From: Alloalcanivorax gelatiniphagus
GTDB taxonomy: Bacteria > Pseudomonadota > Gammaproteobacteria > Pseudomonadales > Alcanivoracaceae
DNA: 64,000 nucleotides
Assembly: GCF_005938655.1 (NCBI RefSeq)
Contig: NZ_VCQT01000019.1
Span: 62,001-126,000 of the forward strand
Direction: 5' to 3'
Made by a program: the position numbers and the translations under genes. The notes beneath the pieces were generated by a model that searched no databases, had not been told where the DNA came from, and was given only the letters and a program-made list of their open reading frames with translations. This document shows, one piece after another, positions 1 to 64,000 of this stretch; positions within the stretch are counted from its first letter, which is position 1, and each line of letters starts with the position of its first letter.

Positions 1-563
1 GACACCATGCGATCGGCCAGATAGCCCTGCCATACGGAGCCGTGCACGTCGCCGGTGAGGTTGTAGTCGTGGAAGCCGTAGGGTTCCAGGGCCTGGCGCC
101 GGCTGGGGTAGCTGCCGTACATCAGGCCGGGGCCGTCCTCGATATCGGACAGGTGCCACTTGCCCTTGTAGGCGGTGTGGTAGCCCAGGGCCTGGAACAC
201 ATGGCCCAGGGTCGGCAGGTCGGTGTTCAGGGTGGGAAACGGCGGCGCGTGCAGGTTGGCGGTCATGCCGGTGTGCATGGTGTGCTGGCCGGTGTACATC
301 ACCGAACGGGACGGCGAGCAGGGCGAGGTGTTGGCGTGGTACTGGGTGAAGCCCACGCCCCGGGCCAGCAGCTTTTCGTGGGCCGGCAGGTCCAGCTCGC
401 CGGGCAGGTCCGGCCAGCTTCTTTCCTGATCGGAGACCAGCAACAGCACATTGGGGCGCTTGCCGGCGCCACCGGCGGCGGCACGCAGGGCCGGCGCGGT
501 GCCCAGGGCGGCGGTGCCCAGCGCCAGTTGCTTGAGCAGGGTGCGTCGGCTGAAGGACGTCAT
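1..563 (-). CDS. Tat-exported type I sulfatase, N-terminal part
   Basis: The reading frame starts at an ATG at 563 and runs off the left edge, so only the first 187 residues are present. A twin-arginine signal is visible (SRRTLLK, residues 5-11, followed by an Ala/Leu-rich stretch). The sulfatase signature CSPSR sits at 82-86; in this family the Cys is converted to formylglycine by a maturase. PNVLLLVSDQ (37-46) carries the first metal-binding Asp, and GKWHL (134-138) is the second family motif. It should hydrolyse a sulfate ester in the periplasm; the substrate cannot be told from this part. It is transcribed away from a LysR regulator across about 156 bp, which suggests local control. The family call is firm; whether it is an aryl, choline or sugar sulfatase is open. 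Confidence 0.88.
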   Translation of the reverse strand, partial: MTSFSRRTLLKQLALGTAALGTAPALRAAAGGAGKRPNVLLLVSDQERSWPDLPGELDLPAHEKLLARGVGFTQYHANTSPCSPSRSVMYTGQHTMHTGMTANLHAPPFPTLNTDLPTLGHVFQALGYHTAYKGKWHLSDIEDGPGLMYGSYPSRRQALEPYGFHDYNLTGDVHGSVWQGYLADRMV

Positions 564-622
564 CGGCTTGGTCTCGGCGATTTCTCGTTGTTTTTTTGAA
601 CGATGGGCGGGAGTATGGCGCC

Positions 623-644
623 ATAACCCATTACTCGGGGTTAT
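623..644. promoter_or_regulatory. Inverted repeat in sulfatase/LysR intergenic region, candidate LysR operator
   Basis: A perfect 7-bp inverted repeat, ATAACCC (623-629) and GGGTTAT (638-644), is separated by 8 bases and lies between the two divergent start codons. LysR regulators commonly bind such dyads in the divergent promoter region. The repeat ends just before an in-frame ATG at 651, which argues that this ATG is not the regulator's start. The binding role is inferred. Confidence 0.45.
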
Positions 645-719
645 ATATCCATGCCTTCGGCGCCGGCCGAGGCTGCCAAGGCCGCCGCCGGGCGGCACCG
701 AGAAGCCCCGGGAGGGCCC

Positions 720-1667
720 ATGTGGCAATTGCAGCAGTTGGTTCAGTTCCGCGCGGTCTATGAGCACCGCAGCCTGTCGGCGGCGGCGCGGGCGCTGGGC
801 GTCACCCAGCCGGCGCTGAGCCGGGTCCTGCAGAAACTGGAGGAGGAGCTGGGCGCGCCGCTGTTCCAGCGCCATACCCGTTCGTTGCGTCCCACCGAGT
901 TCGCCTCCGTGTTGTACCGGCAGGCGTCACGGGTGCTGCACGAGAGCGCCGGCCTGGACCAGATGGTGGAGCGCTTCCGCCAGGGCCGGGAGGGGCAGGT
1001 GCGGCTGGGCTGCGGGCCGTTCGTGCCGGACTTGCTGTCCCGGGAGCTGGCGCTGGCCATGGAGCGGGCCGGGCTGAAGCTGCATCTGGATGTGCACACC
1101 GACCATTTCGAGGCCCTGCGCGAAGGGTTGTACGGCTACCGCTATGATTTTCTGCTCTACGACGTGCGTGGCCGGGCCAATCTGCCCGACCTGGACGACG
1201 CGGTGGTGGAACCGTTGCTGGACCTGCCGCTGAGAATGGTGGCGCCGGCGGACTGGCTGCGCGGCGAGGCCCGGGCGGCGCTGGACTCGGAGGCGGCGGC
1301 GCTGGCGTTCGTGGCCGGCCGGCCCTGGGCGATGCCCCGGGTGTCGCCGGATTACGGCCGCCAGGCGGCGCCCTGGTTCCACCGCTTGCTGATGGAGCGC
1401 AATGGCGCTGAATTCCTGATGCCGACGCTGAGCGCCTGTGTGGGGCTGTGCCGGGCCGGCCACGCCCTGACGCTGGCGCCGGACGCACTGATCCGCGAAG
1501 AGCTGGCGGCGGGCTGGCTGGTGTCGCTGCCCCTGGATGTGGGCGCCACCGCCCACACCTGCGCCTACCGGTTGCGCTCGCGGCCCCTGTCCCAGGCCGC
1601 CGGCCGGCTGTGGCGGCTACTGGCGGAGGGCGGCCTGGGGCTGCGCGAGCAGACCGTTATACCTTAG
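720..1667 (+). CDS. LysR-family transcriptional regulator
   Basis: A 315-residue protein with the usual LysR layout: an N-terminal winged helix-turn-helix (LSAAARALGVTQPALSRVLQ, then a LEEELGAPLFQR wing) and a C-terminal ligand-binding domain. I chose the ATG at 720 because the helix-turn-helix begins there as in most LysR proteins and GGAGGG lies at 711-716. The ATG at 651 would add 23 Ala/Pro-rich residues and would sit against a likely operator. It is divergent from the sulfatase gene and is its probable regulator; the inducer is unknown. The C-terminal codons and the stop lie inside a 14-bp tandem repeat shared with the convergent transporter gene. Confidence 0.9.
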   Translation: MWQLQQLVQFRAVYEHRSLSAAARALGVTQPALSRVLQKLEEELGAPLFQRHTRSLRPTEFASVLYRQASRVLHESAGLDQMVERFRQGREGQVRLGCGPFVPDLLSRELALAMERAGLKLHLDVHTDHFEALREGLYGYRYDFLLYDVRGRANLPDLDDAVVEPLLDLPLRMVAPADWLRGEARAALDSEAAALAFVAGRPWAMPRVSPDYGRQAAPWFHRLLMERNGAEFLMPTLSACVGLCRAGHALTLAPDALIREELAAGWLVSLPLDVGATAHTCAYRLRSRPLSQAAGRLWRLLAEGGLGLREQTVIP

Positions 1668-1711
1668 GCGTTATACCTTAGGCGTTATACCTTAGGCGTT
1701 ATACCTTAGGC
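1656..1711. repeat. 14-bp tandem repeat, four perfect copies, at a convergent gene junction
   Basis: The unit GTTATACCTTAGGC occurs four times without a mismatch. The LysR gene ends in the first copy and the convergent transporter gene ends in the last. Since 14 is not a multiple of three, successive copies put TAG in all three forward frames. The reverse unit carries TAA twice, so the array stops translation on both strands. Confidence 0.97.
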
Positions 1712-3081
1712 GTCACGCCAATCCGCAACAGACTGATCAGCGCCGCCGCCAAGGAGAAGCCGGCGGCCATCAGCAGCGCCGGGGTGATGGCGTCGTCCAT
1801 CAGGCCGAACATCAGCGCGGTGAGGGCCGCGCCCAGGGTCTGGCCAAGCAGCCGGGTGGTGCCCTGCATGCCGCCGGCGCCGCCACTGCGCTGGCGCGGC
1901 GCGGAGCCGATGATGGCGCGGTTGTTGGGGGCCTGGAAAAAGCCGAAGCCGAACCCGCACAGCGCCATGCAGCCGAGAATCACCCCCAGCGGTGCCTGAT
2001 TGGAGAGCACCGCCAGCAGCACCAGACCCACCACTTTCAGCAGCAGCCCCAGCGAACACAGGATGCCGATCGGGTAGCGGTCCGCCAGCCGCCCGGCGAT
2101 GGGCGCGGTGACCATGATCGCCGCCGGCCAGGGGGTCATCAGCAGGCCGGTCTGCACGGCGCTGTAGCCGAGCACGTCGTGCAGATAGAAGGGCAGGGCG
2201 ATAAAGGCGGCCATCTGGCTGGTGAAGGAGCAGAACGAGGTGCCGATGGCCAGGGCGAACGGGCGGATACGCAGCAGATCCACCGGCAGCATGGGCGACG
2301 GCTGGTTCAACTGGCGGCGCACCAGGGCGGTGCCCACCAGCAGGGCGGCGGCCAGGGCGGCCATCGCCGGCAGCGGCGACAGGCCATGGGCCAGGCCGTC
2401 CACGGCGCTGACCAGCAGGCCGATGGCCAGGGCGTTGAGCAGGGCGCTGGGCCAGTCGAAGCGGCGCGCATCGGTGGGGGTGCGCGGCAAATTGCGCGAG
2501 GCCAGGTACAGCGCCAGCAGGCCCAGCGGCACGTTGAAGGCGAACAGCCAGGGCCAGTCGGCCACCGACAGAATGCCGGCGGCCACCGTGGGCCCCAGGC
2601 CGGAGGACAGCGCCACCACCATGGCGGTGAGGCCGATGCCGCGCCCCAGGGAGCGGGCCGGGTAGATAAAGCGCACCAGGGCGGCGTTGACGCTCATTAC
2701 GCCGGCGGCGCCCAGGCCCTGGAAAAACCGGGCCACCGCCAGGGTCACCAGGGAATCCGCCAGGGTGCAGACCAGGGAAGCGACCACGAACAGGCCCAGG
2801 CCCAAACGGTAGATGCGGCGGTAGCCGACAATGTCGCCCAGGGACGATAACGGCAGCAGGGTGGTGGCCACCGCCAGCAGGTAGGCGTTGACCACCCACA
2901 CCACCTGGGAGCGGCTTACGTCCAGACTGTCGGCGATGGTGGGCAGGGCCACGTTGACGATGTTGCTGTCCATCACCGACATACCGATGCTGGTGGCGAT
3001 GGCGAGCATGGCCAGGCGGCGTTGCCGCGCCGGCAGACCGTCATGCTCGGGACGGTCCTCCAGGGAACTGCTTGCGGCCAA
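1699..3081 (-). CDS. MFS efflux transporter, DHA2 (14-TM) family
   Basis: A 460-residue integral membrane protein. It shows the DHA2 signature near the first helix (DSNIVNVALPTIADSL), MFS motif A in the loop after helix 2 (LGDIVGYRRIYRLG) and many hydrophobic segments consistent with about 14 helices. Proteins of this type export drugs or amphipathic compounds by proton antiport; the substrate is not predictable. The start is TTG at 3081 with a good ribosome site (GGGAGG) about 8 bases upstream; the next Met lies in the first helix and would be too late. It follows the IorB-like gene by 85 bases on the same strand, so it may be the last gene of that operon. The final codons fall in the 14-bp repeat. 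Confidence 0.88.
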   Translation of the reverse strand: MAASSSLEDRPEHDGLPARQRRLAMLAIATSIGMSVMDSNIVNVALPTIADSLDVSRSQVVWVVNAYLLAVATTLLPLSSLGDIVGYRRIYRLGLGLFVVASLVCTLADSLVTLAVARFFQGLGAAGVMSVNAALVRFIYPARSLGRGIGLTAMVVALSSGLGPTVAAGILSVADWPWLFAFNVPLGLLALYLASRNLPRTPTDARRFDWPSALLNALAIGLLVSAVDGLAHGLSPLPAMAALAAALLVGTALVRRQLNQPSPMLPVDLLRIRPFALAIGTSFCSFTSQMAAFIALPFYLHDVLGYSAVQTGLLMTPWPAAIMVTAPIAGRLADRYPIGILCSLGLLLKVVGLVLLAVLSNQAPLGVILGCMALCGFGFGFFQAPNNRAIIGSAPRQRSGGAGGMQGTTRLLGQTLGAALTALMFGLMDDAITPALLMAAGFSLAAALISLLRIGVTPKV

Positions 3082-3166
3082 GAAAGGGCCTCCCGGTCGG
3101 GTTCAGGGTCGGCCCGTCATCATACGCCTTTATCGGCGGCGGTGCTCCGGTCGGTGGCGGCGCCGG

Positions 3167-5500
3167 TTAACTCTTGGCGCCGCTTTGCAACGCCTCGCGG
3201 ACCGCCGCCGGGGTGATCGGCAGATGGCGCAGACGTACCCCCACCGCGCTCTCGATGGCGTTGGCGATGGCCGGCGCCACCACCGTGGTGCCGGGCTCGC
3301 CGAGCCCCACCGGAACCTCGGTGCTCTCCACCAGTTCGATCTCGATGTCCGGCGTGTCGATCATGCGCAGCGGGGTGTAGCTGTCCAGGTTGGTGTTGCG
3401 CACCCGGCCGTTCTTGAACTCGGTGCCTTCATAGAGCGCCATGGATACACCCCACAGGGCACTGCCTTCCACCTGGGCGCGGGCGCCGTTGGGGTCCACC
3501 ACGGTGCCGCAGTCCACCACCAGCCAGACTTTGTGCACCGACACCCGGCCGCTGTCCCGGTCCACGCTCAGGTGCACCGCGCCGCCCACCCAGGTGGGCA
3601 TGCTGCGCGACTGGCCGTAGGTGGTGGCGATGCCGATGGCGCTGTCCTTGGGCAGGTCGTCGCGGCCATAGCCGGACAGGGCCGCCACCCGTTTCAGCAC
3701 CGCCGCCTGACGGTGGGCGCCGCCCACGGAATTGGGCGCCTGGCCGGCGTTGCGACCCTCGGCCTTGAAGTGGTTGAGGCGGAAGCGCACCGGGTCCTCG
3801 CCGATATGGCGGGCGGCTTCGTCCATAAAGCTCTCCACCGCGAAATTGATCCAGCCCGGGGACACCGAGCGCAACCAGCCGGGGCGGAAGGTGTGTTCGG
3901 CCAGCTCGTTGGAGATGGCCCGGGCCCGTTGCGCGCCGACGCCGTACCAATGGTCGATGCCGTCCGAGGAGAACGGGTCGTAGGGCTCGCCGTTGGTGCC
4001 CTTGGGCATGAAGGAGGGGATCATCACCTTGGTGGGCCAGCCGGACGCCACCGCGCTGTCCATGCCCACCACTTTTTTGTCGCCGTCGAAGGCCATGCGC
4101 AGGCGGGACAGGGTGGGGGAGCGCACGCTGTCGAAGTGGCTGTCGTCGGCACGGGTCATGATCATCTTCACCGGCTTGCCGTCCAGCGCCTTGGAGGCCA
4201 GCGCGGCGGGAACCGCATAGTCGCCGTTGAGCCGCCGGCCGAAGCCGCCGCCCAGCAGGTAGGTGCGCATCACCACCTTGTCCTCGTCCACGCCCAGGGC
4301 TTTTTGCAGCCAGGGCAGGCACAGGGACTGCCACTGGTTGCCGGTGTGCACCTCCCAGACCCCGTCGTCGTTGCGGAATACCAGGGCGTTGGCCGGTTCC
4401 AGTTGGAAATGCAGCACCGTCTGGGTGCTGTAGTCCGCCTGGAAGGTGTCGGCGGCGTCCTTGAAGGTGGCATCCACATCGCCGGTGTCGCCGGTGTCCA
4501 TGATGGCGCCACTGCCGCTGTCGTCGATCAGACGCCGGTTCTCGGTCTGGATTTCCGCTTCACCCACTCCGGTGGCGTCGCCGGTGTTGTAGGACACCTT
4601 GATATGGCGAGAGGCCTTCAGCGCGGCCCAATGGTTATCGGCGATCACCATGGCCCAGCCCGGCGCGGTGCCGGACGGATCATCCAGCTTCAGGGTCTGC
4701 TGGTAGCCCTTGATATCCTTGGCGGCGCTGTCGTCGATGTTGGTGATGGTGCAGTCGTAGCGGGTCGGCGGCAGGATCGGCACGGCGTGCACCATGCCCT
4801 CCACCTTGGCGTCGATGCCGTAGATCGCCTGGCCGTTGGTCTTGGTGTCGATGTCCAGGGCCTTCAGGTCCTGGCCCAGCAGGGTGAGCTGGTCGTGGGG
4901 CTTGAGCGGCAGGTCCTTGAGTTCGTCCTCGCTGAATTGGCGGTCCAGCCCCTGTTTGACCAGTTCGCCGAAGCCCATGCTGCGGCCGCCGGCGCTGACC
5001 CGGCCGTCCGCCACGGTCACCGCGTCCGCCTTGATGCCCCACTGGGCGGCGGCTTTTTCCGCCAGGGCCAGGCGGCCGGCGGCGCCGGCGCGGCGGTAGA
5101 CCGGCCAGCTTTGCCAGACCGACCAGCTGCCGCCGGTGACCATGGTGCCCCACTTGGGATCGCTGTCCACGTGCTCGATGTGCACGTCCTCCCAGCGGGC
5201 GCCCAGCTCATCGGCCAGGATGCGGGCGATGGCGGTGCCCACGTGCTGGCCCATTTCGGCGCGGATCACATTCACATTGACCCGGCCTTCGGTATCGATC
5301 CAGTACCAGATGGTGGGTTCGAAACGTCGCCCGGCGGCCTCCAGGGGCTGGCCGTCGGCGGCTTCCGGATTCATCGCCGCCAGACCGGCGCGGGGAAAAC
5401 CGAACACCGCGCCGGCGGCGCACATGGACACCAGGAAGCTGCGCCGGGTAAGGCGCGGCGTCGCCGGAGCGTGGTCGGGTAAGCGGCGTGGATCAACCAT
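3167..5500 (-). CDS. Molybdopterin-binding subunit of a periplasmic aldehyde/isoquinoline-type oxidoreductase (IorB-like)
   Basis: A 777-residue large subunit of the xanthine dehydrogenase family in the IorB/aldehyde dehydrogenase branch. A Tat signal is clear (LTRRSFLV, residues 17-24). The Moco-binding motif GGGFGRR is near residue 415, and GLGEPGT near residue 730 carries the Glu that acts as catalytic base in this family. The enzyme hydroxylates N-heterocycles or oxidises aldehydes; the actual substrate is unknown. Its start overlaps the end of the 2Fe-2S subunit gene by 8 bases, and a triheme cytochrome c gene lies upstream, giving an electron path from Mo through Fe-S to cytochrome. The assignment to the IorB type rests on the Tat signal and the single fused large subunit. 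Confidence 0.9.
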
Positions 5501-5966
5501 GGGCGCTGCCCTCCTTCATGGCGGCGGCGGCATCACGGATGGCGCCACGGATGCGCGTGTAGGTCATGCAGCGGCACAGATTGCCGGTCATCACCGCGTC
5601 GATGTCTTCGTCGGTGGGGTTGGGCATGTCCTTGAGCAGCGCGGCGGCCTGCATGATCTGGCCGGACTGGCAGTAGCCGCACTGCGGCACCTGCAGTTCC
5701 CGCCAGGCCTGTTGCAGCGGGTGGCCGCCATCGGCGTCCAGGCCCTCGATGGTGGTGATCTCGGCGCCGGCCACATCCTTCAGCGGGGTGATGCAGCTGC
5801 GGGTGGCGTGCCCGCCCACATGGACGGTGCAGGCGCCGCACAGGCCGATGCCACAGCCGAATTTGGTGCCGGTGAGGCCGGCCAGATCGCGCAGGGCCCA
5901 CAGCAGCGGCATGTCCGGGTCCGCGTCCAGGCGGACCTTTTCTCCATTAATGGTGCACTCGATCAT
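5493..5966 (-). CDS. 2Fe-2S subunit of molybdenum hydroxylase (IorA-like)
   Basis: A 157-residue small subunit with two [2Fe-2S] clusters. The plant-type cluster uses Cys38, Cys43, Cys46 and Cys58 ([16 protein letters not shown] region). The second uses Cys96, Cys99, Cys131 and Cys133 (QCGYCQSGQ and NLCRCMTY). It passes electrons from the molybdenum cofactor in the partner subunit to an external acceptor. I start it at the ATG at 5966, which gives the family's typical [10 protein letters not shown]-like beginning; the longer frame to 6110 only runs into the cytochrome gene. It has no export signal of its own, so it probably leaves the cell bound to the Tat-targeted large subunit. Confidence 0.94.
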
Positions 5967-5979
5967 GGTGGTGTCCTCG

Positions 5980-7293
5980 TCAGTGCGTGCCGGCATGGGC
6001 GCGCAGGTCGCCCACCCGGGCGGGCAGATCCGGCCAGGACGGCAGGTCCGTTCGGCTGGCGCGCAAATAGGCGGCGATGGCGGCGATCTGCTGGTCGCTG
6101 AGCGCGTCACGGAAGGCCGGCATCACCACGCCCTGACTGCCTTCGTCCGACGGCACCCCGTCCAGGATCACATGGATCAGGTTGGCCGGATCATCCAGCC
6201 GCACGGCGGAGTTGATGCCCAGCTCCGGGCGCGTCGCTTTCAGATCGTCGGCGCTATCGTTGTAGTGGCAGGACGCGCAGGCGGTGGCGTACAGGCGCTC
6301 GCCATCGTCGAGACGGTAGGCCGGGTCCGGCTTGCCGGCGGCCACGCTGGCCTGCACCGGCGAATAGTCCGGCTGTGGCTCGGCGCCGCTGTCGCCGTCC
6401 CGGGCGATGCTGGCGAAATAGACGCCCAGGGCCTGCAGGTCCGGGTCCGACAGTTCGGCCACCCCGGCGTGCACCACCGGCCCCATGGGACCGGCGGCGA
6501 TACCGTGGTAAGCCTCGGCGCCGTGTTTCAGATACAGGGTCAGGTCGGCGGCGGTCCAGCGCACCGCCGAGGGATTGGCGCTGGTGAGCGCCGGGGCCAC
6601 CCAGCGGTCGATGGTGGCGCCGGCGTAGCGCCGGTCACCGTCCTCGGCGCCCAGGGCGTTGCGGGGCGTGTGACAGGCTCCGCAATGGCTGATGCCCTCG
6701 GCCAGATAGGCGCCCCGGTTCCAGGCATCGCTCTGGTCCGGGTCCGGTTGATAGCGGCCGAAGTCCACGAACAGCAGCTTCCAGCCGGCCTGCAGGAAAC
6801 GCAGATTCAGCGGGAACGGCAGGGTGTTTTCGCGGGTGCTTTGTTTTACCGGTTCCACTTCGCTCATCAGGTAGGCGTAGAGGGCGTCCACGTCCTGGTC
6901 GGAGAGCAGGGTGAAATGGTTATAGGGCAAGGCCGGGAAGAGATGCCGCCCCTGGCGGTCCACGCCCTCGTGCATGGCACGCCGGAACGCCTCCGGCGAC
7001 CAGCTGCCGATGCCGGTTTCCGGGTCCGGGGTAATGTTGGAGCCATAGATGGTGCCGAAGTCGCTGACCACCGGGTAGTTGCCGGCATAGGGTTCGCCAC
7101 CGGCGGCGGTGTGACAGGTGCTGCAGTAGCCCGCCCCCGCCAGCACCCGGCCCCGCTCGATGGTGTCGGCGTCGAAGGCCGGGCGGTCCGCCGCCGCCAT
7201 GGCCGGCAACTCCGGGTGCCAGGCGTAAAACGCGAATGCGCCCGCCACCACAACGCCCACTACCACCAGGGCGAGGAAAATACGTTTGATCAT
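5980..7293 (-). CDS. Triheme membrane-anchored cytochrome c, electron acceptor for the Mo hydroxylase
   Basis: A 437-residue protein with an N-terminal hydrophobic anchor or signal (residues 4-23) and three CXXCH heme sites: CSTCH at 57-61, CGACH near 203 and CASCH near 337. This is the layout of cytochrome c subunits that accompany membrane alcohol, gluconate and IorAB-type dehydrogenases. The ATG at 7293 has an AAGGGG ribosome site; the upstream in-frame Met at 7353 is rejected because it would put a non-signal sequence ahead of the anchor. It is the first gene of the cytochrome-IorA-IorB operon, 13 bases ahead of the Fe-S subunit, and probably passes electrons to the respiratory chain. Confidence 0.92.
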
Positions 7294-7509
7294 GGTGTGC
7301 CCCTTGCAGACCGATCCGGCCACCAACATACACCCGCAGCCGGTGTGGGCCAATATTCCCGGACACTTCCCAGGGTTTTGTTTTGTGAACCGGTGCCGGA
7401 ACGGGCGCCCCCGGAACCGGTCCCAATATTCAAGCTTTTACCCTCGCCCGGGACGGCATCGGTTATCGTTTCCGTACCCTCGGCCCTTGGCACAAGGACC
7501 CACATTTCG

Positions 7510-9189
7510 ATGAAACGCAGAACCCTGTTGAAGAGCGCCCTGGCCATGGCGGCCTGGTACGGCCTGCCGTCCGCGCCGCTGTTCGCCGCCGCCCGCGCCA
7601 ACGCCTCAACCGCCGAGGCCTCAACCGCCGACAACCCCCTGGCCGACGGCCAGGCACAGCCATTCAGTTTCGACGGCCTGCGGCGGCGGGCCCGGGAACA
7701 GGCCGCCAGGCCCTACCGGGATGGCGCCCGGCGGTTGCCGGACACCCTGGCGGCGCTGACGCCGCACCAGTACAACGAGATCGGGTTCGACCCGGGGCGG
7801 GCCCTGTGGCGCGGGCAAAGCGACCAGCTCAACGTGCAGTTCATCCATGCCGGCATGGCCTTCGACCAGCCGGTGCGGATGTACTCGGTGGACCCGGACA
7901 GCGGCCAGGCCCGGGAGATTCATTTCCGTCCGGAGCTGTTCGACTACCACCGCGCCGACGTGGACGTGGCGCAGCTGGGCAGCGACCTGGGCTTCGCCGG
8001 CTTCCGCGTGTTCAAGGCGCCGTCCCTGGACGAAAAGGACATCATCTCGTTTCTCGGTGCCAGCTATTTCCGCGCGGTGGACGGCTCCTACCAATACGGC
8101 CTGTCCGCCCGGGGCGCCACCGTCAACACCTTCGCCGAGGGCGAGCAGGAGGAGTTTCCGGACTTCACCCATTTCTGGTTCGAGACGCCGGCCCGGAACG
8201 CCACCCGGTTCACCGCCTATGCGCTGCTGGACTCGCCGAAACTGGCCGGTGCCTATCGCTTCGTGATTGATTGCGGCGACGACGGGGTGGTGATGGACAT
8301 CGACAGCCACCTGTTCCCCCGCGAGGCCGTCAGCCAGCTGGGCATCGCGCCGATGACCAGCATGTTCAGCTGCGGTGGCCACCAGCGGCGGCAGTGCCGC
8401 ACCCTGCATCCCCGGGTGCACGACTCCGACCGGCTGGCCCTGTGGCGGGGCAATGGCGAATGGGTGTGCCGGCCGCTCAACAACCCGCCACGCATTCAGT
8501 TCAATGCCTTCGGTGACCACGACCCGAAGGGCTTTGGCCTGCTGCAGACCCACCGGGACTTCGACGATTACGAGGATGTGATCGGCCGTTACCACGACCG
8601 CCCCAGCCTGTGGGTGGAGCCCAAGGGACAATGGGGCGACGGTGAAATCCAGCTGCTGGAATTGCCCACCACCGGCGAGACCATGGATAACGTGGTGGCG
8701 TTCTGGAAGCCGCGACAGGCGATCCAGGGCGGCGAGGCGCTGAGCTTTGGCTATCGGCTGCACTGGGCCGCCCGGGCGCCGGTGCACACCGAGCTGGCGC
8801 GGGTGCGCGCCACCCTCAGCGGCATGGGCGGCTTTCCGGAAGGCTGGGCCCCCGGCGAGCACTATCCGGAGGTGTGGGCGGAACGCATCGCGGTGGACTT
8901 CGTGGGCGGCGAGCTGAAGGCGTTGTACGACGCCGATATCGATGTGGACACCCAGTTGGATACCTCCGCCGGCCAGGTGAAGGACCTGCATGTACTGTGG
9001 GTGAAGGACCTGGACGGTTTCCGCATTCTGTTCGACTGGTACCCGGACAGCGACGCCACGGACCCGGTGAACATGCGGCTCACCCTCAGTGCCCGGGGCA
9101 AGGTGATCAGCGAGACCTGGCTGTTCCAGTATTTTCCGCCGCCGAAGGAAGAACGCCGGTTCCCGCCGTTCCCCGGTAGCCAGGCGTGA
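7510..9189 (+). CDS. opgD: Glucan biosynthesis protein OpgD/MdoD-like, Tat-exported
   Basis: A 559-residue periplasmic protein of the OpgG/OpgD family, which modifies the backbone of osmoregulated periplasmic glucans. The N-terminus has a twin-arginine motif (KRRTLLK, residues 2-8) followed by a short hydrophobic stretch. This is typical of OpgD rather than the Sec-exported OpgG. Family hallmarks seen include YNEIGFDPGRALW, FFMHF-like beta-sandwich segments (AGFRVF, FLGASYFRA) and HFWFETP. No opgH glucosyltransferase is adjacent, so the gene is unlinked from the synthase. It is divergent from the cytochrome gene across 216 bp. A much longer frame that begins far upstream, inside the opposite-strand genes, is not credible. 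Confidence 0.9.
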   Translation: MKRRTLLKSALAMAAWYGLPSAPLFAAARANASTAEASTADNPLADGQAQPFSFDGLRRRAREQAARPYRDGARRLPDTLAALTPHQYNEIGFDPGRALWRGQSDQLNVQFIHAGMAFDQPVRMYSVDPDSGQAREIHFRPELFDYHRADVDVAQLGSDLGFAGFRVFKAPSLDEKDIISFLGASYFRAVDGSYQYGLSARGATVNTFAEGEQEEFPDFTHFWFETPARNATRFTAYALLDSPKLAGAYRFVIDCGDDGVVMDIDSHLFPREAVSQLGIAPMTSMFSCGGHQRRQCRTLHPRVHDSDRLALWRGNGEWVCRPLNNPPRIQFNAFGDHDPKGFGLLQTHRDFDDYEDVIGRYHDRPSLWVEPKGQWGDGEIQLLELPTTGETMDNVVAFWKPRQAIQGGEALSFGYRLHWAARAPVHTELARVRATLSGMGGFPEGWAPGEHYPEVWAERIAVDFVGGELKALYDADIDVDTQLDTSAGQVKDLHVLWVKDLDGFRILFDWYPDSDATDPVNMRLTLSARGKVISETWLFQYFPPPKEERRFPPFPGSQA

Positions 9190-9213
9190 GGGGGCCCCGT
9201 CACGCCCGGATGA

Positions 9214-10347
9214 TCATGCTCCGGTGTAGCCGAAACGCCGCGCCACCGGCGCGGTGATCTCCTCGATCAGGGCACGCTCGCGCTCATCGAACCGGGGCTG
9301 GTAATAGGTGGGGGCGTGCAGCCCGCTGGCCAGGCGCTGGCGTTCCGGGTCCGATAGCGGCAGTTCGGCGTGCCGGAACACGCCGGCCAGGGTGTGATCG
9401 GCGTCGCCGCAAAGATCCTCGTAGCGCACCACCAGGGCGGCCTGGCCCAGGGCCCGGTCGGCGTCCAGGGTGTCCGCCACCTGCCGGTAGACCGCCGTCC
9501 AGTAACGGGCCCAGCCTTCCACTTCCTGGCCGCTTTGCCACAGGGCGGTGATCCGCGCGGTTTCCCCATCGTTGCCCATGTTGATGGCGCGCCGGTCGAG
9601 GCCGAATTCGTAATGGCCCACCCGCCGCATATGTTCCAGGGCACGGGGTTCGGCGGTTTCGCCGGCCACGAACAGGGCTTGCTGTTTCATCAGCGAAGCG
9701 ATGTGCCAGACCGGGTCGCGGATCATCACCAGGAAGCGGGCGTCCGGATAGAGACGGTGCAGATAGCCGAGCCGGGCCAGGTTGTAATTGCCCTTGGCCA
9801 GATAGCGGCGGCGCTCCCGGATCGCCAGCAGCTTGCGGATGTGTTGATCGTAGAACGCCTCGAAGTCCGGGTGACGGTCGTCGCGGCCCAGCACCGAGCT
9901 GTGGTCGGGATCGTGGGCGTTCGGGAAGAACGCCATCCACAGCATTTCCTCGAACGCCTCCGGACTTTTCGAGGTCACCTGAATGCCATCCTTATGGGCC
10001 CGCTCGCGGGCCTCCTCGTGGGCGCCGGGCACCAGTGACAGCCAGCGATTCCACCAATAGGGAATCGGCAGGAAGGGAAAGTCCGCGTAACGGTGGGAGG
10101 CCACCTCCGGGTGGCCGGCCAGATGTTCCAGCACGATGGTGGTGCCGGAGCGCGCCAGGCCCGCCACGTACAGGGGCCGGTCCACGGTCAGGTCTTCGAT
10201 GGCGTCGGCCACCGCCCGGGTCTCCAGATTGCCCAGCTTGATCCAGGCGCGGGGGTGACGGTGCACCCAGCCGCCGGCCAGATGCATCCAGGTGGCCACC
10301 TGAAAATCCGGGTCCTCGGTGCGGTCCGTGCGTGCGGATGTGTTCAT
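9214..10347 (-). CDS. PAPS-dependent sulfotransferase family protein
   Basis: A 377-residue soluble protein. The 5'-phosphosulfate-binding loop GLARSGTT is at 63-70 and the 3'-phosphate-binding region (FLVMIRDPVWHIASL) is near 205-220, as in PAPS sulfotransferases of the Sulfotransfer_1/3 families. It should transfer sulfate from PAPS to an unknown acceptor in the cytoplasm. The ATG at 10347 overlaps the stop of the preceding gene (ATGA), so translation is coupled; the in-frame upstream Met codons lie inside that gene. It is the last gene of a four-gene operon with an arylsulfate sulfotransferase-like protein and two membrane proteins. The family is clear but the substrate is not. Confidence 0.85.
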   Translation of the reverse strand: MNTSARTDRTEDPDFQVATWMHLAGGWVHRHPRAWIKLGNLETRAVADAIEDLTVDRPLYVAGLARSGTTIVLEHLAGHPEVASHRYADFPFLPIPYWWNRWLSLVPGAHEEARERAHKDGIQVTSKSPEAFEEMLWMAFFPNAHDPDHSSVLGRDDRHPDFEAFYDQHIRKLLAIRERRRYLAKGNYNLARLGYLHRLYPDARFLVMIRDPVWHIASLMKQQALFVAGETAEPRALEHMRRVGHYEFGLDRRAINMGNDGETARITALWQSGQEVEGWARYWTAVYRQVADTLDADRALGQAALVVRYEDLCGDADHTLAGVFRHAELPLSDPERQRLASGLHAPTYYQPRFDERERALIEEITAPVARRFGYTGA

Positions 10348-11060
10348 TGGATTTTCGCCCATCGGTAGGTGAGCAGGGAAACGATCAACATGATCGGGAA
10401 GAACACCGCCAGCCAATGGCGCAGCCAGCCCGGGCCGAACGGCAGGTACTCCGGTTGGGGCAGGGCCAGGGTCACCCGCTGCACGCCGCTGTCCTCCGGC
10501 AGATAGCCCAGCGGGTTACTCACCAGCCAGTTCCACCAGTGGCGCTGTTCCACCACCGGAATCGGCGCGGTGACCGGCACTTCCGCCACCTGGCGCTGGC
10601 CCTGGCGGACCTGGATCACCGGCGTGTCCCCGCCGACCGACCAGTGCGCCTGGTAGTCCGCCGGCGCCGCCTCCAGGGCCGGCGGCTGGCCCGCCGGCGG
10701 CAGCCGGTGCGCGTAGTGGCCTTCGATCCAGGTGAGCAGGGCCAGCAGCGGCAGGATCGAGATCAGCGTGGGGATCACCACCAGGCCCAGATGCCGGAAG
10801 GCGGTGACGAACTGGTCGCGGATCAGGGGGCCGGCATCGCTGAATTCGCCGTCGAACCCGTTCAGCGCCCGGCGGGCCTCCCGGGCGGCGCGCTTGGCAT
10901 CGCCGATGCGCCTCTGCGGTGACAGCCACTTGTACAGAAACAGAGTGCCGACACCGGCCACGGCCGCCCACACCGCCAGCCGTGCCACCGCCGGCAGCAG
11001 TGTGGCCAGGCCGGTGTCGACCAGGGCGAACAGCGGGGCGGGCAGATCGAACAGCGCCAT
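10344..11060 (-). CDS. Unrecognised three-helix membrane protein, shape resembles Oxa1/EMC3-type proteins
   Basis: I do not recognise this 238-residue protein with certainty. Hydrophobic segments lie near residues 24-45, 88-110 and 214-233. Between the first two is a basic, probably cytoplasmic amphipathic stretch that starts with KWLSPQRRIGDAK. Between the last two is a polar domain of about 100 residues, probably periplasmic. A first helix, a charged helical hairpin and then a longer second helix recall the YidC/Oxa1/EMC3 (DUF106) fold, but this is only a shape argument. The gene is 4 bases behind the small AYVGPGAG protein gene and overlaps the sulfotransferase start, so it is part of the sulfo-transfer operon. 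Confidence 0.6.
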   Translation of the reverse strand: MALFDLPAPLFALVDTGLATLLPAVARLAVWAAVAGVGTLFLYKWLSPQRRIGDAKRAAREARRALNGFDGEFSDAGPLIRDQFVTAFRHLGLVVIPTLISILPLLALLTWIEGHYAHRLPPAGQPPALEAAPADYQAHWSVGGDTPVIQVRQGQRQVAEVPVTAPIPVVEQRHWWNWLVSNPLGYLPEDSGVQRVTLALPQPEYLPFGPGWLRHWLAVFFPIMLIVSLLTYRWAKIQ

Positions 11061-11064
11061 GGGG

Positions 11065-11379
11065 CTAGACGCGCCGGTCGTCGTCGCCGGGGCGCGGCGA
11101 TTCGTCGGTGTGACCCGCCGGGGTCTCGTCCACCGGTGGCTCCGCCACCTTGGCGGCGGACTCGTCGGCGGCGGCCTTGCGGCGCCGGCGCATGCGTCGG
11201 ATCGGCCACATGATCACGAACAGCAACGCCACGCCGATGGCGGCGACGATGCCCCACAGGGCGGTGAGCAGGCTGAGCCCGGCGCCGGGGCCCACGTAGG
11301 CACAGGCCAGGCCTGGCAGCAGCAGGGCGGGCAGGGCCAGGGCGGCGGCCCGGGTTGCCCGGGAAGTATGAATACTCAT
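11065..11379 (-). CDS. Small signal-bearing membrane protein with AYVGPGAG motif
   Basis: A 104-residue protein. It has a cleavable-looking signal (ALALPALLLPGLACA) and then, at the mature N-terminus, AYVGPGAGLSLLTALWG leading into a single membrane helix. An arginine cluster (RRMRRRRK) places the acidic, Pro-rich C-terminus in the cytoplasm. Small proteins with this Y-[IV]-G-P-G-A-G plus helix layout are known as uncharacterised proteins near phosphatase- and sulfatase-type enzymes; I know of no proven function. It lies 9 bases downstream of the arylsulfotransferase-like gene and 4 bases upstream of the three-helix protein gene. It is a possible membrane adaptor for its neighbours. Confidence 0.7.
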   Translation of the reverse strand: MSIHTSRATRAAALALPALLLPGLACAYVGPGAGLSLLTALWGIVAAIGVALLFVIMWPIRRMRRRRKAAADESAAKVAEPPVDETPAGHTDESPRPGDDDRRV

Positions 11380-11388
11380 GGTGGTCTC

Positions 11389-12765
11389 CTAACGTTGCTC
11401 TGAAGAGGGTTGTTTCCGAGACGGTGCTTGCGGTTCTGCTTGCACTTTCAGTTGCGAGCGGAATGCCGGGTCCAGGTCCTCCGGGGCCACCCGTTGGGCG
11501 GCGGACACCACCGGGATGTACTGGTCCCGGTCGCCGGCGCGCACCGGATTGACGAACTCCCAGACGATCTCGCCGTCGGCCACTTCCAGCAGGCGGCCGC
11601 CGTCGGATTCGGTGATCAGCCAGTTGCCGTTGGGCAGTTCTTCCACGGCGCCGCGCAGGCCGCTGTCGAAGGGATGCGCGGCGTCGCCGGTATAGCGCGC
11701 CACGATGCGCTGATCCTCCGGGTCCACTTCGAGCACGCGGGTGCGGTTGCCGGGCTCGAAGTTGCCCAGGTTGTCGAACAGGGTGAAATGGCCGGCCCGG
11801 TTGATGCGCGGATAGTGCTGCCCCAGCCAGGGGCCCTTGACGGCCCAGTTCATGGTGCCGCTGTGCGGGTCCACCAGGGCCACCGCGCCGGGATGGCGGA
11901 ACGACAGCAGCACCTGGCCGGCATGGCCCTTGGCCGGCGCGAAACGCTGGCTCATGGCCGGCGTCAGGTACTGCACGCTGTTGGTGTGCAGCGGGTCGGC
12001 GGTGGCGAAGCTGGGCACCGCGTAGAACAGATCCGCGTAGGGCGACTCGACGAACGAGCGGGCCAGTGACACCTTGCTGAGTTCCTTGCCGGTGTCGCCG
12101 TCGAGCACCACCAGGAAGTCGTCCAGCCAGGGGTACTCCAGCCGGGCAAAGTCCGGCAGCGGCCGGTCGGTGAATTCATGGGTCAGGGTCACCACGTTGC
12201 CGTCCGGGGTAATGTCCAGGTCGTGGTGAGTGCTGGCGTGGTAGCGCCAGATCACCTTGGAGTTGGCGTCCAGCTTCACTAGGCCATAGCCCCAGGGGGT
12301 GTCGTTGTTGGCGATGTACATCGCCAGCAGGTCGCCGTTGGGCAGCAGTCGCGCCTTGCGCCAATAGATGCGGTCGTCCGGGCGCGGCGGGCGGCCCACC
12401 GGGCTTTGTTGCCACACCTGGCTGTAGGGCAATGCCCAGCGGTGCACTTCCCGGCCGTCCATATCAATCAGGCTGGCATGGCTGCCGTCGCCGGAGGTGT
12501 ACAGGGTCAGGCCCGCCTGGGCCCGCCGCCGGTCGTGCACGGTAACGCCCCGATCGTCCCGGCGGGCGTCCCGCCACAGATCGGACTGCGTGTACAGATC
12601 GCTGAGCGAGTGTTGCTGCAGCAGCGCACCGGCGGCCTTGTGGGCATCGTTGAAAAGCGGGTAGGGGAAGGTCCGGGTCAGCACCACGAAGGCGCCGGCC
12701 ACGAACGCGATAAAAACAATCGCGAGGAAAAAAACCGTGAAGCCGATTCGATCCGAATTTTTCAT
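11389..12765 (-). CDS. Arylsulfate sulfotransferase-like (ASST family) beta-propeller protein, membrane-anchored
   Basis: A 458-residue protein with one N-terminal membrane helix (about 8-30) and a long extracytoplasmic part built of propeller-like repeats (LLPNGDLLAMY, ITPDGNVVTL, ELPNGNWLITE). Three His motifs match the ASST pattern: STHHD near 178, LHTNS near 258 and GQH near 315 followed by LFDN near 327. In E. coli AssT a His in a comparable QH...FDN setting is transiently sulfated; the correspondence here is my inference. ASST enzymes move sulfate between phenols without PAPS. It is the first gene of the four-gene operon. Unlike classic AssT it is anchored by a helix rather than secreted, and no DsbA/DsbB-type partner is nearby. 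Confidence 0.78.
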   Translation of the reverse strand: MKNSDRIGFTVFFLAIVFIAFVAGAFVVLTRTFPYPLFNDAHKAAGALLQQHSLSDLYTQSDLWRDARRDDRGVTVHDRRRAQAGLTLYTSGDGSHASLIDMDGREVHRWALPYSQVWQQSPVGRPPRPDDRIYWRKARLLPNGDLLAMYIANNDTPWGYGLVKLDANSKVIWRYHASTHHDLDITPDGNVVTLTHEFTDRPLPDFARLEYPWLDDFLVVLDGDTGKELSKVSLARSFVESPYADLFYAVPSFATADPLHTNSVQYLTPAMSQRFAPAKGHAGQVLLSFRHPGAVALVDPHSGTMNWAVKGPWLGQHYPRINRAGHFTLFDNLGNFEPGNRTRVLEVDPEDQRIVARYTGDAAHPFDSGLRGAVEELPNGNWLITESDGGRLLEVADGEIVWEFVNPVRAGDRDQYIPVVSAAQRVAPEDLDPAFRSQLKVQAEPQAPSRKQPSSEQR

Positions 12766-12872
12766 GCCGTCATCCTGAAAGCACTGGCAAGGTCGCCTGC
12801 TTAATAAACACCCGGCATGGCAGATGGTTTGTCAGTCTTTGTAAAAGCTGGGGAATAGGGCGGGGTTTTGTG

Positions 12873-12897
12873 AACCGGGCCTCATTGAGGCCCGGTT
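12873..12897. terminator. Perfect hairpin after ectD, without a T-tract
   Basis: A 12-bp perfect stem, AACCGGGCCTCA and TGAGGCCCGGTT, lies just past the ectD stop codon on the minus strand and upstream of the arylsulfotransferase-like gene. No run of T follows on either strand, so it may be an attenuating or mRNA-stabilising hairpin rather than a true intrinsic terminator. Confidence 0.5.
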
Positions 12898-12903
12898 GGT
12901 GGC

Positions 12904-13824
12904 TTAGAGTGGCTCCAGATTGTCGTACATGGACAGCGCCGCGGTATCGTCACGGTTGGCCAGAAAGCCGGGCCGCGCATCGGTGCCGCCGTAGGGTTTC
13001 TCCAGGCCGTTGTCCACGCTGTTATAGACAAAGAACAGATTGGCCCTTGGCCAGGGCGACAGGTTTTTGTTGGACGCGTGCAGGGTATTGCACTCGAACA
13101 ACAGCAGTGAACCCGGCGGGCCCTTGGGCGCCTGAATGCCGCCCTGGTTGACCATGGTGCGCAGGTTTTCCTGGCTGGGCACGCCGACCCGCTGGCTCTT
13201 CAGGGAGTCCTTCCAATTGTCTTCCGGCGTCTTGCCGTGGCAGGGCACGAAGTAGTGGTGCGAGCCGGGAATCAGCATCAGCGGCCCGTTGAACTCGTTG
13301 TTGTCGGTGAGCATGATCGAAGCGCTCACCGCGCGCATGCGCGGCATGCCGTCCTCGGAGTGCCAGGTTTCAAAGTCCGAGTGCCACTGAAAACCGCTGC
13401 CCTGGAAACCGAACTTATCGTTGATGCGGGACTGGTGAATGTAGACATCACCGCCGAGCAACTGCCGGACCATGCCGAGAATGCGCGGGTCCCGGGTCAG
13501 GGCGTCGAAGCGCTTGGAGATACGATGCATGTCGAACACGGAACGAAGGTCGCCGGAGTCCGGGTCGGTGATCACCTGGTCGGATTTCACCAGCTCGGTG
13601 TCCTTGGCCATTTCGTTGAGTTCATCGAAAAACGGACGCATCCGTTCCTGGGAAAAGAAGCCTTCGAACCACAGAAAACCATCGCGCTCGTAACGGGACA
13701 GGGATTCCTCGCCCAGGGGGCCGTTCCAACGGTCCTGGTTGCGGGCGTGAATCACCGGGTCCAGCCGGGGGAAGGGTTTGCGGTCCTGCTCCATGCGAGT
13801 GGGAAAGAGATCTTCGCTGCTCAT
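12904..13824 (-). CDS. ectD: Ectoine hydroxylase EctD
   Basis: A 306-residue Fe(II)/2-oxoglutarate dioxygenase that converts ectoine to 5-hydroxyectoine in the cytoplasm. The EctD signature is very well kept: FQWHSDFETWHSEDGMPRMR (about 143-162, with the HxD iron ligands), then NGPLMLIPGSHHYF, and the second iron His in CNTLHASN near 250. I start it at the ATG at 13824, where AGAGGAG lies upstream and the protein begins like other EctD proteins; the frame to 13914 adds unlikely residues. No ectABC genes adjoin it. The cell must therefore make ectoine from another locus or import it. Confidence 0.95.
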   Translation of the reverse strand: MSSEDLFPTRMEQDRKPFPRLDPVIHARNQDRWNGPLGEESLSRYERDGFLWFEGFFSQERMRPFFDELNEMAKDTELVKSDQVITDPDSGDLRSVFDMHRISKRFDALTRDPRILGMVRQLLGGDVYIHQSRINDKFGFQGSGFQWHSDFETWHSEDGMPRMRAVSASIMLTDNNEFNGPLMLIPGSHHYFVPCHGKTPEDNWKDSLKSQRVGVPSQENLRTMVNQGGIQAPKGPPGSLLLFECNTLHASNKNLSPWPRANLFFVYNSVDNGLEKPYGGTDARPGFLANRDDTAALSMYDNLEPL

Positions 13825-14187
13825 AAGCTGCTCCTCTCCGCGAGATTCCATTTTCGAGTTGAGGGACTGCCACGGCGTGATCGGCGAGGACCGCCAGGTC
13901 GCGGCGGGCATCACGGGGGATTGTGCATACCGGGGCGTGGCGGGTCAGCCTTGTTCAATAGTTCTTTACAGGGGGAGGTAAAAGGTGGGTTAAAAGTTGA
14001 AAGTTGAAAGTTGAAAGGGGAGCAGACCGGGAAGCAACGACTCGTACTTAAGCGCGGGCACGACCTTCCCAAGCGTCAGCCTGTTTCCGCGTTTCAATTA
14101 TGGCCGAGCTTATCTTGCCTGTCGGGCGTTGAAGATGGTCTGCTATAAGAAAGGCATTCCTCCCCAGACCATCGAAAGGAACTGACG
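13825..14187. other. Intergenic region between ectD and pgm
   Basis: This 363-bp divergent region holds no convincing gene. It should contain the ectD and pgm promoters. TATAAG at 14144-14149 is a possible pgm -10, but no good -35 lies at the right distance. A heptanucleotide repeat lies at 13989-14016. Confidence 0.5.
13989..14016. repeat. Heptanucleotide repeat, GTTRAAA type, four units
   Basis: One GTTAAAA unit is followed by three GTTGAAA units in direct tandem. The same heptads recur at 27738-27772, inverted at 27857-27884, and as two units at 51384-51396, so this is a dispersed family in the genome. Confidence 0.9.
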
Positions 14188-15852
<1,665 letters not shown>

Positions 15853-15865
15853 CAGCAGCAGCCTT

Positions 15866-15923
15866 CCGCTTCAGTCGCGATTGAACTGGCACCACCGGCA
15901 ATCGCGACTGAAGTCGCTCCTAC
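15866..15923. repeat. REP pair (BIME), ATCGCGACTGAAG variant
   Basis: An inverted half copy (CTTCAGTCGCGATT, ending at 15882) and a direct copy (ATCGCGACTGAAGTCGCTCC and TAC, 15901-15923) flank a short spacer just after pgm. The inverted copy continues into the alternative arm (GAAGCGGAAGGC when read on the other strand), a variant that recurs at 20726. Confidence 0.85.
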
Positions 15924-15951
15924 GGAGAGCCCGGCGTAACGTTATCGCCAG

Positions 15952-15990
15952 CCACAAAAAAGCCCGGCACAAGGCCGGGCTTTTTTGTGG
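15952..15990. terminator. Bidirectional intrinsic terminator between pgm and acnB
   Basis: A perfect 17-bp stem (15952-15968 with 15974-15990) has the loop ACAAG, a GCCCGGC core and six A on one side and six T on the other. It therefore works for the convergent pgm and acnB transcripts. Confidence 0.96.
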
Positions 15991-16006
15991 TCGGAGGGAG
16001 AGTCCC

Positions 16007-18601
16007 TTAGCTGGCTTGCGCCACCGGGATCTTCACCTTGTCCGCCACTTCCTGGTACTCATCCATGCGGTCGAAGTTCATGTAGCGATAGATCTCGCCG
16101 GCCATGGAGTCGATGGTTTCGGCGTACTGCATGTACTCCTCGGTGGTCGGCAGTTTGCCGAGCACCGCCGCCACCGCCGCCAGTTCCGCGCTGGCCAGGT
16201 ACACATCGGCGCCCTGGCCCAGACGGTTGGGGAAGTTCCGGGTGGAGGTGGACACCGCGGTGGACTTGGGCGCGATCCGTGCCTGGTTACCCATGCACAG
16301 GGAGCAGCCCGGCATCTCGGTGCGCGCGCCGGCGCGGCCGTAGATGTTGTAGTAGCCCTCTTCGGTGAGCTGGTGCTGGTCCATCTTGGTGGGCGGGGCG
16401 ATCCACAGGCGCGTGGTCAGGCCGTCCACTTTTTCCAGCAGCTTGCCGGCGGCGCGGAAGTGACCGATGTTGGTCATGCAGGAACCGATGAACACTTCGT
16501 CGATCTTGGCGCCGGCCACGTCGGACAGGGTCTTGGCATCGTCCGGGTCGTTCGGGCAGCACAGTACCGGCTCCTTGATCTGATCCATGTCGATCTCGAT
16601 CACGGTGTGGTACTCCGCGTCGGCGTCGGCACGCATCAGGCTGGGGTTGGCCAGCCACTCTTCCATGCCCTGGATACGACGCTCCAGGGTACGGGCGTCG
16701 CCGTAACCGTTGGCGATCATCCACTTGAGCAGGGTGATGTTGGACTTCAGGTACTCCGCCACGCTGTCCTCGGACAGGGTGATGGTGCAGCCGGCGGCGG
16801 AACGCTCGGCGGAGGCGTCGGACAGCTCGAACGCCTGCTCGGCGGTCAGATCTTCCAGGCCTTCGATTTCCAGGATGCGACCGGAGAACACGTTCTTCTT
16901 GCCGGCCTTGGCCACGGTCAGATGGCCTTCCTTGATCGCCTGCAGCGGAATCGCGTGGACCAGATCACGCAGGGTGATGCCGGGCTGGCGTTTGCCCTTG
17001 AAGCGCACCAGCACGGATTCCGGCATGTCCAGCGGCATTACGCCGGTGGCGGCGGCGAAGGCCACCAGACCGGAGCCCGCCGGGAAGGAAATGCCCATCG
17101 GGAAACGGGTGTGGGAGTCACCGCCGGTGCCCACGGTGTCGGGCAGCAGCATGCGGTTCAGCCAGGAGTGGATGATGCCGTCACCCGGGCGCAGGGACAC
17201 GCCGCCCCGGTTCATGATGAAGTCCGGCAGGGTGTGCTGGGTTTCCACGTCCACCGGCTTCGGATAAGCGGCGGTGTGGCAGAAGGACTGCATCACCAGG
17301 TCGGCCTGGAAGCCCAGGCAGGCCAGGTCTTTCAGCTCGTCCCGGGTCATCGGGCCGGTGGTGTCCTGGGAGCCCACGGTGGTCATCTTCGGCTCGCAGT
17401 ACATGCCCGGACGCACGCCTTCCATGCCACAGGCTTTACCGACCATTTTCTGGGCCAGGGTGAAGCCGGCGTTGGAGTCGCCCGGTTGTTCCGGCTTGCG
17501 GAACAGGGTGGATTCTTCCAGACCCAGGGCAGCGCGGGCCTTGGTGGTCAGGCCACGGCCGATGATCAGGTTGATGCGGCCGCCGGCGCGCACTTCGTCC
17601 AGCAGTACCTGGGAGCGCAGCTCGAATTCGGCGATCACTTCACCGTCTTTTTCCACCCGGCCTTCGAACGGGTAGATGTCGATCACGTCACCGGTGTTCA
17701 TCTTCTCCACGTCGCACTCGAACGGCAGGGCGCCGGAGTCTTCCATGGTGTTGAAGAAGATCGGCGCGATCTTGCCGCCGATGCAGACGCCGCCGGCGCG
17801 CTTGTTGGGCACGTAGGGGATGTCGTCGCCAAAGTGCCAGAGCACCGAGTTGGTGGCGGACTTACGGCTGGAGCCGGTGCCGACCACGTCGCCCACGTAG
17901 GCCACCGGGTGGCCCTTGGCTTTCAGCTCGTCCATCTGCTTGAGCGGGCCGATTTCGCCGTCTTTCTCCGGGAAGATGCCTTCGCGGGCATTCTTCAGCA
18001 TGGCGTTGCCGTGCAGCGGGATGTCCGGGCGGCTCCAGGCGTCCTGGGCCGGGGACAGGTCGTCGGTGTTGGTTTCGCCGGACACCTTGAACACGGTGAC
18101 GGTGAACTTCTCGGACAGGTCCTTGCGGTTGGTGAACCATTCGCCCTCGGCCCAGGATTCGATCACTTCCTTGGCCTTGGCGTTGCCGGCTTTCATTTTG
18201 TCTTCCACGTCGTGGAAGGCATCGAATACCAGCAGGGTGTGTTTCAGTTCCTTGGCGGCCACGGCGGCCAGTTCTTCGTCGTCGAGCAGCTCGATCAGCG
18301 GGGCCACGTTGTAGCCGCCCTGCATGGTGCCCAGCAGTTCGGTGGCGCGCTTGCGGTCGATCAGGGGGGAGCTGGCTTCGCCTTTGACGATGGCGGACAG
18401 GAAGGCGGCCTTGACGTAGGCGGCCTGGTCAACGCCCGGCGGAACGCGATTGACGAACAGGTCCTGGATGAACTCCTCTTCACCGGCGGGCGGGTTCTTC
18501 AACAGCTCCACCAGGGCGGCGGTTTGCTGTTCGTCCAGCGGTTTCGGGGGCACGCCCTCGGCGGCGCGTTCCTCGACATGTTTGCGATAGGCTTCTAGCA
18601 C
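16007..18601 (-). CDS. acnB: Aconitate hydratase B (bifunctional with 2-methylisocitrate dehydratase)
   Basis: An 864-residue TCA-cycle aconitase B that interconverts citrate and isocitrate with a [4Fe-4S] cluster. It has the AcnB order of domains: an N-terminal HEAT-like domain ([13 protein letters not shown]), then the swivel domain, then the catalytic domains. The cluster ligands are in GSCMTNIGH (near 707) and [10 protein letters not shown] (near 765). The length matches E. coli AcnB. The start is GTG at 18601 with GAGGG upstream. It ends at a strong terminator shared with pgm. An array of REP elements lies upstream of its promoter, between it and the acyltransferase gene. Confidence 0.98.
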
Positions 18602-18683
18602 AGCGAATCCCTCGTTTCGTCTGACCGATTTCTTTTGGAAATCAGTTGGTTGGGGTGAGACTGGGGGTTGGAATTGCGCGCGG

Positions 18684-18713
18684 AGTATAGCCGAAACCCC
18701 ATCAACTGTTAAA
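18684..18713 (-). promoter_or_regulatory. Candidate sigma-70 promoter of acnB
   Basis: On the minus strand, TTTAAC (18713-18708) and TATACT (18689-18684) are 18 bases apart. The -10 box is good and the -35 box is weak. The predicted leader is about 75 nt and contains a short GATTTC/GAAATC hairpin before the GTG start. Confidence 0.45.
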
Positions 18714-18782
18714 CGGAACCGGGCTCCTGGCCATTCATGGCGTGAATACTCGCAATCACTGGCCTTTGTGGGTGGGCGGCGG

Positions 18783-19077
18783 ATCGCGGCTGAAGCCGCT
18801 CCTACAGGGGCGGCGGGGTGAGGGGGTCGCGGCTGAAGCCGCTCCTACGGGGGGGGCACGGGGTGGCGTGTGCGGATTGGGCGGGGTGATCGCGGCTGAA
18901 GCCGCTCCTACAGGGGTGCGGTACGGGGTGGTGTGGTGCGGATTGGGTGGGGGGATCGCGGCTGAAGCCGCTCCTACGGGGGTGAGGTACGGGGTGGGGT
19001 GGTGCGGCGTGATCGCGGTTGAAGGCGCTCCTGCGGTGATGCGGGGGCTTGGGTGTAGGAGCGGCTTCAGCCGCGAT
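18783..19077. repeat. Amplified REP array: five direct copies and one inverted copy
   Basis: Copies of ATCGCGGCTGAAGCCGCTCC followed by TAC occur at 18783, 18825 (first base changed), 18889, 18955 and 19012 (degenerate), and an inverted copy lies at 19054-19077. The spacers between them share the words GGTACGGGGTG and GTGCGGATTGGG. Most of the array is thus a tandem repeat of a unit of about 57-66 bp made of REP plus spacer. It fills the 484-bp gap upstream of acnB; no gene is seen there, and the small frame across it only encodes the repeat. Confidence 0.95.
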
Positions 19078-19085
19078 CCAGCGTA

Positions 19086-19988
19086 TCAATAGGGCAGGGT
19101 GCCGCCGGGCGGTTGCCGGCGGAAGCGCTTATAGCTCCACAGATACTGGGCGGGCTCCTCGCGGATCAGGGCTTCGATGGAGCGGTTCATGGTGGTCAGC
19201 GCGTAATCCAGGTCGTCATCGTGCACGCCCGGGTCCGCCGGCCGCACCCGGATCTCGAAGCCCTGCCGGCCGGGCAGGCGCCTGGCCCAGGCCAGGAATA
19301 CCCGGGCGTTGGTCTGTTTGATCAGCTTGCAGCTCAGGGTGCCGGTAAAGGCCGGCTGCCCGAAGAACGGCGCGAACCGGCCGCTGCGCCGGTCCGCCAC
19401 CTGGTCCGGCAGGATCGCGGTGAGCGCCCCCTGGCGCATGGCCCGCACCAGGCCGGCCACGCCCCGGGCGGTGGCCGGGTACATGGTGGTGCCGAAATGC
19501 TCGCGGCCTTCCTTGATCAGCTGGTCCACCTCCGGCAGGCCAGAGGGGGCGAACATGGCGTGCAGGCCGAACTCCCGGGCCAGCCAGAAGTTGAGCACCT
19601 CCCAGCAACCCAGGTGCGGCGCCAGGATCAGCACCGGTTCCCGGTTGGCCACCGCCTGGCGCAGGGGGCCGTCGCCGTCCTCGGACACCACCCGTGCCAG
19701 GCCGTCCCCCGGGTGGCGCCAGAAGCGGGCGATCTCGAAGGTGTTCTTGATGCTTTCCACCAGGGAGGCCCGGGCCAGGGCTTCCCGCTGCGGCTGTTCC
19801 GGCAGGCACAGCCGCAGGTTGATGCGGGTGACGCGCCGCGCCTCGGTGGGCAGCACGGCCAGCAGCCGGCCCAGGCCGGTGGCCAGGGCCCGGTTCAGGG
19901 CAAAAGGCAGCAGACCCAGCAAGCGCAGCGCGCCGGCGGCGGCGCGGCCCTTGAAGGTCTGGATGGCGGGGTGAGTTCGTCGTCCCAT
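19086..19988 (-). CDS. Lysophospholipid/lipid A acyltransferase family protein (LpxL/HtrB-like)
   Basis: A 300-residue protein of the LPLAT superfamily in the lipid A acyltransferase branch. The catalytic HX4-5E-type motif is APHLGCWE (about 121-128). The PDQVADRRSGRFAPFFGQPA segment matches the family's second conserved block, and an N-terminal hydrophobic region would hold it to the inner membrane. It probably adds a secondary acyl chain to lipid A or acylates an ornithine- or lyso-type lipid. The usual NRxD-type residues are less clear, so a non-lipid A substrate is possible. Divergent from miaE by about 110 bp. The stop lies 8 bases from the last REP copy. Confidence 0.82.
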   Translation of the reverse strand: MGRRTHPAIQTFKGRAAAGALRLLGLLPFALNRALATGLGRLLAVLPTEARRVTRINLRLCLPEQPQREALARASLVESIKNTFEIARFWRHPGDGLARVVSEDGDGPLRQAVANREPVLILAPHLGCWEVLNFWLAREFGLHAMFAPSGLPEVDQLIKEGREHFGTTMYPATARGVAGLVRAMRQGALTAILPDQVADRRSGRFAPFFGQPAFTGTLSCKLIKQTNARVFLAWARRLPGRQGFEIRVRPADPGVHDDDLDYALTTMNRSIEALIREEPAQYLWSYKRFRRQPPGGTLPY

Positions 19989-20099
19989 GGGGCGCGATTA
20001 TATCGTTGCGGCCCCCGAACACCAGGGGCAGCGCCCGCTGTCCGGGCTGGTTTTGCGCCGGCGGGCTTGTAGAATGGCGCCGTCCTGCTTGAGGTGGCC

Positions 20100-20708
20100 A
20101 TGACCGACATAACCCCGCTCCGTGAATTCCTGCCCTGTCCGACGCCGGAGGCCTGGATCGGTTGGGCGCTGGCGCACCCGGACATTCTGCTGATCGACCA
20201 TGCCCACTGCGAAAAGAAGGCGGCGTCCACGGCGCTGAACCTGATGTTCCGCTATGTGGACCGGCCGGAGCTGCTGGACAATCTCAGCCAGCTGGCCCGG
20301 GAGGAGCTGCTGCACTTCGAGCAGGTGGTGGGCATGATGCGCGAACGGGGTGTCACCTACGATCACCTGTCGCCGTCCCGCTACGCCCAGGGCCTGCGCC
20401 GCCATGCGCGCACTTCCGAGCCCGGCCGGCTGGTGGATACCCTGATTATCGGCGCCCTGATCGAGGCCCGCTCCTGCGAACGCTTCGCCGCCCTGGCGCC
20501 CCATGTGGATGACGAGCTGGGGCGCTATTACCGCTATTTATTGAAGAGTGAATCGCGTCACTTCGAGGATTATCTGCGCCTGGCGCGGCTGTACGCGGAC
20601 GGCCCCATCGAGGAGCGGGTGGCGTTCTTCAAGGAGCAGGAGAGGGCGCTGATCGAGGAGCCGGACCAGGCGTTCCGGTTTCATTCCGGTGTGCCGGCGG
20701 TCGGGTGA
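20100..20708 (+). CDS. miaE: tRNA-(ms2io6A37) hydroxylase MiaE
   Basis: A 202-residue non-heme diiron monooxygenase that hydroxylates 2-methylthio-N6-isopentenyl-adenosine at position 37 of tRNAs. The ferritin-like iron ligands are visible: HCEKKAAS, then REELLHFEQV (E..H), then a Glu in LIEARSCERF and SESRHFEDY. I prefer the ATG at 20100 because the GAGG at 20091-20094 is properly spaced for it; an in-frame GTG at 20094 would overlap that site. It is divergent from the acyltransferase and followed by a REP pair. Confidence 0.93.
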   Translation: MTDITPLREFLPCPTPEAWIGWALAHPDILLIDHAHCEKKAASTALNLMFRYVDRPELLDNLSQLAREELLHFEQVVGMMRERGVTYDHLSPSRYAQGLRRHARTSEPGRLVDTLIIGALIEARSCERFAALAPHVDDELGRYYRYLLKSESRHFEDYLRLARLYADGPIEERVAFFKEQERALIEEPDQAFRFHSGVPAVG

Positions 20709-20725
20709 GGGGGCCGTTGGGGTTT

Positions 20726-20803
20726 ATCGCGACTGAAGCGGAATGCCGCCCAGTCGCTCCTACATTGTTCTTCCACCTATGTAGGAGCGACTTCAGTCGC
20801 GAT
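20726..20803. repeat. REP pair (BIME) with a 15-base arm variant
   Basis: The first copy begins ATCGCGACTGAAG and ends TCGCTCCTACA, but 15 bases (CGGAATGCCGCCCAG) sit between the arms. A normal inverted copy lies at 20780-20803. The pair separates the convergent miaE and lpxH genes. Confidence 0.9.
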
Positions 20804-20811
20804 AAAACCGC

Positions 20812-21552
20812 CTAAGAAGCCCCGCCAATCTCCCAGCTCTCCAGGCGCAGACCATCACCGTCGGCGACAATCCACCAGCCCAACTGACCCCAGTCGCCCA
20901 GCACCCAGCGCTTGCCGCTGGCGCCGTCGCCCAGGTCCACGTCGTGCACCGCCGGGCGGTGGGTGTGGCCGTGGATCAGATCACGGACGCCGGCCTCATT
21001 CATCACCCGCACCACCTCGGACCGGGTCACGTCCATGATGTTCTCGGCCTTATTGGCGTTGTTGCTCTGGCTCTGCATGCGCATGCCCTGGGCCAGGGCG
21101 CGCCGTTCGTCCAGGGGCTTGGCCAGCATCATTTGCTGCCATTGCGGGTTGCGGGCCATGGCACGGAATTGCTGGTAGGCCTGATCCTCGGTGCACAGGC
21201 TATCGCCGTGCATCAGCAGGGCGCGGGTGCCGTGCAGGTCCACCACCGTGCCTTCGTCGAGCAGGGTGCCGCCGCAGTCGTCGGCGAAACGCTGGCCGAG
21301 CAGGAAGTCCCGGTTGCCGTGCATGAAGAACAGTTCGGAGCCGGCGTCGGAGAACGCCCGGAAGGCGGCGATGGCCTGGCGGTTGAAGTCGCTGTCGTCA
21401 TCGTCGCCGATCCAGGCCTCGAACAGATCGCCGAGCACATAAAGGCGCGCGGCGCGGCCCGCCTGGTCGGCCAGCAGGCGTTCCAGCTCCGCCAGGTGCC
21501 CGGGACGCACCGGGTCCAGATGCAGGTCGGAAATCAGCAGGCTGTAGCTCAT
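20812..21552 (-). CDS. lpxH: UDP-2,3-diacylglucosamine diphosphatase LpxH
   Basis: A 246-residue calcineurin-like phosphoesterase that cuts UDP-2,3-diacylglucosamine to lipid X and UMP in lipid A synthesis. Metal motifs run in the usual order: SDLHLD (8-13), [11 protein letters not shown] (about 41-51), HGNRDF (about 78), HGDSLC (about 114) and HGHTHRP (about 194). Its ATG overlaps the ppiA stop codon (ATGA), so it is translationally coupled as the third gene of ppiB-ppiA-lpxH. This pairing of cyclophilin and lpxH is widespread in gammaproteobacteria. Confidence 0.97.
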
Positions 21553-22199
21553 TGCTGGTCGTTATTGTCGTCGTTGGCGGCGTCCAGGCGGCGGGCTTTT
21601 TCGATCACCACCGGCGTGCGCGGCACATCCGCGACCCGGGGGCCGCCGGCCAGCTTGCCGCTGCCGGTGGGCACCGTGGCGATGCGTTCCACCGTGTCCA
21701 TGCCTTCCACCACCTTGCCAAACACCGCATAGCCCCAGCCCCGGGGCGTTTTGCCGCTGTGGTCCAGGCTGCGGTTGCTGACCAGGTTGATAAAGAACTG
21801 GGCGGTGGCGGAATGGGGGTCGCCGGTGCGCGCCATGGCGATGGTGCCACGCTCGTTGCGCAGGCCGCTGTCCGCTTCATTCTTGATCGGCGCGCGGGTG
21901 TCCTTCTGACGCAGGTCGGCGTCGAAGCCGCCGCCCTGGATCATGAAGCCGTTGATCACCCGGTGAAACACGGTGCCGTCGTAGAAGCCGTCGTCCACGT
22001 AGCGAAGGAAGTTGGCCACCGTTTCCGGCGCCGCCTTCGGGTACAGCTCCAGCACGATATTGCCCTGGCTGGTGGTCAGCTCCACCCGCGGGTTGGCGGC
22101 CAGCGCCAGTGCCGGCACCAGCAGCACGGCGGCAAGCACAACCCGGCCCGCTATACGGCTCACTACACGGCTCACTGCCCGACTGGCTGACCGGTTCAT
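21549..22199 (-). CDS. ppiA: Periplasmic peptidyl-prolyl cis-trans isomerase (cyclophilin)
   Basis: A 216-residue cyclophilin with an N-terminal signal peptide ([15 protein letters not shown]) that directs it to the periplasm. The catalytic core is clear: [15 protein letters not shown], then [18 protein letters not shown] and [13 protein letters not shown]. It overlaps ppiB upstream and lpxH downstream by 4 bases each. The basic region before the signal helix is extended by a 12-bp imperfect tandem repeat (about 22149-22184), which gives the [13 protein letters not shown] series. The acidic Asp/Asn-rich tail ([10 protein letters not shown]) is unusual. Confidence 0.93.
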
Positions 22200-22693
22200 T
22201 CTTCGATGACCTCGGCGGACTCGATGATCACGTCCTCGCGGGGCACGTCCTGGTGGAAGCCCTTGTTGCCGGTGGCCACGCCCTTGATGCGGGTGACCGT
22301 CTCCATGCCCTCGACCACCTTGCCGAACACCGCGTAGCCCCAGCCGTCCGGGGAACGGGCCTTGTCCAGGAAGTGGTTGTCGGCCACGTTGATAAAGAAC
22401 TGGGCGGTGGCGGAGTGCGGATCGCTGGTGCGCGCCATGGCGATGGTGCCGGCCTCGTTGGAGAGCCCGTTGGCGGCTTCGTTCTCGATCGCCTCGCGGG
22501 TGGGCTTCTGTTCCATATCCGGGGTGAAACCGCCGCCCTGGATCATGAAGTTGCTGATGACACGGTGGAACACGGTGCCGTCATAGTGCCCGTCCTTGAC
22601 GTACTGGACGAAGTTATCCGTGGTCTTGGGAGCGCTCTCGGCGTCCAGTTCCAGCAGGATCTTTCCGTAGGTGGTGGTCAACAGCACTTTCAT
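22196..22693 (-). CDS. ppiB: Cytoplasmic peptidyl-prolyl cis-trans isomerase B
   Basis: A 165-residue cyclophilin without a signal peptide, the cytoplasmic paralogue of the next gene. It has [33 protein letters not shown] and [16 protein letters not shown] start it at the ATG at 22693 ([16 protein letters not shown]), the normal cyclophilin beginning; the frame extended to 22888 would cross the glnS promoter and start. First gene of the ppiB-ppiA-lpxH operon and divergent from glnS. Confidence 0.96.
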
Positions 22694-22717
22694 GGGGTCT
22701 CCGGATCCGGGGAGTCT

Positions 22718-22745
22718 TTGACTGTGGGGGGGCGCACTGTACACT
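22718..22745 (+). promoter_or_regulatory. Sigma-70 promoter of glnS
   Basis: TTGACT at 22718-22723 and TACACT at 22740-22745 are 16 bases apart, 33 bases ahead of the glnS ATG. Both boxes are close to consensus. Confidence 0.7.
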
Positions 22746-22778
22746 AGCGCACCCCGGATTTCAGCCGCAGGCGGCTCA

Positions 22779-24461
22779 ATGAGTGAAGCAAAAGCGCCCA
22801 GTAATTTTATCAGACAGATCATCGATCGTGACCTGTCGGAAGGAAAAAACGATGGCCGTGTGGTCACCCGGTTCCCGCCGGAGCCCAACGGTTATTTGCA
22901 TATTGGGCACGCCAAGTCCATCTGCCTGAATTTCGGCATCGCCGAAAGCTACGGCGGTGCCTGCCATCTTCGCTTCGACGACACCAACCCGGAGAAGGAA
23001 GAAGACCAGTACATTCGCTCGATCCAGCGTGACGTGGAATGGCTGGGTTTCGAATGGACCGGGCCGGTGCGCTTCGCCAGCGGCTATTTCGACCAGCTGC
23101 ACGACTACGCCCTGCAGCTGATCGACAAGGGGCTGGCCTATGTGGACACCCAGTCTCCGGAAAAAATCGCCGAGATGCGCGGTAATTTCACCACCCCCGG
23201 CCAGGACAGCCCGCACCGGGACCGGTCCGTGGAAGAGAACCGGGCGCTGTTCGCGGCCATGCGCGCCGGCGAGTTCGACGAGGGCGCGGCGGTGCTGCGG
23301 GCGCGTATCGACATGCTCAGCCCGAACCTGAACCTGCGCGACCCGATCCTGTACCGGATACGAAAAAAAGCGCACCACCAGACCGGCGACAAGTGGGTCA
23401 TCTACCCGATGTATGACTTCACCCACCCGCTGTCCGACGCCATCGAGGGCATCACCCACAGCCTTTGTACCCTGGAGTTCGAGGATCATCGGCCGCTGTA
23501 CGACTGGCTGATCGAGAATGTGGAGGTGCCGGCCCAGCCCCGCCAGTACGAATTCTCACGGCTCAACCTGAACTTCACCGTGACCAGCAAGCGCCGCCTC
23601 AAGCTGCTGGTGGACGAAGGCCACGTGGACGGCTGGGACGACCCGCGCATGCCCACCCTCAGCGGCCTGCGCCGGCGCGGTTACACGCCGGCGGCGATTC
23701 GCAACTTCTGCGAAGCCCTGGGGGTCAGCCGGGCGGACTCGGTGATCGACATGAGCCTGCTGGAAGAAGCGGTGCGTGACGATCTCAACCAGCACGCCCC
23801 GCGGGCCTTCTGCGTGCTCAACCCGCTCAAGCTGGTGATCGAGAACTGGCCGGAGGGCCATGAGGAAACCCTGGTGGCGCCGGTACACCCGCAGAACGAG
23901 GCCATGGGCAACCGCGAGATGCCGCTGACCCGGGAGGTCTACATCGACCGGGAGGACTTCCGCGAGGAAGCCAACAAGAAGTACAAGCGGCTGGTGCTGG
24001 GTGACCGGGTGCGGCTGCGCTACGGCTATGTGGTGCGCGCCGAATCCGTGGTCCGTGACGACGCCGGCGAGATCGTCGAGATCCGCTGCAGCTACGACCC
24101 GGACACCCTGGGCAAGAACCCGGAGAACGACGAAGGGCAGGGCAAACTGCGCGGCGTCATTCACTGGGTCAGCGCCGACCGGGGCGTGCCCTGCGAGGTG
24201 CGCCTCTACGACCGGCTGTTCCAGGTGGCCAATCCGTCGAAAGTGGCGGAAGGGGAGTCCTTCCTCGACCACCTCAATCCGGAATCCCTGCGGGTATTGA
24301 GTGGCTGCATGGTGGAGCCCGGCGCGGCCGGCGCCGTGGCCGAGACCCGCTTCCAGTTCGAGCGCGAGGGCTACTTCAGCGTGGACCGGGACAGCAGCGC
24401 CGATAAACCGGTGTTCAACCGCACCGTGGGTCTGCGGGAATCTTGGCCCCGGGAAGCCTGA
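22779..24461 (+). CDS. glnS: Glutaminyl-tRNA synthetase
   Basis: A 560-residue class I aminoacyl-tRNA synthetase that charges tRNA-Gln. The HIGH motif is in [14 protein letters not shown] (about 34-47), and the KMSKS-equivalent loop is [10 protein letters not shown] (about 267-276), followed by [18 protein letters not shown], which is diagnostic for GlnRS. The C-terminal anticodon-binding beta-barrels are present. Divergent from ppiB. Its 3' end overlaps the start of the FUSC transporter gene by 19 bases. Confidence 0.98.
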
Positions 24462-26548
24462 TCCCGGCCTTCCTGCGCCAGGCCGGGGCGCGGGAGTGGC
24501 AGTTCAGCCTGCGCACCTTCGCCGCCGGCATGCTGGCGCTTTATATCGCCCTGGCGCTGGGCCTGGACCAGCCCAAATGGTCGCTGATGACGGTCTATAT
24601 CGTCGCCCAGCCCCTGGGCGGCATGGCCGTGGCCAAGGGCATCTACCGGCTGCTCGGCACCCTGGGCGGCGCCCTGGTGGCCACCTTGCTGGTGGGCGCG
24701 CTCAACGGCCAGCCGACCCTGTTCTTTATTGCCCTGGTGGTATGGCTGGGGCTGTGCACCTTCGCCGCCAGTCTGCTGCGCAACTTCCGCGCCTACGCCT
24801 TCGTGCTGGCCGGCTACAGCGCCCTGATCATCGGCGTGCCGGCGGTGCTGGCGCCGGATCAGACCTTCTCCCTGGCGGTGGCCCGGGTCACCGAAATCAG
24901 CCTGGGTATCTTCTGCGTCAGCCTGCTCAGCGTGCTGGTGTGGCCGCGCTCCGCCGGTGGCGCCTACCTGCAGAGCAGCCGCAGCCAGCTGATCGCCCTG
25001 ATCCGGCTGGTGTCGGACACCGCCGGGGGGCGGCTGGATCGGGATCAGCTGCGCGCCCGCCGCCAGACCCTGATCACCGACGGCATGGCGCTGGAAAACC
25101 TGCGCGAACACGCCCTGTTCGATTCCCCGAAGCTGCGCAACCGCGCCGGCCTGTGCCGCCGCCTGGGCCATGAAATGCTGGCGATGATCTCCTCGGTGGG
25201 GCCGCTGCACGTCTATGTGCTCCGCGACGCGGAGCGCCACCACCACCCGGCGGTGGCGGCCCTGTTGGCGGACATCGCCGCCCTGGACCCGGAAGCGCCG
25301 CCGGAGGCCCTGCGTGACACCCTGCACGGCCTGTACGTGCGCGCCCGGACCCTGGCGCGGGAACTGCGCGGTGGCCAGCGGGACGACAACGACGAGCGCT
25401 TCTACGCCCTGCAACTGGCCCTGGAGCACAGCGCCGAGCTGTGCGACCGGCTGCGCTCCAGCGTGGCGCTGTTCGCCATGCTCACCGACCGGGCGCCGCT
25501 GGTGCAGTGGCGGGGCGGCACCTCGCGGCCCCATCTGGACCCGTCCCAGGCCTGGCGCAACGGCGTGCGCGCGGCCCTGGCGCTGAGCGGTGCCCTGGCG
25601 TTCTGGTATTGGAGCGCCTCGCCCCAGGGCGCCGGCGTGGCGATCCAGGTGGGGGTGATCTGCGCGCTGTTCGCCACCCGCGACAACCCGCTGGCGGCGG
25701 TGCGCGGCTTTATCAAGGGCGCCGCCCTGGCGGCGCTGCTGGCAACGCTGTACCGGCTGGTGCTGCTGCCCGGCAGTGATGGCTTCGCGGAACTGGTGGT
25801 CTGGCTGGCGCCGGTCTATGTATTGGCCGGTCTGGCCATGGCGCGGCCGGCCACGGCGGGCATCGGTATTCCGGTGACGATCTTCTTCCCGCTGTTGCTG
25901 GACCTGTCGCCGACCCAGAATTTCGACGCGCTGCCGCTGTTCAACAACATGCTGTCCCTGGGCATGGGCATGATTCTGGCGGTGCTGGCGTTCATGCTGG
26001 TGTGGCCCGGCGACACCCCGGCCCGGGCCCGCCAGCGGCTGTGCCGGGATCTGTGCCGCACCCTGGGGCGCTGGCCGATCCGCCGCCGCTGGCCGCGCCA
26101 CCGACTGGAACGGCAACTGTACGACCGCATCAGCCTGCTGCTGCCCAATCTGGACCCGTCGAATAAAGAGGACGGCGAGCTGCTGCGCGGCGCCCTGGCG
26201 GCGGTGACTCTGGGTCTCGGCCTGCTGTATCTGAATATGATGTGCCGGCGCGGGCTGCCCGGCGACGAGAAGCTGGCCATCACCCGGCTGATCCGCGATA
26301 CCCAGCGGGTGCTGCGTGACGGTGACGAAGACCGCTGGCTGGCGCTCACCGCCCAGGCGGACACGGTGCTGCGCCGCTGCCAGCGCGCCTATGGCCCGGA
26401 GCTGGAGCCCGGCGAACGGCGCCGGCTGGTGCGTTCGGTTGTGCGCTTGCGCCTGCAGATCAGTATTATCCGGCGATACGCGGGCTTTTTCCTGGCCGGC
26501 TCGGCGGACCGGCCCTGGCGCGGCTTGAGGAATCTGGATGTTGTATGA
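24443..26548 (+). CDS. FUSC/AaeB-type aromatic acid exporter, inner-membrane protein
   Basis: A 701-residue protein of the FUSC family (AaeB, fusaric acid resistance). It has two hydrophobic blocks of about six helices each, near residues 20-165 and 370-510, separated by a soluble helical domain and followed by a cytoplasmic C-terminus. The first block holds the family pattern [20 protein letters not shown]. With the next two genes it forms the inner-membrane part of a proton-driven efflux pump for aromatic carboxylates or similar toxins. The only upstream start in this frame is TTG at 24443, inside the end of glnS, so the exact start is uncertain. The gene order FUSC-DUF1656-HlyD differs from E. 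coli aaeXAB. Confidence 0.85.
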
Positions 26549-26765
26549 GATCGATTGGGGTGGCGTGCTGCTGCCGCCGCTGTTGCCGGTGCTGTTGGTG
26601 GCGCTGCTGCTGTTCTGGCCGGTGAACCGGCTGCTCGGGCGGCTGGACGGCTACCGCTGGTTCTGGCATCCGGCCCTGGCCGGTCTGTGTGTGTTTCTGG
26701 TGCTGTGCGCCTTGGCGCTGGCGCTGTTTATGTGGGCAAGTGCCTTAATGTGGGAAGTGTCTTAA
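26538..26765 (+). CDS. DUF1656 small membrane protein (AaeX-like)
   Basis: A 75-residue protein with two membrane helices (about 8-27 and 45-67) and the DUF1656 beginning [16 protein letters not shown]. Members always accompany FUSC/HlyD efflux pairs and are thought to be accessory membrane subunits. The ATG at 26538 overlaps the FUSC gene by 11 bases, and its TAA abuts the ATG of the HlyD gene. Confidence 0.88.
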   Translation: MLYEIDWGGVLLPPLLPVLLVALLLFWPVNRLLGRLDGYRWFWHPALAGLCVFLVLCALALALFMWASALMWEVS

Positions 26766-27650
26766 ATGTCGGAAGCCCCCCTGTCTGAACGCCGTCCGGG
26801 CCGCTGGCGGCCGCTGCTGCTCACCGGCGGGCTGGTACTGGTCGCCGCCATCGCCGTCTGGTTTCTGTGGTTTCAATACGTGCACCAGCTGTGGACCCGG
26901 GATGCCCGGGTACGAGCGGCGGTGATACAGGTGGCGCCGGACGTGTCCGGGCGCATCACCAAGATGGCGGTGACCGACAACAGCCGGGTGGAGGAGGGCG
27001 AGGCCCTGTTCAGCGTGGACCCGGAGCGCTACCGGCTGGCGGTGACGCGGGCCGAGGCGGAGCGGGCCCACCGCCGCCAGGAACTGGCCCTGCGCGACGA
27101 CGAAGCGTCCCGGCGCAAGCGTCTGGGGCGGGCGGTGTCCTCGGAGGAGCGGGAATCCGCCACCCGTCTGGCGGAAGTGGCCCGCGCCGACCTGCACGCC
27201 GCCGAAGCGGCCCTCAAGGAAGCGCAGCTGGACCTGCAACGGGCCAATGTCCCGGCGCCGGTGGGCGGTTTCGTGACCCATCTGCTGGCCCAGGCCGGGG
27301 ACTATGCCCGGGCCGGCGAACCGGTGCTGGCCCTGGTGGACGGCCAATCGTTCTGGATCGAGGCCTACTTCCGGGAAACCCAGGTGCACCGCCTGAGTAC
27401 CGGCGACCGGGCCCGGGTGCGGCTGCTCGGCAGCGACCGCATCCTCGACGGCAAGGTGGCCGGCATCGCCCGCGGCATCGCCAACCCCAACGCCGCCTCC
27501 GGCACCGACCAGGGCCTGCCCCCGGTATCGCCCACCTTCGAATGGGTACGCCTGGCCCAACGCATTCCGGTACGCATCGAACTGGATCGGGTGCCGGAGG
27601 ACCTGACGTTGGTGGCCGGTATGACGGCTAGCGTTTCCATCGGGGAATAG
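26766..27650 (+). CDS. HlyD-family periplasmic adaptor subunit (AaeA-like)
   Basis: A 294-residue membrane fusion protein. One N-terminal helix (about 17-37) anchors it in the inner membrane. The biotinyl-lipoyl half-domains are at RAAVIQVAPDVSGRI and NVPAPVGGFVTHLLAQAGD, and between them lies a short alpha-hairpin rich in Ala, Arg and Glu (about 92-155). It should link the FUSC protein to an outer-membrane channel, which is not encoded here. It starts directly after the DUF1656 stop, so the three genes form one operon behind glnS. Confidence 0.9.
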   Translation: MSEAPLSERRPGRWRPLLLTGGLVLVAAIAVWFLWFQYVHQLWTRDARVRAAVIQVAPDVSGRITKMAVTDNSRVEEGEALFSVDPERYRLAVTRAEAERAHRRQELALRDDEASRRKRLGRAVSSEERESATRLAEVARADLHAAEAALKEAQLDLQRANVPAPVGGFVTHLLAQAGDYARAGEPVLALVDGQSFWIEAYFRETQVHRLSTGDRARVRLLGSDRILDGKVAGIARGIANPNAASGTDQGLPPVSPTFEWVRLAQRIPVRIELDRVPEDLTLVAGMTASVSIGE

Positions 27651-27675
27651 GGCGGCAAGCCGCGCCGGCTTCAAG

Positions 27676-27948
27676 TCGCAAGCTGCAAGCCGCAAGCTGG
27701 CGCGGTGGGGCGGAGTTGCCGTGCCAAGAATCGGCCAGTTGAAAGTTAAAAGTTAAAAGTTAAAAGTTAAAACGCGGGTTGGGGCCTGTAGGGCGGCGAG
27801 GCCGTGGCCGCGTTCAGGGCGGCCGAAGGCCGCTGCAGCCCCTCTCCGCCACGACCTTTGAACTTTCAACTTTGAACTTTTAACTGATCGCTACCGGCAC
27901 GGCGGCTCAGCCCCACCGCGCGGGCTTGTAGCTTGCAGCCTGCAGCTG
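27676..27948. repeat. Nested inverted arrays of two heptanucleotide repeats
   Basis: This 301-bp convergent gap (27651-27951) has no gene. The outer arms are heptads of the AAGCYGC type (about 27674-27700) and their inverse, GCTTGTA/GCTTGCA/GCCTGCA (about 27924-27945). The inner arms are five GTTRAAA heptads (27738-27772) and four inverted ones (27857-27884). Between them lies GC-rich sequence without other structure. The arrangement could fold into a long imperfect hairpin at the ends of the HlyD and folD transcripts. Confidence 0.88.
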
Positions 27949-27951
27949 CCC

Positions 27952-28797
27952 CTAAGCGAACGCCTTCTCGCCGGCCTCCAGCGTCTGAACGATCAACGTA
28001 TTGATGGTCATGGGGCCGACGCCGCCGGGCACCGGAGTGTAAGCGGCGACGCGGTCGGTGAGGGGGCCCAGTTCGATGTCGCCGCATTTTTCCGGGTGGA
28101 AGCCGGCGTCCACCACCACGGCGCCGTCCTTGATCCAGTCCGCCTTGATGAATTCCGGGCGGCCCACGGCGCCGACCACGATGTCCGCCTGGCGCACCAG
28201 CGCCGGCAGGTCCCGGGTGCGGCTGTGGCAGATGGTGACGGTGGCGTTGGCGCCCAGCAGCATCATCGCCATGGGCTTGCCGAGAATGGCGCTGCGGCCC
28301 ACCACCACCGCGTGCTTGCCTTCCAGCGGCACCTCATAGTGCTCCAGCAGGCGCATGATGCCCTTGGGGGTGGCGCAGCCGTAGGCTTCCTCGCCCATGG
28401 CCATGCGGCCGAAACCCAGGCAGGTGACGCCGTCCACGTCCTTGCCGGGGCTGATGGCGTCGAAGCACAGGCGCTCGTCGATCTGTTCCGGCACCGGGTG
28501 CTGCAGCAGGATGCCGTGCACGTCCGGGTTGTTGTTGAGCTCATCGATCCGCGCCAGCAGCTGGTCGGTGGTGGTGTCCGCCGGCAGTTCCACGGCCATG
28601 GAATCCATGCCCACCCGGCGGCAGGCGTTGCCCTTCATCTTCACATAGGTGGCGGAGGCCGGGTCGGCTCCCACCAGAATGGTGGCGAGAATGGGGGTGC
28701 GGCCCCCGGCCTTGGCTTTCAGGGCCTCCACGCGGCCTCGCATTTCTTCCTCGAAATGCTGGGCCAACGCCTTGCCATCCAGAATCTGCGCGCTCAT
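27952..28797 (-). CDS. folD: Bifunctional methylenetetrahydrofolate dehydrogenase/cyclohydrolase
   Basis: A 281-residue FolD that oxidises 5,10-methylene-THF with NADP+ and then hydrolyses it to 10-formyl-THF. The active-site YVKMKG segment (Tyr and Lys), the [11 protein letters not shown] block, DGVTC, the dinucleotide loop [13 protein letters not shown] and the C-terminal [10 protein letters not shown] are all present. I start at the ATG at 28797 ([13 protein letters not shown]), the family's normal start; the frame to 28866 adds a basic extension overlapping the tRNA promoter side. Divergent from the tRNA cluster. Confidence 0.97.
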
Positions 28798-28923
28798 CGG
28801 TTCTCTCTGTCTGTGGGGTGGAAGGAAGGGAGCGCGGATTCTCGCATGGGCGCCCGGTTCGGGCAAAGCGGTGGCCGGCTGGCGAATATTCCAGCGAACG
28901 GTCGTGATCGGCTCGGGGTGTCG

Positions 28924-28952
28924 TTGACGGTCCCGGAGGGCGCGGGTATTAT
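28924..28952 (+). promoter_or_regulatory. Strong sigma-70 promoter of the tRNA cluster with GC-rich discriminator
   Basis: TTGACG (28924-28929) and TATTAT (28947-28952) have ideal 17-base spacing and are followed by GCCGCCTCGC. A GC-rich discriminator is typical of stable-RNA promoters under stringent (ppGpp/DksA) control. It lies 23 bases ahead of tRNA-Pro. Confidence 0.8.
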
Positions 28953-28975
28953 GCCGCCTCGCTCGACCTGCCCGG

Positions 28976-29052
28976 CGGGGTGTAGCGCAGTCTGGTAGCG
29001 CGCCTGCTTTGGGAGCAGGATGTCGGGGGTTCGAATCCCTCCACCCCGACCA
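28976..29052 (+). tRNA. tRNA-Pro (UGG)
   Basis: 77 bases with encoded CCA. The acceptor pairs CGGGGTG with CACCCCG. The anticodon loop TTTGGGA between CCTGC and GCAGG gives anticodon TGG, and the T arm GGGGGTTCGAATCCCTC is normal. First of three tRNAs in one transcript. Confidence 0.97.
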
Positions 29053-29081
29053 TTAGCGGGCTGATGGTGGGTTCGGTTAAA

Positions 29082-29158
29082 GCGCCTGTAGCTCAATTGG
29101 ATAGAGCAACGGCCTTCTAAGCCGTAGGTTGCAGGTTCGAGCCCTGCCAGGCGTGCCA
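29082..29158 (+). tRNA. tRNA-Arg (UCU)
   Basis: 77 bases with encoded CCA. The acceptor GCGCCTG pairs with CAGGCGT (one G-U), and the anticodon loop CTTCTAA between ACGGC and GCCGT gives TCT. The T arm is GCAGGTTCGAGCCCTGC. Confidence 0.97.
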
Positions 29159-29197
29159 TCGAGCGCCTCGAAGGCCTGGCAGAGCGACGATTTCGTT

Positions 29198-29274
29198 GGT
29201 GGCTGTAGCTCAGTTGGTAGAGCCCCGGATTGTGACTCCGGTGGTCGTGGGTTCAAATCCCATCAGCCACCCCA
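29198..29274 (+). tRNA. tRNA-His (GUG)
   Basis: 77 bases including the histidine-specific extra G at -1 (29198), which pairs with discriminator C73. The acceptor GTGGCTG pairs with CAGCCAC, the anticodon loop TTGTGAC gives GTG, and CCA is encoded. An intrinsic terminator follows at once. Confidence 0.97.
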
Positions 29275-29280
29275 ACATGA

Positions 29281-29312
29281 AGGCCCCCGGGTGACGCCCG
29301 GGGGCCTTTTTT
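29281..29312 (+). terminator. Intrinsic terminator of the tRNA cluster
   Basis: An 11-bp perfect stem (AGGCCCCCGGG and CCCGGGGGCCT) with a TGACG loop is followed by a run of six T. It separates the tRNA transcript from tig. Confidence 0.95.
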
Positions 29313-29354
29313 ATGGTTCAACGCTTTATGGTTCATCTCGGCGGCGCCATTGAC

Positions 29355-29360
29355 TATAAT
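29355..29360 (+). promoter_or_regulatory. Candidate tig promoter -10 box
   Basis: A perfect TATAAT lies 77 bases ahead of the tig ATG, downstream of the tRNA terminator. The matching -35 (TTCATC at 29332-29337, 17-base spacing) is weak. Confidence 0.55.
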
Positions 29361-29437
29361 TGCCGCCCTTCAAAGTACGTGGTCCCGGGCCGCCCAAGTC
29401 GGTCTCCGGCCCCAAAAGTCTTTAGAAAGAGGATGTT

Positions 29438-30751
29438 ATGCAGGTTTCCGTAGAAACGACTTCAGGTCTGGAGCGGCGCGTTACCGTGGGTGTACCCGCG
29501 GAGAAAGTGGACTCCGCCGTGGAGAACAAGCTCCGCGAAGCGCAAAAAAGCGTCCGCCTGGATGGCTTCCGCCCCGGCAAGGTGCCGATGCGGGAGGTGA
29601 AACGTCGCTTCGGTGCCGCCGTGCGTAACGAAGTGCTCGCCGACGTGATGCGCGAGTCCTTCCTGGAAGCGGTGGAGCAGGAAAAACTGCAGCCGGCCGG
29701 CATGCCCGGTTTCGAAGCCACCAAGAACGTGGCCGGCGAGGACCTGGAGTTCATCGCCACCTTCGAAGTCTTCCCGCAGGTGGAAGTGGTCGCTTTCGAC
29801 GCCATCGAAGTGGAAAAGCCGGTGGCGGAAGTGACCGACGCCGATGTGGACGAAATGATCGAGACCCTGCGCCAGCAGCGCGCTGAGTTCGAGGACGTGG
29901 ACCGCGCCGCCGAAACCGGCGACCGCGTCAATATCGACTTCAAGGGCCTCAAGGATGGCGAGGCGTTCGAAGGCGGCAGCGCCGAGGGTCACGACCTGGA
30001 GCTGGGCTCCGGCCAGATGATCCCGGGCTTCGAGGACGGCATCGTTGGCATGAAAGCCGGCGAGGAGAAGGACATCGACGTGACCTTCCCCGAGGACTAC
30101 CAGGCCGAGGAGCTGAAAGGCCAGGCGGTGGTCTTCCAGATCAAGGTCAACAAGGTGCAGGCCAAGGCGCTGCCGGAAGTGGACGGTGAGTTCATGAAGG
30201 CCTTTGGCGTCGAGGACGGTGACCTGGACAAGTTCAAGGCCGAAGTGCGCAAGAACATGGAGCGCGAGCTGAGCAACGCGGTCAGTGGCAAGGTCAAGGA
30301 ACAGGTGATGGACGGTCTCGCCGGCCAGCACGAGTTCGACGTGCCGGCGGCCCTGGTGGACCAGGAAGTGGACCGCATGCGCCAGCAAATGATGCAGCAG
30401 TTCGGCGGCGGCCAGCAGTTCGATGCCTCCATGCTCCCGGCGGAGCTGTTCAAGGACCAGGCGGAGCGTTCCGTGCGTCTGGGCCTGGTGATGCGCGCCA
30501 TTCTCGAGAAGTTCGAGCTGCAGGCGGACGCCGACCGGGTCAAGAGCCGGGTGGAAGAGATCGCCTCCCAGTACGAGCAGCCCGAAGAGCTGGTTAACTG
30601 GATCTACAGCAACCCGCAGCAGCTTCAGCAGATCGAAGGCGCGGTGCTGGAAGACCAGGTGGTGGATCTGGTACTGGAATCCGCCAAGGTGGAAGAGAAG
30701 ACCCAGCCCTACCAGGACGCGGTCAAACCCCGCGATCAGCAGCAGGGCTGA
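29438..30751 (+). CDS. tig: Trigger factor
   Basis: A 437-residue ribosome-associated chaperone with peptidyl-prolyl isomerase activity. The N-terminal ribosome-binding domain has the signature GFRPGKVPMREVKRRFG (about 44-60; F-R-x-G-K-x-P). The FKBP-type domain runs from about 150 to 245 (DRVNIDFKG, GSGQMIPGFEDGIVGMKAGE) and the helical chaperone arms follow. It heads the tig-clpP-clpX-lon region and ends at a clear terminator. Confidence 0.98.
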   Translation: MQVSVETTSGLERRVTVGVPAEKVDSAVENKLREAQKSVRLDGFRPGKVPMREVKRRFGAAVRNEVLADVMRESFLEAVEQEKLQPAGMPGFEATKNVAGEDLEFIATFEVFPQVEVVAFDAIEVEKPVAEVTDADVDEMIETLRQQRAEFEDVDRAAETGDRVNIDFKGLKDGEAFEGGSAEGHDLELGSGQMIPGFEDGIVGMKAGEEKDIDVTFPEDYQAEELKGQAVVFQIKVNKVQAKALPEVDGEFMKAFGVEDGDLDKFKAEVRKNMERELSNAVSGKVKEQVMDGLAGQHEFDVPAALVDQEVDRMRQQMMQQFGGGQQFDASMLPAELFKDQAERSVRLGLVMRAILEKFELQADADRVKSRVEEIASQYEQPEELVNWIYSNPQQLQQIEGAVLEDQVVDLVLESAKVEEKTQPYQDAVKPRDQQQG

Positions 30752-30793
30752 ACCGGAGTCCGCCGCCAGGGCCGTCCCGAACGGCGCCCAGCG

Positions 30794-30836
30794 AACCTCC
30801 GAAATGCCGGAAAAATCGGCGTTTCGGAGGTTTTTT
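30794..30836 (+). terminator. Intrinsic terminator of tig
   Basis: An 11-bp stem AACCTCCGAAA and TTTCGGAGGTT, with extra inner pairing (TGCCG/CGGCG), is followed by six T. Confidence 0.94.
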
Positions 30837-31032
30837 CGTTCCAAAAGGGTACTTTTGTGCAACTTTTGCGCAGTTGAACGGCTTATTCACCGGCCTTTAT
30901 GGACGGCCCACGGGGGCCCCCTTACTATCGGGGTAATAGGCGCGCCCTGCCTTGTAAGCGGACGCCCGCGCCCCAATTACCCTGTGCGGGCCGCCAGTCG
31001 GCGCCACAGGGACCCGAAAAAGGAAGCGCTAG

Positions 31033-31683
31033 ATGATAGATTTGAGCCGGATCACGTCCATTACTCCGGAAATGAAGACCCTGATGCAGGACCCGACCAA
31101 CGTGGGCCTGGTGCCCATGGTGATCGAGCAGACCTCCCGGGGTGAGCGTTCCTTCGATATCTATTCCCGCCTTCTCAAGGAGCGGGTGATTTTTCTGGTC
31201 GGCCAGGTCGAGGACTACATGGCCAACCTGATCGTCGCGCAAATGCTGTTTCTGGAGTCCGAGAACCCGGACAAGGACATCAATTTGTATATCAACAGCC
31301 CGGGCGGGTCGGTGACCGCCGGGATGTCGATCTATGACACCATGCAGTTCGTGAAGCCGGACGTGTCCACCATGTGCATCGGCCAGGCCGCCAGCATGGG
31401 CGCCTTTCTGCTGGCCGCCGGCGCCACCGGCAAGCGCCACGCGCTGCCCAATGCCCGGGTGATGATTCACCAGCCGCTGGGCGGCTTCCAGGGCCAGGCG
31501 TCGGACATCGAGATCCACGCCCGCGAGATTCTCAAGATCAAGAGCGATCTCAACCGCATGCTCGCCGAGCACACCGGCCAGCCCCTGGAAGTGGTGGAGC
31601 GCGACACCGACCGTGACAACTTCATGGACGCCACCCAGGCGAAGGAATACGGCCTGGTCGACGAGGTGCTGCGGCGCCGCTGA
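31033..31683 (+). CDS. clpP: ATP-dependent Clp protease proteolytic subunit
   Basis: A 216-residue serine protease that forms the tetradecameric ClpP chamber. The catalytic Ser121 is in GQAASMGAF, His146 is in MIHQPLGG, and the Asp lies further on in the RDTDRDNFM region. A short propeptide precedes [20 protein letters not shown]. It partners the ClpX encoded 96 bases downstream. The 280-bp gap upstream holds the tig terminator and presumably the clpP promoter, which I could not place. Confidence 0.98.
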
Positions 31684-31779
31684 GGGCAGCGCGCGGCCGG
31701 GCCGGCGCGCCGCCGGGCTTGAAAAAGCCGGTGGCACCCGGCATCTTCAAACTGAAACATCAGGTTCTGAGGCGATTCG

Positions 31780-33063
31780 ATGACCGATACCACCGGAAAG
31801 GGCGACGACGGCAAGCTGCTGTATTGCTCGTTCTGCGGCAAAAGCCAGCATGAAGTCCGCAAGCTGATCGCGGGCCCGTCGGTCTTTATCTGCGACGAGT
31901 GCGTGGATCTGTGCAACGACATCATCCGCGAGGAAGTGCAGGAAGAGTCCGGCGACGGCGGCGACGAGCGCCTGCCCAAGCCCCAGGAAATCAAGACCAC
32001 GCTCGACGATTACGTGATTGGTCAGGAACGCGCCAAGCGGGTGTTGTCGGTGGCGGTGTACAACCACTACAAGCGGCTGGGCGTTAAGTCGTCCCGTGGC
32101 CGTGACGAAGTGGAACTGGGCAAGAGCAATATTCTGCTGATCGGGCCCACCGGTAGCGGCAAGACGCTGCTGGCCGAGACCCTGGCGCGGCTGCTGAACG
32201 TGCCGTTCACCATCGCCGACGCCACCACCCTCACCGAGGCCGGTTATGTCGGCGAGGATGTGGAAAACATTATCCAGAAGCTGCTGCAGAAGTGTGACTA
32301 CGACGTGGACAAGGCCCAGCGCGGCATCGTCTACATCGACGAAATCGACAAAATTTCGCGCAAGTCCGACAACCCCTCCATCACCCGTGATGTGAGCGGC
32401 GAGGGCGTGCAGCAGGCGCTGCTGAAGCTGATCGAGGGCACCGTGGCCTCGGTGCCGCCCCAGGGCGGCCGCAAGCATCCGCAGCAGGAGTTCCTGCAGG
32501 TGGACACCTCCAACATTCTGTTCATCTGTGGCGGTGCCTTCGCCGGCCTCGACAAGGTGATCCGTGATCGCTCCGAGAAGGGCGGCATCGGTTTCTCCGC
32601 CGAGGTGAAGAGCAAGGACGCCGCCCTCACCATGGGAGAGATGCTGGCCAGCGTGGAGCCGGAGGATCTGGTCAAATACGGCCTGATTCCGGAGTTCATC
32701 GGCCGCCTGCCGGTGATCGCCACCCTGGAGGAACTGTCCGAGGAGGCTCTGGTGCAGATTCTCACCGAGCCCCGCAATGCGCTGACCAAACAGTACACCC
32801 GCCTGTTCGAGATGGAAGGGGTGGAACTGGATTTCCGCGACGACGCTTTGCGCGCCGTGGCCCGCAAGGCCATGGAACGCAAGTCCGGCGCCCGCGGCCT
32901 GCGCTCGATCCTGGAAGCGGTGCTGCTGGATACCATGTATCAGGTGCCGTCCCTGGAAGGCGTGGCCAAGGTGGTGATCGACAGTGCCACCATCGAGGGT
33001 GAGTCCGAACCCCTGCTGATCTATGAGAACAGCGAGCAGAAGTCCAGAGTGGCGCCCGACTGA
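31780..33063 (+). CDS. clpX: ATP-dependent Clp protease ATP-binding subunit ClpX
   Basis: A 427-residue AAA+ unfoldase. The N-terminal zinc-binding domain has Cys16, Cys19 and the CDEC pair near 38-41. Walker A is GPTGSGKT (about 122-129), Walker B is VYIDEIDKI, and the RKH pore loop is in GGRKHPQQE. It delivers substrates to ClpP from the gene just upstream. A GC hairpin without a T-run (CGGCCCG/CGGGCCG, 33074-33091) lies between it and lon, so some readthrough into lon is likely. Confidence 0.98.
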
Positions 33064-33130
33064 ATCGGGCGCCCGGCCCGTGCGCGGGCCGACCCATCAA
33101 CAGCCGACTCATCCACATTAGGGGCGATAC

Positions 33131-35527
33131 GTGCTGAAAGAGATTCCGCTGCTGCCACTGCGTGATGTGGTGGTATATCCGCACATGGTGATCCCGCTGT
33201 TCGTCGGTCGGGAGAAATCCATAGCCGCGCTGGAAGCGGCCATGGCCAGCGACAAGCAGATCATGCTGGTGGCCCAACGCAACGCGTCCGACGACGATCC
33301 GGGCGAAAAGGACATCTACCGGGTGGGCACCGTGTCCACCATCCTGCAAATGCTGCGCCTGCCCGACGGCACCGTGAAGGTGCTGGTGGAAGGCGGCGGT
33401 CGCGGCCATCTCAGCAAGGCGCGCTTCGACGACGACGGCGCGGTGGCGGATGTGCGTGAGCTGGACGACGTGGCGCCCTCCGACAGCGAACAGGAGGCCC
33501 TGTCCCGTTCCTTGCTCGCCAAGTTCGAGGAATACGTCAAGCTGTCCAAGAAAGTGGCGCCGGAGATCATGAATTCGGTGTCCTCCATCGATGAAATCAG
33601 CCGCCTGGCCGACACCATTTCCGCCCACCTGCAACTGAAGCTGGAAGAAAAGCAGGACGTGCTGGAGATGGTCGACGTGCGCGAGCGCGTGGAGCACCTG
33701 GTGGCGCTGATGGAATCCGACATGGACGTGCTTAAGGTGGAGAAGCGCATCCGTGGCCGGGTCAAGAAACAGATGGAGAAGAGCCAGCGCGAGTACTATC
33801 TGAATGAGCAGATGAAGGCGATTCAGAAGGAACTCGGCGATCTGGACGAAAGTGGCAACGAGCTGGAGGATCTGGAGAAAAAGATCGACGACTCCGGCAT
33901 GCCCAAGGACGCCAAGGAAAAGTCCAAAAACGAATTGAACAAGCTGCGCATGATGTCGCCGATGTCCGCCGAGGCCACGGTGGTGCGCAGTTACCTGGAC
34001 TGGATGACGTCCGTTCCGTGGAAAAAACGCAGCCGCGTTCGCCACGACATCGCCCACGCCAAGCAGATTCTCGACGAGGATCATTATGGCCTGGAAGAGG
34101 TGAAGGAACGGATTCTGGAATTCCTGGCCGTGCAAAGCCGGGTCGGCAAGGTGAAGGGCCCGGTACTGTGCCTGGTGGGGCCGCCCGGCGTGGGCAAAAC
34201 CTCCCTGGGGCAATCGGTGGCCCGCGCCACCAATCGCAAGTTCGTGCGCATGGCCCTGGGTGGCGTGCGTGACGAGGCGGAGATTCGTGGCCACCGGCGC
34301 ACCTACATCGGTTCGCTGCCGGGCAAGGTGATCCAGAAGCTGTCCAAGGTGGGCGTGCGCAACCCGCTGTTCCTGCTTGATGAAGTGGACAAGATGGGCA
34401 TGGACATGCGCGGGGACCCGGCGTCCGCGTTGCTGGAAGTGCTCGATCCGGAACAGAACCACACCTTCAGCGATCATTATCTGGAAGTGGACTACGACCT
34501 GTCCGAAACCCTGTTCGTGTGCACCTCCAACTCCATGAACATTCCCGGCCCGCTGCTGGACCGGATGGAAGTGATCCGTCTGCCCGGTTATACCGAGGAC
34601 GAGAAGGTCAATATCGCCGCCCAGTACCTGATTCCCAAACAGATCAAATCCAACGGTCTCAAGGAAGGGGAAGTGGTGTTCGACGACGCCACCCTGCGCC
34701 ATGTGATTCGTCACTACACCCGGGAAGCCGGTGTGCGTGGTCTGGAACGGGAAGTCAGCAAGGTGTGCCGCAAGGTGGTGAAAGAGCACCTGCTGGCCAA
34801 GGACGACACGCCGGTCAAGCTGGACCCGGAAAGCCTGGAGGAATACCTGGGCGTGCGCCGGTTCAGCTATGGCCGCGCGGAAGAACAGGATCAGGTGGGG
34901 CAGGTTACCGGTCTGGCCTGGACCTCGGTGGGCGGCGAACTGCTGACCATCGAAGGCGTGTCCACGCCGGGCAAGGGCCGCGTCACCACCACCGGTTCCC
35001 TGGGCGACGTGATGCAGGAATCGATTCAGGCCGCCTGGACGGTGGTCAAGAGCCGTGCCCGTCACCTCGGCATCCGTCGCCGTCAGTTGGAGCGGAACGA
35101 CCTGCACATCCATGTGCCGGAAGGCGCCACGCCGAAGGACGGCCCCAGCGCCGGCATCGGCATGTGCACCGCCATGGTGTCCATGCTCACCGGTATCCCG
35201 GTGCGCGCGGACGTGGCGATGACCGGGGAAATTACCCTGCGCGGTCAGGTGCTGGCGATTGGCGGGCTCAAGGAAAAACTGCTGGCCGCCCATCGCGGCG
35301 GCATCAAAACAGTGTTGATTCCGCACGAAAACGAGCGTGACTTAAAAGAAATTCCTGACAACATCAAGGAAGCTCTTGAGATTCGTCCGGTGAAGTGGAT
35401 CGACCAGGTTCTCGAAGTGGCGCTGACGCATACGCCGACGCCACTGAGTGAAGCCGAAGTGGAGGAAGATCTCGCTCTGGCGGAAGAAAAAGCGCAAAAG
35501 GAATCCGAACGGCCGAGCACCCATTGA
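33131..35527 (+). CDS. lon: ATP-dependent protease Lon
   Basis: A 798-residue LonA protease: an N-terminal substrate-binding domain (from [20 protein letters not shown]), a coiled region (about 190-280), an AAA+ module with Walker [10 protein letters not shown] (about 348-356), and a Ser-Lys protease domain with the Ser in PKDGPSAGI (about 674) and the Lys in [12 protein letters not shown] (about 717). The start is GTG at 33131, which gives the standard Lon N-terminus. It degrades misfolded and regulatory proteins. The acidic tail after about residue 775 is variable in the family. Confidence 0.98.
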
Positions 35528-35657
35528 CCGTCGCTGAATGGACGGTTCTAATGCGGGACCCGATCACCGAGCGGTGAACGTTGCCGACGTTTTTAAAACA
35601 TTGATTGAAAAGGTTTTTTACCTTTGTTAAAGCTGGCGCGTAAGGCCTCTTCCTTTC

Positions 35658-35686
35658 TTGACGCCCCCTGGGACCGTTGGTATAAA
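35658..35686 (+). promoter_or_regulatory. Sigma-70 promoter of hupB
   Basis: TTGACG (35658-35663) and TATAAA (35681-35686) are 17 bases apart, about 70 bases ahead of the hupB GTG. This is the best promoter in the lon-hupB gap; the AT-rich stretch at 35590-35635 may be an upstream element. Confidence 0.8.
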
Positions 35687-35756
35687 GGCGGCTTCGTCAT
35701 AAGGAGAGTGCATCGCGCCTCGACCATAAAACCGGGAAAGAGAAAAGGGGAATTTT

Positions 35757-36029
35757 GTGAATAAATCCGAACTGATCGATGCTATCGCCGCCGCTGCTGA
35801 TATCTCCAAGGCGGACGCTGGCCGTGCGCTGGATGCCACTCTGGATGCCGTTACCGGCGCGCTGAAAAAGGGCGACAGTGTCTCCCTGGTGGGCTTTGGC
35901 ACCTTCTCCGTGAAAGAGCGGGCAGCTCGCGAGGGCCGCAACCCGCAAACCGGCGAAACCATCAAAATCGCCGCCGCCAAGGTTCCGGGCTTCAAAGCCG
36001 GTAAAGCACTGAAGGACGCCGTTAACTGA
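35757..36029 (+). CDS. hupB: DNA-binding protein HU-beta
   Basis: A 90-residue histone-like nucleoid protein. It has the HU fold [41 protein letters not shown] (the beta-arm with the conserved RNPQTG) and [21 protein letters not shown]. The start is GTG at 35757 with AAGGGG upstream. It has its own promoter after lon. Only 10 bases separate its stop from tRNA-Asp, with no terminator between, so the two are probably on one transcript. Confidence 0.98.
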
Positions 36030-36039
36030 ACAGGTTCCA

Positions 36040-36116
36040 GGAGCGGTAGTTCAGCTGGTTAGAATACCGGCCTGTCACGCCGGGGGTCGCGGGTTCGAGT
36101 CCCGTCCGCTCCGCCA
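36040..36116 (+). tRNA. tRNA-Asp (GUC)
   Basis: 77 bases with encoded CCA. The acceptor GGAGCGG pairs with CCGCTCC, the anticodon loop CTGTCAC between CCGGC and GCCGG gives GTC, and the T arm is CGCGGGTTCGAGTCCCG. It lies 10 bases after hupB and is followed by a terminator. Confidence 0.97.
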
Positions 36117-36123
36117 GCAGAAT

Positions 36124-36152
36124 AAGCGTATCCAGGGCGGATGCGCTTTTTT
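36124..36152 (+). terminator. Intrinsic terminator after tRNA-Asp
   Basis: A 10-bp stem AAGCGTATCC and GGATGCGCTT (one G-U pair) is followed by six T. It ends the hupB-tRNA-Asp unit. Confidence 0.88.
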
Positions 36153-36210
36153 GCTTTCTGGATCTATTCGACCTGACGATAAAAAAAGACGATATCCCTT
36201 GGAGTAAAGC

Positions 36211-38133
36211 ATGCAGGAGTTCAGGCGGTTCGTCCGCGGGCCCGTGGGCAAGGTGCTGCTTGCCGCCATCATTCTTCCGTTCGTGATTTCCGGTTTCTAC
36301 GGGTATTTCACCGGCGGTGGCAGCGACACCACCGTGGCGGAAGTGGAAGGCAACAAGATCACCCGCGCCTACGTGAATTCGCGTACCCAGCAGCTGCGTC
36401 AGATGCTGCGTCAGCAAAGCCCGGACATCAACGAATCGGTGCTGGACTCTTTCATCCGGCCGCAGATGGTGCTCGAGGGCATCGTCAACGAGCAGCTGAT
36501 GATCGCCGCCGCCCGTAACGCCAACATGGCGTTCAGCGATACCCAGGCGGCACGCATGATTCGCTCCAACCCGGCGTTCACCGACCAGGGCGCCTTCTCC
36601 GAAAGCCGCTTCGAACAAATGGTCCGTGCCCAGGGCATGACCCCGCAGGGGTACCTGGACGGGCTGCGCCAGGAGAGCATCAGCCAGCAGTACCGGGATG
36701 CCTTCGCCAGCACCGATTTTGCGTTGCCCGGCGAACTGGCGGAGCAGCGCCGGCTGGGTGAGCAGAGCCGCGACATCCGTTACGTGCGCCTCGACCTGAA
36801 CCGGCTGCGGGGCCAGGCCCAGGTCAGCGACGAGGAAATCCAGAGCTACTACGATCAGAACCGGGACAGCTTCATGCGCCCGGAACAGATGAAAGTGCAG
36901 TACCTGGTGCTTTCCCCGGAGCATTACCGGGACCAGGTGGACGTCAGCGAAGATCAGATCAAGGCCGAATACGAGGCCCGCCGGCAAATGCAGCAGGATG
37001 GCGACACCCGCCGTCAGGTGGCCCACGTGCTGATCGCCGTCAATGATGACCGCGACCAGGACCAGGCGGTGGCCCGCGCCCGGGAAGCCCGCCAGGCCCT
37101 GGAGCAGGGTAAGAGCTTCGCCGAAGTGGCCCGGGAATACTCCGACGACCTGGCCACCGCCCGCAGTGGCGGCGAGCTTGGCGTGGTCGAGCCCGGCACC
37201 CTGCCGGACGAGCTGGACGATGCCCTCAACGGTCTGCAGGTGGGTCAGGTTTCGGAACCGGTGGTCTCCGACTCCGGCGTCCATCTGCTCAAGCTGGAGA
37301 GCGAGAGCAAGCCGGAAATGGCGCCCCTGTCCTCCATGCGTGACGGCATCGCCGCCGACCTGCGCCGCTCCCAATCCCAGGCCCTGCTGTCCGAGGACCT
37401 GGTGAAGCTGGAAGAGCTGATCTACGAACACCCGAACCTGGACGTGCCCGCCGAGCAGCTGAACCTGCCGCTGGAAACCACCGACTGGGTGTCCCTGCAG
37501 GATCTGCCGGCACCGCTCAACAATGATCGTGTACGCCAGGCCCTGAACAGCACGGCGGTGCGCGAACAGGAGCACAACAGCGACCTGCTGGAACTGGGCG
37601 GTGACCGTTACGTGGCGGTGCGTCTGAAAGAAATCGAGAAGCCCGAGCCCCTGCCGCTGGCGGACGTGCGCGATGACATCCGTGCCCAACTGCGCCTGAA
37701 CAAGGCCCGTGACCAGGCCGAGTCCCTGGCATCCGAAGCACGCACCGCCGTGGACGATGGCGCGGATCTGGATCGCGTGGCCGAGCTGCTGGGCGCCCAG
37801 GTGGACGAAGAGCAGGGCATCCAACGGGGCGCCGCGGAACCGGACATGGCGGTAAGCGACGCCGCCTTCGCCACCCCCCGCCCGGCGGACGGCGAAAGCA
37901 GCGACATCCGCTTCGTCAACCTGCGTAACGGCGACCTGGTGGCCTTCCAGGTCACCGCCGTGGCCGACGGCAACGCCGACCCCCTGCCGGACGGTCAGCA
38001 GCAACAAGCGCTTCAGGAACTGGCCCGGGTGGAAGGCGAACGCACCTTCCGCCAGGTCATGACCTTCCTGCGCGACAGCCTGGACGTGGACCTCCACCCC
38101 CAACGCCTGGCCGACGGCGACGCCCCCCAATAA
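36211..38133 (+). CDS. ppiD: Periplasmic folding chaperone PpiD (SurA-like, parvulin domain)
   Basis: A 640-residue inner-membrane chaperone facing the periplasm. An N-terminal helix (about 15-34, after the basic MQEFRRFVRGPVGKVLL) anchors it. A SurA-type chaperone region follows (about 40-200), and a parvulin domain runs at about 268-365 (RQVAHVLIAVNDD, EYSDDLATARSGGELG, VSEPVVSDSGVHLLKLE). It helps outer-membrane proteins leave the Sec translocon. The position after hupB is conserved in gammaproteobacteria; here a tRNA gene is inserted between them. Confidence 0.95.
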   Translation: MQEFRRFVRGPVGKVLLAAIILPFVISGFYGYFTGGGSDTTVAEVEGNKITRAYVNSRTQQLRQMLRQQSPDINESVLDSFIRPQMVLEGIVNEQLMIAAARNANMAFSDTQAARMIRSNPAFTDQGAFSESRFEQMVRAQGMTPQGYLDGLRQESISQQYRDAFASTDFALPGELAEQRRLGEQSRDIRYVRLDLNRLRGQAQVSDEEIQSYYDQNRDSFMRPEQMKVQYLVLSPEHYRDQVDVSEDQIKAEYEARRQMQQDGDTRRQVAHVLIAVNDDRDQDQAVARAREARQALEQGKSFAEVAREYSDDLATARSGGELGVVEPGTLPDELDDALNGLQVGQVSEPVVSDSGVHLLKLESESKPEMAPLSSMRDGIAADLRRSQSQALLSEDLVKLEELIYEHPNLDVPAEQLNLPLETTDWVSLQDLPAPLNNDRVRQALNSTAVREQEHNSDLLELGGDRYVAVRLKEIEKPEPLPLADVRDDIRAQLRLNKARDQAESLASEARTAVDDGADLDRVAELLGAQVDEEQGIQRGAAEPDMAVSDAAFATPRPADGESSDIRFVNLRNGDLVAFQVTAVADGNADPLPDGQQQQALQELARVEGERTFRQVMTFLRDSLDVDLHPQRLADGDAPQ

Positions 38134-38149
38134 CCCCAGCGAACCGCCC

Positions 38150-38181
38150 ACAAAAAAGCCCGCTCCGGCGGGCTTTTTTGT
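38150..38181 (+). terminator. Intrinsic terminator of ppiD
   Basis: A 14-bp stem ACAAAAAAGCCCGC and GCGGGCTTTTTTGT with loop TCCG; the T-run is part of the stem, so it works in both directions. Confidence 0.95.
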
Positions 38182-38185
38182 ACCT

Positions 38186-38358
38186 CGGGGTCGGACCACG
38201 CTAACCGCTTGATACACAAACACTTCTTAGCGATTCAGGCCCGAATCCGAAGCTTAGAGGCGATTTTTGCGGGGGAGAAGGCCGTTTAAGGCCTGTTTCT
38301 CCCCCGAAAAATCACGGAAACCCTATTGGAATCAATGGGTTGCCGTGGTCCGACCCCG
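38186..38358. repeat. 173-bp nested inverted-repeat element, possibly a small non-autonomous mobile element
   Basis: The outer arms CGGGGTCGGACCACG (38186-38200) and CGTGGTCCGACCCCG (38344-38358) are perfect 15-bp inverted repeats, and partial pairing continues inward (CTAACC against GGGTTG). An inner palindrome at 38262-38312 pairs GATTTTT, GGGGGAGAAGGCC with GGCC, TTCTCCCCC and AAAAATC. No open frame of its own is convincing. It fills the gap between the convergent ppiD and fabI genes. The shape is like a MITE or a REP-type element, but no transposase or second copy is in the window. Confidence 0.7.
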
Positions 38359-38370
38359 GTTATTCCCCGG

Positions 38371-39171
38371 TTATTCGCCGGGTTCTTCGAAGGGCATGGA
38401 GACGGTGGCGGCACCGGCGTCCACGTAGGTGATTTCGGCGGTGATGCCGGAGGCCAGGTCGGAGCAGAGGAAGGCGGCGGTGTTGCCCACTTCTTCAATG
38501 GTCACGTTGCGGCGCAGGGGGGCCTTGGCGGCGTTGTAGTCCAGCATGGTGCGGAATTTCTTGATGCCGGAGGCGGCAAGGGTACGGATCGGGCCGGCGG
38601 AGATGCCGTTCACGCGGATGCCGTCCGGGCCCAGGCTGGCGGCCAGATAGCGCACCGAGGCTTCCAGGCTGGCCTTGGCCAGGCCCATCACGTTGTAGTT
38701 CGGCACGGTTTGCCGGGAGGCGTGATAGGTCAGGGTCAGCAGGGAGCCGTTGCGGCCGGCCATCATCGGGCGGGCCGCCTGGGCCAGCGCCACGAAGCTG
38801 TAGGCGGAGATGTCGTGGGCCATGCGGAAGCCTTCCCGGGTGGCCACGTCGGCGAAGTTGCCGTCCAGCTCGGCGGCCGGGGCAAAGCCCACCGCGTGGA
38901 CCACGCCGTCCAGCCCGTCCCATTGCTCGCCCAGACCGGCGAACACCTGCTGGATCTGCTCGTCGGAGGTCACGTCACAGGGGAAGCACAGGGCTTCGTT
39001 GCTGCCGCATCGCTCGGCCACTTTGAGCACCCGGCTCTTGAGCTTGTCGTTCTGGTAGGTAAACGCCAGTTCCGCGCCTTCACGGTGCATGGCGTCGGCG
39101 ATGCCGGTGGCAATGGAACGGTCGCTGGCGATGCCCACGATCAGGTATCGCTTGCCTGCGAGAAAACCCAT
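38371..39171 (-). CDS. fabI: Enoyl-[acyl-carrier-protein] reductase (NADH) FabI
   Basis: A 266-residue SDR-type reductase for the last step of each fatty acid elongation cycle. The N-terminus [20 protein letters not shown] is the FabI nucleotide loop. The catalytic Tyr and Lys are in [14 protein letters not shown], and [13 protein letters not shown] is the substrate-flap region. The length matches E. coli FabI, the triclosan target. Convergent with ppiD; the yejABEF operon ends 74 bases upstream on the same strand. Confidence 0.97.
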
Positions 39172-39245
39172 GTTCTGTCCTCAAAAATAGTCACTCCGGC
39201 GCCCAGTATAGGCGATCACGGTGGCCGTGAAAGACGCCGGCGGGG

Positions 39246-40853
39246 TTATTGTGCAACGGCTTGTTTCCCGTCACGGTTGAAGGCCGCCTCCATAAGACGC
39301 CGGGTGTAGGCCTGCTCCGGGGACTGGAACAGGCGCTCGGTGTCGCCATGCTCGACCACCTTGCCATGGCGCATCACCAGCAGCCGGTGGCTGATGGCGC
39401 GCACCACCTTGAGGTCGTGGCTGATAAACACATAGCTGAGTCCGCGACGGCGTTGCAGGTCTTTCAGCAGCTCCAGCACCTGGGCTTGAACGCTGCGGTC
39501 CAGGGCCGAGGTGGGTTCGTCGAGAATCAGCAGGTCCGGTTCCAGCACCAGGGCCCGGGCGATGGCGATGCGTTGGCGTTGGCCGCCGGAGAATTCGTGG
39601 GGGTAGCGGTCGCCGCTGTCCGCCGGCAGACCGACTTCGGCGAGCAGGGCGCGCACCCGTTCGGCGCGCTGGTCGGCGTTCAGGCCACGGTCATGGACGC
39701 GCAGGCCTTCTTCCACCGCCTGATGGACGGTGAGGCGCGGGTTGAGACTGCCGTAGGGGTCCTGGAACACCACCTGCATATGCCGGCGCCAGGGGCGCAG
39801 GGCCCGGCCGCTCAGGGTTTGCAGCGGCTGATCCAGCAGCACCACCTTGCCCTTGGCGCGGATCAGCCGCAGCAGAATCAGCGCCAGGGTGGACTTGCCG
39901 GAGCCGGATTCGCCGACCACGCCGAGGGTTTCGCCGCGCCGCAGCTGGAACGACACGCCGTCCACCGCCGCCACCGTTTCCCGGGCGCCAAGCCAGCCCC
40001 GTCGCCGGCCGCTGAAGTGCGCCTCCAGGTCGTCGGCGCGCAGCAGCACCGGCGCGTCCGCCGGGGTGGGCGGCGGCTGGCCGCCGGGCTCCGCCGCCAG
40101 CAGATGGCGGGTGTAGTCGTCCTCTGGGTGGTTCAGCACCCGGTCGGTGGCGCCCCGTTCGACGATGCGGCCCTGGTGCATCACCGCCACGTCCTCGGCG
40201 AAGCGGCCCACCAGGCCCAGGTCATGGCTGATCAGCAGCACGGCCAGGTGGCGTTCCCGCTGCAGCCGTTTGAGCAGGTCGAGGATGGCTTCCTGAATGG
40301 TCACGTCCAGGGCGGTGGTGGGTTCGTCGGCGATCAGCAGCCGCGGGTCGTTGGCCAGCGCCATGGCGATCATCACCCGTTGCCGCTGGCCGCCGCTGAG
40401 CTGATGGGGATAGCGGGCCAGCATGTCGTCGCTGGCCGGCAATTCCACCTGTTCCAGCAGTTCCAGGCAGCGCTTGCGCACCGCCGCCCGGCCCAGCCGC
40501 TGATGCACGCGGATCGCCTCGCCGATCTGCTTTTCCACCCGGTGTAGGGGATTCAGGGCGGTGAGCGGTTCCTGGAAGATGGTGCCTATATCTCCGCCGC
40601 GCAGGGCACGCCGCCGGGCTTCCGACCAGTCCAGCACATTGTCGCCGTCCAGTTCGATGGTGGCGGCCTGACGGTGGGCACCACCGGGCAGCAGGTCCAG
40701 CAGCGACAGGGCGGTGAGTGATTTGCCGGAGCCGGATTCGCCCACCAGGGCCAGCATGCGGCCCGCTTCCAGGTCCAGATCGATGCGGTCCACCGCCGGC
40801 CGCGCCGGGTCGTCGAACCAGACACTCAGTTCACGAACACGAAGCAGGCTCAT
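39246..40853 (-). CDS. yejF: Peptide ABC transporter ATP-binding protein YejF
   Basis: A 535-residue fused protein with two ABC ATPase domains. Walker A GESGSGKS occurs near 37 and again near 316, and signatures LSGGQRQRVMIAMAL and FSGGQRQRIAIARAL are present, each followed by a Walker B (LLIADEPT, LLILDEPT). It powers the Yej importer of peptides, which in E. coli also imports microcin C. The ATG overlaps the yejE stop by 4 bases (ATGA). Last gene of yejABEF. Confidence 0.95.
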   Translation of the reverse strand: MSLLRVRELSVWFDDPARPAVDRIDLDLEAGRMLALVGESGSGKSLTALSLLDLLPGGAHRQAATIELDGDNVLDWSEARRRALRGGDIGTIFQEPLTALNPLHRVEKQIGEAIRVHQRLGRAAVRKRCLELLEQVELPASDDMLARYPHQLSGGQRQRVMIAMALANDPRLLIADEPTTALDVTIQEAILDLLKRLQRERHLAVLLISHDLGLVGRFAEDVAVMHQGRIVERGATDRVLNHPEDDYTRHLLAAEPGGQPPPTPADAPVLLRADDLEAHFSGRRRGWLGARETVAAVDGVSFQLRRGETLGVVGESGSGKSTLALILLRLIRAKGKVVLLDQPLQTLSGRALRPWRRHMQVVFQDPYGSLNPRLTVHQAVEEGLRVHDRGLNADQRAERVRALLAEVGLPADSGDRYPHEFSGGQRQRIAIARALVLEPDLLILDEPTSALDRSVQAQVLELLKDLQRRRGLSYVFISHDLKVVRAISHRLLVMRHGKVVEHGDTERLFQSPEQAYTRRLMEAAFNRDGKQAVAQ

Positions 40854-41896
40854 GGGCGGCTCCCGCTGTCGGCATGGTATTTCCTCGGGTCGAAGGCATC
40901 GCGCACCGCCTCGCCCACGAACACCAGCAGCGACAGCATCAGCGCCAGGGTGACGAAGGCGCTGAGCCCCAGCCAGGGGGCGTGCAGGTTGGCCTTGCCC
41001 TGGCCCAGCAGTTCACCGAGGGAGGGCGAGCCCGGCGGCAGGCCGAAGCCGATAAAGTCCAGGGAGGTGAGCAGGATCACCGAGGCGTTGAGCACGAAGG
41101 GCAGGTAGGTGAGGGTGGCGACCATGGCGTTGGGCAGCATATGGCGGAACAGGATCACCGGGGTGCGCACCCCCAGGGCCTGGGCGGCGCGCACATAGTC
41201 CAGGTTGCGCGCGCGCAGGAATTCGGCGCGCACCAGGTCCACAAGTGTCATCCACGAAAACAGCAACATGATCAGCAGCAGGGTCCAGAAGCCGGGCACC
41301 ACGAAACTGGAAATCACGATAATCAGATAGAGGATTGGCATGCTCGACCAGATTTCCAGAAAGCGCTGCCCGGCCAGGTCCAGCCAACCGCCGTAGTAGC
41401 CCTGTAGCGCACCCACCACGACGCCGATGGCACTGGAGGCCACCGTCAGGATCAGCCCGAACAGCACCGACAACCGGAACCCGTAAATCAACCGCGCCAG
41501 CACGTCGCGGCCCTGGTCGTCGGTGCCCAGCCAGTTCTCCGCCGAGGGCGGCGCCGGCGCCGGCTGGGTCAGTTCGTAGTTGATGGTGTCATAGCTGTAG
41601 CGGATCGGCGGCCACAGCATCCAGCCATCCTTGTCGATCAGTTCCTCGACGAAGGGGTCCCGATAATTGGCCTCGGTTTCGAACAGGCCGCCGAAGGCGG
41701 TCTCCGGGTAGACCTGGAACACCGGCCAGTACAGCTCGCCCTGGTAGCGCACCAGAATCGGCTTGTCGTTGGCCACCAGTTCGGCGCCCAGGCTGACCAC
41801 GAACAGCACCATGAACACCGCCAGAGACCAGAGCCCCCGGCGGTTGCGGCAAAAGGCCCGCCATTGGCGGCGCCAGATCGGTTCGCTGCCGGTCAT
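40850..41896 (-). CDS. yejE: Peptide ABC transporter permease YejE
   Basis: A 348-residue inner-membrane permease with about six helices. The first is near 25-43, followed by a periplasmic stretch typical of YejE/OppC (WLGTDDQGRDVLARLIYGFR). The cytoplasmic EAA loop is near ALGVRTPVILFRHMLPNA. I start at the ATG at 41896, which shares a base with the yejB stop (TGATG), rather than the Met at 41938 inside yejB. It pairs with YejB to form the channel. Confidence 0.94.
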   Translation of the reverse strand: MTGSEPIWRRQWRAFCRNRRGLWSLAVFMVLFVVSLGAELVANDKPILVRYQGELYWPVFQVYPETAFGGLFETEANYRDPFVEELIDKDGWMLWPPIRYSYDTINYELTQPAPAPPSAENWLGTDDQGRDVLARLIYGFRLSVLFGLILTVASSAIGVVVGALQGYYGGWLDLAGQRFLEIWSSMPILYLIIVISSFVVPGFWTLLLIMLLFSWMTLVDLVRAEFLRARNLDYVRAAQALGVRTPVILFRHMLPNAMVATLTYLPFVLNASVILLTSLDFIGFGLPPGSPSLGELLGQGKANLHAPWLGLSAFVTLALMLSLLVFVGEAVRDAFDPRKYHADSGSRP

Positions 41897-42978
41897 CAGC
41901 GCGACCTCCGCTCGAAATCGATGCGCGGGTCCACCCACATGTAGGTCAGGTCGGACACCAGCTTCAGCAGCATACCCAGCAGGGTGAAGATGAACAGGGT
42001 GCCGAACACCACCGGATAGTCCCGGTTGATCACAGACTCAAAGCCGAGCAGGCCCAGGCCGTCCAGGGAGAAGATGTACTCGATCAGCAGCACGCCGGTG
42101 AAGAACATGCCCACGAAGGCCGCCGGGAAACCGGCGATGATGATCAGCATGGCGTTGCGGAACACATGCCCGTAGAGCACCCGGTTCTCGGTGAGGCCCT
42201 TGGCGCGGGCGGTTTGCACGTATTGTTTGCCGATTTCGTCGAGGAAGGAGTTCTTGGTGAGCATGGTCAGGGTGGCGAAGTTGCCGATCACGATGGCCAG
42301 GGTGGGCAGGGTGATGTGATGGATATAGTCGATCACCTTGCCGAACGCCGACAACTGCTCAAAGTCGTCGGAGGTCAGCCCCCTCAACGGGAACCACTCC
42401 AGGTAGGAACCGCCGGCGAACAGCACCACCAGCAGAATGGCGATCAGAAAACTGGGAATCGCATAGCCCACCACGATGGCGGTGCTGGTCCACACATCGA
42501 AGCGGCTGCCGTCGCGCACCGCCTTGCGGATGCCCAGTGGGATCGCCACCAGATAGGTGATCAAGGTACTCCACAGGCCCAGCGAGATGGACACCGGCAG
42601 GCGCTCCAGGATCAGCTGGCCCACCGGCCGGTCCCGGTAATAGGATTCGCCGAAATCGAAGGTCAGGTAGCGTTTGATCATCAGCCAGAAACGTTCCGGC
42701 GCCGGCTTGTCGAAGCCGTAGAGCTTCTCGATGCGCTGGATCAGTTCCGGCGGCAGCCCCCGGGAGCCCCGGTAGTCGGCGCCGCCGGAGCCGACGAAAT
42801 CCGCGGTGTTGCCGGCGAAACCGGCACCGGCGCCACCACCACCGAGGCCCTGAAGCTGGGCCAGCGCCTTTTCCACCGGCCCGCCGGGCGCCGCCTGCAC
42901 GATCACGAAATTCAGCAGCAGAATGCCGAACAGGGTGGGAACGATCAGGGCCAGCCGCTTGAGAATATAGACCAGCAT
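41896..42978 (-). CDS. yejB: Peptide ABC transporter permease YejB
   Basis: A 360-residue permease with the OppB/DppB topology. [25 protein letters not shown] forms the first helix (it has one stretch per helix up to six), then a long periplasmic segment rich in Gly (about 45-80) as in other YejB proteins, and an EAA loop near [21 protein letters not shown]. Stop and start codons of yejA-yejB and yejB-yejE share a base (TGATG), so the four subunits are made in a fixed ratio by coupled translation. Confidence 0.94.
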
Positions 42979-44789
42979 CAGCGGGCGCTTTCATTCCACC
43001 AGAGGTCCAGCGCCCCGGTGATCGGTACATAGGGGGGCAGGGGCGCGTGGCTGAGGCCGGCCCGGTAGGCGAACCGATGGGTCGGCGCGTACCAGTTGGG
43101 CACCACGTAGAAGCCCCACTGCAGGGCCCGGTCCAGGGCCCGGGTACGGGTGACCAGGGCCTCGCGGCTCTGCGCCGCGATCACCTTGTCGACCAGGGCA
43201 TCCACCGCCGGGTTGCAGACCCCGGCATAGTTCTGGCTGCTTTCCCGCTTGGCGGATTCGCAGCTCCAGAAGCCGCGCTGTTCGTTACCCGGTGAGGTGG
43301 ACTGCCCCCAGCCGCCAACGATCATGTCGAAATTGAAGCGCCGCAGGCGCTGCACGAACTGGGACTGGTCCACCCGCACCACGTTGGCGTCGATACCCAG
43401 GGTCTTCAGATTGCGGGCGAACGGCAGCACGACGCGTTCGAACGCGGGCCGGGAGAGCAGGAACTCGAAGGCCACCGGTTTGCCGTCCGGGGTGTACAGC
43501 TTGCCGTTCCTGACCTGGTAGCCGGCGTCGATCAGCAGCTTCTGGGCATGGCGCAGATTTTCCCGGGGGCGCCCGGAACCGTCGGAATGGGGCGGCTGAT
43601 AGCTTTCCGTGAACACCCGGGGAGGCAGGTCTTTCCTGAGCGGTTCCAGCAGCGCCAGTTGGTCCTCGTCGGGCAGGCCCTCGGCGGCCAGGTCGGAGTT
43701 CTGGAAGTAGCTGCGGCTGCGCCGGTACTGACCGTAGAACAGGTTCTTGTTGGACCATTCAAAATCGAAGGCGTAGGTGATCGCCTCGCGCAGCACCGGG
43801 TCCTGGAACACCGGGCGGCGGGTGTTGAACACGAAGCCCTGCATCCCGGCCGGATTGCTGTGCGGCACTTCCTCGGTGATCAGACGGTGCTCGTCGAAGG
43901 CGTCACCGGTGTAGGCGGTGGCCCACAGCTTGGAGTTGGTTTCCGTGCGCCAGTCGTAGTCGCCGCGCTTGAACGCTTCCAGGGCCACGGTTTCGTCGAG
44001 ATAGTATTCCTGGATCACCCGGTCGAAATTGTAGCGGCCGCGCATCACCGGCAGATCCCGGGCCCAGTAGTCGTCGCGGCGCTCATAGACCACCCGCTTG
44101 CCGGGCTTGAAGCTCTTCACCCGGTAGGGGCCGGAACCCAGCGGCGGTACCAGGGTGGCGTCGGCGAAGTCCTTGTCCTGCCAGTAGTGCTTGGGCATCA
44201 CCGGCAACTGGCCGACGATCATCACCAGCTCCCGGTTGTCGCCGGGCTTGAAGGTGAACTTCACCTTGCGCTCGGAAAGCGCCTCCACGTTTTCCACATC
44301 GCCATAGTAGTAGGCGTAGAACGGCTCGCCTTCGTCCCGCAGTTTCTGGAACGTCCACACCACGTCCTCGGCGCGCACCGGCTGGCCATCGGCGAAGCGG
44401 GCTTCCTTGCGCAGGGTGAAGGTGACCCAGCGGCGGTCCTCCGGCCATTCGATGGTTTCCGCCAGCAGACCGTACTCGCTGAACGGCTCGTCCAGGCTGC
44501 GCACGGTGAGGGTGTCGTACAGGTATTCGCCAACGCCGGCGGCGGCGGTGCCTTTCGGCAGCCAGGGCATGAAGTTGTCGAAACCACCCAGGCTGTAGAG
44601 CCGCAGATCGCCCCCTTTGGGGGCGTCCGGGTTGACGTAATCGAAGTGTTTGAAGCCGGGCGGGTACTTGGGCGTACCGTGCATGGCGATGGCATGGGCG
44701 GAGGTGGTGTCCGCGACCGCCCCTTGGGGCAGGGGCACCAGCAGAAAAACAACCGCCAGAAACAAAAAGGACCGCATTGCGCCTGTCAT
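42978..44789 (-). CDS. yejA: Peptide-binding protein YejA, periplasmic
   Basis: A 603-residue solute-binding protein of the SBP_bac_5 family (cluster C). A Sec signal is present ([20 protein letters not shown]). Family features include [40 protein letters not shown] and [13 protein letters not shown]-like segments. It captures peptides for YejBEF. Two in-frame Met codons are possible, at 44789 and 44777; either keeps the signal intact and neither has a strong ribosome site. First gene of yejABEF; the 112-bp gap upstream to mltD should hold the promoter. Confidence 0.94.
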
Positions 44790-44901
44790 CGTTATTGTGG
44801 ACTCCAGAAAGGGGCCGGTGGCGACACCATAGCCCAGGCCGCGTTTTTCACCAAATACCCGGATTGGAGCCTGATCCGGCCGTGGAGTTCGCGGCCGCCG
44901 A

Positions 44902-46521
44902 TCAGGGCGCGCTGCGCACGTCCACGTACAGGGTCAGATGGTCCCCCGGTTGCAGGTAGCGGCGCTGCTTGACGCCGTTGTTCCAGTCGCGGATCTGGTT
45001 CACCGATACATTGAAGCGGCTGGCGATGGCGTACAGGGAATCGCCCTGACGCACGGAATAGCGCACCTTGCGGATCATTTCGTCGCGGCGTTCGTCGCGG
45101 CGGGTGGCGGCGGGGCCATCCTCGGTCCAGACCGCCAGGGTCTGGCCGATGCGCAGCGGGTCGCCGGGGGCCATGTTGTTCCAGCGCGCCAGCTCACGGA
45201 CGCTGACGTCATAGCTGCGCGCCAGCGCCCACAGGGTCTCGCCGGATTCCACCCGGTGATCGATGCGCTGGCGTCCGGCCCGGGCCCGGTCCTGTTGCCG
45301 GGCCCGGCGGGCGTCGGCGCTGAGCGGGTAGTCGTCCGCCGCCCGTTCCGGAATCAGCAGGGTGCGGCCGGCGACAATGGTGCTGCCTGGCAGGTCATTG
45401 ATGTCGCGCAGTACCGAGGTTGTGGTGCGGTGGCGGCGGGCAATGGCGCTCAGCGAGTCACCGGGGCGGATGGTGTAGCGCATCCAGCGCATGCGCTCGG
45501 CGGCGGGCAGGGCGGCGATCCGTTCGCGGAAGGTGTCCGCGGCGTCCACCGGCACCAGCAGATCGGTGGGGCCGTCCGGCGCGGTGGCCCAGCGGTTGAA
45601 GGCCGGGTTGAGCAGATACAGTTCCTCGCTGGAGATCTCCGCCAGTCTGGCGGCCTGGGCCAGGTCGATCTGGCCGCCGGCGTCCACGGTGGCGAAGTAG
45701 GGCTGGTCCTCGATGGGGTGCAGGGTCACGCCGTAGCGTTCCGGAGTGTTGACGATCTGCGCCACCGCCAGCAGCTTCGGCACATAGGCGGTGGTCTCGC
45801 TGGGCAGGTCCAGGTTCCAGAAATCCGTGGGCAGGCCGGCTTCCTCGTTGCGGCGCCGGGCGCGGGACACGGTGCCGCCGCCGGCGTTGTAGGAGGCCAG
45901 CGCCAGCAGCCAGTCGCCGTCGAAGCGTTCCGACAGCTGCTGCAGGTAATCCAGGGCGGCGCGGGTGGAGCGCACGATGTCCCGGCGGCCGTCGTACCAC
46001 CAGGTCTGATCCAGGCCGAAGTACTTGCCGGTGGAGGGAATGAACTGCCAGGGCCCGGCGGCGCGGCCGTGGGAATAGGCGAACGGGTCGAAGGCGCTCT
46101 CCACCACCGGCAGCAGCACCAGCTCCAGCGGCATGTCCCGGGCTTCCGCCTCCTCCACGATAAAGTGCAGGTAGCGCTCCGAGCGGGTGGTGACGCGGGT
46201 GAAATACTGGGGGTGGCGGGCGTACCAGTCGCGCTGGGCGCTGACCCGCGGATTGTCCTGCTGCAGGTCCAGGCGGTAGCCACGGCGGATGCGGTCCCAC
46301 AGGTCCTGGTCGCTGGCATCGGCGTTGCCGTGGGGCGCCGGCTCGGCCATGCCGTTGGCCAGATCCGGGTCCTCCAGGGAGGGCTCCGCCGCCGGCATCG
46401 GCGGCAGCTGTGTCACATCCGGCTTATCGCCACGGTCGCCGTCACTACTGGACGGTGTCAGGGCACAACCGCTCCCCACTAGCGCGATCCCCAAGATCGC
46501 GCAACCCATAAATTTATTCAT
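44902..46521 (-). CDS. mltD: Membrane-bound lytic murein transglycosylase D
   Basis: A 539-residue lipoprotein that cleaves peptidoglycan glycan strands to 1,6-anhydromuropeptides. The signal ends in a somewhat unusual lipobox (LVGSGC; Cys19). The SLT domain has the catalytic Glu in VVESAFDPFAYSHGRAAGPW (about 141-160), then PSTGKYFGL and ALASYNAGGGTV. Three LysM modules follow: YTIRPGDSLSAIARRH, HRVESGETLWALARSY and YSVRQGDSLYAIASRF. I start at the ATG at 46521, since it begins the signal; the longer frame to 46581 is not needed. It belongs to the conserved mltD/gloB/rnhA/dnaQ neighbourhood. Confidence 0.95.
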   Translation of the reverse strand: MNKFMGCAILGIALVGSGCALTPSSSDGDRGDKPDVTQLPPMPAAEPSLEDPDLANGMAEPAPHGNADASDQDLWDRIRRGYRLDLQQDNPRVSAQRDWYARHPQYFTRVTTRSERYLHFIVEEAEARDMPLELVLLPVVESAFDPFAYSHGRAAGPWQFIPSTGKYFGLDQTWWYDGRRDIVRSTRAALDYLQQLSERFDGDWLLALASYNAGGGTVSRARRRNEEAGLPTDFWNLDLPSETTAYVPKLLAVAQIVNTPERYGVTLHPIEDQPYFATVDAGGQIDLAQAARLAEISSEELYLLNPAFNRWATAPDGPTDLLVPVDAADTFRERIAALPAAERMRWMRYTIRPGDSLSAIARRHRTTTSVLRDINDLPGSTIVAGRTLLIPERAADDYPLSADARRARQQDRARAGRQRIDHRVESGETLWALARSYDVSVRELARWNNMAPGDPLRIGQTLAVWTEDGPAATRRDERRDEMIRKVRYSVRQGDSLYAIASRFNVSVNQIRDWNNGVKQRRYLQPGDHLTLYVDVRSAP

Positions 46522-46558
46522 AACAATGATATACAAGCGGAATTTTGCGTTGATTCTA

Positions 46559-46606
46559 GGCACCGCCCCCGGCAGGGGCAAGCAAAAATGCCCCGGCCAC
46601 GGTGCC
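46559..46606. terminator. Nested hairpin between mltD and gloB, possible gloB terminator
   Basis: GGCACCG (46559-46565) pairs with CGGTGCC (46600-46606), and inside it GGGGCA (46575-46580) pairs with TGCCCC (46589-46594). On the minus strand an ATTTTTG loop follows the inner GGGGC arm, but no T-run follows the outer stem, so termination is uncertain. Confidence 0.4.
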
Positions 46607-46699
46607 CTCCCATGGAAATCCGACGTCCGTCACAGGCCTATCGGAATGCCAGAATCGTGCCGTTCCAAGGGGGCGCCGGCCCGTTTGGCTGTGCTGTGT

Positions 46700-47473
46700 T
46701 CAGGCCGAGTCCTTCCAGCGGCGCAGGGCCGCGAAGCCTTCCACCGGGTTGTCCGGGCGGCTGCCGAAGTGTTGCTGGCAGGCCTCGCGGAGCTGCGGTT
46801 CGGCGGCGCGCAGGAACGGGTTGGTGCGCCGTTCCTCGCCGATGGTGGAGGGCAGGGTGATGCGCTGTTCGTCGCGCAGTTCGCGCACCCGGCTCAGGCG
46901 GTCATTCACCGCCCGGTCGTCCGGTGACACGGTGGCGGCGAAGGTCAGGTTGGCCAGGGTGTATTCGTGGGCGCAGAACACCAGGGTCTGCTCCGGCAGC
47001 CCGGACAGCCGGGTCAGGGAGTGGTGCATTTGCTCCGGGGTGCCCTCGAACAGGCGCCCGCAGCCGCCGGCGAACAGGGTGTCGCCGCAGAACAGCCAGC
47101 CTTGCAGCGGCGCCAGGTAGGCGATATGGCCCAGGGTGTGGCCGGGCACGTCGATCACTTCCAGTTCCAGGTCCGGTTCCGGGAGCCGCACCCGGTCGCC
47201 GTCACGGAGCGGGTGGCTCATTTCCGGAATGGTTTCCCGGGCCGGGCCGTACACCGGAATGTCCCGGTCCCGGCACAGGGCGGAGACGCCGCCCACATGG
47301 TCCGGGTGGTGATGGGTGATCAGCAGCGCGCTCAGCACCAGGCCCTGTTCGGCCAGCCAGGCTTCCACCGGCGCCGGGTCGCCCGGGTCCACCACCACGC
47401 AGTGGCTGCCGTCGTGAACGGCCCAGATGTAGTTGTCGGAAAAGGCGGGTATCGCCGTAGGGGCTTGCAGCAT
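46700..47473 (-). CDS. gloB: Hydroxyacylglutathione hydrolase (glyoxalase II)
   Basis: A 257-residue metallo-beta-lactamase fold enzyme that hydrolyses S-lactoylglutathione to lactate and glutathione in methylglyoxal detoxification. The metal motif THHHPDH is at 53-59. Further ligands are in VPGHTLGHIAY, FCGDTLFAGGCGRLFEG and FCAHEYTLANL; the last carries the substrate-binding region. Divergent from the methyltransferase gene by about 50 bp, as in many gammaproteobacteria. Confidence 0.97.
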   Translation of the reverse strand: MLQAPTAIPAFSDNYIWAVHDGSHCVVVDPGDPAPVEAWLAEQGLVLSALLITHHHPDHVGGVSALCRDRDIPVYGPARETIPEMSHPLRDGDRVRLPEPDLELEVIDVPGHTLGHIAYLAPLQGWLFCGDTLFAGGCGRLFEGTPEQMHHSLTRLSGLPEQTLVFCAHEYTLANLTFAATVSPDDRAVNDRLSRVRELRDEQRITLPSTIGEERRTNPFLRAAEPQLREACQQHFGSRPDNPVEGFAALRRWKDSA

Positions 47474-47525
47474 GACGTGATACTCTGTGCTTGGGATGCT
47501 GTGATGCTAACAGCCGGCACGGAGA

Positions 47526-48368
47526 ATGTCAGAGATGCAACTGCCCCCTCTTTCGCGCGCGCCGTTCCGCCGGCAGCCCGAGGACATGGTGCGTCGCTTC
47601 GATCATTGGCTCGAAAGCGAGGCCGGCCAGGCGGTTCTGGCCGCCGAACGGAGCATGGTGGCCGAATGGCTGCCCAAGCTGGTCGGTCAGCGGGCGCTGG
47701 AAATCAGCGGCGGCCGGGGCCGCGACCTGCTCGCCGGTATCCGCCTGCCGTGGCGCTGCTCGGTGACGCCGGTACCGGACCCCGACGGCGACCGTCGGGT
47801 GCGGGACCCGGAGTGCGCCGCCGAGGAGCGGCCACCGGTTCGGGTGCAGGCCTGTCCGGAGGCCCTGCCGGTGGCCAAGAACAGTGTCGACGTGGTGCTG
47901 CTGCACCACGGTCTGGAATTTCAGGATAACCCCCATTTGGTATTGCGCGAGGCGGCCAGCTGCGTGGCGCCGGGCGGCACCATCGCGGTGCTCGGCTTTC
48001 ACCCGCTCAGCGTCATGGGCCTGGCCCGCTGGCTGCGTGGCGGCGCCAACCGCCCGGGCTGGAACGGGCGCTACTTCCGGCCCTACCGGGTCAGCGACTG
48101 GTTGCATGTGCTGGGCTTCGAGGTCGAAGGGCTGGCCGGGGGCTTCTATAATCTGCCGCTGGGCGACCGGGGCCGGGCGCGGCTGCGCTGGCTGGAATGG
48201 CTGGGCGGCAAGCTGTGGTGGCGGTTCGGCGGTGTCTATCTGCTGGTGGCGCGCAAGCGCGCGGCGATGATGCGCCCGCTGGCGCCGCAGCGGGCGTTCA
48301 GCCGCCAGCGGCCCACGGTGGTGTCGGTGCCGGTGGCGCGCTGGCGCCAGGAACGGAATACGGAGTGA
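47526..48368 (+). CDS. SAM-dependent methyltransferase (class I), next to rnhA
   Basis: A 280-residue protein with a class I methyltransferase core: a weak motif I (ALEISGGRGRDLL, about 58-70), an acidic motif near VRVQACPEALP, and DVVLLHHGLEFQDNPHLVLREAASCVAPGG-like motif IV-V (about 121-150). The protein is conserved between gloB and rnhA in gammaproteobacteria but its substrate is not known. The start may be the Met at 47526 or the next at 47535. The C-terminal 50 residues are basic and low in predicted structure. Confidence 0.8.
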   Translation: MSEMQLPPLSRAPFRRQPEDMVRRFDHWLESEAGQAVLAAERSMVAEWLPKLVGQRALEISGGRGRDLLAGIRLPWRCSVTPVPDPDGDRRVRDPECAAEERPPVRVQACPEALPVAKNSVDVVLLHHGLEFQDNPHLVLREAASCVAPGGTIAVLGFHPLSVMGLARWLRGGANRPGWNGRYFRPYRVSDWLHVLGFEVEGLAGGFYNLPLGDRGRARLRWLEWLGGKLWWRFGGVYLLVARKRAAMMRPLAPQRAFSRQRPTVVSVPVARWRQERNTE

Positions 48369-48371
48369 CGT

Positions 48372-48815
48372 TTGAATCAGATTGAAATCTTCACCGACGG
48401 CGCCTGCCGGGGCAATCCCGGCCCTGGCGGCTGGGGCGCCGTGCTGCGCTATGGCGACAGCGAAAAGGAACTGTACGGCGGCGAACCGCACACCACCAAT
48501 AACCGCATGGAACTGATGGCGGCGATCCGCGCCCTGGAGGCGCTGACCCGGCCCTGCGAGGTCCATCTGACCACCGATTCCCAGTACGTGCGCAAGGGCA
48601 TCACCGAGTGGCTGGCCAACTGGAAAAAGCGTGGCTGGAAAACCGCCGCCAAGAAGCCGGTGCTCAACCAGGACCTGTGGATGCGGCTCGACCAGGCCAC
48701 CGCCAACCATCGCCTGCACTGGCATTGGGTGAAAGGGCACAGCGGCCACCCGGACAACGAACGGGCGGATCAGCTGGCCAATCGTGGTATCGATGAGATG
48801 AAGGCACGGGCATGA
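48372..48815 (+). CDS. rnhA: Ribonuclease HI
   Basis: A 147-residue enzyme that cuts the RNA of RNA-DNA hybrids. The catalytic residues Asp9 ([16 protein letters not shown]), Glu47-48 ([10 protein letters not shown]), Asp70 (TTDSQYV) and the C-terminal Asp in [11 protein letters not shown] are all present. The start is TTG at 48372: the N-terminus aligns with the family only if this codon is used, and no ATG is available. It lies 3 bases after the methyltransferase gene and overlaps dnaQ (ATGA). Confidence 0.97.
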
Positions 48816-49528
48816 GACAGATCGTTCTGGATACGGAAACCACCGGCCTGGACCCGCAGTCCGGCCACCGCATCATCGAGATCGGCTGCGTGGAGCTGGA
48901 GAACCGGCGCCTTACCGGCAACAACCTGCACCTGTATATCAATCCCCAGCGTGACATCGACGAAGGGGCCCTGGAGGTGCACGGCATCACCGTGGAATTC
49001 CTGGCCGACAAGCCCACCTTCGCGCAGGTCGCCGAGGAATTCATGAGCTTCGTGCGCGGCGCCGAGCTGGTGATCCACAACGCCCCCTTCGACGTGGGCT
49101 TTCTGGACCATGAGCTGAAGCTGCTGGGCCGGCAATGGGGCAAGGTGGCGGACGCCTGCGGCGTGCTCGACACCCTCAAGCTGGCCCGTGACCTGCACCC
49201 GGGCCAGAAGAACAGCCTGGACGCGCTGTGCCGCCGCTACGACGTGGACAACGGCCACCGGGAACTGCACGGCGCCTTGCTGGATGCGGAGATCCTGGCG
49301 GACGTTTACCTGGCCATGACCGGCGGCCAGACCCGCCTGTCCCTGGGCGCGGAAGGCAGTGACCAGGGCGCCAGCGTGGCCGAGGCGATCCGCCGCCTGG
49401 ACCGGGAGCGCCCGCCGCTCACCGTGGTGCGCGCCGCCGATGCCGACCTGGCCCGCCACCGGGCCAAGCTGGAGGCGATCTCCGCCCGCAATGGCCAACG
49501 TACCCTGTGGGAAGAATTGGAAGGCTGA
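48812..49528 (+). CDS. dnaQ: DNA polymerase III epsilon subunit (3'-5' proofreading exonuclease)
   Basis: A 238-residue DEDDh exonuclease. Exo I is [11 protein letters not shown] (Asp7, Glu9), Exo II is in [13 protein letters not shown] and Exo III is [14 protein letters not shown] with the catalytic His. A C-terminal tail after about 190 should bind the alpha subunit. The ATG overlaps the rnhA stop. The gene ends 21 bases before a REP pair. Confidence 0.97.
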
Positions 49529-49549
49529 GCGTTTTCCGGTGGGAACGGA

Positions 49550-49605
49550 ATCGCGGCTGAAGCCGCTCCTACAGGGGAAGTTGTAGGAGCGGCTTCAGCC
49601 GCGAT
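49550..49605. repeat. REP pair (BIME) between dnaQ and nhaB
   Basis: A direct copy of ATCGCGGCTGAAGCCGCTCC plus TACA and its exact inverse are separated by about 8 bases (GGGGAAGT), at the convergent junction of dnaQ and nhaB. Confidence 0.95.
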
Positions 49606-49615
49606 CACCCACCAA

Positions 49616-51211
49616 TCAATGGTGCGGCGTGGTATCCGCGTCCATGTTCAGTTCGCTCGGCTGGTGGTGCTCGATCCAGCCATGCTCATACATGTACTGG
49701 GTGGCCGGCTCCAGAGCGAAGGCGGTCATCGCCAGGCCCGTGAGGCTCATAACGATGGTGTAGGGCAGGGCCATCACCACCATCCGTCCGTAGGACAACC
49801 GCACCAGCGGCGCCAGCGCCGAGGTCAGCAGGAACAGGAACGCCGCCTGGCCGTTCGGCGTGGCCACCGACGGAATGTTGGTGCCGGTATTGATGGCCAC
49901 CGCCAGCAGGTCGAAGGTGTCCCGGTTGATCTCATTGTTGACCAGGGCCAGGGCCACCTCATCGATGTACACCGAGGCCACGAACACGTTGTCGGACACC
50001 GCCGACAGCACGCCATTGGCCATATAGAAGGCGGCGCCCTGGGCGTCCCGCTCCAGGGACAGCACGTATTCGATGACCGGCGCGAACAGTTGCTGGTCTG
50101 CGATCACCGCCACCACCGCGAAGAATACGGTGAGCAGGGCGGTGAAGGGCAGCGCTTCCTCGAAGGCGGCGCCCAGGCGGTGTTCCTCGATGACGCCGCA
50201 GAAGGCGGTGGCCAGGATGATCACGCTCAGACCCACCAGGCCCACCGGCGCCGCGTGGGTGGCCAGACCCACCACCAGCCATACGGCGATCAGGCCCTGT
50301 ACCACCAGGTTCACCTTGTCGCGGGTGGTGCGGCGGCTTTCCTGTTCCAGGGCGGACTGGCGCATGATGCTCTGGACCTTTTCCGGGATCTCCTCGCCGT
50401 AGCCGAAGCTGCCGCTCCATTCCAGGAACATGCAGGTCAGCAGGCCGGACACCAGTACCGGCAAGCTGATCGGCGCCATGCGCAGGAAGAATTCTCCGAA
50501 TTCCCATTGCGCCTTGGTGGCGATCAGCAGGTTCTGGGGTTCACCCACCAGGGTGCAGACGCCGCCCAGGGCGGTGCCCACGGCGGCGTGCATCAGCAGG
50601 CTGCGCAGGAAGGCGCGGAAACGGCGCAGGTCCTCGCGGTGCAGTTCCTCCACGGCGGTGTCGTCGCCGTGGTCGTGCTTCTGCTGAAAATTCTTGCCCG
50701 ACGCCACCTTGTGATAGATGCCGTAGAAGCCGGTGCACACCGCGATCACCACGGCGGTGACGGTGAGCGCGTCCAGAAACGCGGACAGCACCGCCGCGGC
50801 GATGGAAAACAGCAGGCTGAGCAGCAGCTTGGAGCGCACCCCCAGCAACAGCCGGGTGAACATGTACAGCAGCAGGTCCTTAAGGAAGAAAATACCGGCC
50901 ACCATGAAAATCAGCAGCAGCAACACTTCCAGGTTGCCCTCCACCTTGTGCAGCACGGTGGCCGGGCTGGTCAGGCCGATCAGCAGGGCTTCGATGGCGA
51001 GCAGGCCGCCGGGTTGCAGCGGGTAGCATTTAAGCGCCATGGCCAGGGTGAAAATAAACTCACCCAGCAGCAGCCAGCCGGCGGCGGCTTCGCCAAGCGT
51101 CCACGCGACAATCGGATTCACCGCCAGGAAGGCGACGATGGTGTATTTGTACCAGGCGGGGGCTTGCCCCAGGAAATTCTGACCGAACGCACGGCCAAGG
51201 TGGGCGGACAT
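49616..51211 (-). CDS. nhaB: Na+/H+ antiporter NhaB
   Basis: A 531-residue inner-membrane antiporter with about 12 hydrophobic segments. Family blocks seen are [40 protein letters not shown] and [16 protein letters not shown], plus [19 protein letters not shown] near residue 455. It expels Na+ in exchange for protons, which fits a salt-exposed lifestyle. The C-terminus is short and His-rich. Monocistronic by its position between a REP pair and a 310-bp gap. Confidence 0.96.
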
Positions 51212-51521
51212 GGCGCGACTTCCTGCTTTTATAGCTGATGGGATCGGACGGGCGCGGCAATCATAAGCACTTCCGTTGGCCGGGTACAGGGTGAGGGGGA
51301 CGGGACTTGCCCTGGATCAACGGGTGAGGCCGTGGAGAGGCTGTGCAGCGGTTAACAATGTGCCGACAAATCAGTTGCTTAGAGTTGAAAGTTGACGCAT
51401 TGTTGAAGCTCATGAGAAAGTGAAAACGCCGCGCGGGCGGCATTTTACCGCGCCATTGGCGCGGTCGCCGGAACCGCTCCGGCGTATCGGGGACATATTA
51501 TTACCAGGGGTTTCGGAACGC
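51212..51521. other. Intergenic region between nhaB and the ChpA-N-like gene
   Basis: This 310-bp divergent gap has no convincing gene. It holds two GTTGAAA-type heptads (51384-51396) and a perfect hairpin ACCGCGCC-ATT-GGCGCGGT (51447-51465). A frame continuing upstream of the next gene (to 51420) is Pro/Arg-rich and looks non-coding. TATAAA on the minus strand near 51228 is too close to the nhaB start to be its normal promoter. Confidence 0.5.
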
Positions 51522-53219
51522 ATGGTCGCCATCACCAATACCACCTCCCTGACGTTTCTCAAGGAGGCCATCGACGCCACTCTCAGTGAAGCCGAGGCCA
51601 GTCTGGAGGCGTTCGCCGAGGAAAATGGCGACGCCGCCGGGCTCGACCAATGTGCCCAGGCCTTCCATCAGCTGCGTGGCATTTCCCAGGTGCTGGAGCT
51701 TAACGCCGCCACCCTGATGAGCGAGGAAATGGAACTGGCGGCGGAGTCCCTGAAGCGCCAGCGGGACCGGGCCCTGATCCAGGCCCTGGGCAATGCCATC
51801 GTGTTGCTGAACCGCTATTTCGAGTACGTGCAGCTCAAGGACAGCGCCTTGCCGGAGCTGCTGATCGGCGGCATCAATGAGCTGCGCCGGGCCGGCGGCA
51901 AGTCCATGATTCAGGAAAGCCATTTCTTCAGTGTCGACCTGGCCCGCCCACGGGCGCCGGCCGCCGGGCCCGGTGAGCCGGAGGCCCTGACCGCCCAGGG
52001 CCGGCGCCTTCGTCATATGTACCAGGTGGGGCTGCTGGGGCTGCTGCGCGGCGACAACCGGGATGCCCACCTGAAGCTGATGGCCCGCGCCCTGCAGCGG
52101 GTGGACCGGCTGTGTGGGGACTGTGCCCAGAGCCGCTTCTGGTGGGTGGCCCGGGCCGCCACCGAAAGTCTGGCCGCCGACCAGATGGTGATTACCCCGG
52201 CGCGCAAGGCGTTGCTGGCCCAGTACGACCGCCAGCTTAAGAAGCTGGTCTATGACGGCCCCCGGGCGCTCACCCAGGAAGCGCCTCTGCTGCTGATCAA
52301 GGAAAGCGTGTTCCTCGCCAGCCTGGGCTCCGGGGCCTCGGACAGCGCCGCCGAGGTGCGCGCCGTGTTCGGCACCGGGCAGGGCATCAGCGATGCCGAC
52401 CTGCAGCGGGAACTGGCGCTGATGACCGGCTCCCGGGGCTCGGTGATCCGCTCCGTGGCCGGTGCTCTGAAAGACGAAATCAACCAAATCAAGGACACCC
52501 TGGACCTGGCCGCCCAGGGCGTGGCCGACACCGATTACGCGGCGGTGGCCGGCGGCCTGCGGCGGGTGGCCAGCACCCTGGAAATGGTCGGCAAGGAACA
52601 GGAAGCCGGGGTGCTGCGCCAGCGCGCCTCGGCGATCCGCGACTGGCCGGCGGACACCGAGGTGGACAGCGCCGGCTTCCACGCCCTGGTGGACGACCTG
52701 CTGGCCGCCGAGAACACCGTGGCCAGCCTTGAGCGCAGCCTGGCGCCCTCCGACGATGTGCGCCGGGCCGCCACCAACAGCAATATTTCCCTGTACCAGC
52801 TGGACGACGCCCGCATGACGGTGGTGGGGGAGTGCCGCGCCGGGCTGGCCCTGGCCAAGCGTTCCCTGGCCAGCTATATGGACAACCAGTGGGACCCGAT
52901 GCACATCACCAACCTGCCGGGGGCCTTCGCCACCATCAGCGGCGGCCTGATGTTCCTGGAACTGGAACGGGCCTGCCAGGTGATCGGTGCCTGCCGGCGG
53001 CATATCGAGGAACGTCTGCTGAACGGCACCGAGCCGCCGGGCCTGGCGACCATGGAAACCCTTGCCGACGCGCTCACGGGCATCGACTATTATCTGGAGA
53101 GCATGGAGGAGCGCAAACCCATCGGTGAAGGAGTGTTGGACGTGTCGGAACAGGCGGTGGCGGAATTGGGCTATCCGGTAACCGGGCAGGCAGCCGGCCG
53201 GGAGAGCGCCCGTGGTTGA
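51522..53219 (+). CDS. Stand-alone Hpt-type protein resembling the N-terminal region of ChpA/PilL
   Basis: A 565-residue, mostly helical, soluble protein. Its whole length resembles the N-terminal part of ChpA/PilL, the giant histidine kinase of twitching-motility chemosensory systems: an Hpt-like helix (FHQLRGISQVLELNAATLMS, about 57-76) and segments such as LTFLKEAIDATLSEAEASLE, YDRQLKKLVYDGP and INQIKDTLDLA. It has no CheA kinase, CheW or receiver domain. The His in HQLRG could be a phosphorylation site, but the usual HxxKG pattern is altered. I start at the ATG at 51522, where the similarity begins. Its stop overlaps the nudC start, so it leads the operon with nudC, a membrane protein and sohB. 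The function is unknown. Confidence 0.75.
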   Translation: MVAITNTTSLTFLKEAIDATLSEAEASLEAFAEENGDAAGLDQCAQAFHQLRGISQVLELNAATLMSEEMELAAESLKRQRDRALIQALGNAIVLLNRYFEYVQLKDSALPELLIGGINELRRAGGKSMIQESHFFSVDLARPRAPAAGPGEPEALTAQGRRLRHMYQVGLLGLLRGDNRDAHLKLMARALQRVDRLCGDCAQSRFWWVARAATESLAADQMVITPARKALLAQYDRQLKKLVYDGPRALTQEAPLLLIKESVFLASLGSGASDSAAEVRAVFGTGQGISDADLQRELALMTGSRGSVIRSVAGALKDEINQIKDTLDLAAQGVADTDYAAVAGGLRRVASTLEMVGKEQEAGVLRQRASAIRDWPADTEVDSAGFHALVDDLLAAENTVASLERSLAPSDDVRRAATNSNISLYQLDDARMTVVGECRAGLALAKRSLASYMDNQWDPMHITNLPGAFATISGGLMFLELERACQVIGACRRHIEERLLNGTEPPGLATMETLADALTGIDYYLESMEERKPIGEGVLDVSEQAVAELGYPVTGQAAGRESARG

Positions 53220-54030
53220 TACCGATCCCATGGATCTGTCCGCCCCGGAACCCGCTGACGCGGACCAGGGCTGGGTATTCGTGATCCACGACCAGCAGCT
53301 GTGCGTGGACACCGCGCAGCTGCCGGAGCCGGGCATCCCGCGGCTGCCCGCCTTTCTGCTGCGCGGCCATCCGGATTACCGCTTTCTCGGCCTGCTCCAT
53401 GGCGAGCCCTGCTACGTGTGCCGGCAGACCGACCATGAGCTGGCCGACCGGCCGCTGTACCCGACGCCGTTGCGGCAGTTGCTGGGTCAGATGGACGAGG
53501 CCCTGTTCACCATGGCGGCCCGCGCCCTGCAGGTGTTGAGCTGGCGCCATAACCACCGTTTCTGCAGCCGCTGCGGCCACCCCACCGAAGCCCATCCCAC
53601 GGAACTGGCGATGCTGTGCCCGGCCTGCGATTACCGCCAGTACCCACGCATTACCCCCTGCATCATCGCCCTGGTCACCAATGGCGACCACGCACTGCTG
53701 GGCCACTCCGCCCGCTTTCCCGAGGGCTTCTATTCCTGCCTGGCCGGCTTTATGGAAGCCGGCGAGACCGCCGAGCAGGCGGTGCGCCGTGAGGTGATGG
53801 AGGAGAGCGGCGTGACCCTCGGGCGGCTGAGCTACTTCGCCAGCCAGTCCTGGCCGTTCCCGCACTCACTGATGCTGGGTTTCCACGCCGAATACGCGGG
53901 TGGCGAGATTCGCATCGATGACGACGAAATCACCGACGCGCGCTGGTTCCACCACCGGGAACTGCCGCTGATTCCGCCCCTGGGCAGCATTGCCCGCTCC
54001 CTGATCGAAGACTGGCGGGCGCGGCTATGA
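53212..54030 (+). CDS. nudC: NAD+ diphosphatase / RNA-decapping Nudix enzyme NudC
   Basis: A 272-residue Nudix hydrolase that splits NADH into NMNH and AMP and removes NAD caps from RNA. The zinc ribbon is CSRCGHPTEAHPTE...CPACD (about 117-138). The Nudix box GFMEAGETAEQAVRREVMEE (about 181-200) is followed by SQSWPFPHSLMLGF, the NudC-specific motif. The start is GTG at 53212 (overlapping the upstream stop by 8 bases) or ATG at 53230; both keep the domain whole. Its stop overlaps the next start (ATGA). Confidence 0.95.
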   Translation: MVDTDPMDLSAPEPADADQGWVFVIHDQQLCVDTAQLPEPGIPRLPAFLLRGHPDYRFLGLLHGEPCYVCRQTDHELADRPLYPTPLRQLLGQMDEALFTMAARALQVLSWRHNHRFCSRCGHPTEAHPTELAMLCPACDYRQYPRITPCIIALVTNGDHALLGHSARFPEGFYSCLAGFMEAGETAEQAVRREVMEESGVTLGRLSYFASQSWPFPHSLMLGFHAEYAGGEIRIDDDEITDARWFHHRELPLIPPLGSIARSLIEDWRARL

Positions 54031-54677
54031 GCTTCAGCGTGGCGCCGATGCTGATTCTGGGCGTCAGCCTGATATTGGTGCTGGTGGGTGCCTGGGTGCT
54101 GTTGCGGCATAAATGGGTGTGGCAATGGATCAAGGGCACCGCGGGGCTGGCGCTGGTGGCGGTGGCGGTGTACCTGCTGCTGGTGGCCCTCAATCTGTAC
54201 AGCTTCCACGAACTCACCGAGGAAACCCCGGTGGCCACCATCAGTTTCCGCGCCACCGGTGAGCAGAGCTACATCGCCACGGTGACCCGCGCCGACGGGG
54301 CCAGCAATGACTACCGGCTCAACGGCGACCAGTGGCAGCTGGATGCCCGAATCGTCAAATGGAAGACCCCGTTCTCCCTGCTGGGCCTCAAACCCGGCTA
54401 TCAGCTGGACCGCATCCAGGGCCGCTACCTGGCCCTGGAGGACGAGCGCTCCAAGCCCCGTACCCTCTACAGCCTGAAGGAGCCGCCGTTGGGCATGGAT
54501 GTCTGGCAGCACGCCCAGCAGGGCTGGAGTTTCCTGGTGGATGCGCGCTATGGTAGCGCGGCTTATCTGCCCATGGCCGACGGCGCCATCTTCGAGGTGA
54601 CGGTGCCGCCGGCCGGTGGGCTGATCGGGCGGCCGCTCAACGACAGCGCCCAGCGGGCGGTGGCGGGCTGGCGGTAA
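54027..54677 (+). CDS. Conserved membrane protein of unknown function, next to nudC
   Basis: A 216-residue protein with two N-terminal helices (about 6-25 and 36-57) and a soluble, beta-rich domain that should face the periplasm (QSYIATVTRADGASNDYRLN, DARIVKWKTPFSLLGLKPGY). Homologues by this layout are often labelled multidrug efflux proteins, but nothing in the sequence supports transport. It is coupled to nudC by a 4-base overlap and lies 37 bases ahead of sohB. Confidence 0.75.
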   Translation: MSFSVAPMLILGVSLILVLVGAWVLLRHKWVWQWIKGTAGLALVAVAVYLLLVALNLYSFHELTEETPVATISFRATGEQSYIATVTRADGASNDYRLNGDQWQLDARIVKWKTPFSLLGLKPGYQLDRIQGRYLALEDERSKPRTLYSLKEPPLGMDVWQHAQQGWSFLVDARYGSAAYLPMADGAIFEVTVPPAGGLIGRPLNDSAQRAVAGWR

Positions 54678-54714
54678 CCCGAACCGACTTCAACCAGGAC
54701 AGGTACCCGACACG

Positions 54715-55767
54715 GTGATCGATTTTCTTTACCAGTACGGCATGTTTCTCGCCAAGGTCGCCACCCTTGTGGTGGCGATTCTGATCGTGGTGGCCGGCAT
54801 CGCCGCCACGGCGATGCGCAACCGGCAGCGCGTGTCCCGCGATGGCGACCTGCGGGTGCGGCATCTGAACGAGGACTTCGAGGACCTGCGCGACAGCATC
54901 ACCGACCAGGTGCTGCCGGCGGAGGAGCGCAAGGCGCAGGCCAAGAAGAAACGCAAGGAAGAGAAGGCCCAGGCCAAGCAGCGCAAGAAAGCCGGCGCTG
55001 AAACCAAAAGCAAGCCGCGTCTGTTCGTGATGGACTTCGACGGCGACATCCAGGCCAGCGACGTGGAACGTCTGCGCAAGGAAATCACCGCTGTGCTGGA
55101 AGTGGCCACCGGCGACGACGAGGTGCTGCTGCGCCTGGAGAGCCCGGGCGGTCTGGTGCACAGCTACGGCCTGGCGGCCTCGCAACTGCGCCGGCTGCGC
55201 GGCCGTGGTCTCAAGCTGACCGTGGCGGTGGACCGGGTGGCGGCCAGCGGCGGCTATATGATGGCCTGCATCGGCGACCGTATTCTGTCCGCGCCGTTCG
55301 CGGTGATCGGTTCCATCGGCGTGGTGGCGCAGATCCCCAACTTCCACCGCCTGCTCAAGAAGCATGATGTGGACGTGGAGCTGATGACCGCCGGCGAATA
55401 CAAGCGCACGCTGACCATGCTGGGCGAGAACACCGCCAAGGGCCGGGAAAAATTCCAGGAAGAGCTGGAGGAAACCCACCAGCTGTTCAAGAGCTTCGTC
55501 CGTGAACACCGCCGTTCCCTGGACATCGACCAGGTGGCCACCGGCGAACACTGGTTCGGCACCCAGGCCCGCGAGCTGGGGCTGGTGGACGACCTGATGA
55601 CCAGCGATGAGTATCTGCAGGGCCGCAAGGACCATGTGGACATCTACGAACTGAGCTGGGAATACAAACGCAAACTGTCCGAAAAGCTGGGCTTCTCACT
55701 GGAAAGCGCCGCCCAGCGGTTGATCGACCGCTTCTGGCATCGCGGCAGCCAACGCCAGCTTTACTGA
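54715..55767 (+). CDS. sohB: Inner-membrane serine protease SohB (S49 family)
   Basis: A 350-residue protease. An N-terminal helix (about 10-30) anchors it, a basic coiled region (about 63-98, rich in Lys, Ala and Glu) follows, and then the S49 domain: the nucleophile Ser in AASGGYMMAC (about 176) and the general-base Lys in GEYKRTLTML (about 227). It is related to signal peptide peptidase A and is thought to degrade membrane or periplasmic peptides. The start is GTG at 54715, preceded by AGGACAGG. Last gene of the ChpA-N-nudC-membrane protein-sohB run. Confidence 0.93.
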   Translation: MIDFLYQYGMFLAKVATLVVAILIVVAGIAATAMRNRQRVSRDGDLRVRHLNEDFEDLRDSITDQVLPAEERKAQAKKKRKEEKAQAKQRKKAGAETKSKPRLFVMDFDGDIQASDVERLRKEITAVLEVATGDDEVLLRLESPGGLVHSYGLAASQLRRLRGRGLKLTVAVDRVAASGGYMMACIGDRILSAPFAVIGSIGVVAQIPNFHRLLKKHDVDVELMTAGEYKRTLTMLGENTAKGREKFQEELEETHQLFKSFVREHRRSLDIDQVATGEHWFGTQARELGLVDDLMTSDEYLQGRKDHVDIYELSWEYKRKLSEKLGFSLESAAQRLIDRFWHRGSQRQLY

Positions 55768-55795
55768 TCGAGGACCACCACCGGAGGGATACGCC

Positions 55796-56788
55796 ATGAC
55801 GTTTCAGGCACTGATCACCGAGAAAACCGACGACGGCTATGTAAGCCGGGTAGGGGAGCGCGACTTCAGCGATCTGCCCGAAGGCGAAGTGCTGGTGCGG
55901 GTGGGCTGGTCATCACTGAACTATAAGGACGCCCTGTCCGCCAGCGGCAACAAAGGCGTGACGCGGAACTACCCCCATACCCCCGGCATCGACGCCGTGG
56001 GCGTGGTGGAGGAGGCCGGCGAGGGCCCGTTCAGCGCCGGCGACGCGGTGATCTGCACCGGTTATGACCTGGGCATGAACACTGCCGGCGGCTATGGCGA
56101 TTACATCCGCGTACCCGCCGAATGGCTGGCGCCGTTGCCCGCCGACCTGAGCCCCCGGGATGCCATGCTGCTGGGCACCGCCGGCCTGACCGCCGCGCTG
56201 TGCGTGGAGGCGCTGCTGGAAACCGGGCTGCAACCGGAGCAGGGCGAGGTGCTGGTCACCGGCGCCACCGGTGGCGTGGGCAGCACCGCCGTGTCGATTC
56301 TGTCGCGCCTGGGTTTCCAGGTGGTGGCGGTAACCGGCAAGGAGGACGCCCACGACTGGCTGCGCCAGCTGGGCGCCAGCGACATCATCGACCGGACCGC
56401 GCTTGTCGACGGTCTGGAGAAGCCGCTGCTCAAGCCGCGCTGGGGCGGGGTGGTGGACTGCGTCGGCGGTGACACCCTGGTGAGCGCCCTGAAAGGCCTG
56501 AAGTACGGCTGCAGCGCCGCCTGCTGTGGCCTGGCCGGGTCACCGAAGCTGGAGAACGCCACCGTGTTCCCGTTCATTCTGCGCGGCGTCAATCTGCTCG
56601 GCGTGGACAGCGTGGAGCTGCCCTGCGAAGTGAAGCAGCAGATGTGGCAGTTGCTGGCCGGCGACTGGCGGCCGGACCTGGCGGGTCTGGAGGCGGCGGA
56701 GGTGAACCGCTCGCAACTGCCCGAGTGGTTTGGCCGCATTCTCAAGGGTGGCGTGCGCGGCCGGGTGGTCGTGAAAGTCGCCGACTGA
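55796..56788 (+). CDS. acuI: Acrylyl-CoA reductase AcuI / YhdH-type quinone oxidoreductase
   Basis: A 330-residue zinc-free MDR oxidoreductase. The N-terminus MTFQALITEKTDDGYVSRV, the block WSSLNYKDALSASGNKGVTR, the nucleotide loop VTGATGGVGSTAVSIL and DCVGGDTL are typical of YhdH/AcuI, which reduces acryloyl-CoA to propionyl-CoA with NADPH. This protects cells from acrylate, for example from DMSP breakdown. GGAGGG precedes the ATG. It follows sohB by 28 bases. Confidence 0.9.
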   Translation: MTFQALITEKTDDGYVSRVGERDFSDLPEGEVLVRVGWSSLNYKDALSASGNKGVTRNYPHTPGIDAVGVVEEAGEGPFSAGDAVICTGYDLGMNTAGGYGDYIRVPAEWLAPLPADLSPRDAMLLGTAGLTAALCVEALLETGLQPEQGEVLVTGATGGVGSTAVSILSRLGFQVVAVTGKEDAHDWLRQLGASDIIDRTALVDGLEKPLLKPRWGGVVDCVGGDTLVSALKGLKYGCSAACCGLAGSPKLENATVFPFILRGVNLLGVDSVELPCEVKQQMWQLLAGDWRPDLAGLEAAEVNRSQLPEWFGRILKGGVRGRVVVKVAD

Positions 56789-56815
56789 TACCACTGGAAA
56801 ACCGGGAACCTGGGG

Positions 56816-57859
56816 ATGGCCGATAATCCCGCCTGGGTCAAACTGGCCCTGCAATTCGATGGCGCCGGTGGCGCCACGCCGTTCAGCCTGGGCGCGCAGT
56901 TGCCCGAGACTGAACGGACCCTGTGGGTGAATCTGGATTACACCGACGATGCCACCACTGAGTGGCTGTTGGCTCAGCCCCGGGTGCCGGACTCGGTGGT
57001 TGAGGGACTGTCCACGCCGGATACCCGGCCCCGCGCCGCGGAAGTGGGCGGCGGCCTGCTGGTGTACCTGCGCGGCGTCAATCTTTATCCGGACGCCCGT
57101 CCGGAGGACATGATCGCCATCCGCCTGTGGATCAAGGACAACCTGATCATCAGCACCCAGAAGCGCCAGCTGTTCACCGTGTCGGAGATCAGTGACGGGC
57201 TGCTGAAAGGGGAGGGGCCGCGCAACGCCTTCCAGCTGCTGGCCTGGCTGGCCGATGGCCTGATCTGGCGCATGGAAGGCGTGATCGAGCGCATCGAGGA
57301 TCTGGTGGACCAATGCTCCGAGGCGCTGGAGCGCAATCCGGACCGGGCCCTGACCCACGCCATCAGCAGCGTCCGGCGGCGCGCCATCGCGCTGCGCCGT
57401 TATCTGGCGCCGCAACGGGAAGCGCTCAACCGGTTGCAGGGCGACGCCCGCCTGGACCGGGACGACGAGGAAGTGATCCGCGAGGCCGGTGACCGCCTGC
57501 AACGCCTGTTGGAGGATCTGGACACCGCCCGGGATCAGGCCACCCTGCTGCAGGAAGAGGTGTTCTCGGTACAGAACGAAGCGATCAACGATCGCATGTA
57601 TCTGCTGGCGATCATCAGCGCCATTTTCCTGCCCCTGGGTTTCCTCACCGGGCTGTTCGGCATCAATATCGGCGGCATGCCCGGTGTCGAGGACCCGGAT
57701 GCGTTCTGGTGGTTCCTGGGCTTCCTGGGCGGGCTTTCGGTGCTGTTGCTGCTGTGGATGATGCGGCTGCGCTGGTTCGGCGACCGGGCCAGCAAGGCAG
57801 TGCGTCTGGGCCGGCTGGGGATACTGACCAAGAGCAGTTGGTTGTTTCGGAAGAAGTGA
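56816..57859 (+). CDS. zntB: Zinc transporter ZntB-like, CorA superfamily
   Basis: A 347-residue CorA-fold transporter: a large cytoplasmic N-terminal domain with a long helix (about 200-270) and two C-terminal membrane helices. The pore-entry signature is GIN in FLTGLFGINIGGMPG, instead of the GMN of magnesium-type CorA; ZntB members commonly carry GIN followed by GG[MV]PG. The ion is therefore more likely zinc than magnesium, moved by proton coupling as shown for ZntB. It follows the reductase by 27 bases and ends near a REP pair. Confidence 0.85.
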   Translation: MADNPAWVKLALQFDGAGGATPFSLGAQLPETERTLWVNLDYTDDATTEWLLAQPRVPDSVVEGLSTPDTRPRAAEVGGGLLVYLRGVNLYPDARPEDMIAIRLWIKDNLIISTQKRQLFTVSEISDGLLKGEGPRNAFQLLAWLADGLIWRMEGVIERIEDLVDQCSEALERNPDRALTHAISSVRRRAIALRRYLAPQREALNRLQGDARLDRDDEEVIREAGDRLQRLLEDLDTARDQATLLQEEVFSVQNEAINDRMYLLAIISAIFLPLGFLTGLFGINIGGMPGVEDPDAFWWFLGFLGGLSVLLLLWMMRLRWFGDRASKAVRLGRLGILTKSSWLFRKK

Positions 57860-57872
57860 TTAGCAGCAAGTG

Positions 57873-57929
57873 ATCGCGGCTGAAGCCGCTCCTACACGGG
57901 AATCCCGTAGGAGCGGCTTCAGCCGCGAT
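57873..57929. repeat. REP pair (BIME) between zntB and the DUF934 gene
   Basis: ATCGCGGCTGAAGCCGCTCC plus TACAC and its inverse around a short central GGGAATCCC palindrome, at the convergent junction. Confidence 0.95.
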
Positions 57930-57934
57930 TGCTT

Positions 57935-58495
57935 TCAGGCGCCCTGCAAGTCGTCCCGGCGCAGATACACCGGCCGGGGATCGTGCACATCGCCCTGATA
58001 GGTGATGGTGAAAGGACGCAGCCCGTTTTCCAGGGCTTCCTCGATATCCCGGTCGGCGCGCACCTCGAAGGCGTTGAAACCCACCCGGTGCATATAAAAC
58101 AGCTGATCCTGCAGCACGTCACCCACCGCGCGGACCTCACCGGCAAAGCGGTAGCGGGTGCGCAGTTCCCGGGCATAGGAGTAGCCACGGCCGTCCTTGA
58201 ACGCCGGGAAATGGATCGCCACCAGTTCCAGCCGGGGCAGGTCGTCGGCCAGATCCGCCGGCTCCTCGCCGGGCTCCAGGCACACCCCCACCGCGTCGGC
58301 ACGGGCCAGCAGGGCGTCCCGGTTGGCCAGCCAGTAGGCCAGCGGCACGATCACCGCGCCCTGTTCCGGCAGGGCGTCGGTTTCCAGCTGTTCGGCGCTG
58401 AAGCGCCGCCATTGGTTGTCGACGATCCGGCCGTCGACGATCACCCGGCCGGGGGTGCCATTGGCTTCGTTACCGATATTGGTTTCGTTACCCAT
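57935..58495 (-). CDS. DUF934 protein coupled to sulfite reductase
   Basis: A 186-residue protein of family DUF934, which is found next to CysI-type sulfite reductase in proteobacteria and is assumed to help sulfite reduction, perhaps as an electron-transfer or regulatory partner. Typical segments are VPLAYWLANRDALLARADAV, YSYARELRTRYRFAGEVRAV and GDVLQDQLFYMHRVGFNAFE. I start it at the ATG at 58495, which overlaps the cysI stop by 8 bases; the frame to 58534 lies inside cysI. No metal or cofactor motif is obvious. Confidence 0.9.
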   Translation of the reverse strand: MGNETNIGNEANGTPGRVIVDGRIVDNQWRRFSAEQLETDALPEQGAVIVPLAYWLANRDALLARADAVGVCLEPGEEPADLADDLPRLELVAIHFPAFKDGRGYSYARELRTRYRFAGEVRAVGDVLQDQLFYMHRVGFNAFEVRADRDIEEALENGLRPFTITYQGDVHDPRPVYLRRDDLQGA

Positions 58496-60137
58496 AGACA
58501 CTCTCCTTGAACGGGTCCATACCGATGCGCTCATAGGTATCGATGAACGGCTCGTTCTCCAGGCGCTGATCCACGTAGGTGTTGATGATCTTCTCGATCA
58601 CGTTGGTCACCTCGTGGGACTCGAAGGAGGGGCCCATCTTCTCCCCGATGCGGGACATCTTGTCGCCGCGTCCGCCCAGGGTGATCTGATAGAACTCCTT
58701 GCCTTTCTTGTCCACGCCGAGAATGCCGATATGGCCGATATGGTGGTGGCCGCAGGCGTTCATGCAGCCGGAAATATTGATGTCCAGCGCGCCCAGGTCG
58801 TGGACGAAATCCAGGTCGTCGAAACGGCGCTGGATGCCCTCGGCGATGGGAATCGATTTGGCGTTGGCCAGCGAGCACAGGTCGCCGCCGGGGCAAGCCA
58901 CGATGTCGGTGAGCAGGCCCAGGTTGGGGGTGGCCAGACCGAGGGCGTCCAGTTCCCGCCAGAGGGCGAACAGATCGTCCTTGGCCACGTCCGCCATCAC
59001 CATGTTCTGCTGGTGGGTGTTGCGCACCTCGCCGAAGCTGTAGCGGTCGGCCAGATCGGCCACCTTCTCGAACTGGCTGTCGCTGATATCACCGGGAATG
59101 CGGCCGGTCTTCTTCAGCGTCAGGGTCACCGCCCGGTAGCCGTCGTTTTTATGGGCGCGGGTGTTGGTGTGGTACCAGCGGTTGAAGGCACGGTCGTCGT
59201 CCAGCGCCTGCTCCAGGGCGCCGTGGTCCACCTGGTCGCGGTAATCCGGCTCGGTGAAGCACTGGCGGATGCGCGCCACTTCCTGTTCGGTGAGCGTCAT
59301 CGGGCCGTCCTTGAGCTCGGCGAATTCCGCCTCGGCAAGCTCGCGGAACTTGTCGGCACCCAGGGCCTTGACCAGGATCTTGATGCGCGCCTTGTACTTG
59401 TTGTCCCGGTTGCCGTACTTGTTGTACACCCGCAGGATCGCTTCCAGATAGGCGAGCAGGTGCCGCCAGGGCACGAATTCGCCGATCAGGGAGCCCACCA
59501 CCGGGGTACGGCCCAGGCCGCCACCGGCCCATACCTGGAAACCGGTTTCGCCATCGCTGCCGCGTACCACCTGGACACCGATGTCGTGCACGCCGATCAC
59601 CGCCGGGTCCGCGTCCGGCACCGCGTTCACCGCGATCTTGAACTTGCGGGGCAGGTAGGCGAATTCCGGGTTGAACGTGGACCACTGGCGGATGATCTCG
59701 CACCAGGGGCGCGGGTCTTCCACCTCGTCCGGACGCACGCCGGCCAGTTCGTCGGTGGTGATGTTGCGGATGCAGTTACCGCTGGTCTGAATGGCGTGCA
59801 TCTGCACGGCGGCCAGCTCGGCGAGGATATCGGGTACGTCCTCCACCTCCGGCCAGTTGAGCTGGATATTCTGACGGGTACTGACATGGGCGAAGCCCTT
59901 GTCGTACTCGCGGGTGATCCGGCCCAGGGTGCGCAGCTGCTTGCTGGCGAGCATGCCGTAGGGCACCGAGATGCGCAGCATCGGCGCGTAACGCTGAATA
60001 TAAAGCCCGTTCTGCAGGCGCAGCACCAGGAACTCATCCTCGCTGAGCTGCCCGGCCAGGTAGCGGCGCGTCTGATCCCGATACTGAGCCACCCGCTCTT
60101 CCAGAAGGCGTTGGTCGTAGTCCTGATAAACGTACAT
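58488..60137 (-). CDS. cysI: Sulfite reductase hemoprotein (CysI-type nitrite/sulfite reductase)
   Basis: A 549-residue siroheme/[4Fe-4S] enzyme that reduces sulfite to sulfide in assimilation. The four cluster Cys are in CPGGDLC (C-X5-C) and SGCMNAC (C-X3-C); the latter is followed by GHHHIGHIG. The siroheme-contacting segment TRQNIQLNW and TSGNCIRNITTDE are present in the first half. It is of the shorter Pseudomonas type without an adjacent cysJ flavoprotein; electrons probably come from another donor. It is first in a two-gene operon with the DUF934 protein. A dyad lies in its leader. Confidence 0.94.
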   Translation of the reverse strand: MYVYQDYDQRLLEERVAQYRDQTRRYLAGQLSEDEFLVLRLQNGLYIQRYAPMLRISVPYGMLASKQLRTLGRITREYDKGFAHVSTRQNIQLNWPEVEDVPDILAELAAVQMHAIQTSGNCIRNITTDELAGVRPDEVEDPRPWCEIIRQWSTFNPEFAYLPRKFKIAVNAVPDADPAVIGVHDIGVQVVRGSDGETGFQVWAGGGLGRTPVVGSLIGEFVPWRHLLAYLEAILRVYNKYGNRDNKYKARIKILVKALGADKFRELAEAEFAELKDGPMTLTEQEVARIRQCFTEPDYRDQVDHGALEQALDDDRAFNRWYHTNTRAHKNDGYRAVTLTLKKTGRIPGDISDSQFEKVADLADRYSFGEVRNTHQQNMVMADVAKDDLFALWRELDALGLATPNLGLLTDIVACPGGDLCSLANAKSIPIAEGIQRRFDDLDFVHDLGALDINISGCMNACGHHHIGHIGILGVDKKGKEFYQITLGGRGDKMSRIGEKMGPSFESHEVTNVIEKIINTYVDQRLENEPFIDTYERIGMDPFKESVYG

Positions 60138-60170
60138 GGTGCCGTCACGCTCTGATTAATGCGTTGATTC

Positions 60171-60190
60171 GTAAAGAGTAATCTCTTTAC
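60171..60190. promoter_or_regulatory. Perfect dyad in the cysI leader
   Basis: GTAAAGAG-TAAT-CTCTTTAC, an 8-bp perfect inverted repeat, lies 34-53 bases upstream of the cysI ATG, in an AT-rich region that contrasts with the GC-rich genome. It could be an operator or a leader hairpin. The AT-rich tract at 60225-60270 would suit CysB-type activation, but I cannot assign a factor. Confidence 0.4.
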
Positions 60191-60288
60191 CCATCGAATT
60201 TGGGCGGGAATGTAGCAAAGCGTGCTTATACTTAAAAGAAATATATTGCTATATCGCTAGGCGTTACCCGTATAAGAAACCGGCCCGA

Positions 60289-60540
60289 TCAACCGCCGGT
60301 GGCGGAGCTGATCACGATGCTGACGACGATGAATACCGTCACCACCAGGGCGATCACCATGATCACATAGACGCCGATATAGTCGCCGGCCTTGCCTTTC
60401 TGGAAGTCCCGTTCCCGGTTGGCGCCGCTTTGCACGCCGAACAGGGCGGCCAGCACGCTGTGAAGCACCTGCAGGAAGCGCGGGCGATGATCCGGTTTAT
60501 CCTCGGGGGTGTTGTCGTTGTTAGGGTCGCGGTCGCTCAT
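60289..60540 (-). CDS. DUF2970 small membrane protein
   Basis: An 83-residue protein: a polar, Asp/Asn-rich N-terminus, the DUF2970 core VLHSVLAALFGVQSGANRERDFQKG, and one membrane helix (about 58-79). The family is common in beta- and gammaproteobacteria and has no known function. I start it at the ATG at 60540 rather than 60558, since MSDRDPN follows a better-placed GAGGACCG upstream sequence. It lies 33 bases after the MATE gene on the same strand. Confidence 0.85.
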   Translation of the reverse strand: MSDRDPNNDNTPEDKPDHRPRFLQVLHSVLAALFGVQSGANRERDFQKGKAGDYIGVYVIMVIALVVTVFIVVSIVISSATGG

Positions 60541-60573
60541 GACGGTCCTCAAAGGCACTCAGAAGGGTCGGGT

Positions 60574-61908
60574 TCACAACTCGATCGCGGTCCAGCCGCG
60601 CCGGGTCCACAGCCCACACAGCAGCACCGACGTGATCAGCCGCTGCACCGCCTGGGCCAGCCAGATGCCGAGTAACCCGTAACCCAGCACCGGGCCGATG
60701 ATATAGGCCAGGGGCAAAAAGAAAAACCACTGCACCGCCAGAGTGACGATCATTACCGAGCGGGCGGCGCCGGCCCCCAGCAGGGCCTGGGTAAGGACGA
60801 TGGCGACGCCGTCCAGGCAGATCGCCAGCCCGGTGATCATCAGCGGCACCCGCCCCAGTTCCACCAGCTCCGGCTGCTTCAGGAACAGGCCCAGGATCAG
60901 GTCCGGCACCAGCCACATGGGCAGGGCGAGAACGAACAGCAGGGCCATGGCCACCCGGGTCACGTCCCAGCCCCACCGGTAGGCGTCGTCCGTGTCGCCG
61001 CGTCCCAGGGCCTGGCCCACCAGCGACGCCGCCGCCAGCCCCAGGCCGATGGCCGGCAGGATCAGGAACAGCACCAGGGTGATCAGGATGTGCGCCACCG
61101 CCACTTCCTGGGTGCCCACCCGGCCGATCACCCAGAACAGCAGGGTCAGGCCGGCGGCGAAGAAAAACTGCTGCACCCCGTTGGGCACGCTGACCCGCAG
61201 AATGTGCCGGAAGGTGGCGGCGGCGGGCCATTCGCGCAGGAAGCCATGGGCGCGGCCACCGCCGGCCCAGGTTTGCAGCAAGTACATCAGGCTGCCCAGA
61301 TACAGGGCCAGGCTGGTGCCCAGGCCGGCGCCGGCGGCGCCCAGCTCGGGCAGCCCGAAATGGCCGAAGATCAGGCCATAGCTGAGCGCCACATTGGCCA
61401 CATGGGTCATCACCAGGGTGCGCATATAGACGCCGGGGCGGTTGATGCCGTTCCAGTAGCCCCGGTAGCCGAAGTTCATGGCCACCGCCCACACGCTCAG
61501 TAGACGCATATCCAGGTAGTCGGCGGCCACCCTGGCGGTGCCCGCGTCCGGCGCCAGCAGGGCCATGCCCGGATCGCTCACCGCCAGGAACAGCAGTGAG
61601 ATCGGCAGCGCCAGGGCGAAGCCCAGCACCAGCCCGGCGTTGAGCGGCACCGCGTACTGGCTGGCATCGCCTTCGCCCTTGCGGCGGGCCACCATGGCCT
61701 GTACCCCGGCGCCCAGGCCGATCACCACGCTGATCGACATAAAGGCGGCGTAGCCACCCAGGCCGACCCCGGCCAGGGCCTGGCCGCCCAGGCTGCCGAC
61801 CATGGCGGCGTCCACCAGATTCATCAGGCTCTGGCTGGCCATGGCCGCCATGATGGGCAGGGCCAGGGCGAGAATCCGTCGGCTGCGGGAGAGGTCGGGC
61901 AAGGTCAA
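60574..61908 (-). CDS. MATE family efflux transporter
   Basis: A 444-residue inner-membrane protein with about 12 helices in two symmetric halves. The MATE pattern is clear near the N-terminus (LALPIMAAMASQSLMNLVDA, then MVGSLGGQALAGVGLGGY) and in the middle (NGVQQFFFAAGLTLLFWVIG). It exports cationic drugs or other toxic compounds in exchange for Na+ or protons, of the NorM/DinF/VmrA kind. The DUF2970 gene follows. Divergent from nfuA across 155 bp. Confidence 0.92.
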   Translation of the reverse strand: MTLPDLSRSRRILALALPIMAAMASQSLMNLVDAAMVGSLGGQALAGVGLGGYAAFMSISVVIGLGAGVQAMVARRKGEGDASQYAVPLNAGLVLGFALALPISLLFLAVSDPGMALLAPDAGTARVAADYLDMRLLSVWAVAMNFGYRGYWNGINRPGVYMRTLVMTHVANVALSYGLIFGHFGLPELGAAGAGLGTSLALYLGSLMYLLQTWAGGGRAHGFLREWPAAATFRHILRVSVPNGVQQFFFAAGLTLLFWVIGRVGTQEVAVAHILITLVLFLILPAIGLGLAAASLVGQALGRGDTDDAYRWGWDVTRVAMALLFVLALPMWLVPDLILGLFLKQPELVELGRVPLMITGLAICLDGVAIVLTQALLGAGAARSVMIVTLAVQWFFFLPLAYIIGPVLGYGLLGIWLAQAVQRLITSVLLCGLWTRRGWTAIEL

Positions 61909-62006
61909 AGCGGTCCGTGTCAGAAAGCGCGCACCATAGCAGAAAGGCGGCGGCTACCCCAGCGATAGGCTAAGGCTGTCGGCGCGTTCGGATCGCCATG
62001 TGCCCA

Positions 62007-62044
62007 TTGCAACCGGCCAATACCTGACTAAAATGGTCAGGAAA
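62007..62044 (+). promoter_or_regulatory. nfuA promoter overlapped by an IscR type 1-like operator
   Basis: TTGCAA (62007-62012) and TAAAAT (62029-62034), 16 bases apart, form a promoter 29 bases ahead of the nfuA ATG. Overlapping the -10 box at 62020-62044 is the dyad ATACCTGACT-AAAAT-GGTCAGGAAA. From memory of the E. coli type 1 IscR consensus (Giel and co-workers), about 22 of 25 positions agree. Holo-IscR would repress when Fe-S clusters are plentiful. The site was matched by eye only. Confidence 0.7.
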
Positions 62045-62063
62045 GTCGCAACCGGAAACCGGC

Positions 62064-62657
62064 ATGACCGAAACGCTTATCCGCATTACAGATTCCGCCC
62101 AGGAGTACCTGCGCGACCTGCTGTCCCGCCAGGATCAGGACGGCATCGGGGTGCGCATCTTCGTGGAGCGCCCGGGCACCCCCCACGCCGAGTGCTGCAT
62201 GGCCTATTGCCCGGACGGCGAACAGGAAGACGACGACGTACGCTATGACTACGAGGGCTTCCACGCCTTTATCGAAGGCAAGAGCGTGCGTTACCTGGAA
62301 GACGCCGTGATCGACTTCAAGAAGGACTCCATGGGCGGCCAGCTGACCTTCCGCGCGCCCAAGTCCCGGGTACCGGACATCAGCCCGGACGCCTCCCTGG
62401 AAGAGCGCATCAATTACATCCTGTACGCCGAGATCAACCCGAACCTGGCCGCCCACGGCGGTAACGTTCAGTTGCTGGAACTCACCGAGGAGAAGGTGGC
62501 GATTCTGGAGTTCGGCGGCGGCTGCCAGGGTTGTTCCGTGGTGGACGTGACCCTCAAGGATGGGGTGGAACGTACCCTGATGGAGCAGATTCCGGAGCTG
62601 ACCGGGGTGCGTGACAAGACCGACCACACGGTTACCGATAACGCTTATTACCAGTAG
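62064..62657 (+). CDS. nfuA: Fe/S biogenesis protein NfuA
   Basis: A 197-residue [4Fe-4S] carrier. The N-terminal A-type-like domain (about 1-100) has lost the scaffold cysteines, as in other NfuA proteins. The C-terminal Nfu domain carries the cluster motif GGGCQGCSVVDVTLKDGVE with Cys153 and Cys156. It delivers clusters to apoproteins such as aconitase under oxidative stress or iron starvation; acnB lies in the same window. A likely IscR site overlaps its promoter. Confidence 0.97.
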   Translation: MTETLIRITDSAQEYLRDLLSRQDQDGIGVRIFVERPGTPHAECCMAYCPDGEQEDDDVRYDYEGFHAFIEGKSVRYLEDAVIDFKKDSMGGQLTFRAPKSRVPDISPDASLEERINYILYAEINPNLAAHGGNVQLLELTEEKVAILEFGGGCQGCSVVDVTLKDGVERTLMEQIPELTGVRDKTDHTVTDNAYYQ

Positions 62658-62670
62658 TGCCCGCCGGTTG

Positions 62671-62769
62671 ATCGCGGCTGAAGCCGCTCCTACAAGAATC
62701 GGCTGGCGGGTTTTGTAGGAGCGGCTTCAGCCGCGATAAAAGGGCCCCGAAGGAGCGGCTTCAGCCGCG
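62671..62769. repeat. Three REP copies between nfuA and the M48 protease gene
   Basis: A direct copy at 62671-62694, an inverted copy at 62714-62737 and a second, shorter inverted copy at 62750-62769. An odd number of copies indicates a partial duplication of a normal pair. Confidence 0.94.
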
Positions 62770-62789
62770 CTACTCCTCCCGCGACACCT

Positions 62790-63575
62790 TTATCCGCAAT
62801 GCGGCGTGCGCCCGGCGGCCCGGGCCTGCTGATAGATCGGCCGTACCTCCGGCAGCCGCGCGCGCAGCCCCTCGATGCGGCTCTGGTTGCTGGGGTGGGT
62901 GGACAGCAGTTCCGGCGGCGCGGCACCGCCGGAGGCGGCGGCCATGTTCTGCCACAGGGCCACGCTCTGATCCGGATTGAAGCCGGCCTCCGCCATCAAC
63001 TGCAGCCCGATCACATCCGCCTCCGCTTCGTGCTTGCGGCTGAACGGCAGCTGCACCCCGTACTGGGCACCTACCCCGAGCAGGCCCATCAGGGTTTGCT
63101 GTTCGGCGCTGTCGCCACCGGCCAGGGCCGCCACCAATTGCGTGCCGGTCTGGGTGGCGTACTGGATCGATACCCTTTCGTTGGAATGCTGGGCCAGCAC
63201 ATGGCCCACTTCGTGGCCGATCACGGCGGCCAGCTGATCCTGGTTCTTGGCCACCTTGAGCAGGCCGGTGTGCACGCCGATCTTGCCGCCGGGCAGGGCG
63301 AAGGCGTTGGCGCTGTCGTCCTTGAACACGGTCACTTCCCACTTCTGGTCGGAATCCAGCACGCTGGTGATGGCGTTGGCCACGCACTGCACGTAACGGG
63401 CCTCGGCGGTGCCGGTCTCGATGGGCTGCTCCTTCTTCATTTCCGCGTAGGCGGTGGCACCCATCTGGTCCATCTCCGAGGCGGGCATCAGCAGGAATTG
63501 ATGCCGCCCCAGCGGCGAGGTGGCACAGGCGGCAAGCAGCAACAGCCCGGCGGCGGGCAGGGCAAGACGTTTCAT
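62790..63575 (-). CDS. M48 family metalloprotease, outer-membrane lipoprotein type
   Basis: A 261-residue lipoprotein (lipobox LLAAC, Cys17) with the zinc motif HEVGH at 121-125 and the third ligand Glu in EAEADVIGLQLM. Proteins of this kind (LoiP/YcaL/Oma1-like) act in quality control of outer-membrane and envelope proteins. I start at the ATG at 63575, which begins the signal; the frame to 63698 runs over the upstream gene's end. It lies 40 bases downstream of the partial membrane-protein gene on the same strand. Confidence 0.93.
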   Translation of the reverse strand: MKRLALPAAGLLLLAACATSPLGRHQFLLMPASEMDQMGATAYAEMKKEQPIETGTAEARYVQCVANAITSVLDSDQKWEVTVFKDDSANAFALPGGKIGVHTGLLKVAKNQDQLAAVIGHEVGHVLAQHSNERVSIQYATQTGTQLVAALAGGDSAEQQTLMGLLGVGAQYGVQLPFSRKHEAEADVIGLQLMAEAGFNPDQSVALWQNMAAASGGAAPPELLSTHPSNQSRIEGLRARLPEVRPIYQQARAAGRTPHCG

Positions 63576-63615
63576 GGTGGTGCTTCTCCTTATCGGGCCC
63601 TTGGGTCCCTGTCGT

Positions 63616-64000
63616 TCATTTCCATTCGCGCAGATGGCGGCGGGCCACCCAGAGTAGCCAGGAGGACCACAGCCCGCCAGCCAATAATAGCAGCACACCG
63701 GGCAGGGAAAGATCCCAGGGTGCCGGCGGCACCCGGCCGGCCAGCATCAGGCCGCCGCTGATCAGGGCGGCGGCGGTGAGCATGCCCTGGGTCTGCCGGT
63801 ACTGGCCGCGCTCCAGGCGCGCCACCAGGGATTCCAGATGGCGCGGGTCCAGACCGCCGGCCTGGCCGGGCCGGGGCGCCCCCGGCGCCACCGGCGGGGC
63901 ATAGGCCCGGTCGACCAGATCCAGGGCCCGCAGGCCCAGGCTGCGCGCCAGCCGGCTCGGGGCGTAGCGCTGCCGCACCAGCCGCTGCAGCAGGGGCTGC
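63616..64000 (-). CDS. C-terminal part of a membrane protein, possibly an AarF/UbiB-type kinase
   Basis: The frame is open to the right edge of the window, so the gene is truncated; 127 residues are visible. They comprise a basic, helical stretch (RLARSLGLRALDLVDRAYAP), a Pro/Gly-rich linker, a helix (LDPRHLESLVARLERGQYRQ) and two C-terminal membrane helices separated by a short loop. Two terminal helices behind a basic linker is the ending seen in ABC1/AarF/UbiB kinases, but no kinase motif lies in this piece, so this is a guess. Confidence 0.5.
   Translation of the reverse strand, partial: QPLLQRLVRQRYAPSRLARSLGLRALDLVDRAYAPPVAPGAPRPGQAGGLDPRHLESLVARLERGQYRQTQGMLTAAALISGGLMLAGRVPPAPWDLSLPGVLLLLAGGLWSSWLLWVARRHLREWK

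Follow-up and report, generated by a model that had tools for sequence, protein, structure and literature searches.

In the caprazamycin system of Streptomyces, the PAPS-dependent enzyme Cpz8 loads the donor used by the ASST Cpz4 (PMC4257720), an enzyme that prefers sugar hydroxyls according to a 2026 review (PMC13426309). The same review places the E. coli ASST in an operon with DsbL/DsbI, suggests that it may meet its substrates in urine, and lists its catalytic His436 with the ligands His252, His356, Asn358 and Arg374 (PMC13426309). PMC8887752 and PMC4726272 were also consulted.

The window, meaning the whole 64,000-nucleotide stretch of DNA analysed, carries four tightly spaced genes on its minus strand. 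The first (12765..11389) encodes an ASST-like protein of 458 aa, a membrane-anchored six-bladed propeller predicted to be a PAPS-independent sulfotransferase. It is followed by AYV (11379..11065, 104 aa), the small AYVGPGAG membrane protein, with the YVGPGAG motif and one TM, and by TM3 (11060..10344, 238 aa), a three-TM protein resembling TMCO1 and DUF106. The last gene, STF (10347..9214), encodes 377 aa from the ATG start used here, versus a mechanical ORF beginning at TTG 10416, and is predicted to be a cytoplasmic PAPS-dependent sulfotransferase. The spacing of 9 bases between the ASST-like gene and AYV, 4 bases between AYV and TM3 and a 4-base overlap between TM3 and STF, as given in the sequence-only reading, was exact when the coordinates were re-checked.

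That reading knew of no described system of this make-up. A precedent does exist for the pairing of a PAPS-dependent enzyme with a PAPS-independent ASST, which Cpz8 and Cpz4 share with the module (PMC4257720); TM3 and the YVGPGAG protein are additional to the caprazamycin set. The module further differs from caprazamycin in comprising four genes, in an anchored enzyme predicted to face outward and in its Gram-negative spread. A literature search on the gene pairing gave nothing useful among the matches listed. Among the window ORFs inspected by eye, no type III PKS was recognised and no carrier-making gene was identified. The E. coli CFT073 ASST, unlike the ASST-like protein, has a DsbL/DsbI operon and an N-terminal beta-sandwich domain; the ASST-like model aligns with E. 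coli ASST from model residue 70 and chain residue 117 onwards.

Two predicted sulfotransferases of different type

The ASST-like protein matched the Pfam families PF14269 (101.4 bits, cut-off 27) and PF05935 (32.4 bits, cut-off 24.2). Its predicted structure is a propeller close to solved ASSTs, with Cpz4 as the closest solved structure. Residue numbers were hand-counted from the alignment. His317 (codon 11815..11817, minus strand) is invariant in 24 of 24 alignment rows and aligned with the TQH at 434-436 of 3elq. H260 and N262, aligned with the DYVHINS of Cpz4, are also invariant in the 24 rows, and H181 and R290 are kept in at least 90% of them; the alignment of H317, R290 and H181 with 3elq comes from a weak match (E 0.073). 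At the position of E. coli Thr501 the protein has Arg or another residue, as read by hand where the alignment is weak. A degenerate ASST lacking the catalytic His was ruled out by the conservation of His317, the 3elq alignment and the fold comparison. The sequence-only reading is not refuted on this point: the protein keeps a His aligned with E. coli His436, within an ASST fold. By sequence and predicted structure, the family, fold and catalytic residues of an ASST are retained.

In two genomes (G629 and G856) a gene of the PF01663 phosphodiesterase family lies between AYV and TM3; AYV, TM3 and STF are retained and ASST was not found at the module. This replacement would suit a sulfatase or a sulfate-ester sensor in place of a transferase, in a module that removes or senses sulfate. 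We consider such a role very unlikely, given the retained transferase residues, a fold nearest to those of Cpz4 and E. coli ASST, and the PAPS-type enzyme lying near TM3 in all 17 TM3 genomes of three surveys. ASST is present in 14 of these 17 genomes.

STF matched PF13469 (70.8 bits, cut-off 27; E 2.6e-19), and its profile aligned with tyrosylprotein sulfotransferases (best E 4.5e-12). It contains an R-x-G-x-T loop and an R and S spaced eight apart, which we take to be PAPS-binding motifs; R66, G68, T70, R210 and S218 are invariant in 16 alignment rows. A hydrophobicity scan of the protein found no TM segment. Family and motifs point to a PAPS-dependent sulfotransferase, with PAPS binding as a prediction. 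As an indicator of PAPS supply, an APS kinase match was present in 25 of 26 module genomes, although in one of them (G639) only at E 2.1e-4, and no such match was found in the remaining genome (G062).

The two small membrane proteins

TM3 and AYV had no Pfam match above cut-off. The TM3 model has helices at 24-46, 49-67, 77-117 and 216-235. A helical segment separates TM1 from TM2, and TM2 is followed by an outer beta domain that precedes TM3; the sequence combines hydrophobic segments with a basic loop at 43-90. The predicted structure thus has the three-TM core and TM1-TM2 helical segment that mark the Oxa1 superfamily, as also found in archaeal DUF106 (MJ0480), TMCO1, EMC3 and Get1. TM3 differs from these in being bacterial, in its outer beta domain of ~95 residues and in its linkage to a sulfotransferase; a Pirellulales copy does without the beta domain between TM2 and TM3. 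The best fold match was chain 8 of the multipass translocon 7tut, presumably TMCO1, judged by its length. Against PDB sequences the TM3 profile found MJ0480 as its sole match (E 0.0092, improving to 9.6e-5 when rows were added). In hhalign the match to archaeal DUF106 was weak (P 0.008-0.035; reversed control 0.13-0.2), scoring 23.1 against a best of 20.9 in 20 block shuffles; the AYV profile outscored DUF106 in the same comparison (P 2.6e-4). The first DUF106 alignment used for hhalign contained 6 wrong rows. As 0 of 14 TM3 proteins matched PF01956 (EMC3_TMCO1), TM3 was not filed under that family, and we describe it as resembling the Oxa1 superfamily.

AYV has a signal-like N terminus, a basic tail and two hydrophobic segments. 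Y28, G30, P31, G32, G34 and P59 are invariant in 17 alignment rows, and a literature search on the YVGPGAG motif found nothing useful. An AYV-like gene adjoins a YidC-family gene in one genome (G140). Since the Oxa1 superfamily consists of insertases, this neighbour and the Oxa1-like TM3 would fit an arrangement in which TM3 and AYV insert or hold the ASST-like enzyme while the two sulfotransferases work in parallel, STF on its own product inside and ASST on environmental aryl sulfates outside, as the urine suggestion for E. coli ASST would allow (PMC13426309, excerpt). Such a division is unlikely, however. In G160 a single open frame of 509 codons stands at the place of TM3, with a three-TM segment running into STF, and TM3 remains with STF where ASST is absent or replaced. 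The TM3 profile does not match the front of this G160 frame, which is named TM3 only from its position and hydrophobicity. A separate 897-codon TM3 frame in G629 was set aside; it is mostly a high-GC open frame, overlapped by the PF01663 gene in another frame.

Module conservation and linkage to MdoG

This set of four genes recurs, identically ordered, in other genera, in another class and in one other phylum. The sequence-only reading had made co-occurrence of the four families a point to check across genomes, and the genes do travel together, with an order shared across genera and phyla; chance clustering was ruled out by this conservation. Order was kept on a single strand in 25 of 31 loci, which were picked for carrying module matches and include two pairs from the same contig. 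G654 has TM3 and STF with no ASST or AYV match within 8 kb. The module was not found near 33 of 46 ASST relatives in the DNA examined around each, among them a relative at 46% identity, and 3 of 10 ASST genomes in a class sample show no module within the 3-4 kb examined. Mirror-tree correlations across 20 loci (r 0.91-0.94 among ASST, TM3 and STF; 0.40-0.49 with AYV) are expected from co-travelling genes and equally from shared descent, and carry little weight.

Among the neighbour clusters listed, no plausible recurring link was seen beyond the MdoG and OpgH-like families; the others were antisense shadows, ABC-type proteins, the module's own genes and genes common to two groups. In this comparison the window was represented by positions 2001 to 22000. 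Its MdoG/OpgG-OpgD family periplasmic glucan gene (7498..9189, plus strand; PF04349, E 2.6e-172) is a candidate pathway partner, convergent with the operon on its downstream side. It is a better-supported neighbour than the Tat-exported sulfatase to which the sequence-only reading had pointed. That candidate is present, identified by its twin-arginine signal and CSPSR motif (minus strand, ~3-565); it is truncated at the window edge and lies ~8.6 kb from the operon, with other genes intervening.

In 4 lineages MdoG is found close to the module, against 0.095 expected (Poisson 3e-6), and the linked copies fall at three places in the MdoG tree. Because the copies in the window and in G540 are sisters, the linkage perhaps reflects three events, not four. 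In the class sample MdoG was present in 4 of 5 TM3 genomes versus 28 of 185 overall (P 0.0019; 0.010 without the window's own genome). Within the window's genus, each of 3 carriers has three MdoG genes and none was found in 4 non-carriers; 2 of 8 family relatives tested (G735 and G978) have MdoG without TM3.

MdoG was not found in 8 of 30 distinct module genomes (G629, G085, G072, G638, G643, G856, G699 and G654, with G699 and G654 being 89% and 81% complete), so the glucan cannot be the sole acceptor. No MdoG or OpgH-like gene was found in the DNA examined around the plasmid and Pirellulales copies of the module. Both observations favour the same relay acting on another target (lipid, exopolysaccharide or secreted small molecule), with MdoG nearby through shared envelope-stress context or hitch-hiking. 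We regard this as somewhat unlikely in view of the linkage in four lineages and three tree places and of the co-occurrence within the genus.

A possible sulfation relay across the inner membrane

Our preferred reading, held at slightly below even odds (about 0.48), is that sulfate is relayed across the inner membrane in two steps, with a periplasmic glucan as the most likely acceptor where MdoG adjoins. STF would move sulfate from PAPS, at the inner face, to a membrane-soluble carrier, possibly a phenol, hydroquinone or lipid. TM3 would dock STF and, with the YVGPGAG protein, may pass the sulfated carrier to the outer face. There the anchored ASST-like enzyme would take the sulfate onto His317 and transfer it to an envelope glycan at its sugar hydroxyls; where MdoG adjoins the module, this glycan would most likely be an osmoregulated periplasmic glucan. 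The membrane side assigned to each component is likewise a prediction; for TM3 the N terminus is predicted outside and the C terminus inside.

The relay is supported by the match of ASST fold and residues to Cpz4, whose donor is loaded by Cpz8, by the joined frame of G160, and by the retention of AYV, TM3 and STF where the PF01663 gene replaces ASST. The kept gene order, the nearness of STF to TM3 in the surveyed genomes, the MdoG linkage and the APS kinase matches also speak for it. Points against it are the module genomes with no MdoG, the family relatives with MdoG but no TM3, the weak or missing APS kinase matches, the ASST relatives with no module in the DNA examined, and G654. The idea of loading inside and transferring outside, put forward from the sequence, survives as the best reading, with the module conserved and the catalytic His kept; the caprazamycin pair is a precedent for the pairing, and TM3 resembles the Oxa1 superfamily. 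A bolder form, which we think rather unlikely, makes the TMCO1/DUF106-type protein a relay gate and not an insertase, docking STF and feeding an interchangeable transferase of ASST or AP type that makes sulfated periplasmic glucans.

OpgB and OpgE are members of the alkaline-phosphatase superfamily, and the AP-type module with the PF01663 gene is comparable to them. Like the proposed module, OpgB, OpgE and OpgC act on periplasmic glucans outside the cytoplasm; their substituents are phosphoglycerol, phosphoethanolamine or succinyl, whereas the module would add sulfate. A sulfate substituent on OPG was not found among the literature matches listed or in the one paper searched for it.

Natural acceptors are unidentified for most ASSTs and their roles poorly understood, as the review states (PMC13426309). 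A conserved operon that joins an ASST to a PAPS-type enzyme of its own brings a donor source with it and opens the question of ASST acceptors to genetics, and under the gate reading the ASST would have a dedicated inner donor source. If TM3 is an Oxa1-superfamily partner of a small-molecule enzyme, the functional range of the insertase superfamily would be wider. If periplasmic glucans are sulfated, a strong acid group would be placed on a component of the cell that is linked with osmotic adaptation.

A conserved four-gene module

The minus-strand operon at 9214..12765 encodes, in order, an ASST-like protein (a predicted anchored, PAPS-independent sulfotransferase), a small AYVGPGAG membrane protein (AYV), a TMCO1/DUF106-like protein with three TM segments (TM3) and a predicted cytoplasmic PAPS-dependent sulfotransferase (STF). 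The sequence-only reading had placed the genes exactly, down to the intergenic gaps (9 and 4 bases) and the 4-base overlap, and its family calls for ASST-like and STF were borne out by curated models. AYV and TM3 matched no curated family above its cut-off. The source genome is 4.2 Mb, and its nearest named relatives, judged by the operon, are Alloalcanivorax. Just upstream lies a dioxygenase gene, ectoine-hydroxylase-like by eye (12904-13914, minus strand), in keeping with osmotic adaptation; comparison of module neighbours revealed no recurring cluster containing it. At 3167-5500 and 5980-7353 (minus strand) lie, respectively, genes for an oxidoreductase with a twin-arginine signal, which by eye resembles isoquinoline oxidoreductases, and for a protein with CxxCH motifs that looks like a cytochrome c.

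Co-occurrence was checked by seeking ASST-like relatives in one genome per species. All four families were found together, in unchanged order, at 13 of 46 loci, from Alloalcanivorax, Salinisphaera, Phyllobacterium and Thalassospira and from MAGs of Alcanivorax, Salinisphaerales, Alphaproteobacteria and one Pirellulales. The other 33, including a 46% identical ASST-like locus (L021), lacked the module in the DNA examined, some stretches of which were short. Surveys of evenly drawn genomes of the class (185), phylum (398) and order (390) gave 5, 7 and 9 TM3 carriers, respectively (17 distinct genomes). STF was near TM3 in all 17, although on the opposite strand in G629, where AYV and another gene intervene; ASST was present in 14, with reversed orientation in G085. 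ASST relatives occurred in 10/185 class genomes: seven carry the module, full or short, and three show none within the 3-4 kb examined. Among 31 compared loci, all picked for module matches, 25 carry ASST-AYV-TM3-STF in order on one strand; these 25 include two contigs entered twice, judging by length and position (L131/L015 and L132/L016). The only plasmid record matched by TM3 was pD4M1B of Paroceanicella profunda, where the module sits between transporter genes. The four genes form a module.

Variant forms and component proteins

ASST and AYV in G160 are followed by a 509-codon open frame in which a three-TM segment runs into STF, and a 131-aa three-TM protein stands at the TM3 place in G072. 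These short forms were called TM3 by place and hydrophobicity, because the TM3 profile matches neither; Pirellulales TM3 lacks the outer beta domain, yet is matched. G629 (L119, L146) and G856 (L136) encode AYV, TM3 and STF, with the gene for a PF01663 phosphodiesterase-family protein of ~650 aa placed between AYV and TM3 and no ASST found (AP-type). G654 has TM3 and STF, with no recognisable ASST or AYV in 8 kb (L135, G654:C296:1-8000). The ASST-like match of L003 (G171) contains one TAG; the open frame being 446 codons suggests that this is the gene's own stop.

STF belongs to PF13469, has no TM segment, and its loop residues R66, G68 and T70 and an Arg/Ser pair eight apart are invariant (16 rows). 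Its profile matched tyrosylprotein sulfotransferases (E 4.5e-12). PAPS requires APS kinase, which was matched in 25 of 26 module genomes; its absence from G062 and the match of only E 2.1e-4 in G639 count against PAPS use there.

AYV begins with a signal-like stretch and has the motif YVGPGAG, a single TM segment and a basic tail; six of its residues are invariant across 17 rows. It was matched in 11/185 class genomes: seven that carry the full or short module, G140 (E 6.2e-8) and three with weak matches. The G140 relative, an AYLDPGSG protein, adjoins a YidC-family gene (PF02096, E 7.2e-39) whose product has a periplasmic domain, near methyltransferase-like and sulfatase-family (PF00884) genes (L127, G140:C9:86000-96500; 3410-9150, minus strand). 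One neighbour resembles GDP-mannose dehydratase by eye. This is possibly a parallel envelope-modification locus. Together with the module, it gives two settings in which an AYV-type protein stands beside an Oxa1-like protein and a sulfate- or phosphate-ester enzyme family.

Linkage to periplasmic glucan genes

Converging on the operon is an MdoG/OpgG-OpgD periplasmic glucan gene (7498-9189, plus strand; PF04349, E 2.6e-172). MdoG is near the module at 9 of 31 loci in four lineages (Alloalcanivorax, G540, G121 and G160), with a family-2 glycosyltransferase, OpgH-like by eye, in between in the latter two. Given the copy numbers and genome sizes, and with 21 lineages treated as independent and a reach of 5 kb, 0.095 such lineages would be expected against the four observed (Poisson 3e-6). 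Module-linked copies occupy three places in the MdoG tree; since the window and G540 copies are sisters, the safe count is three linkage events.

MdoG occurs in 4/5 TM3 carriers of the class sample versus 28/185 genomes (P 0.0019; 0.010 with our own genome left out). Within the genus, each of three carriers has three MdoG genes and four non-carriers have none (Fisher 0.029), a pattern that may reflect one event. Of 11 family relatives without TM3, eight were examined, and two (G735, G978) have one MdoG copy each. MdoG is absent from 8 of 30 distinct module genomes (G629, G085, G072, G638, G643, G856, G699 at 89% completeness and G654 at 81%), counting G802 and G633, with identical places, as one and leaving out the plasmid record. 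Both AP-type genomes are among these eight. Overall, periplasmic glucan is likely to be the acceptor, but only in part of the lineages.

A possible relay across the membrane

Caprazamycin offers a precedent: published accounts describe a triketide pyrone sulfated by Cpz8 from PAPS, its sulfate then being shifted onto the antibiotic by Cpz4 (PMC4257720), with a preference for sugar hydroxyls (PMC13426309). The module likewise has both enzyme types, its predicted outer enzyme being nearest to Cpz4, but adds membrane parts, which fit a relay across the membrane. STF would lie at the inner face, going by the joined G160 frame, and a candidate sulfate carrier would pass through TM3.

The sequence-only reading knew of no described system of this make-up. 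The two-step sulfation chemistry is already known. Neither the membrane module as a conserved unit nor its TMCO1-like component, its two types of outer enzyme or its association with glucan genes turned up in searches of a literature collection with few subscription papers. In the AP-type genomes ASST gives way to a phosphodiesterase-family gene while the other components are kept, which suggests that the outer step is interchangeable.
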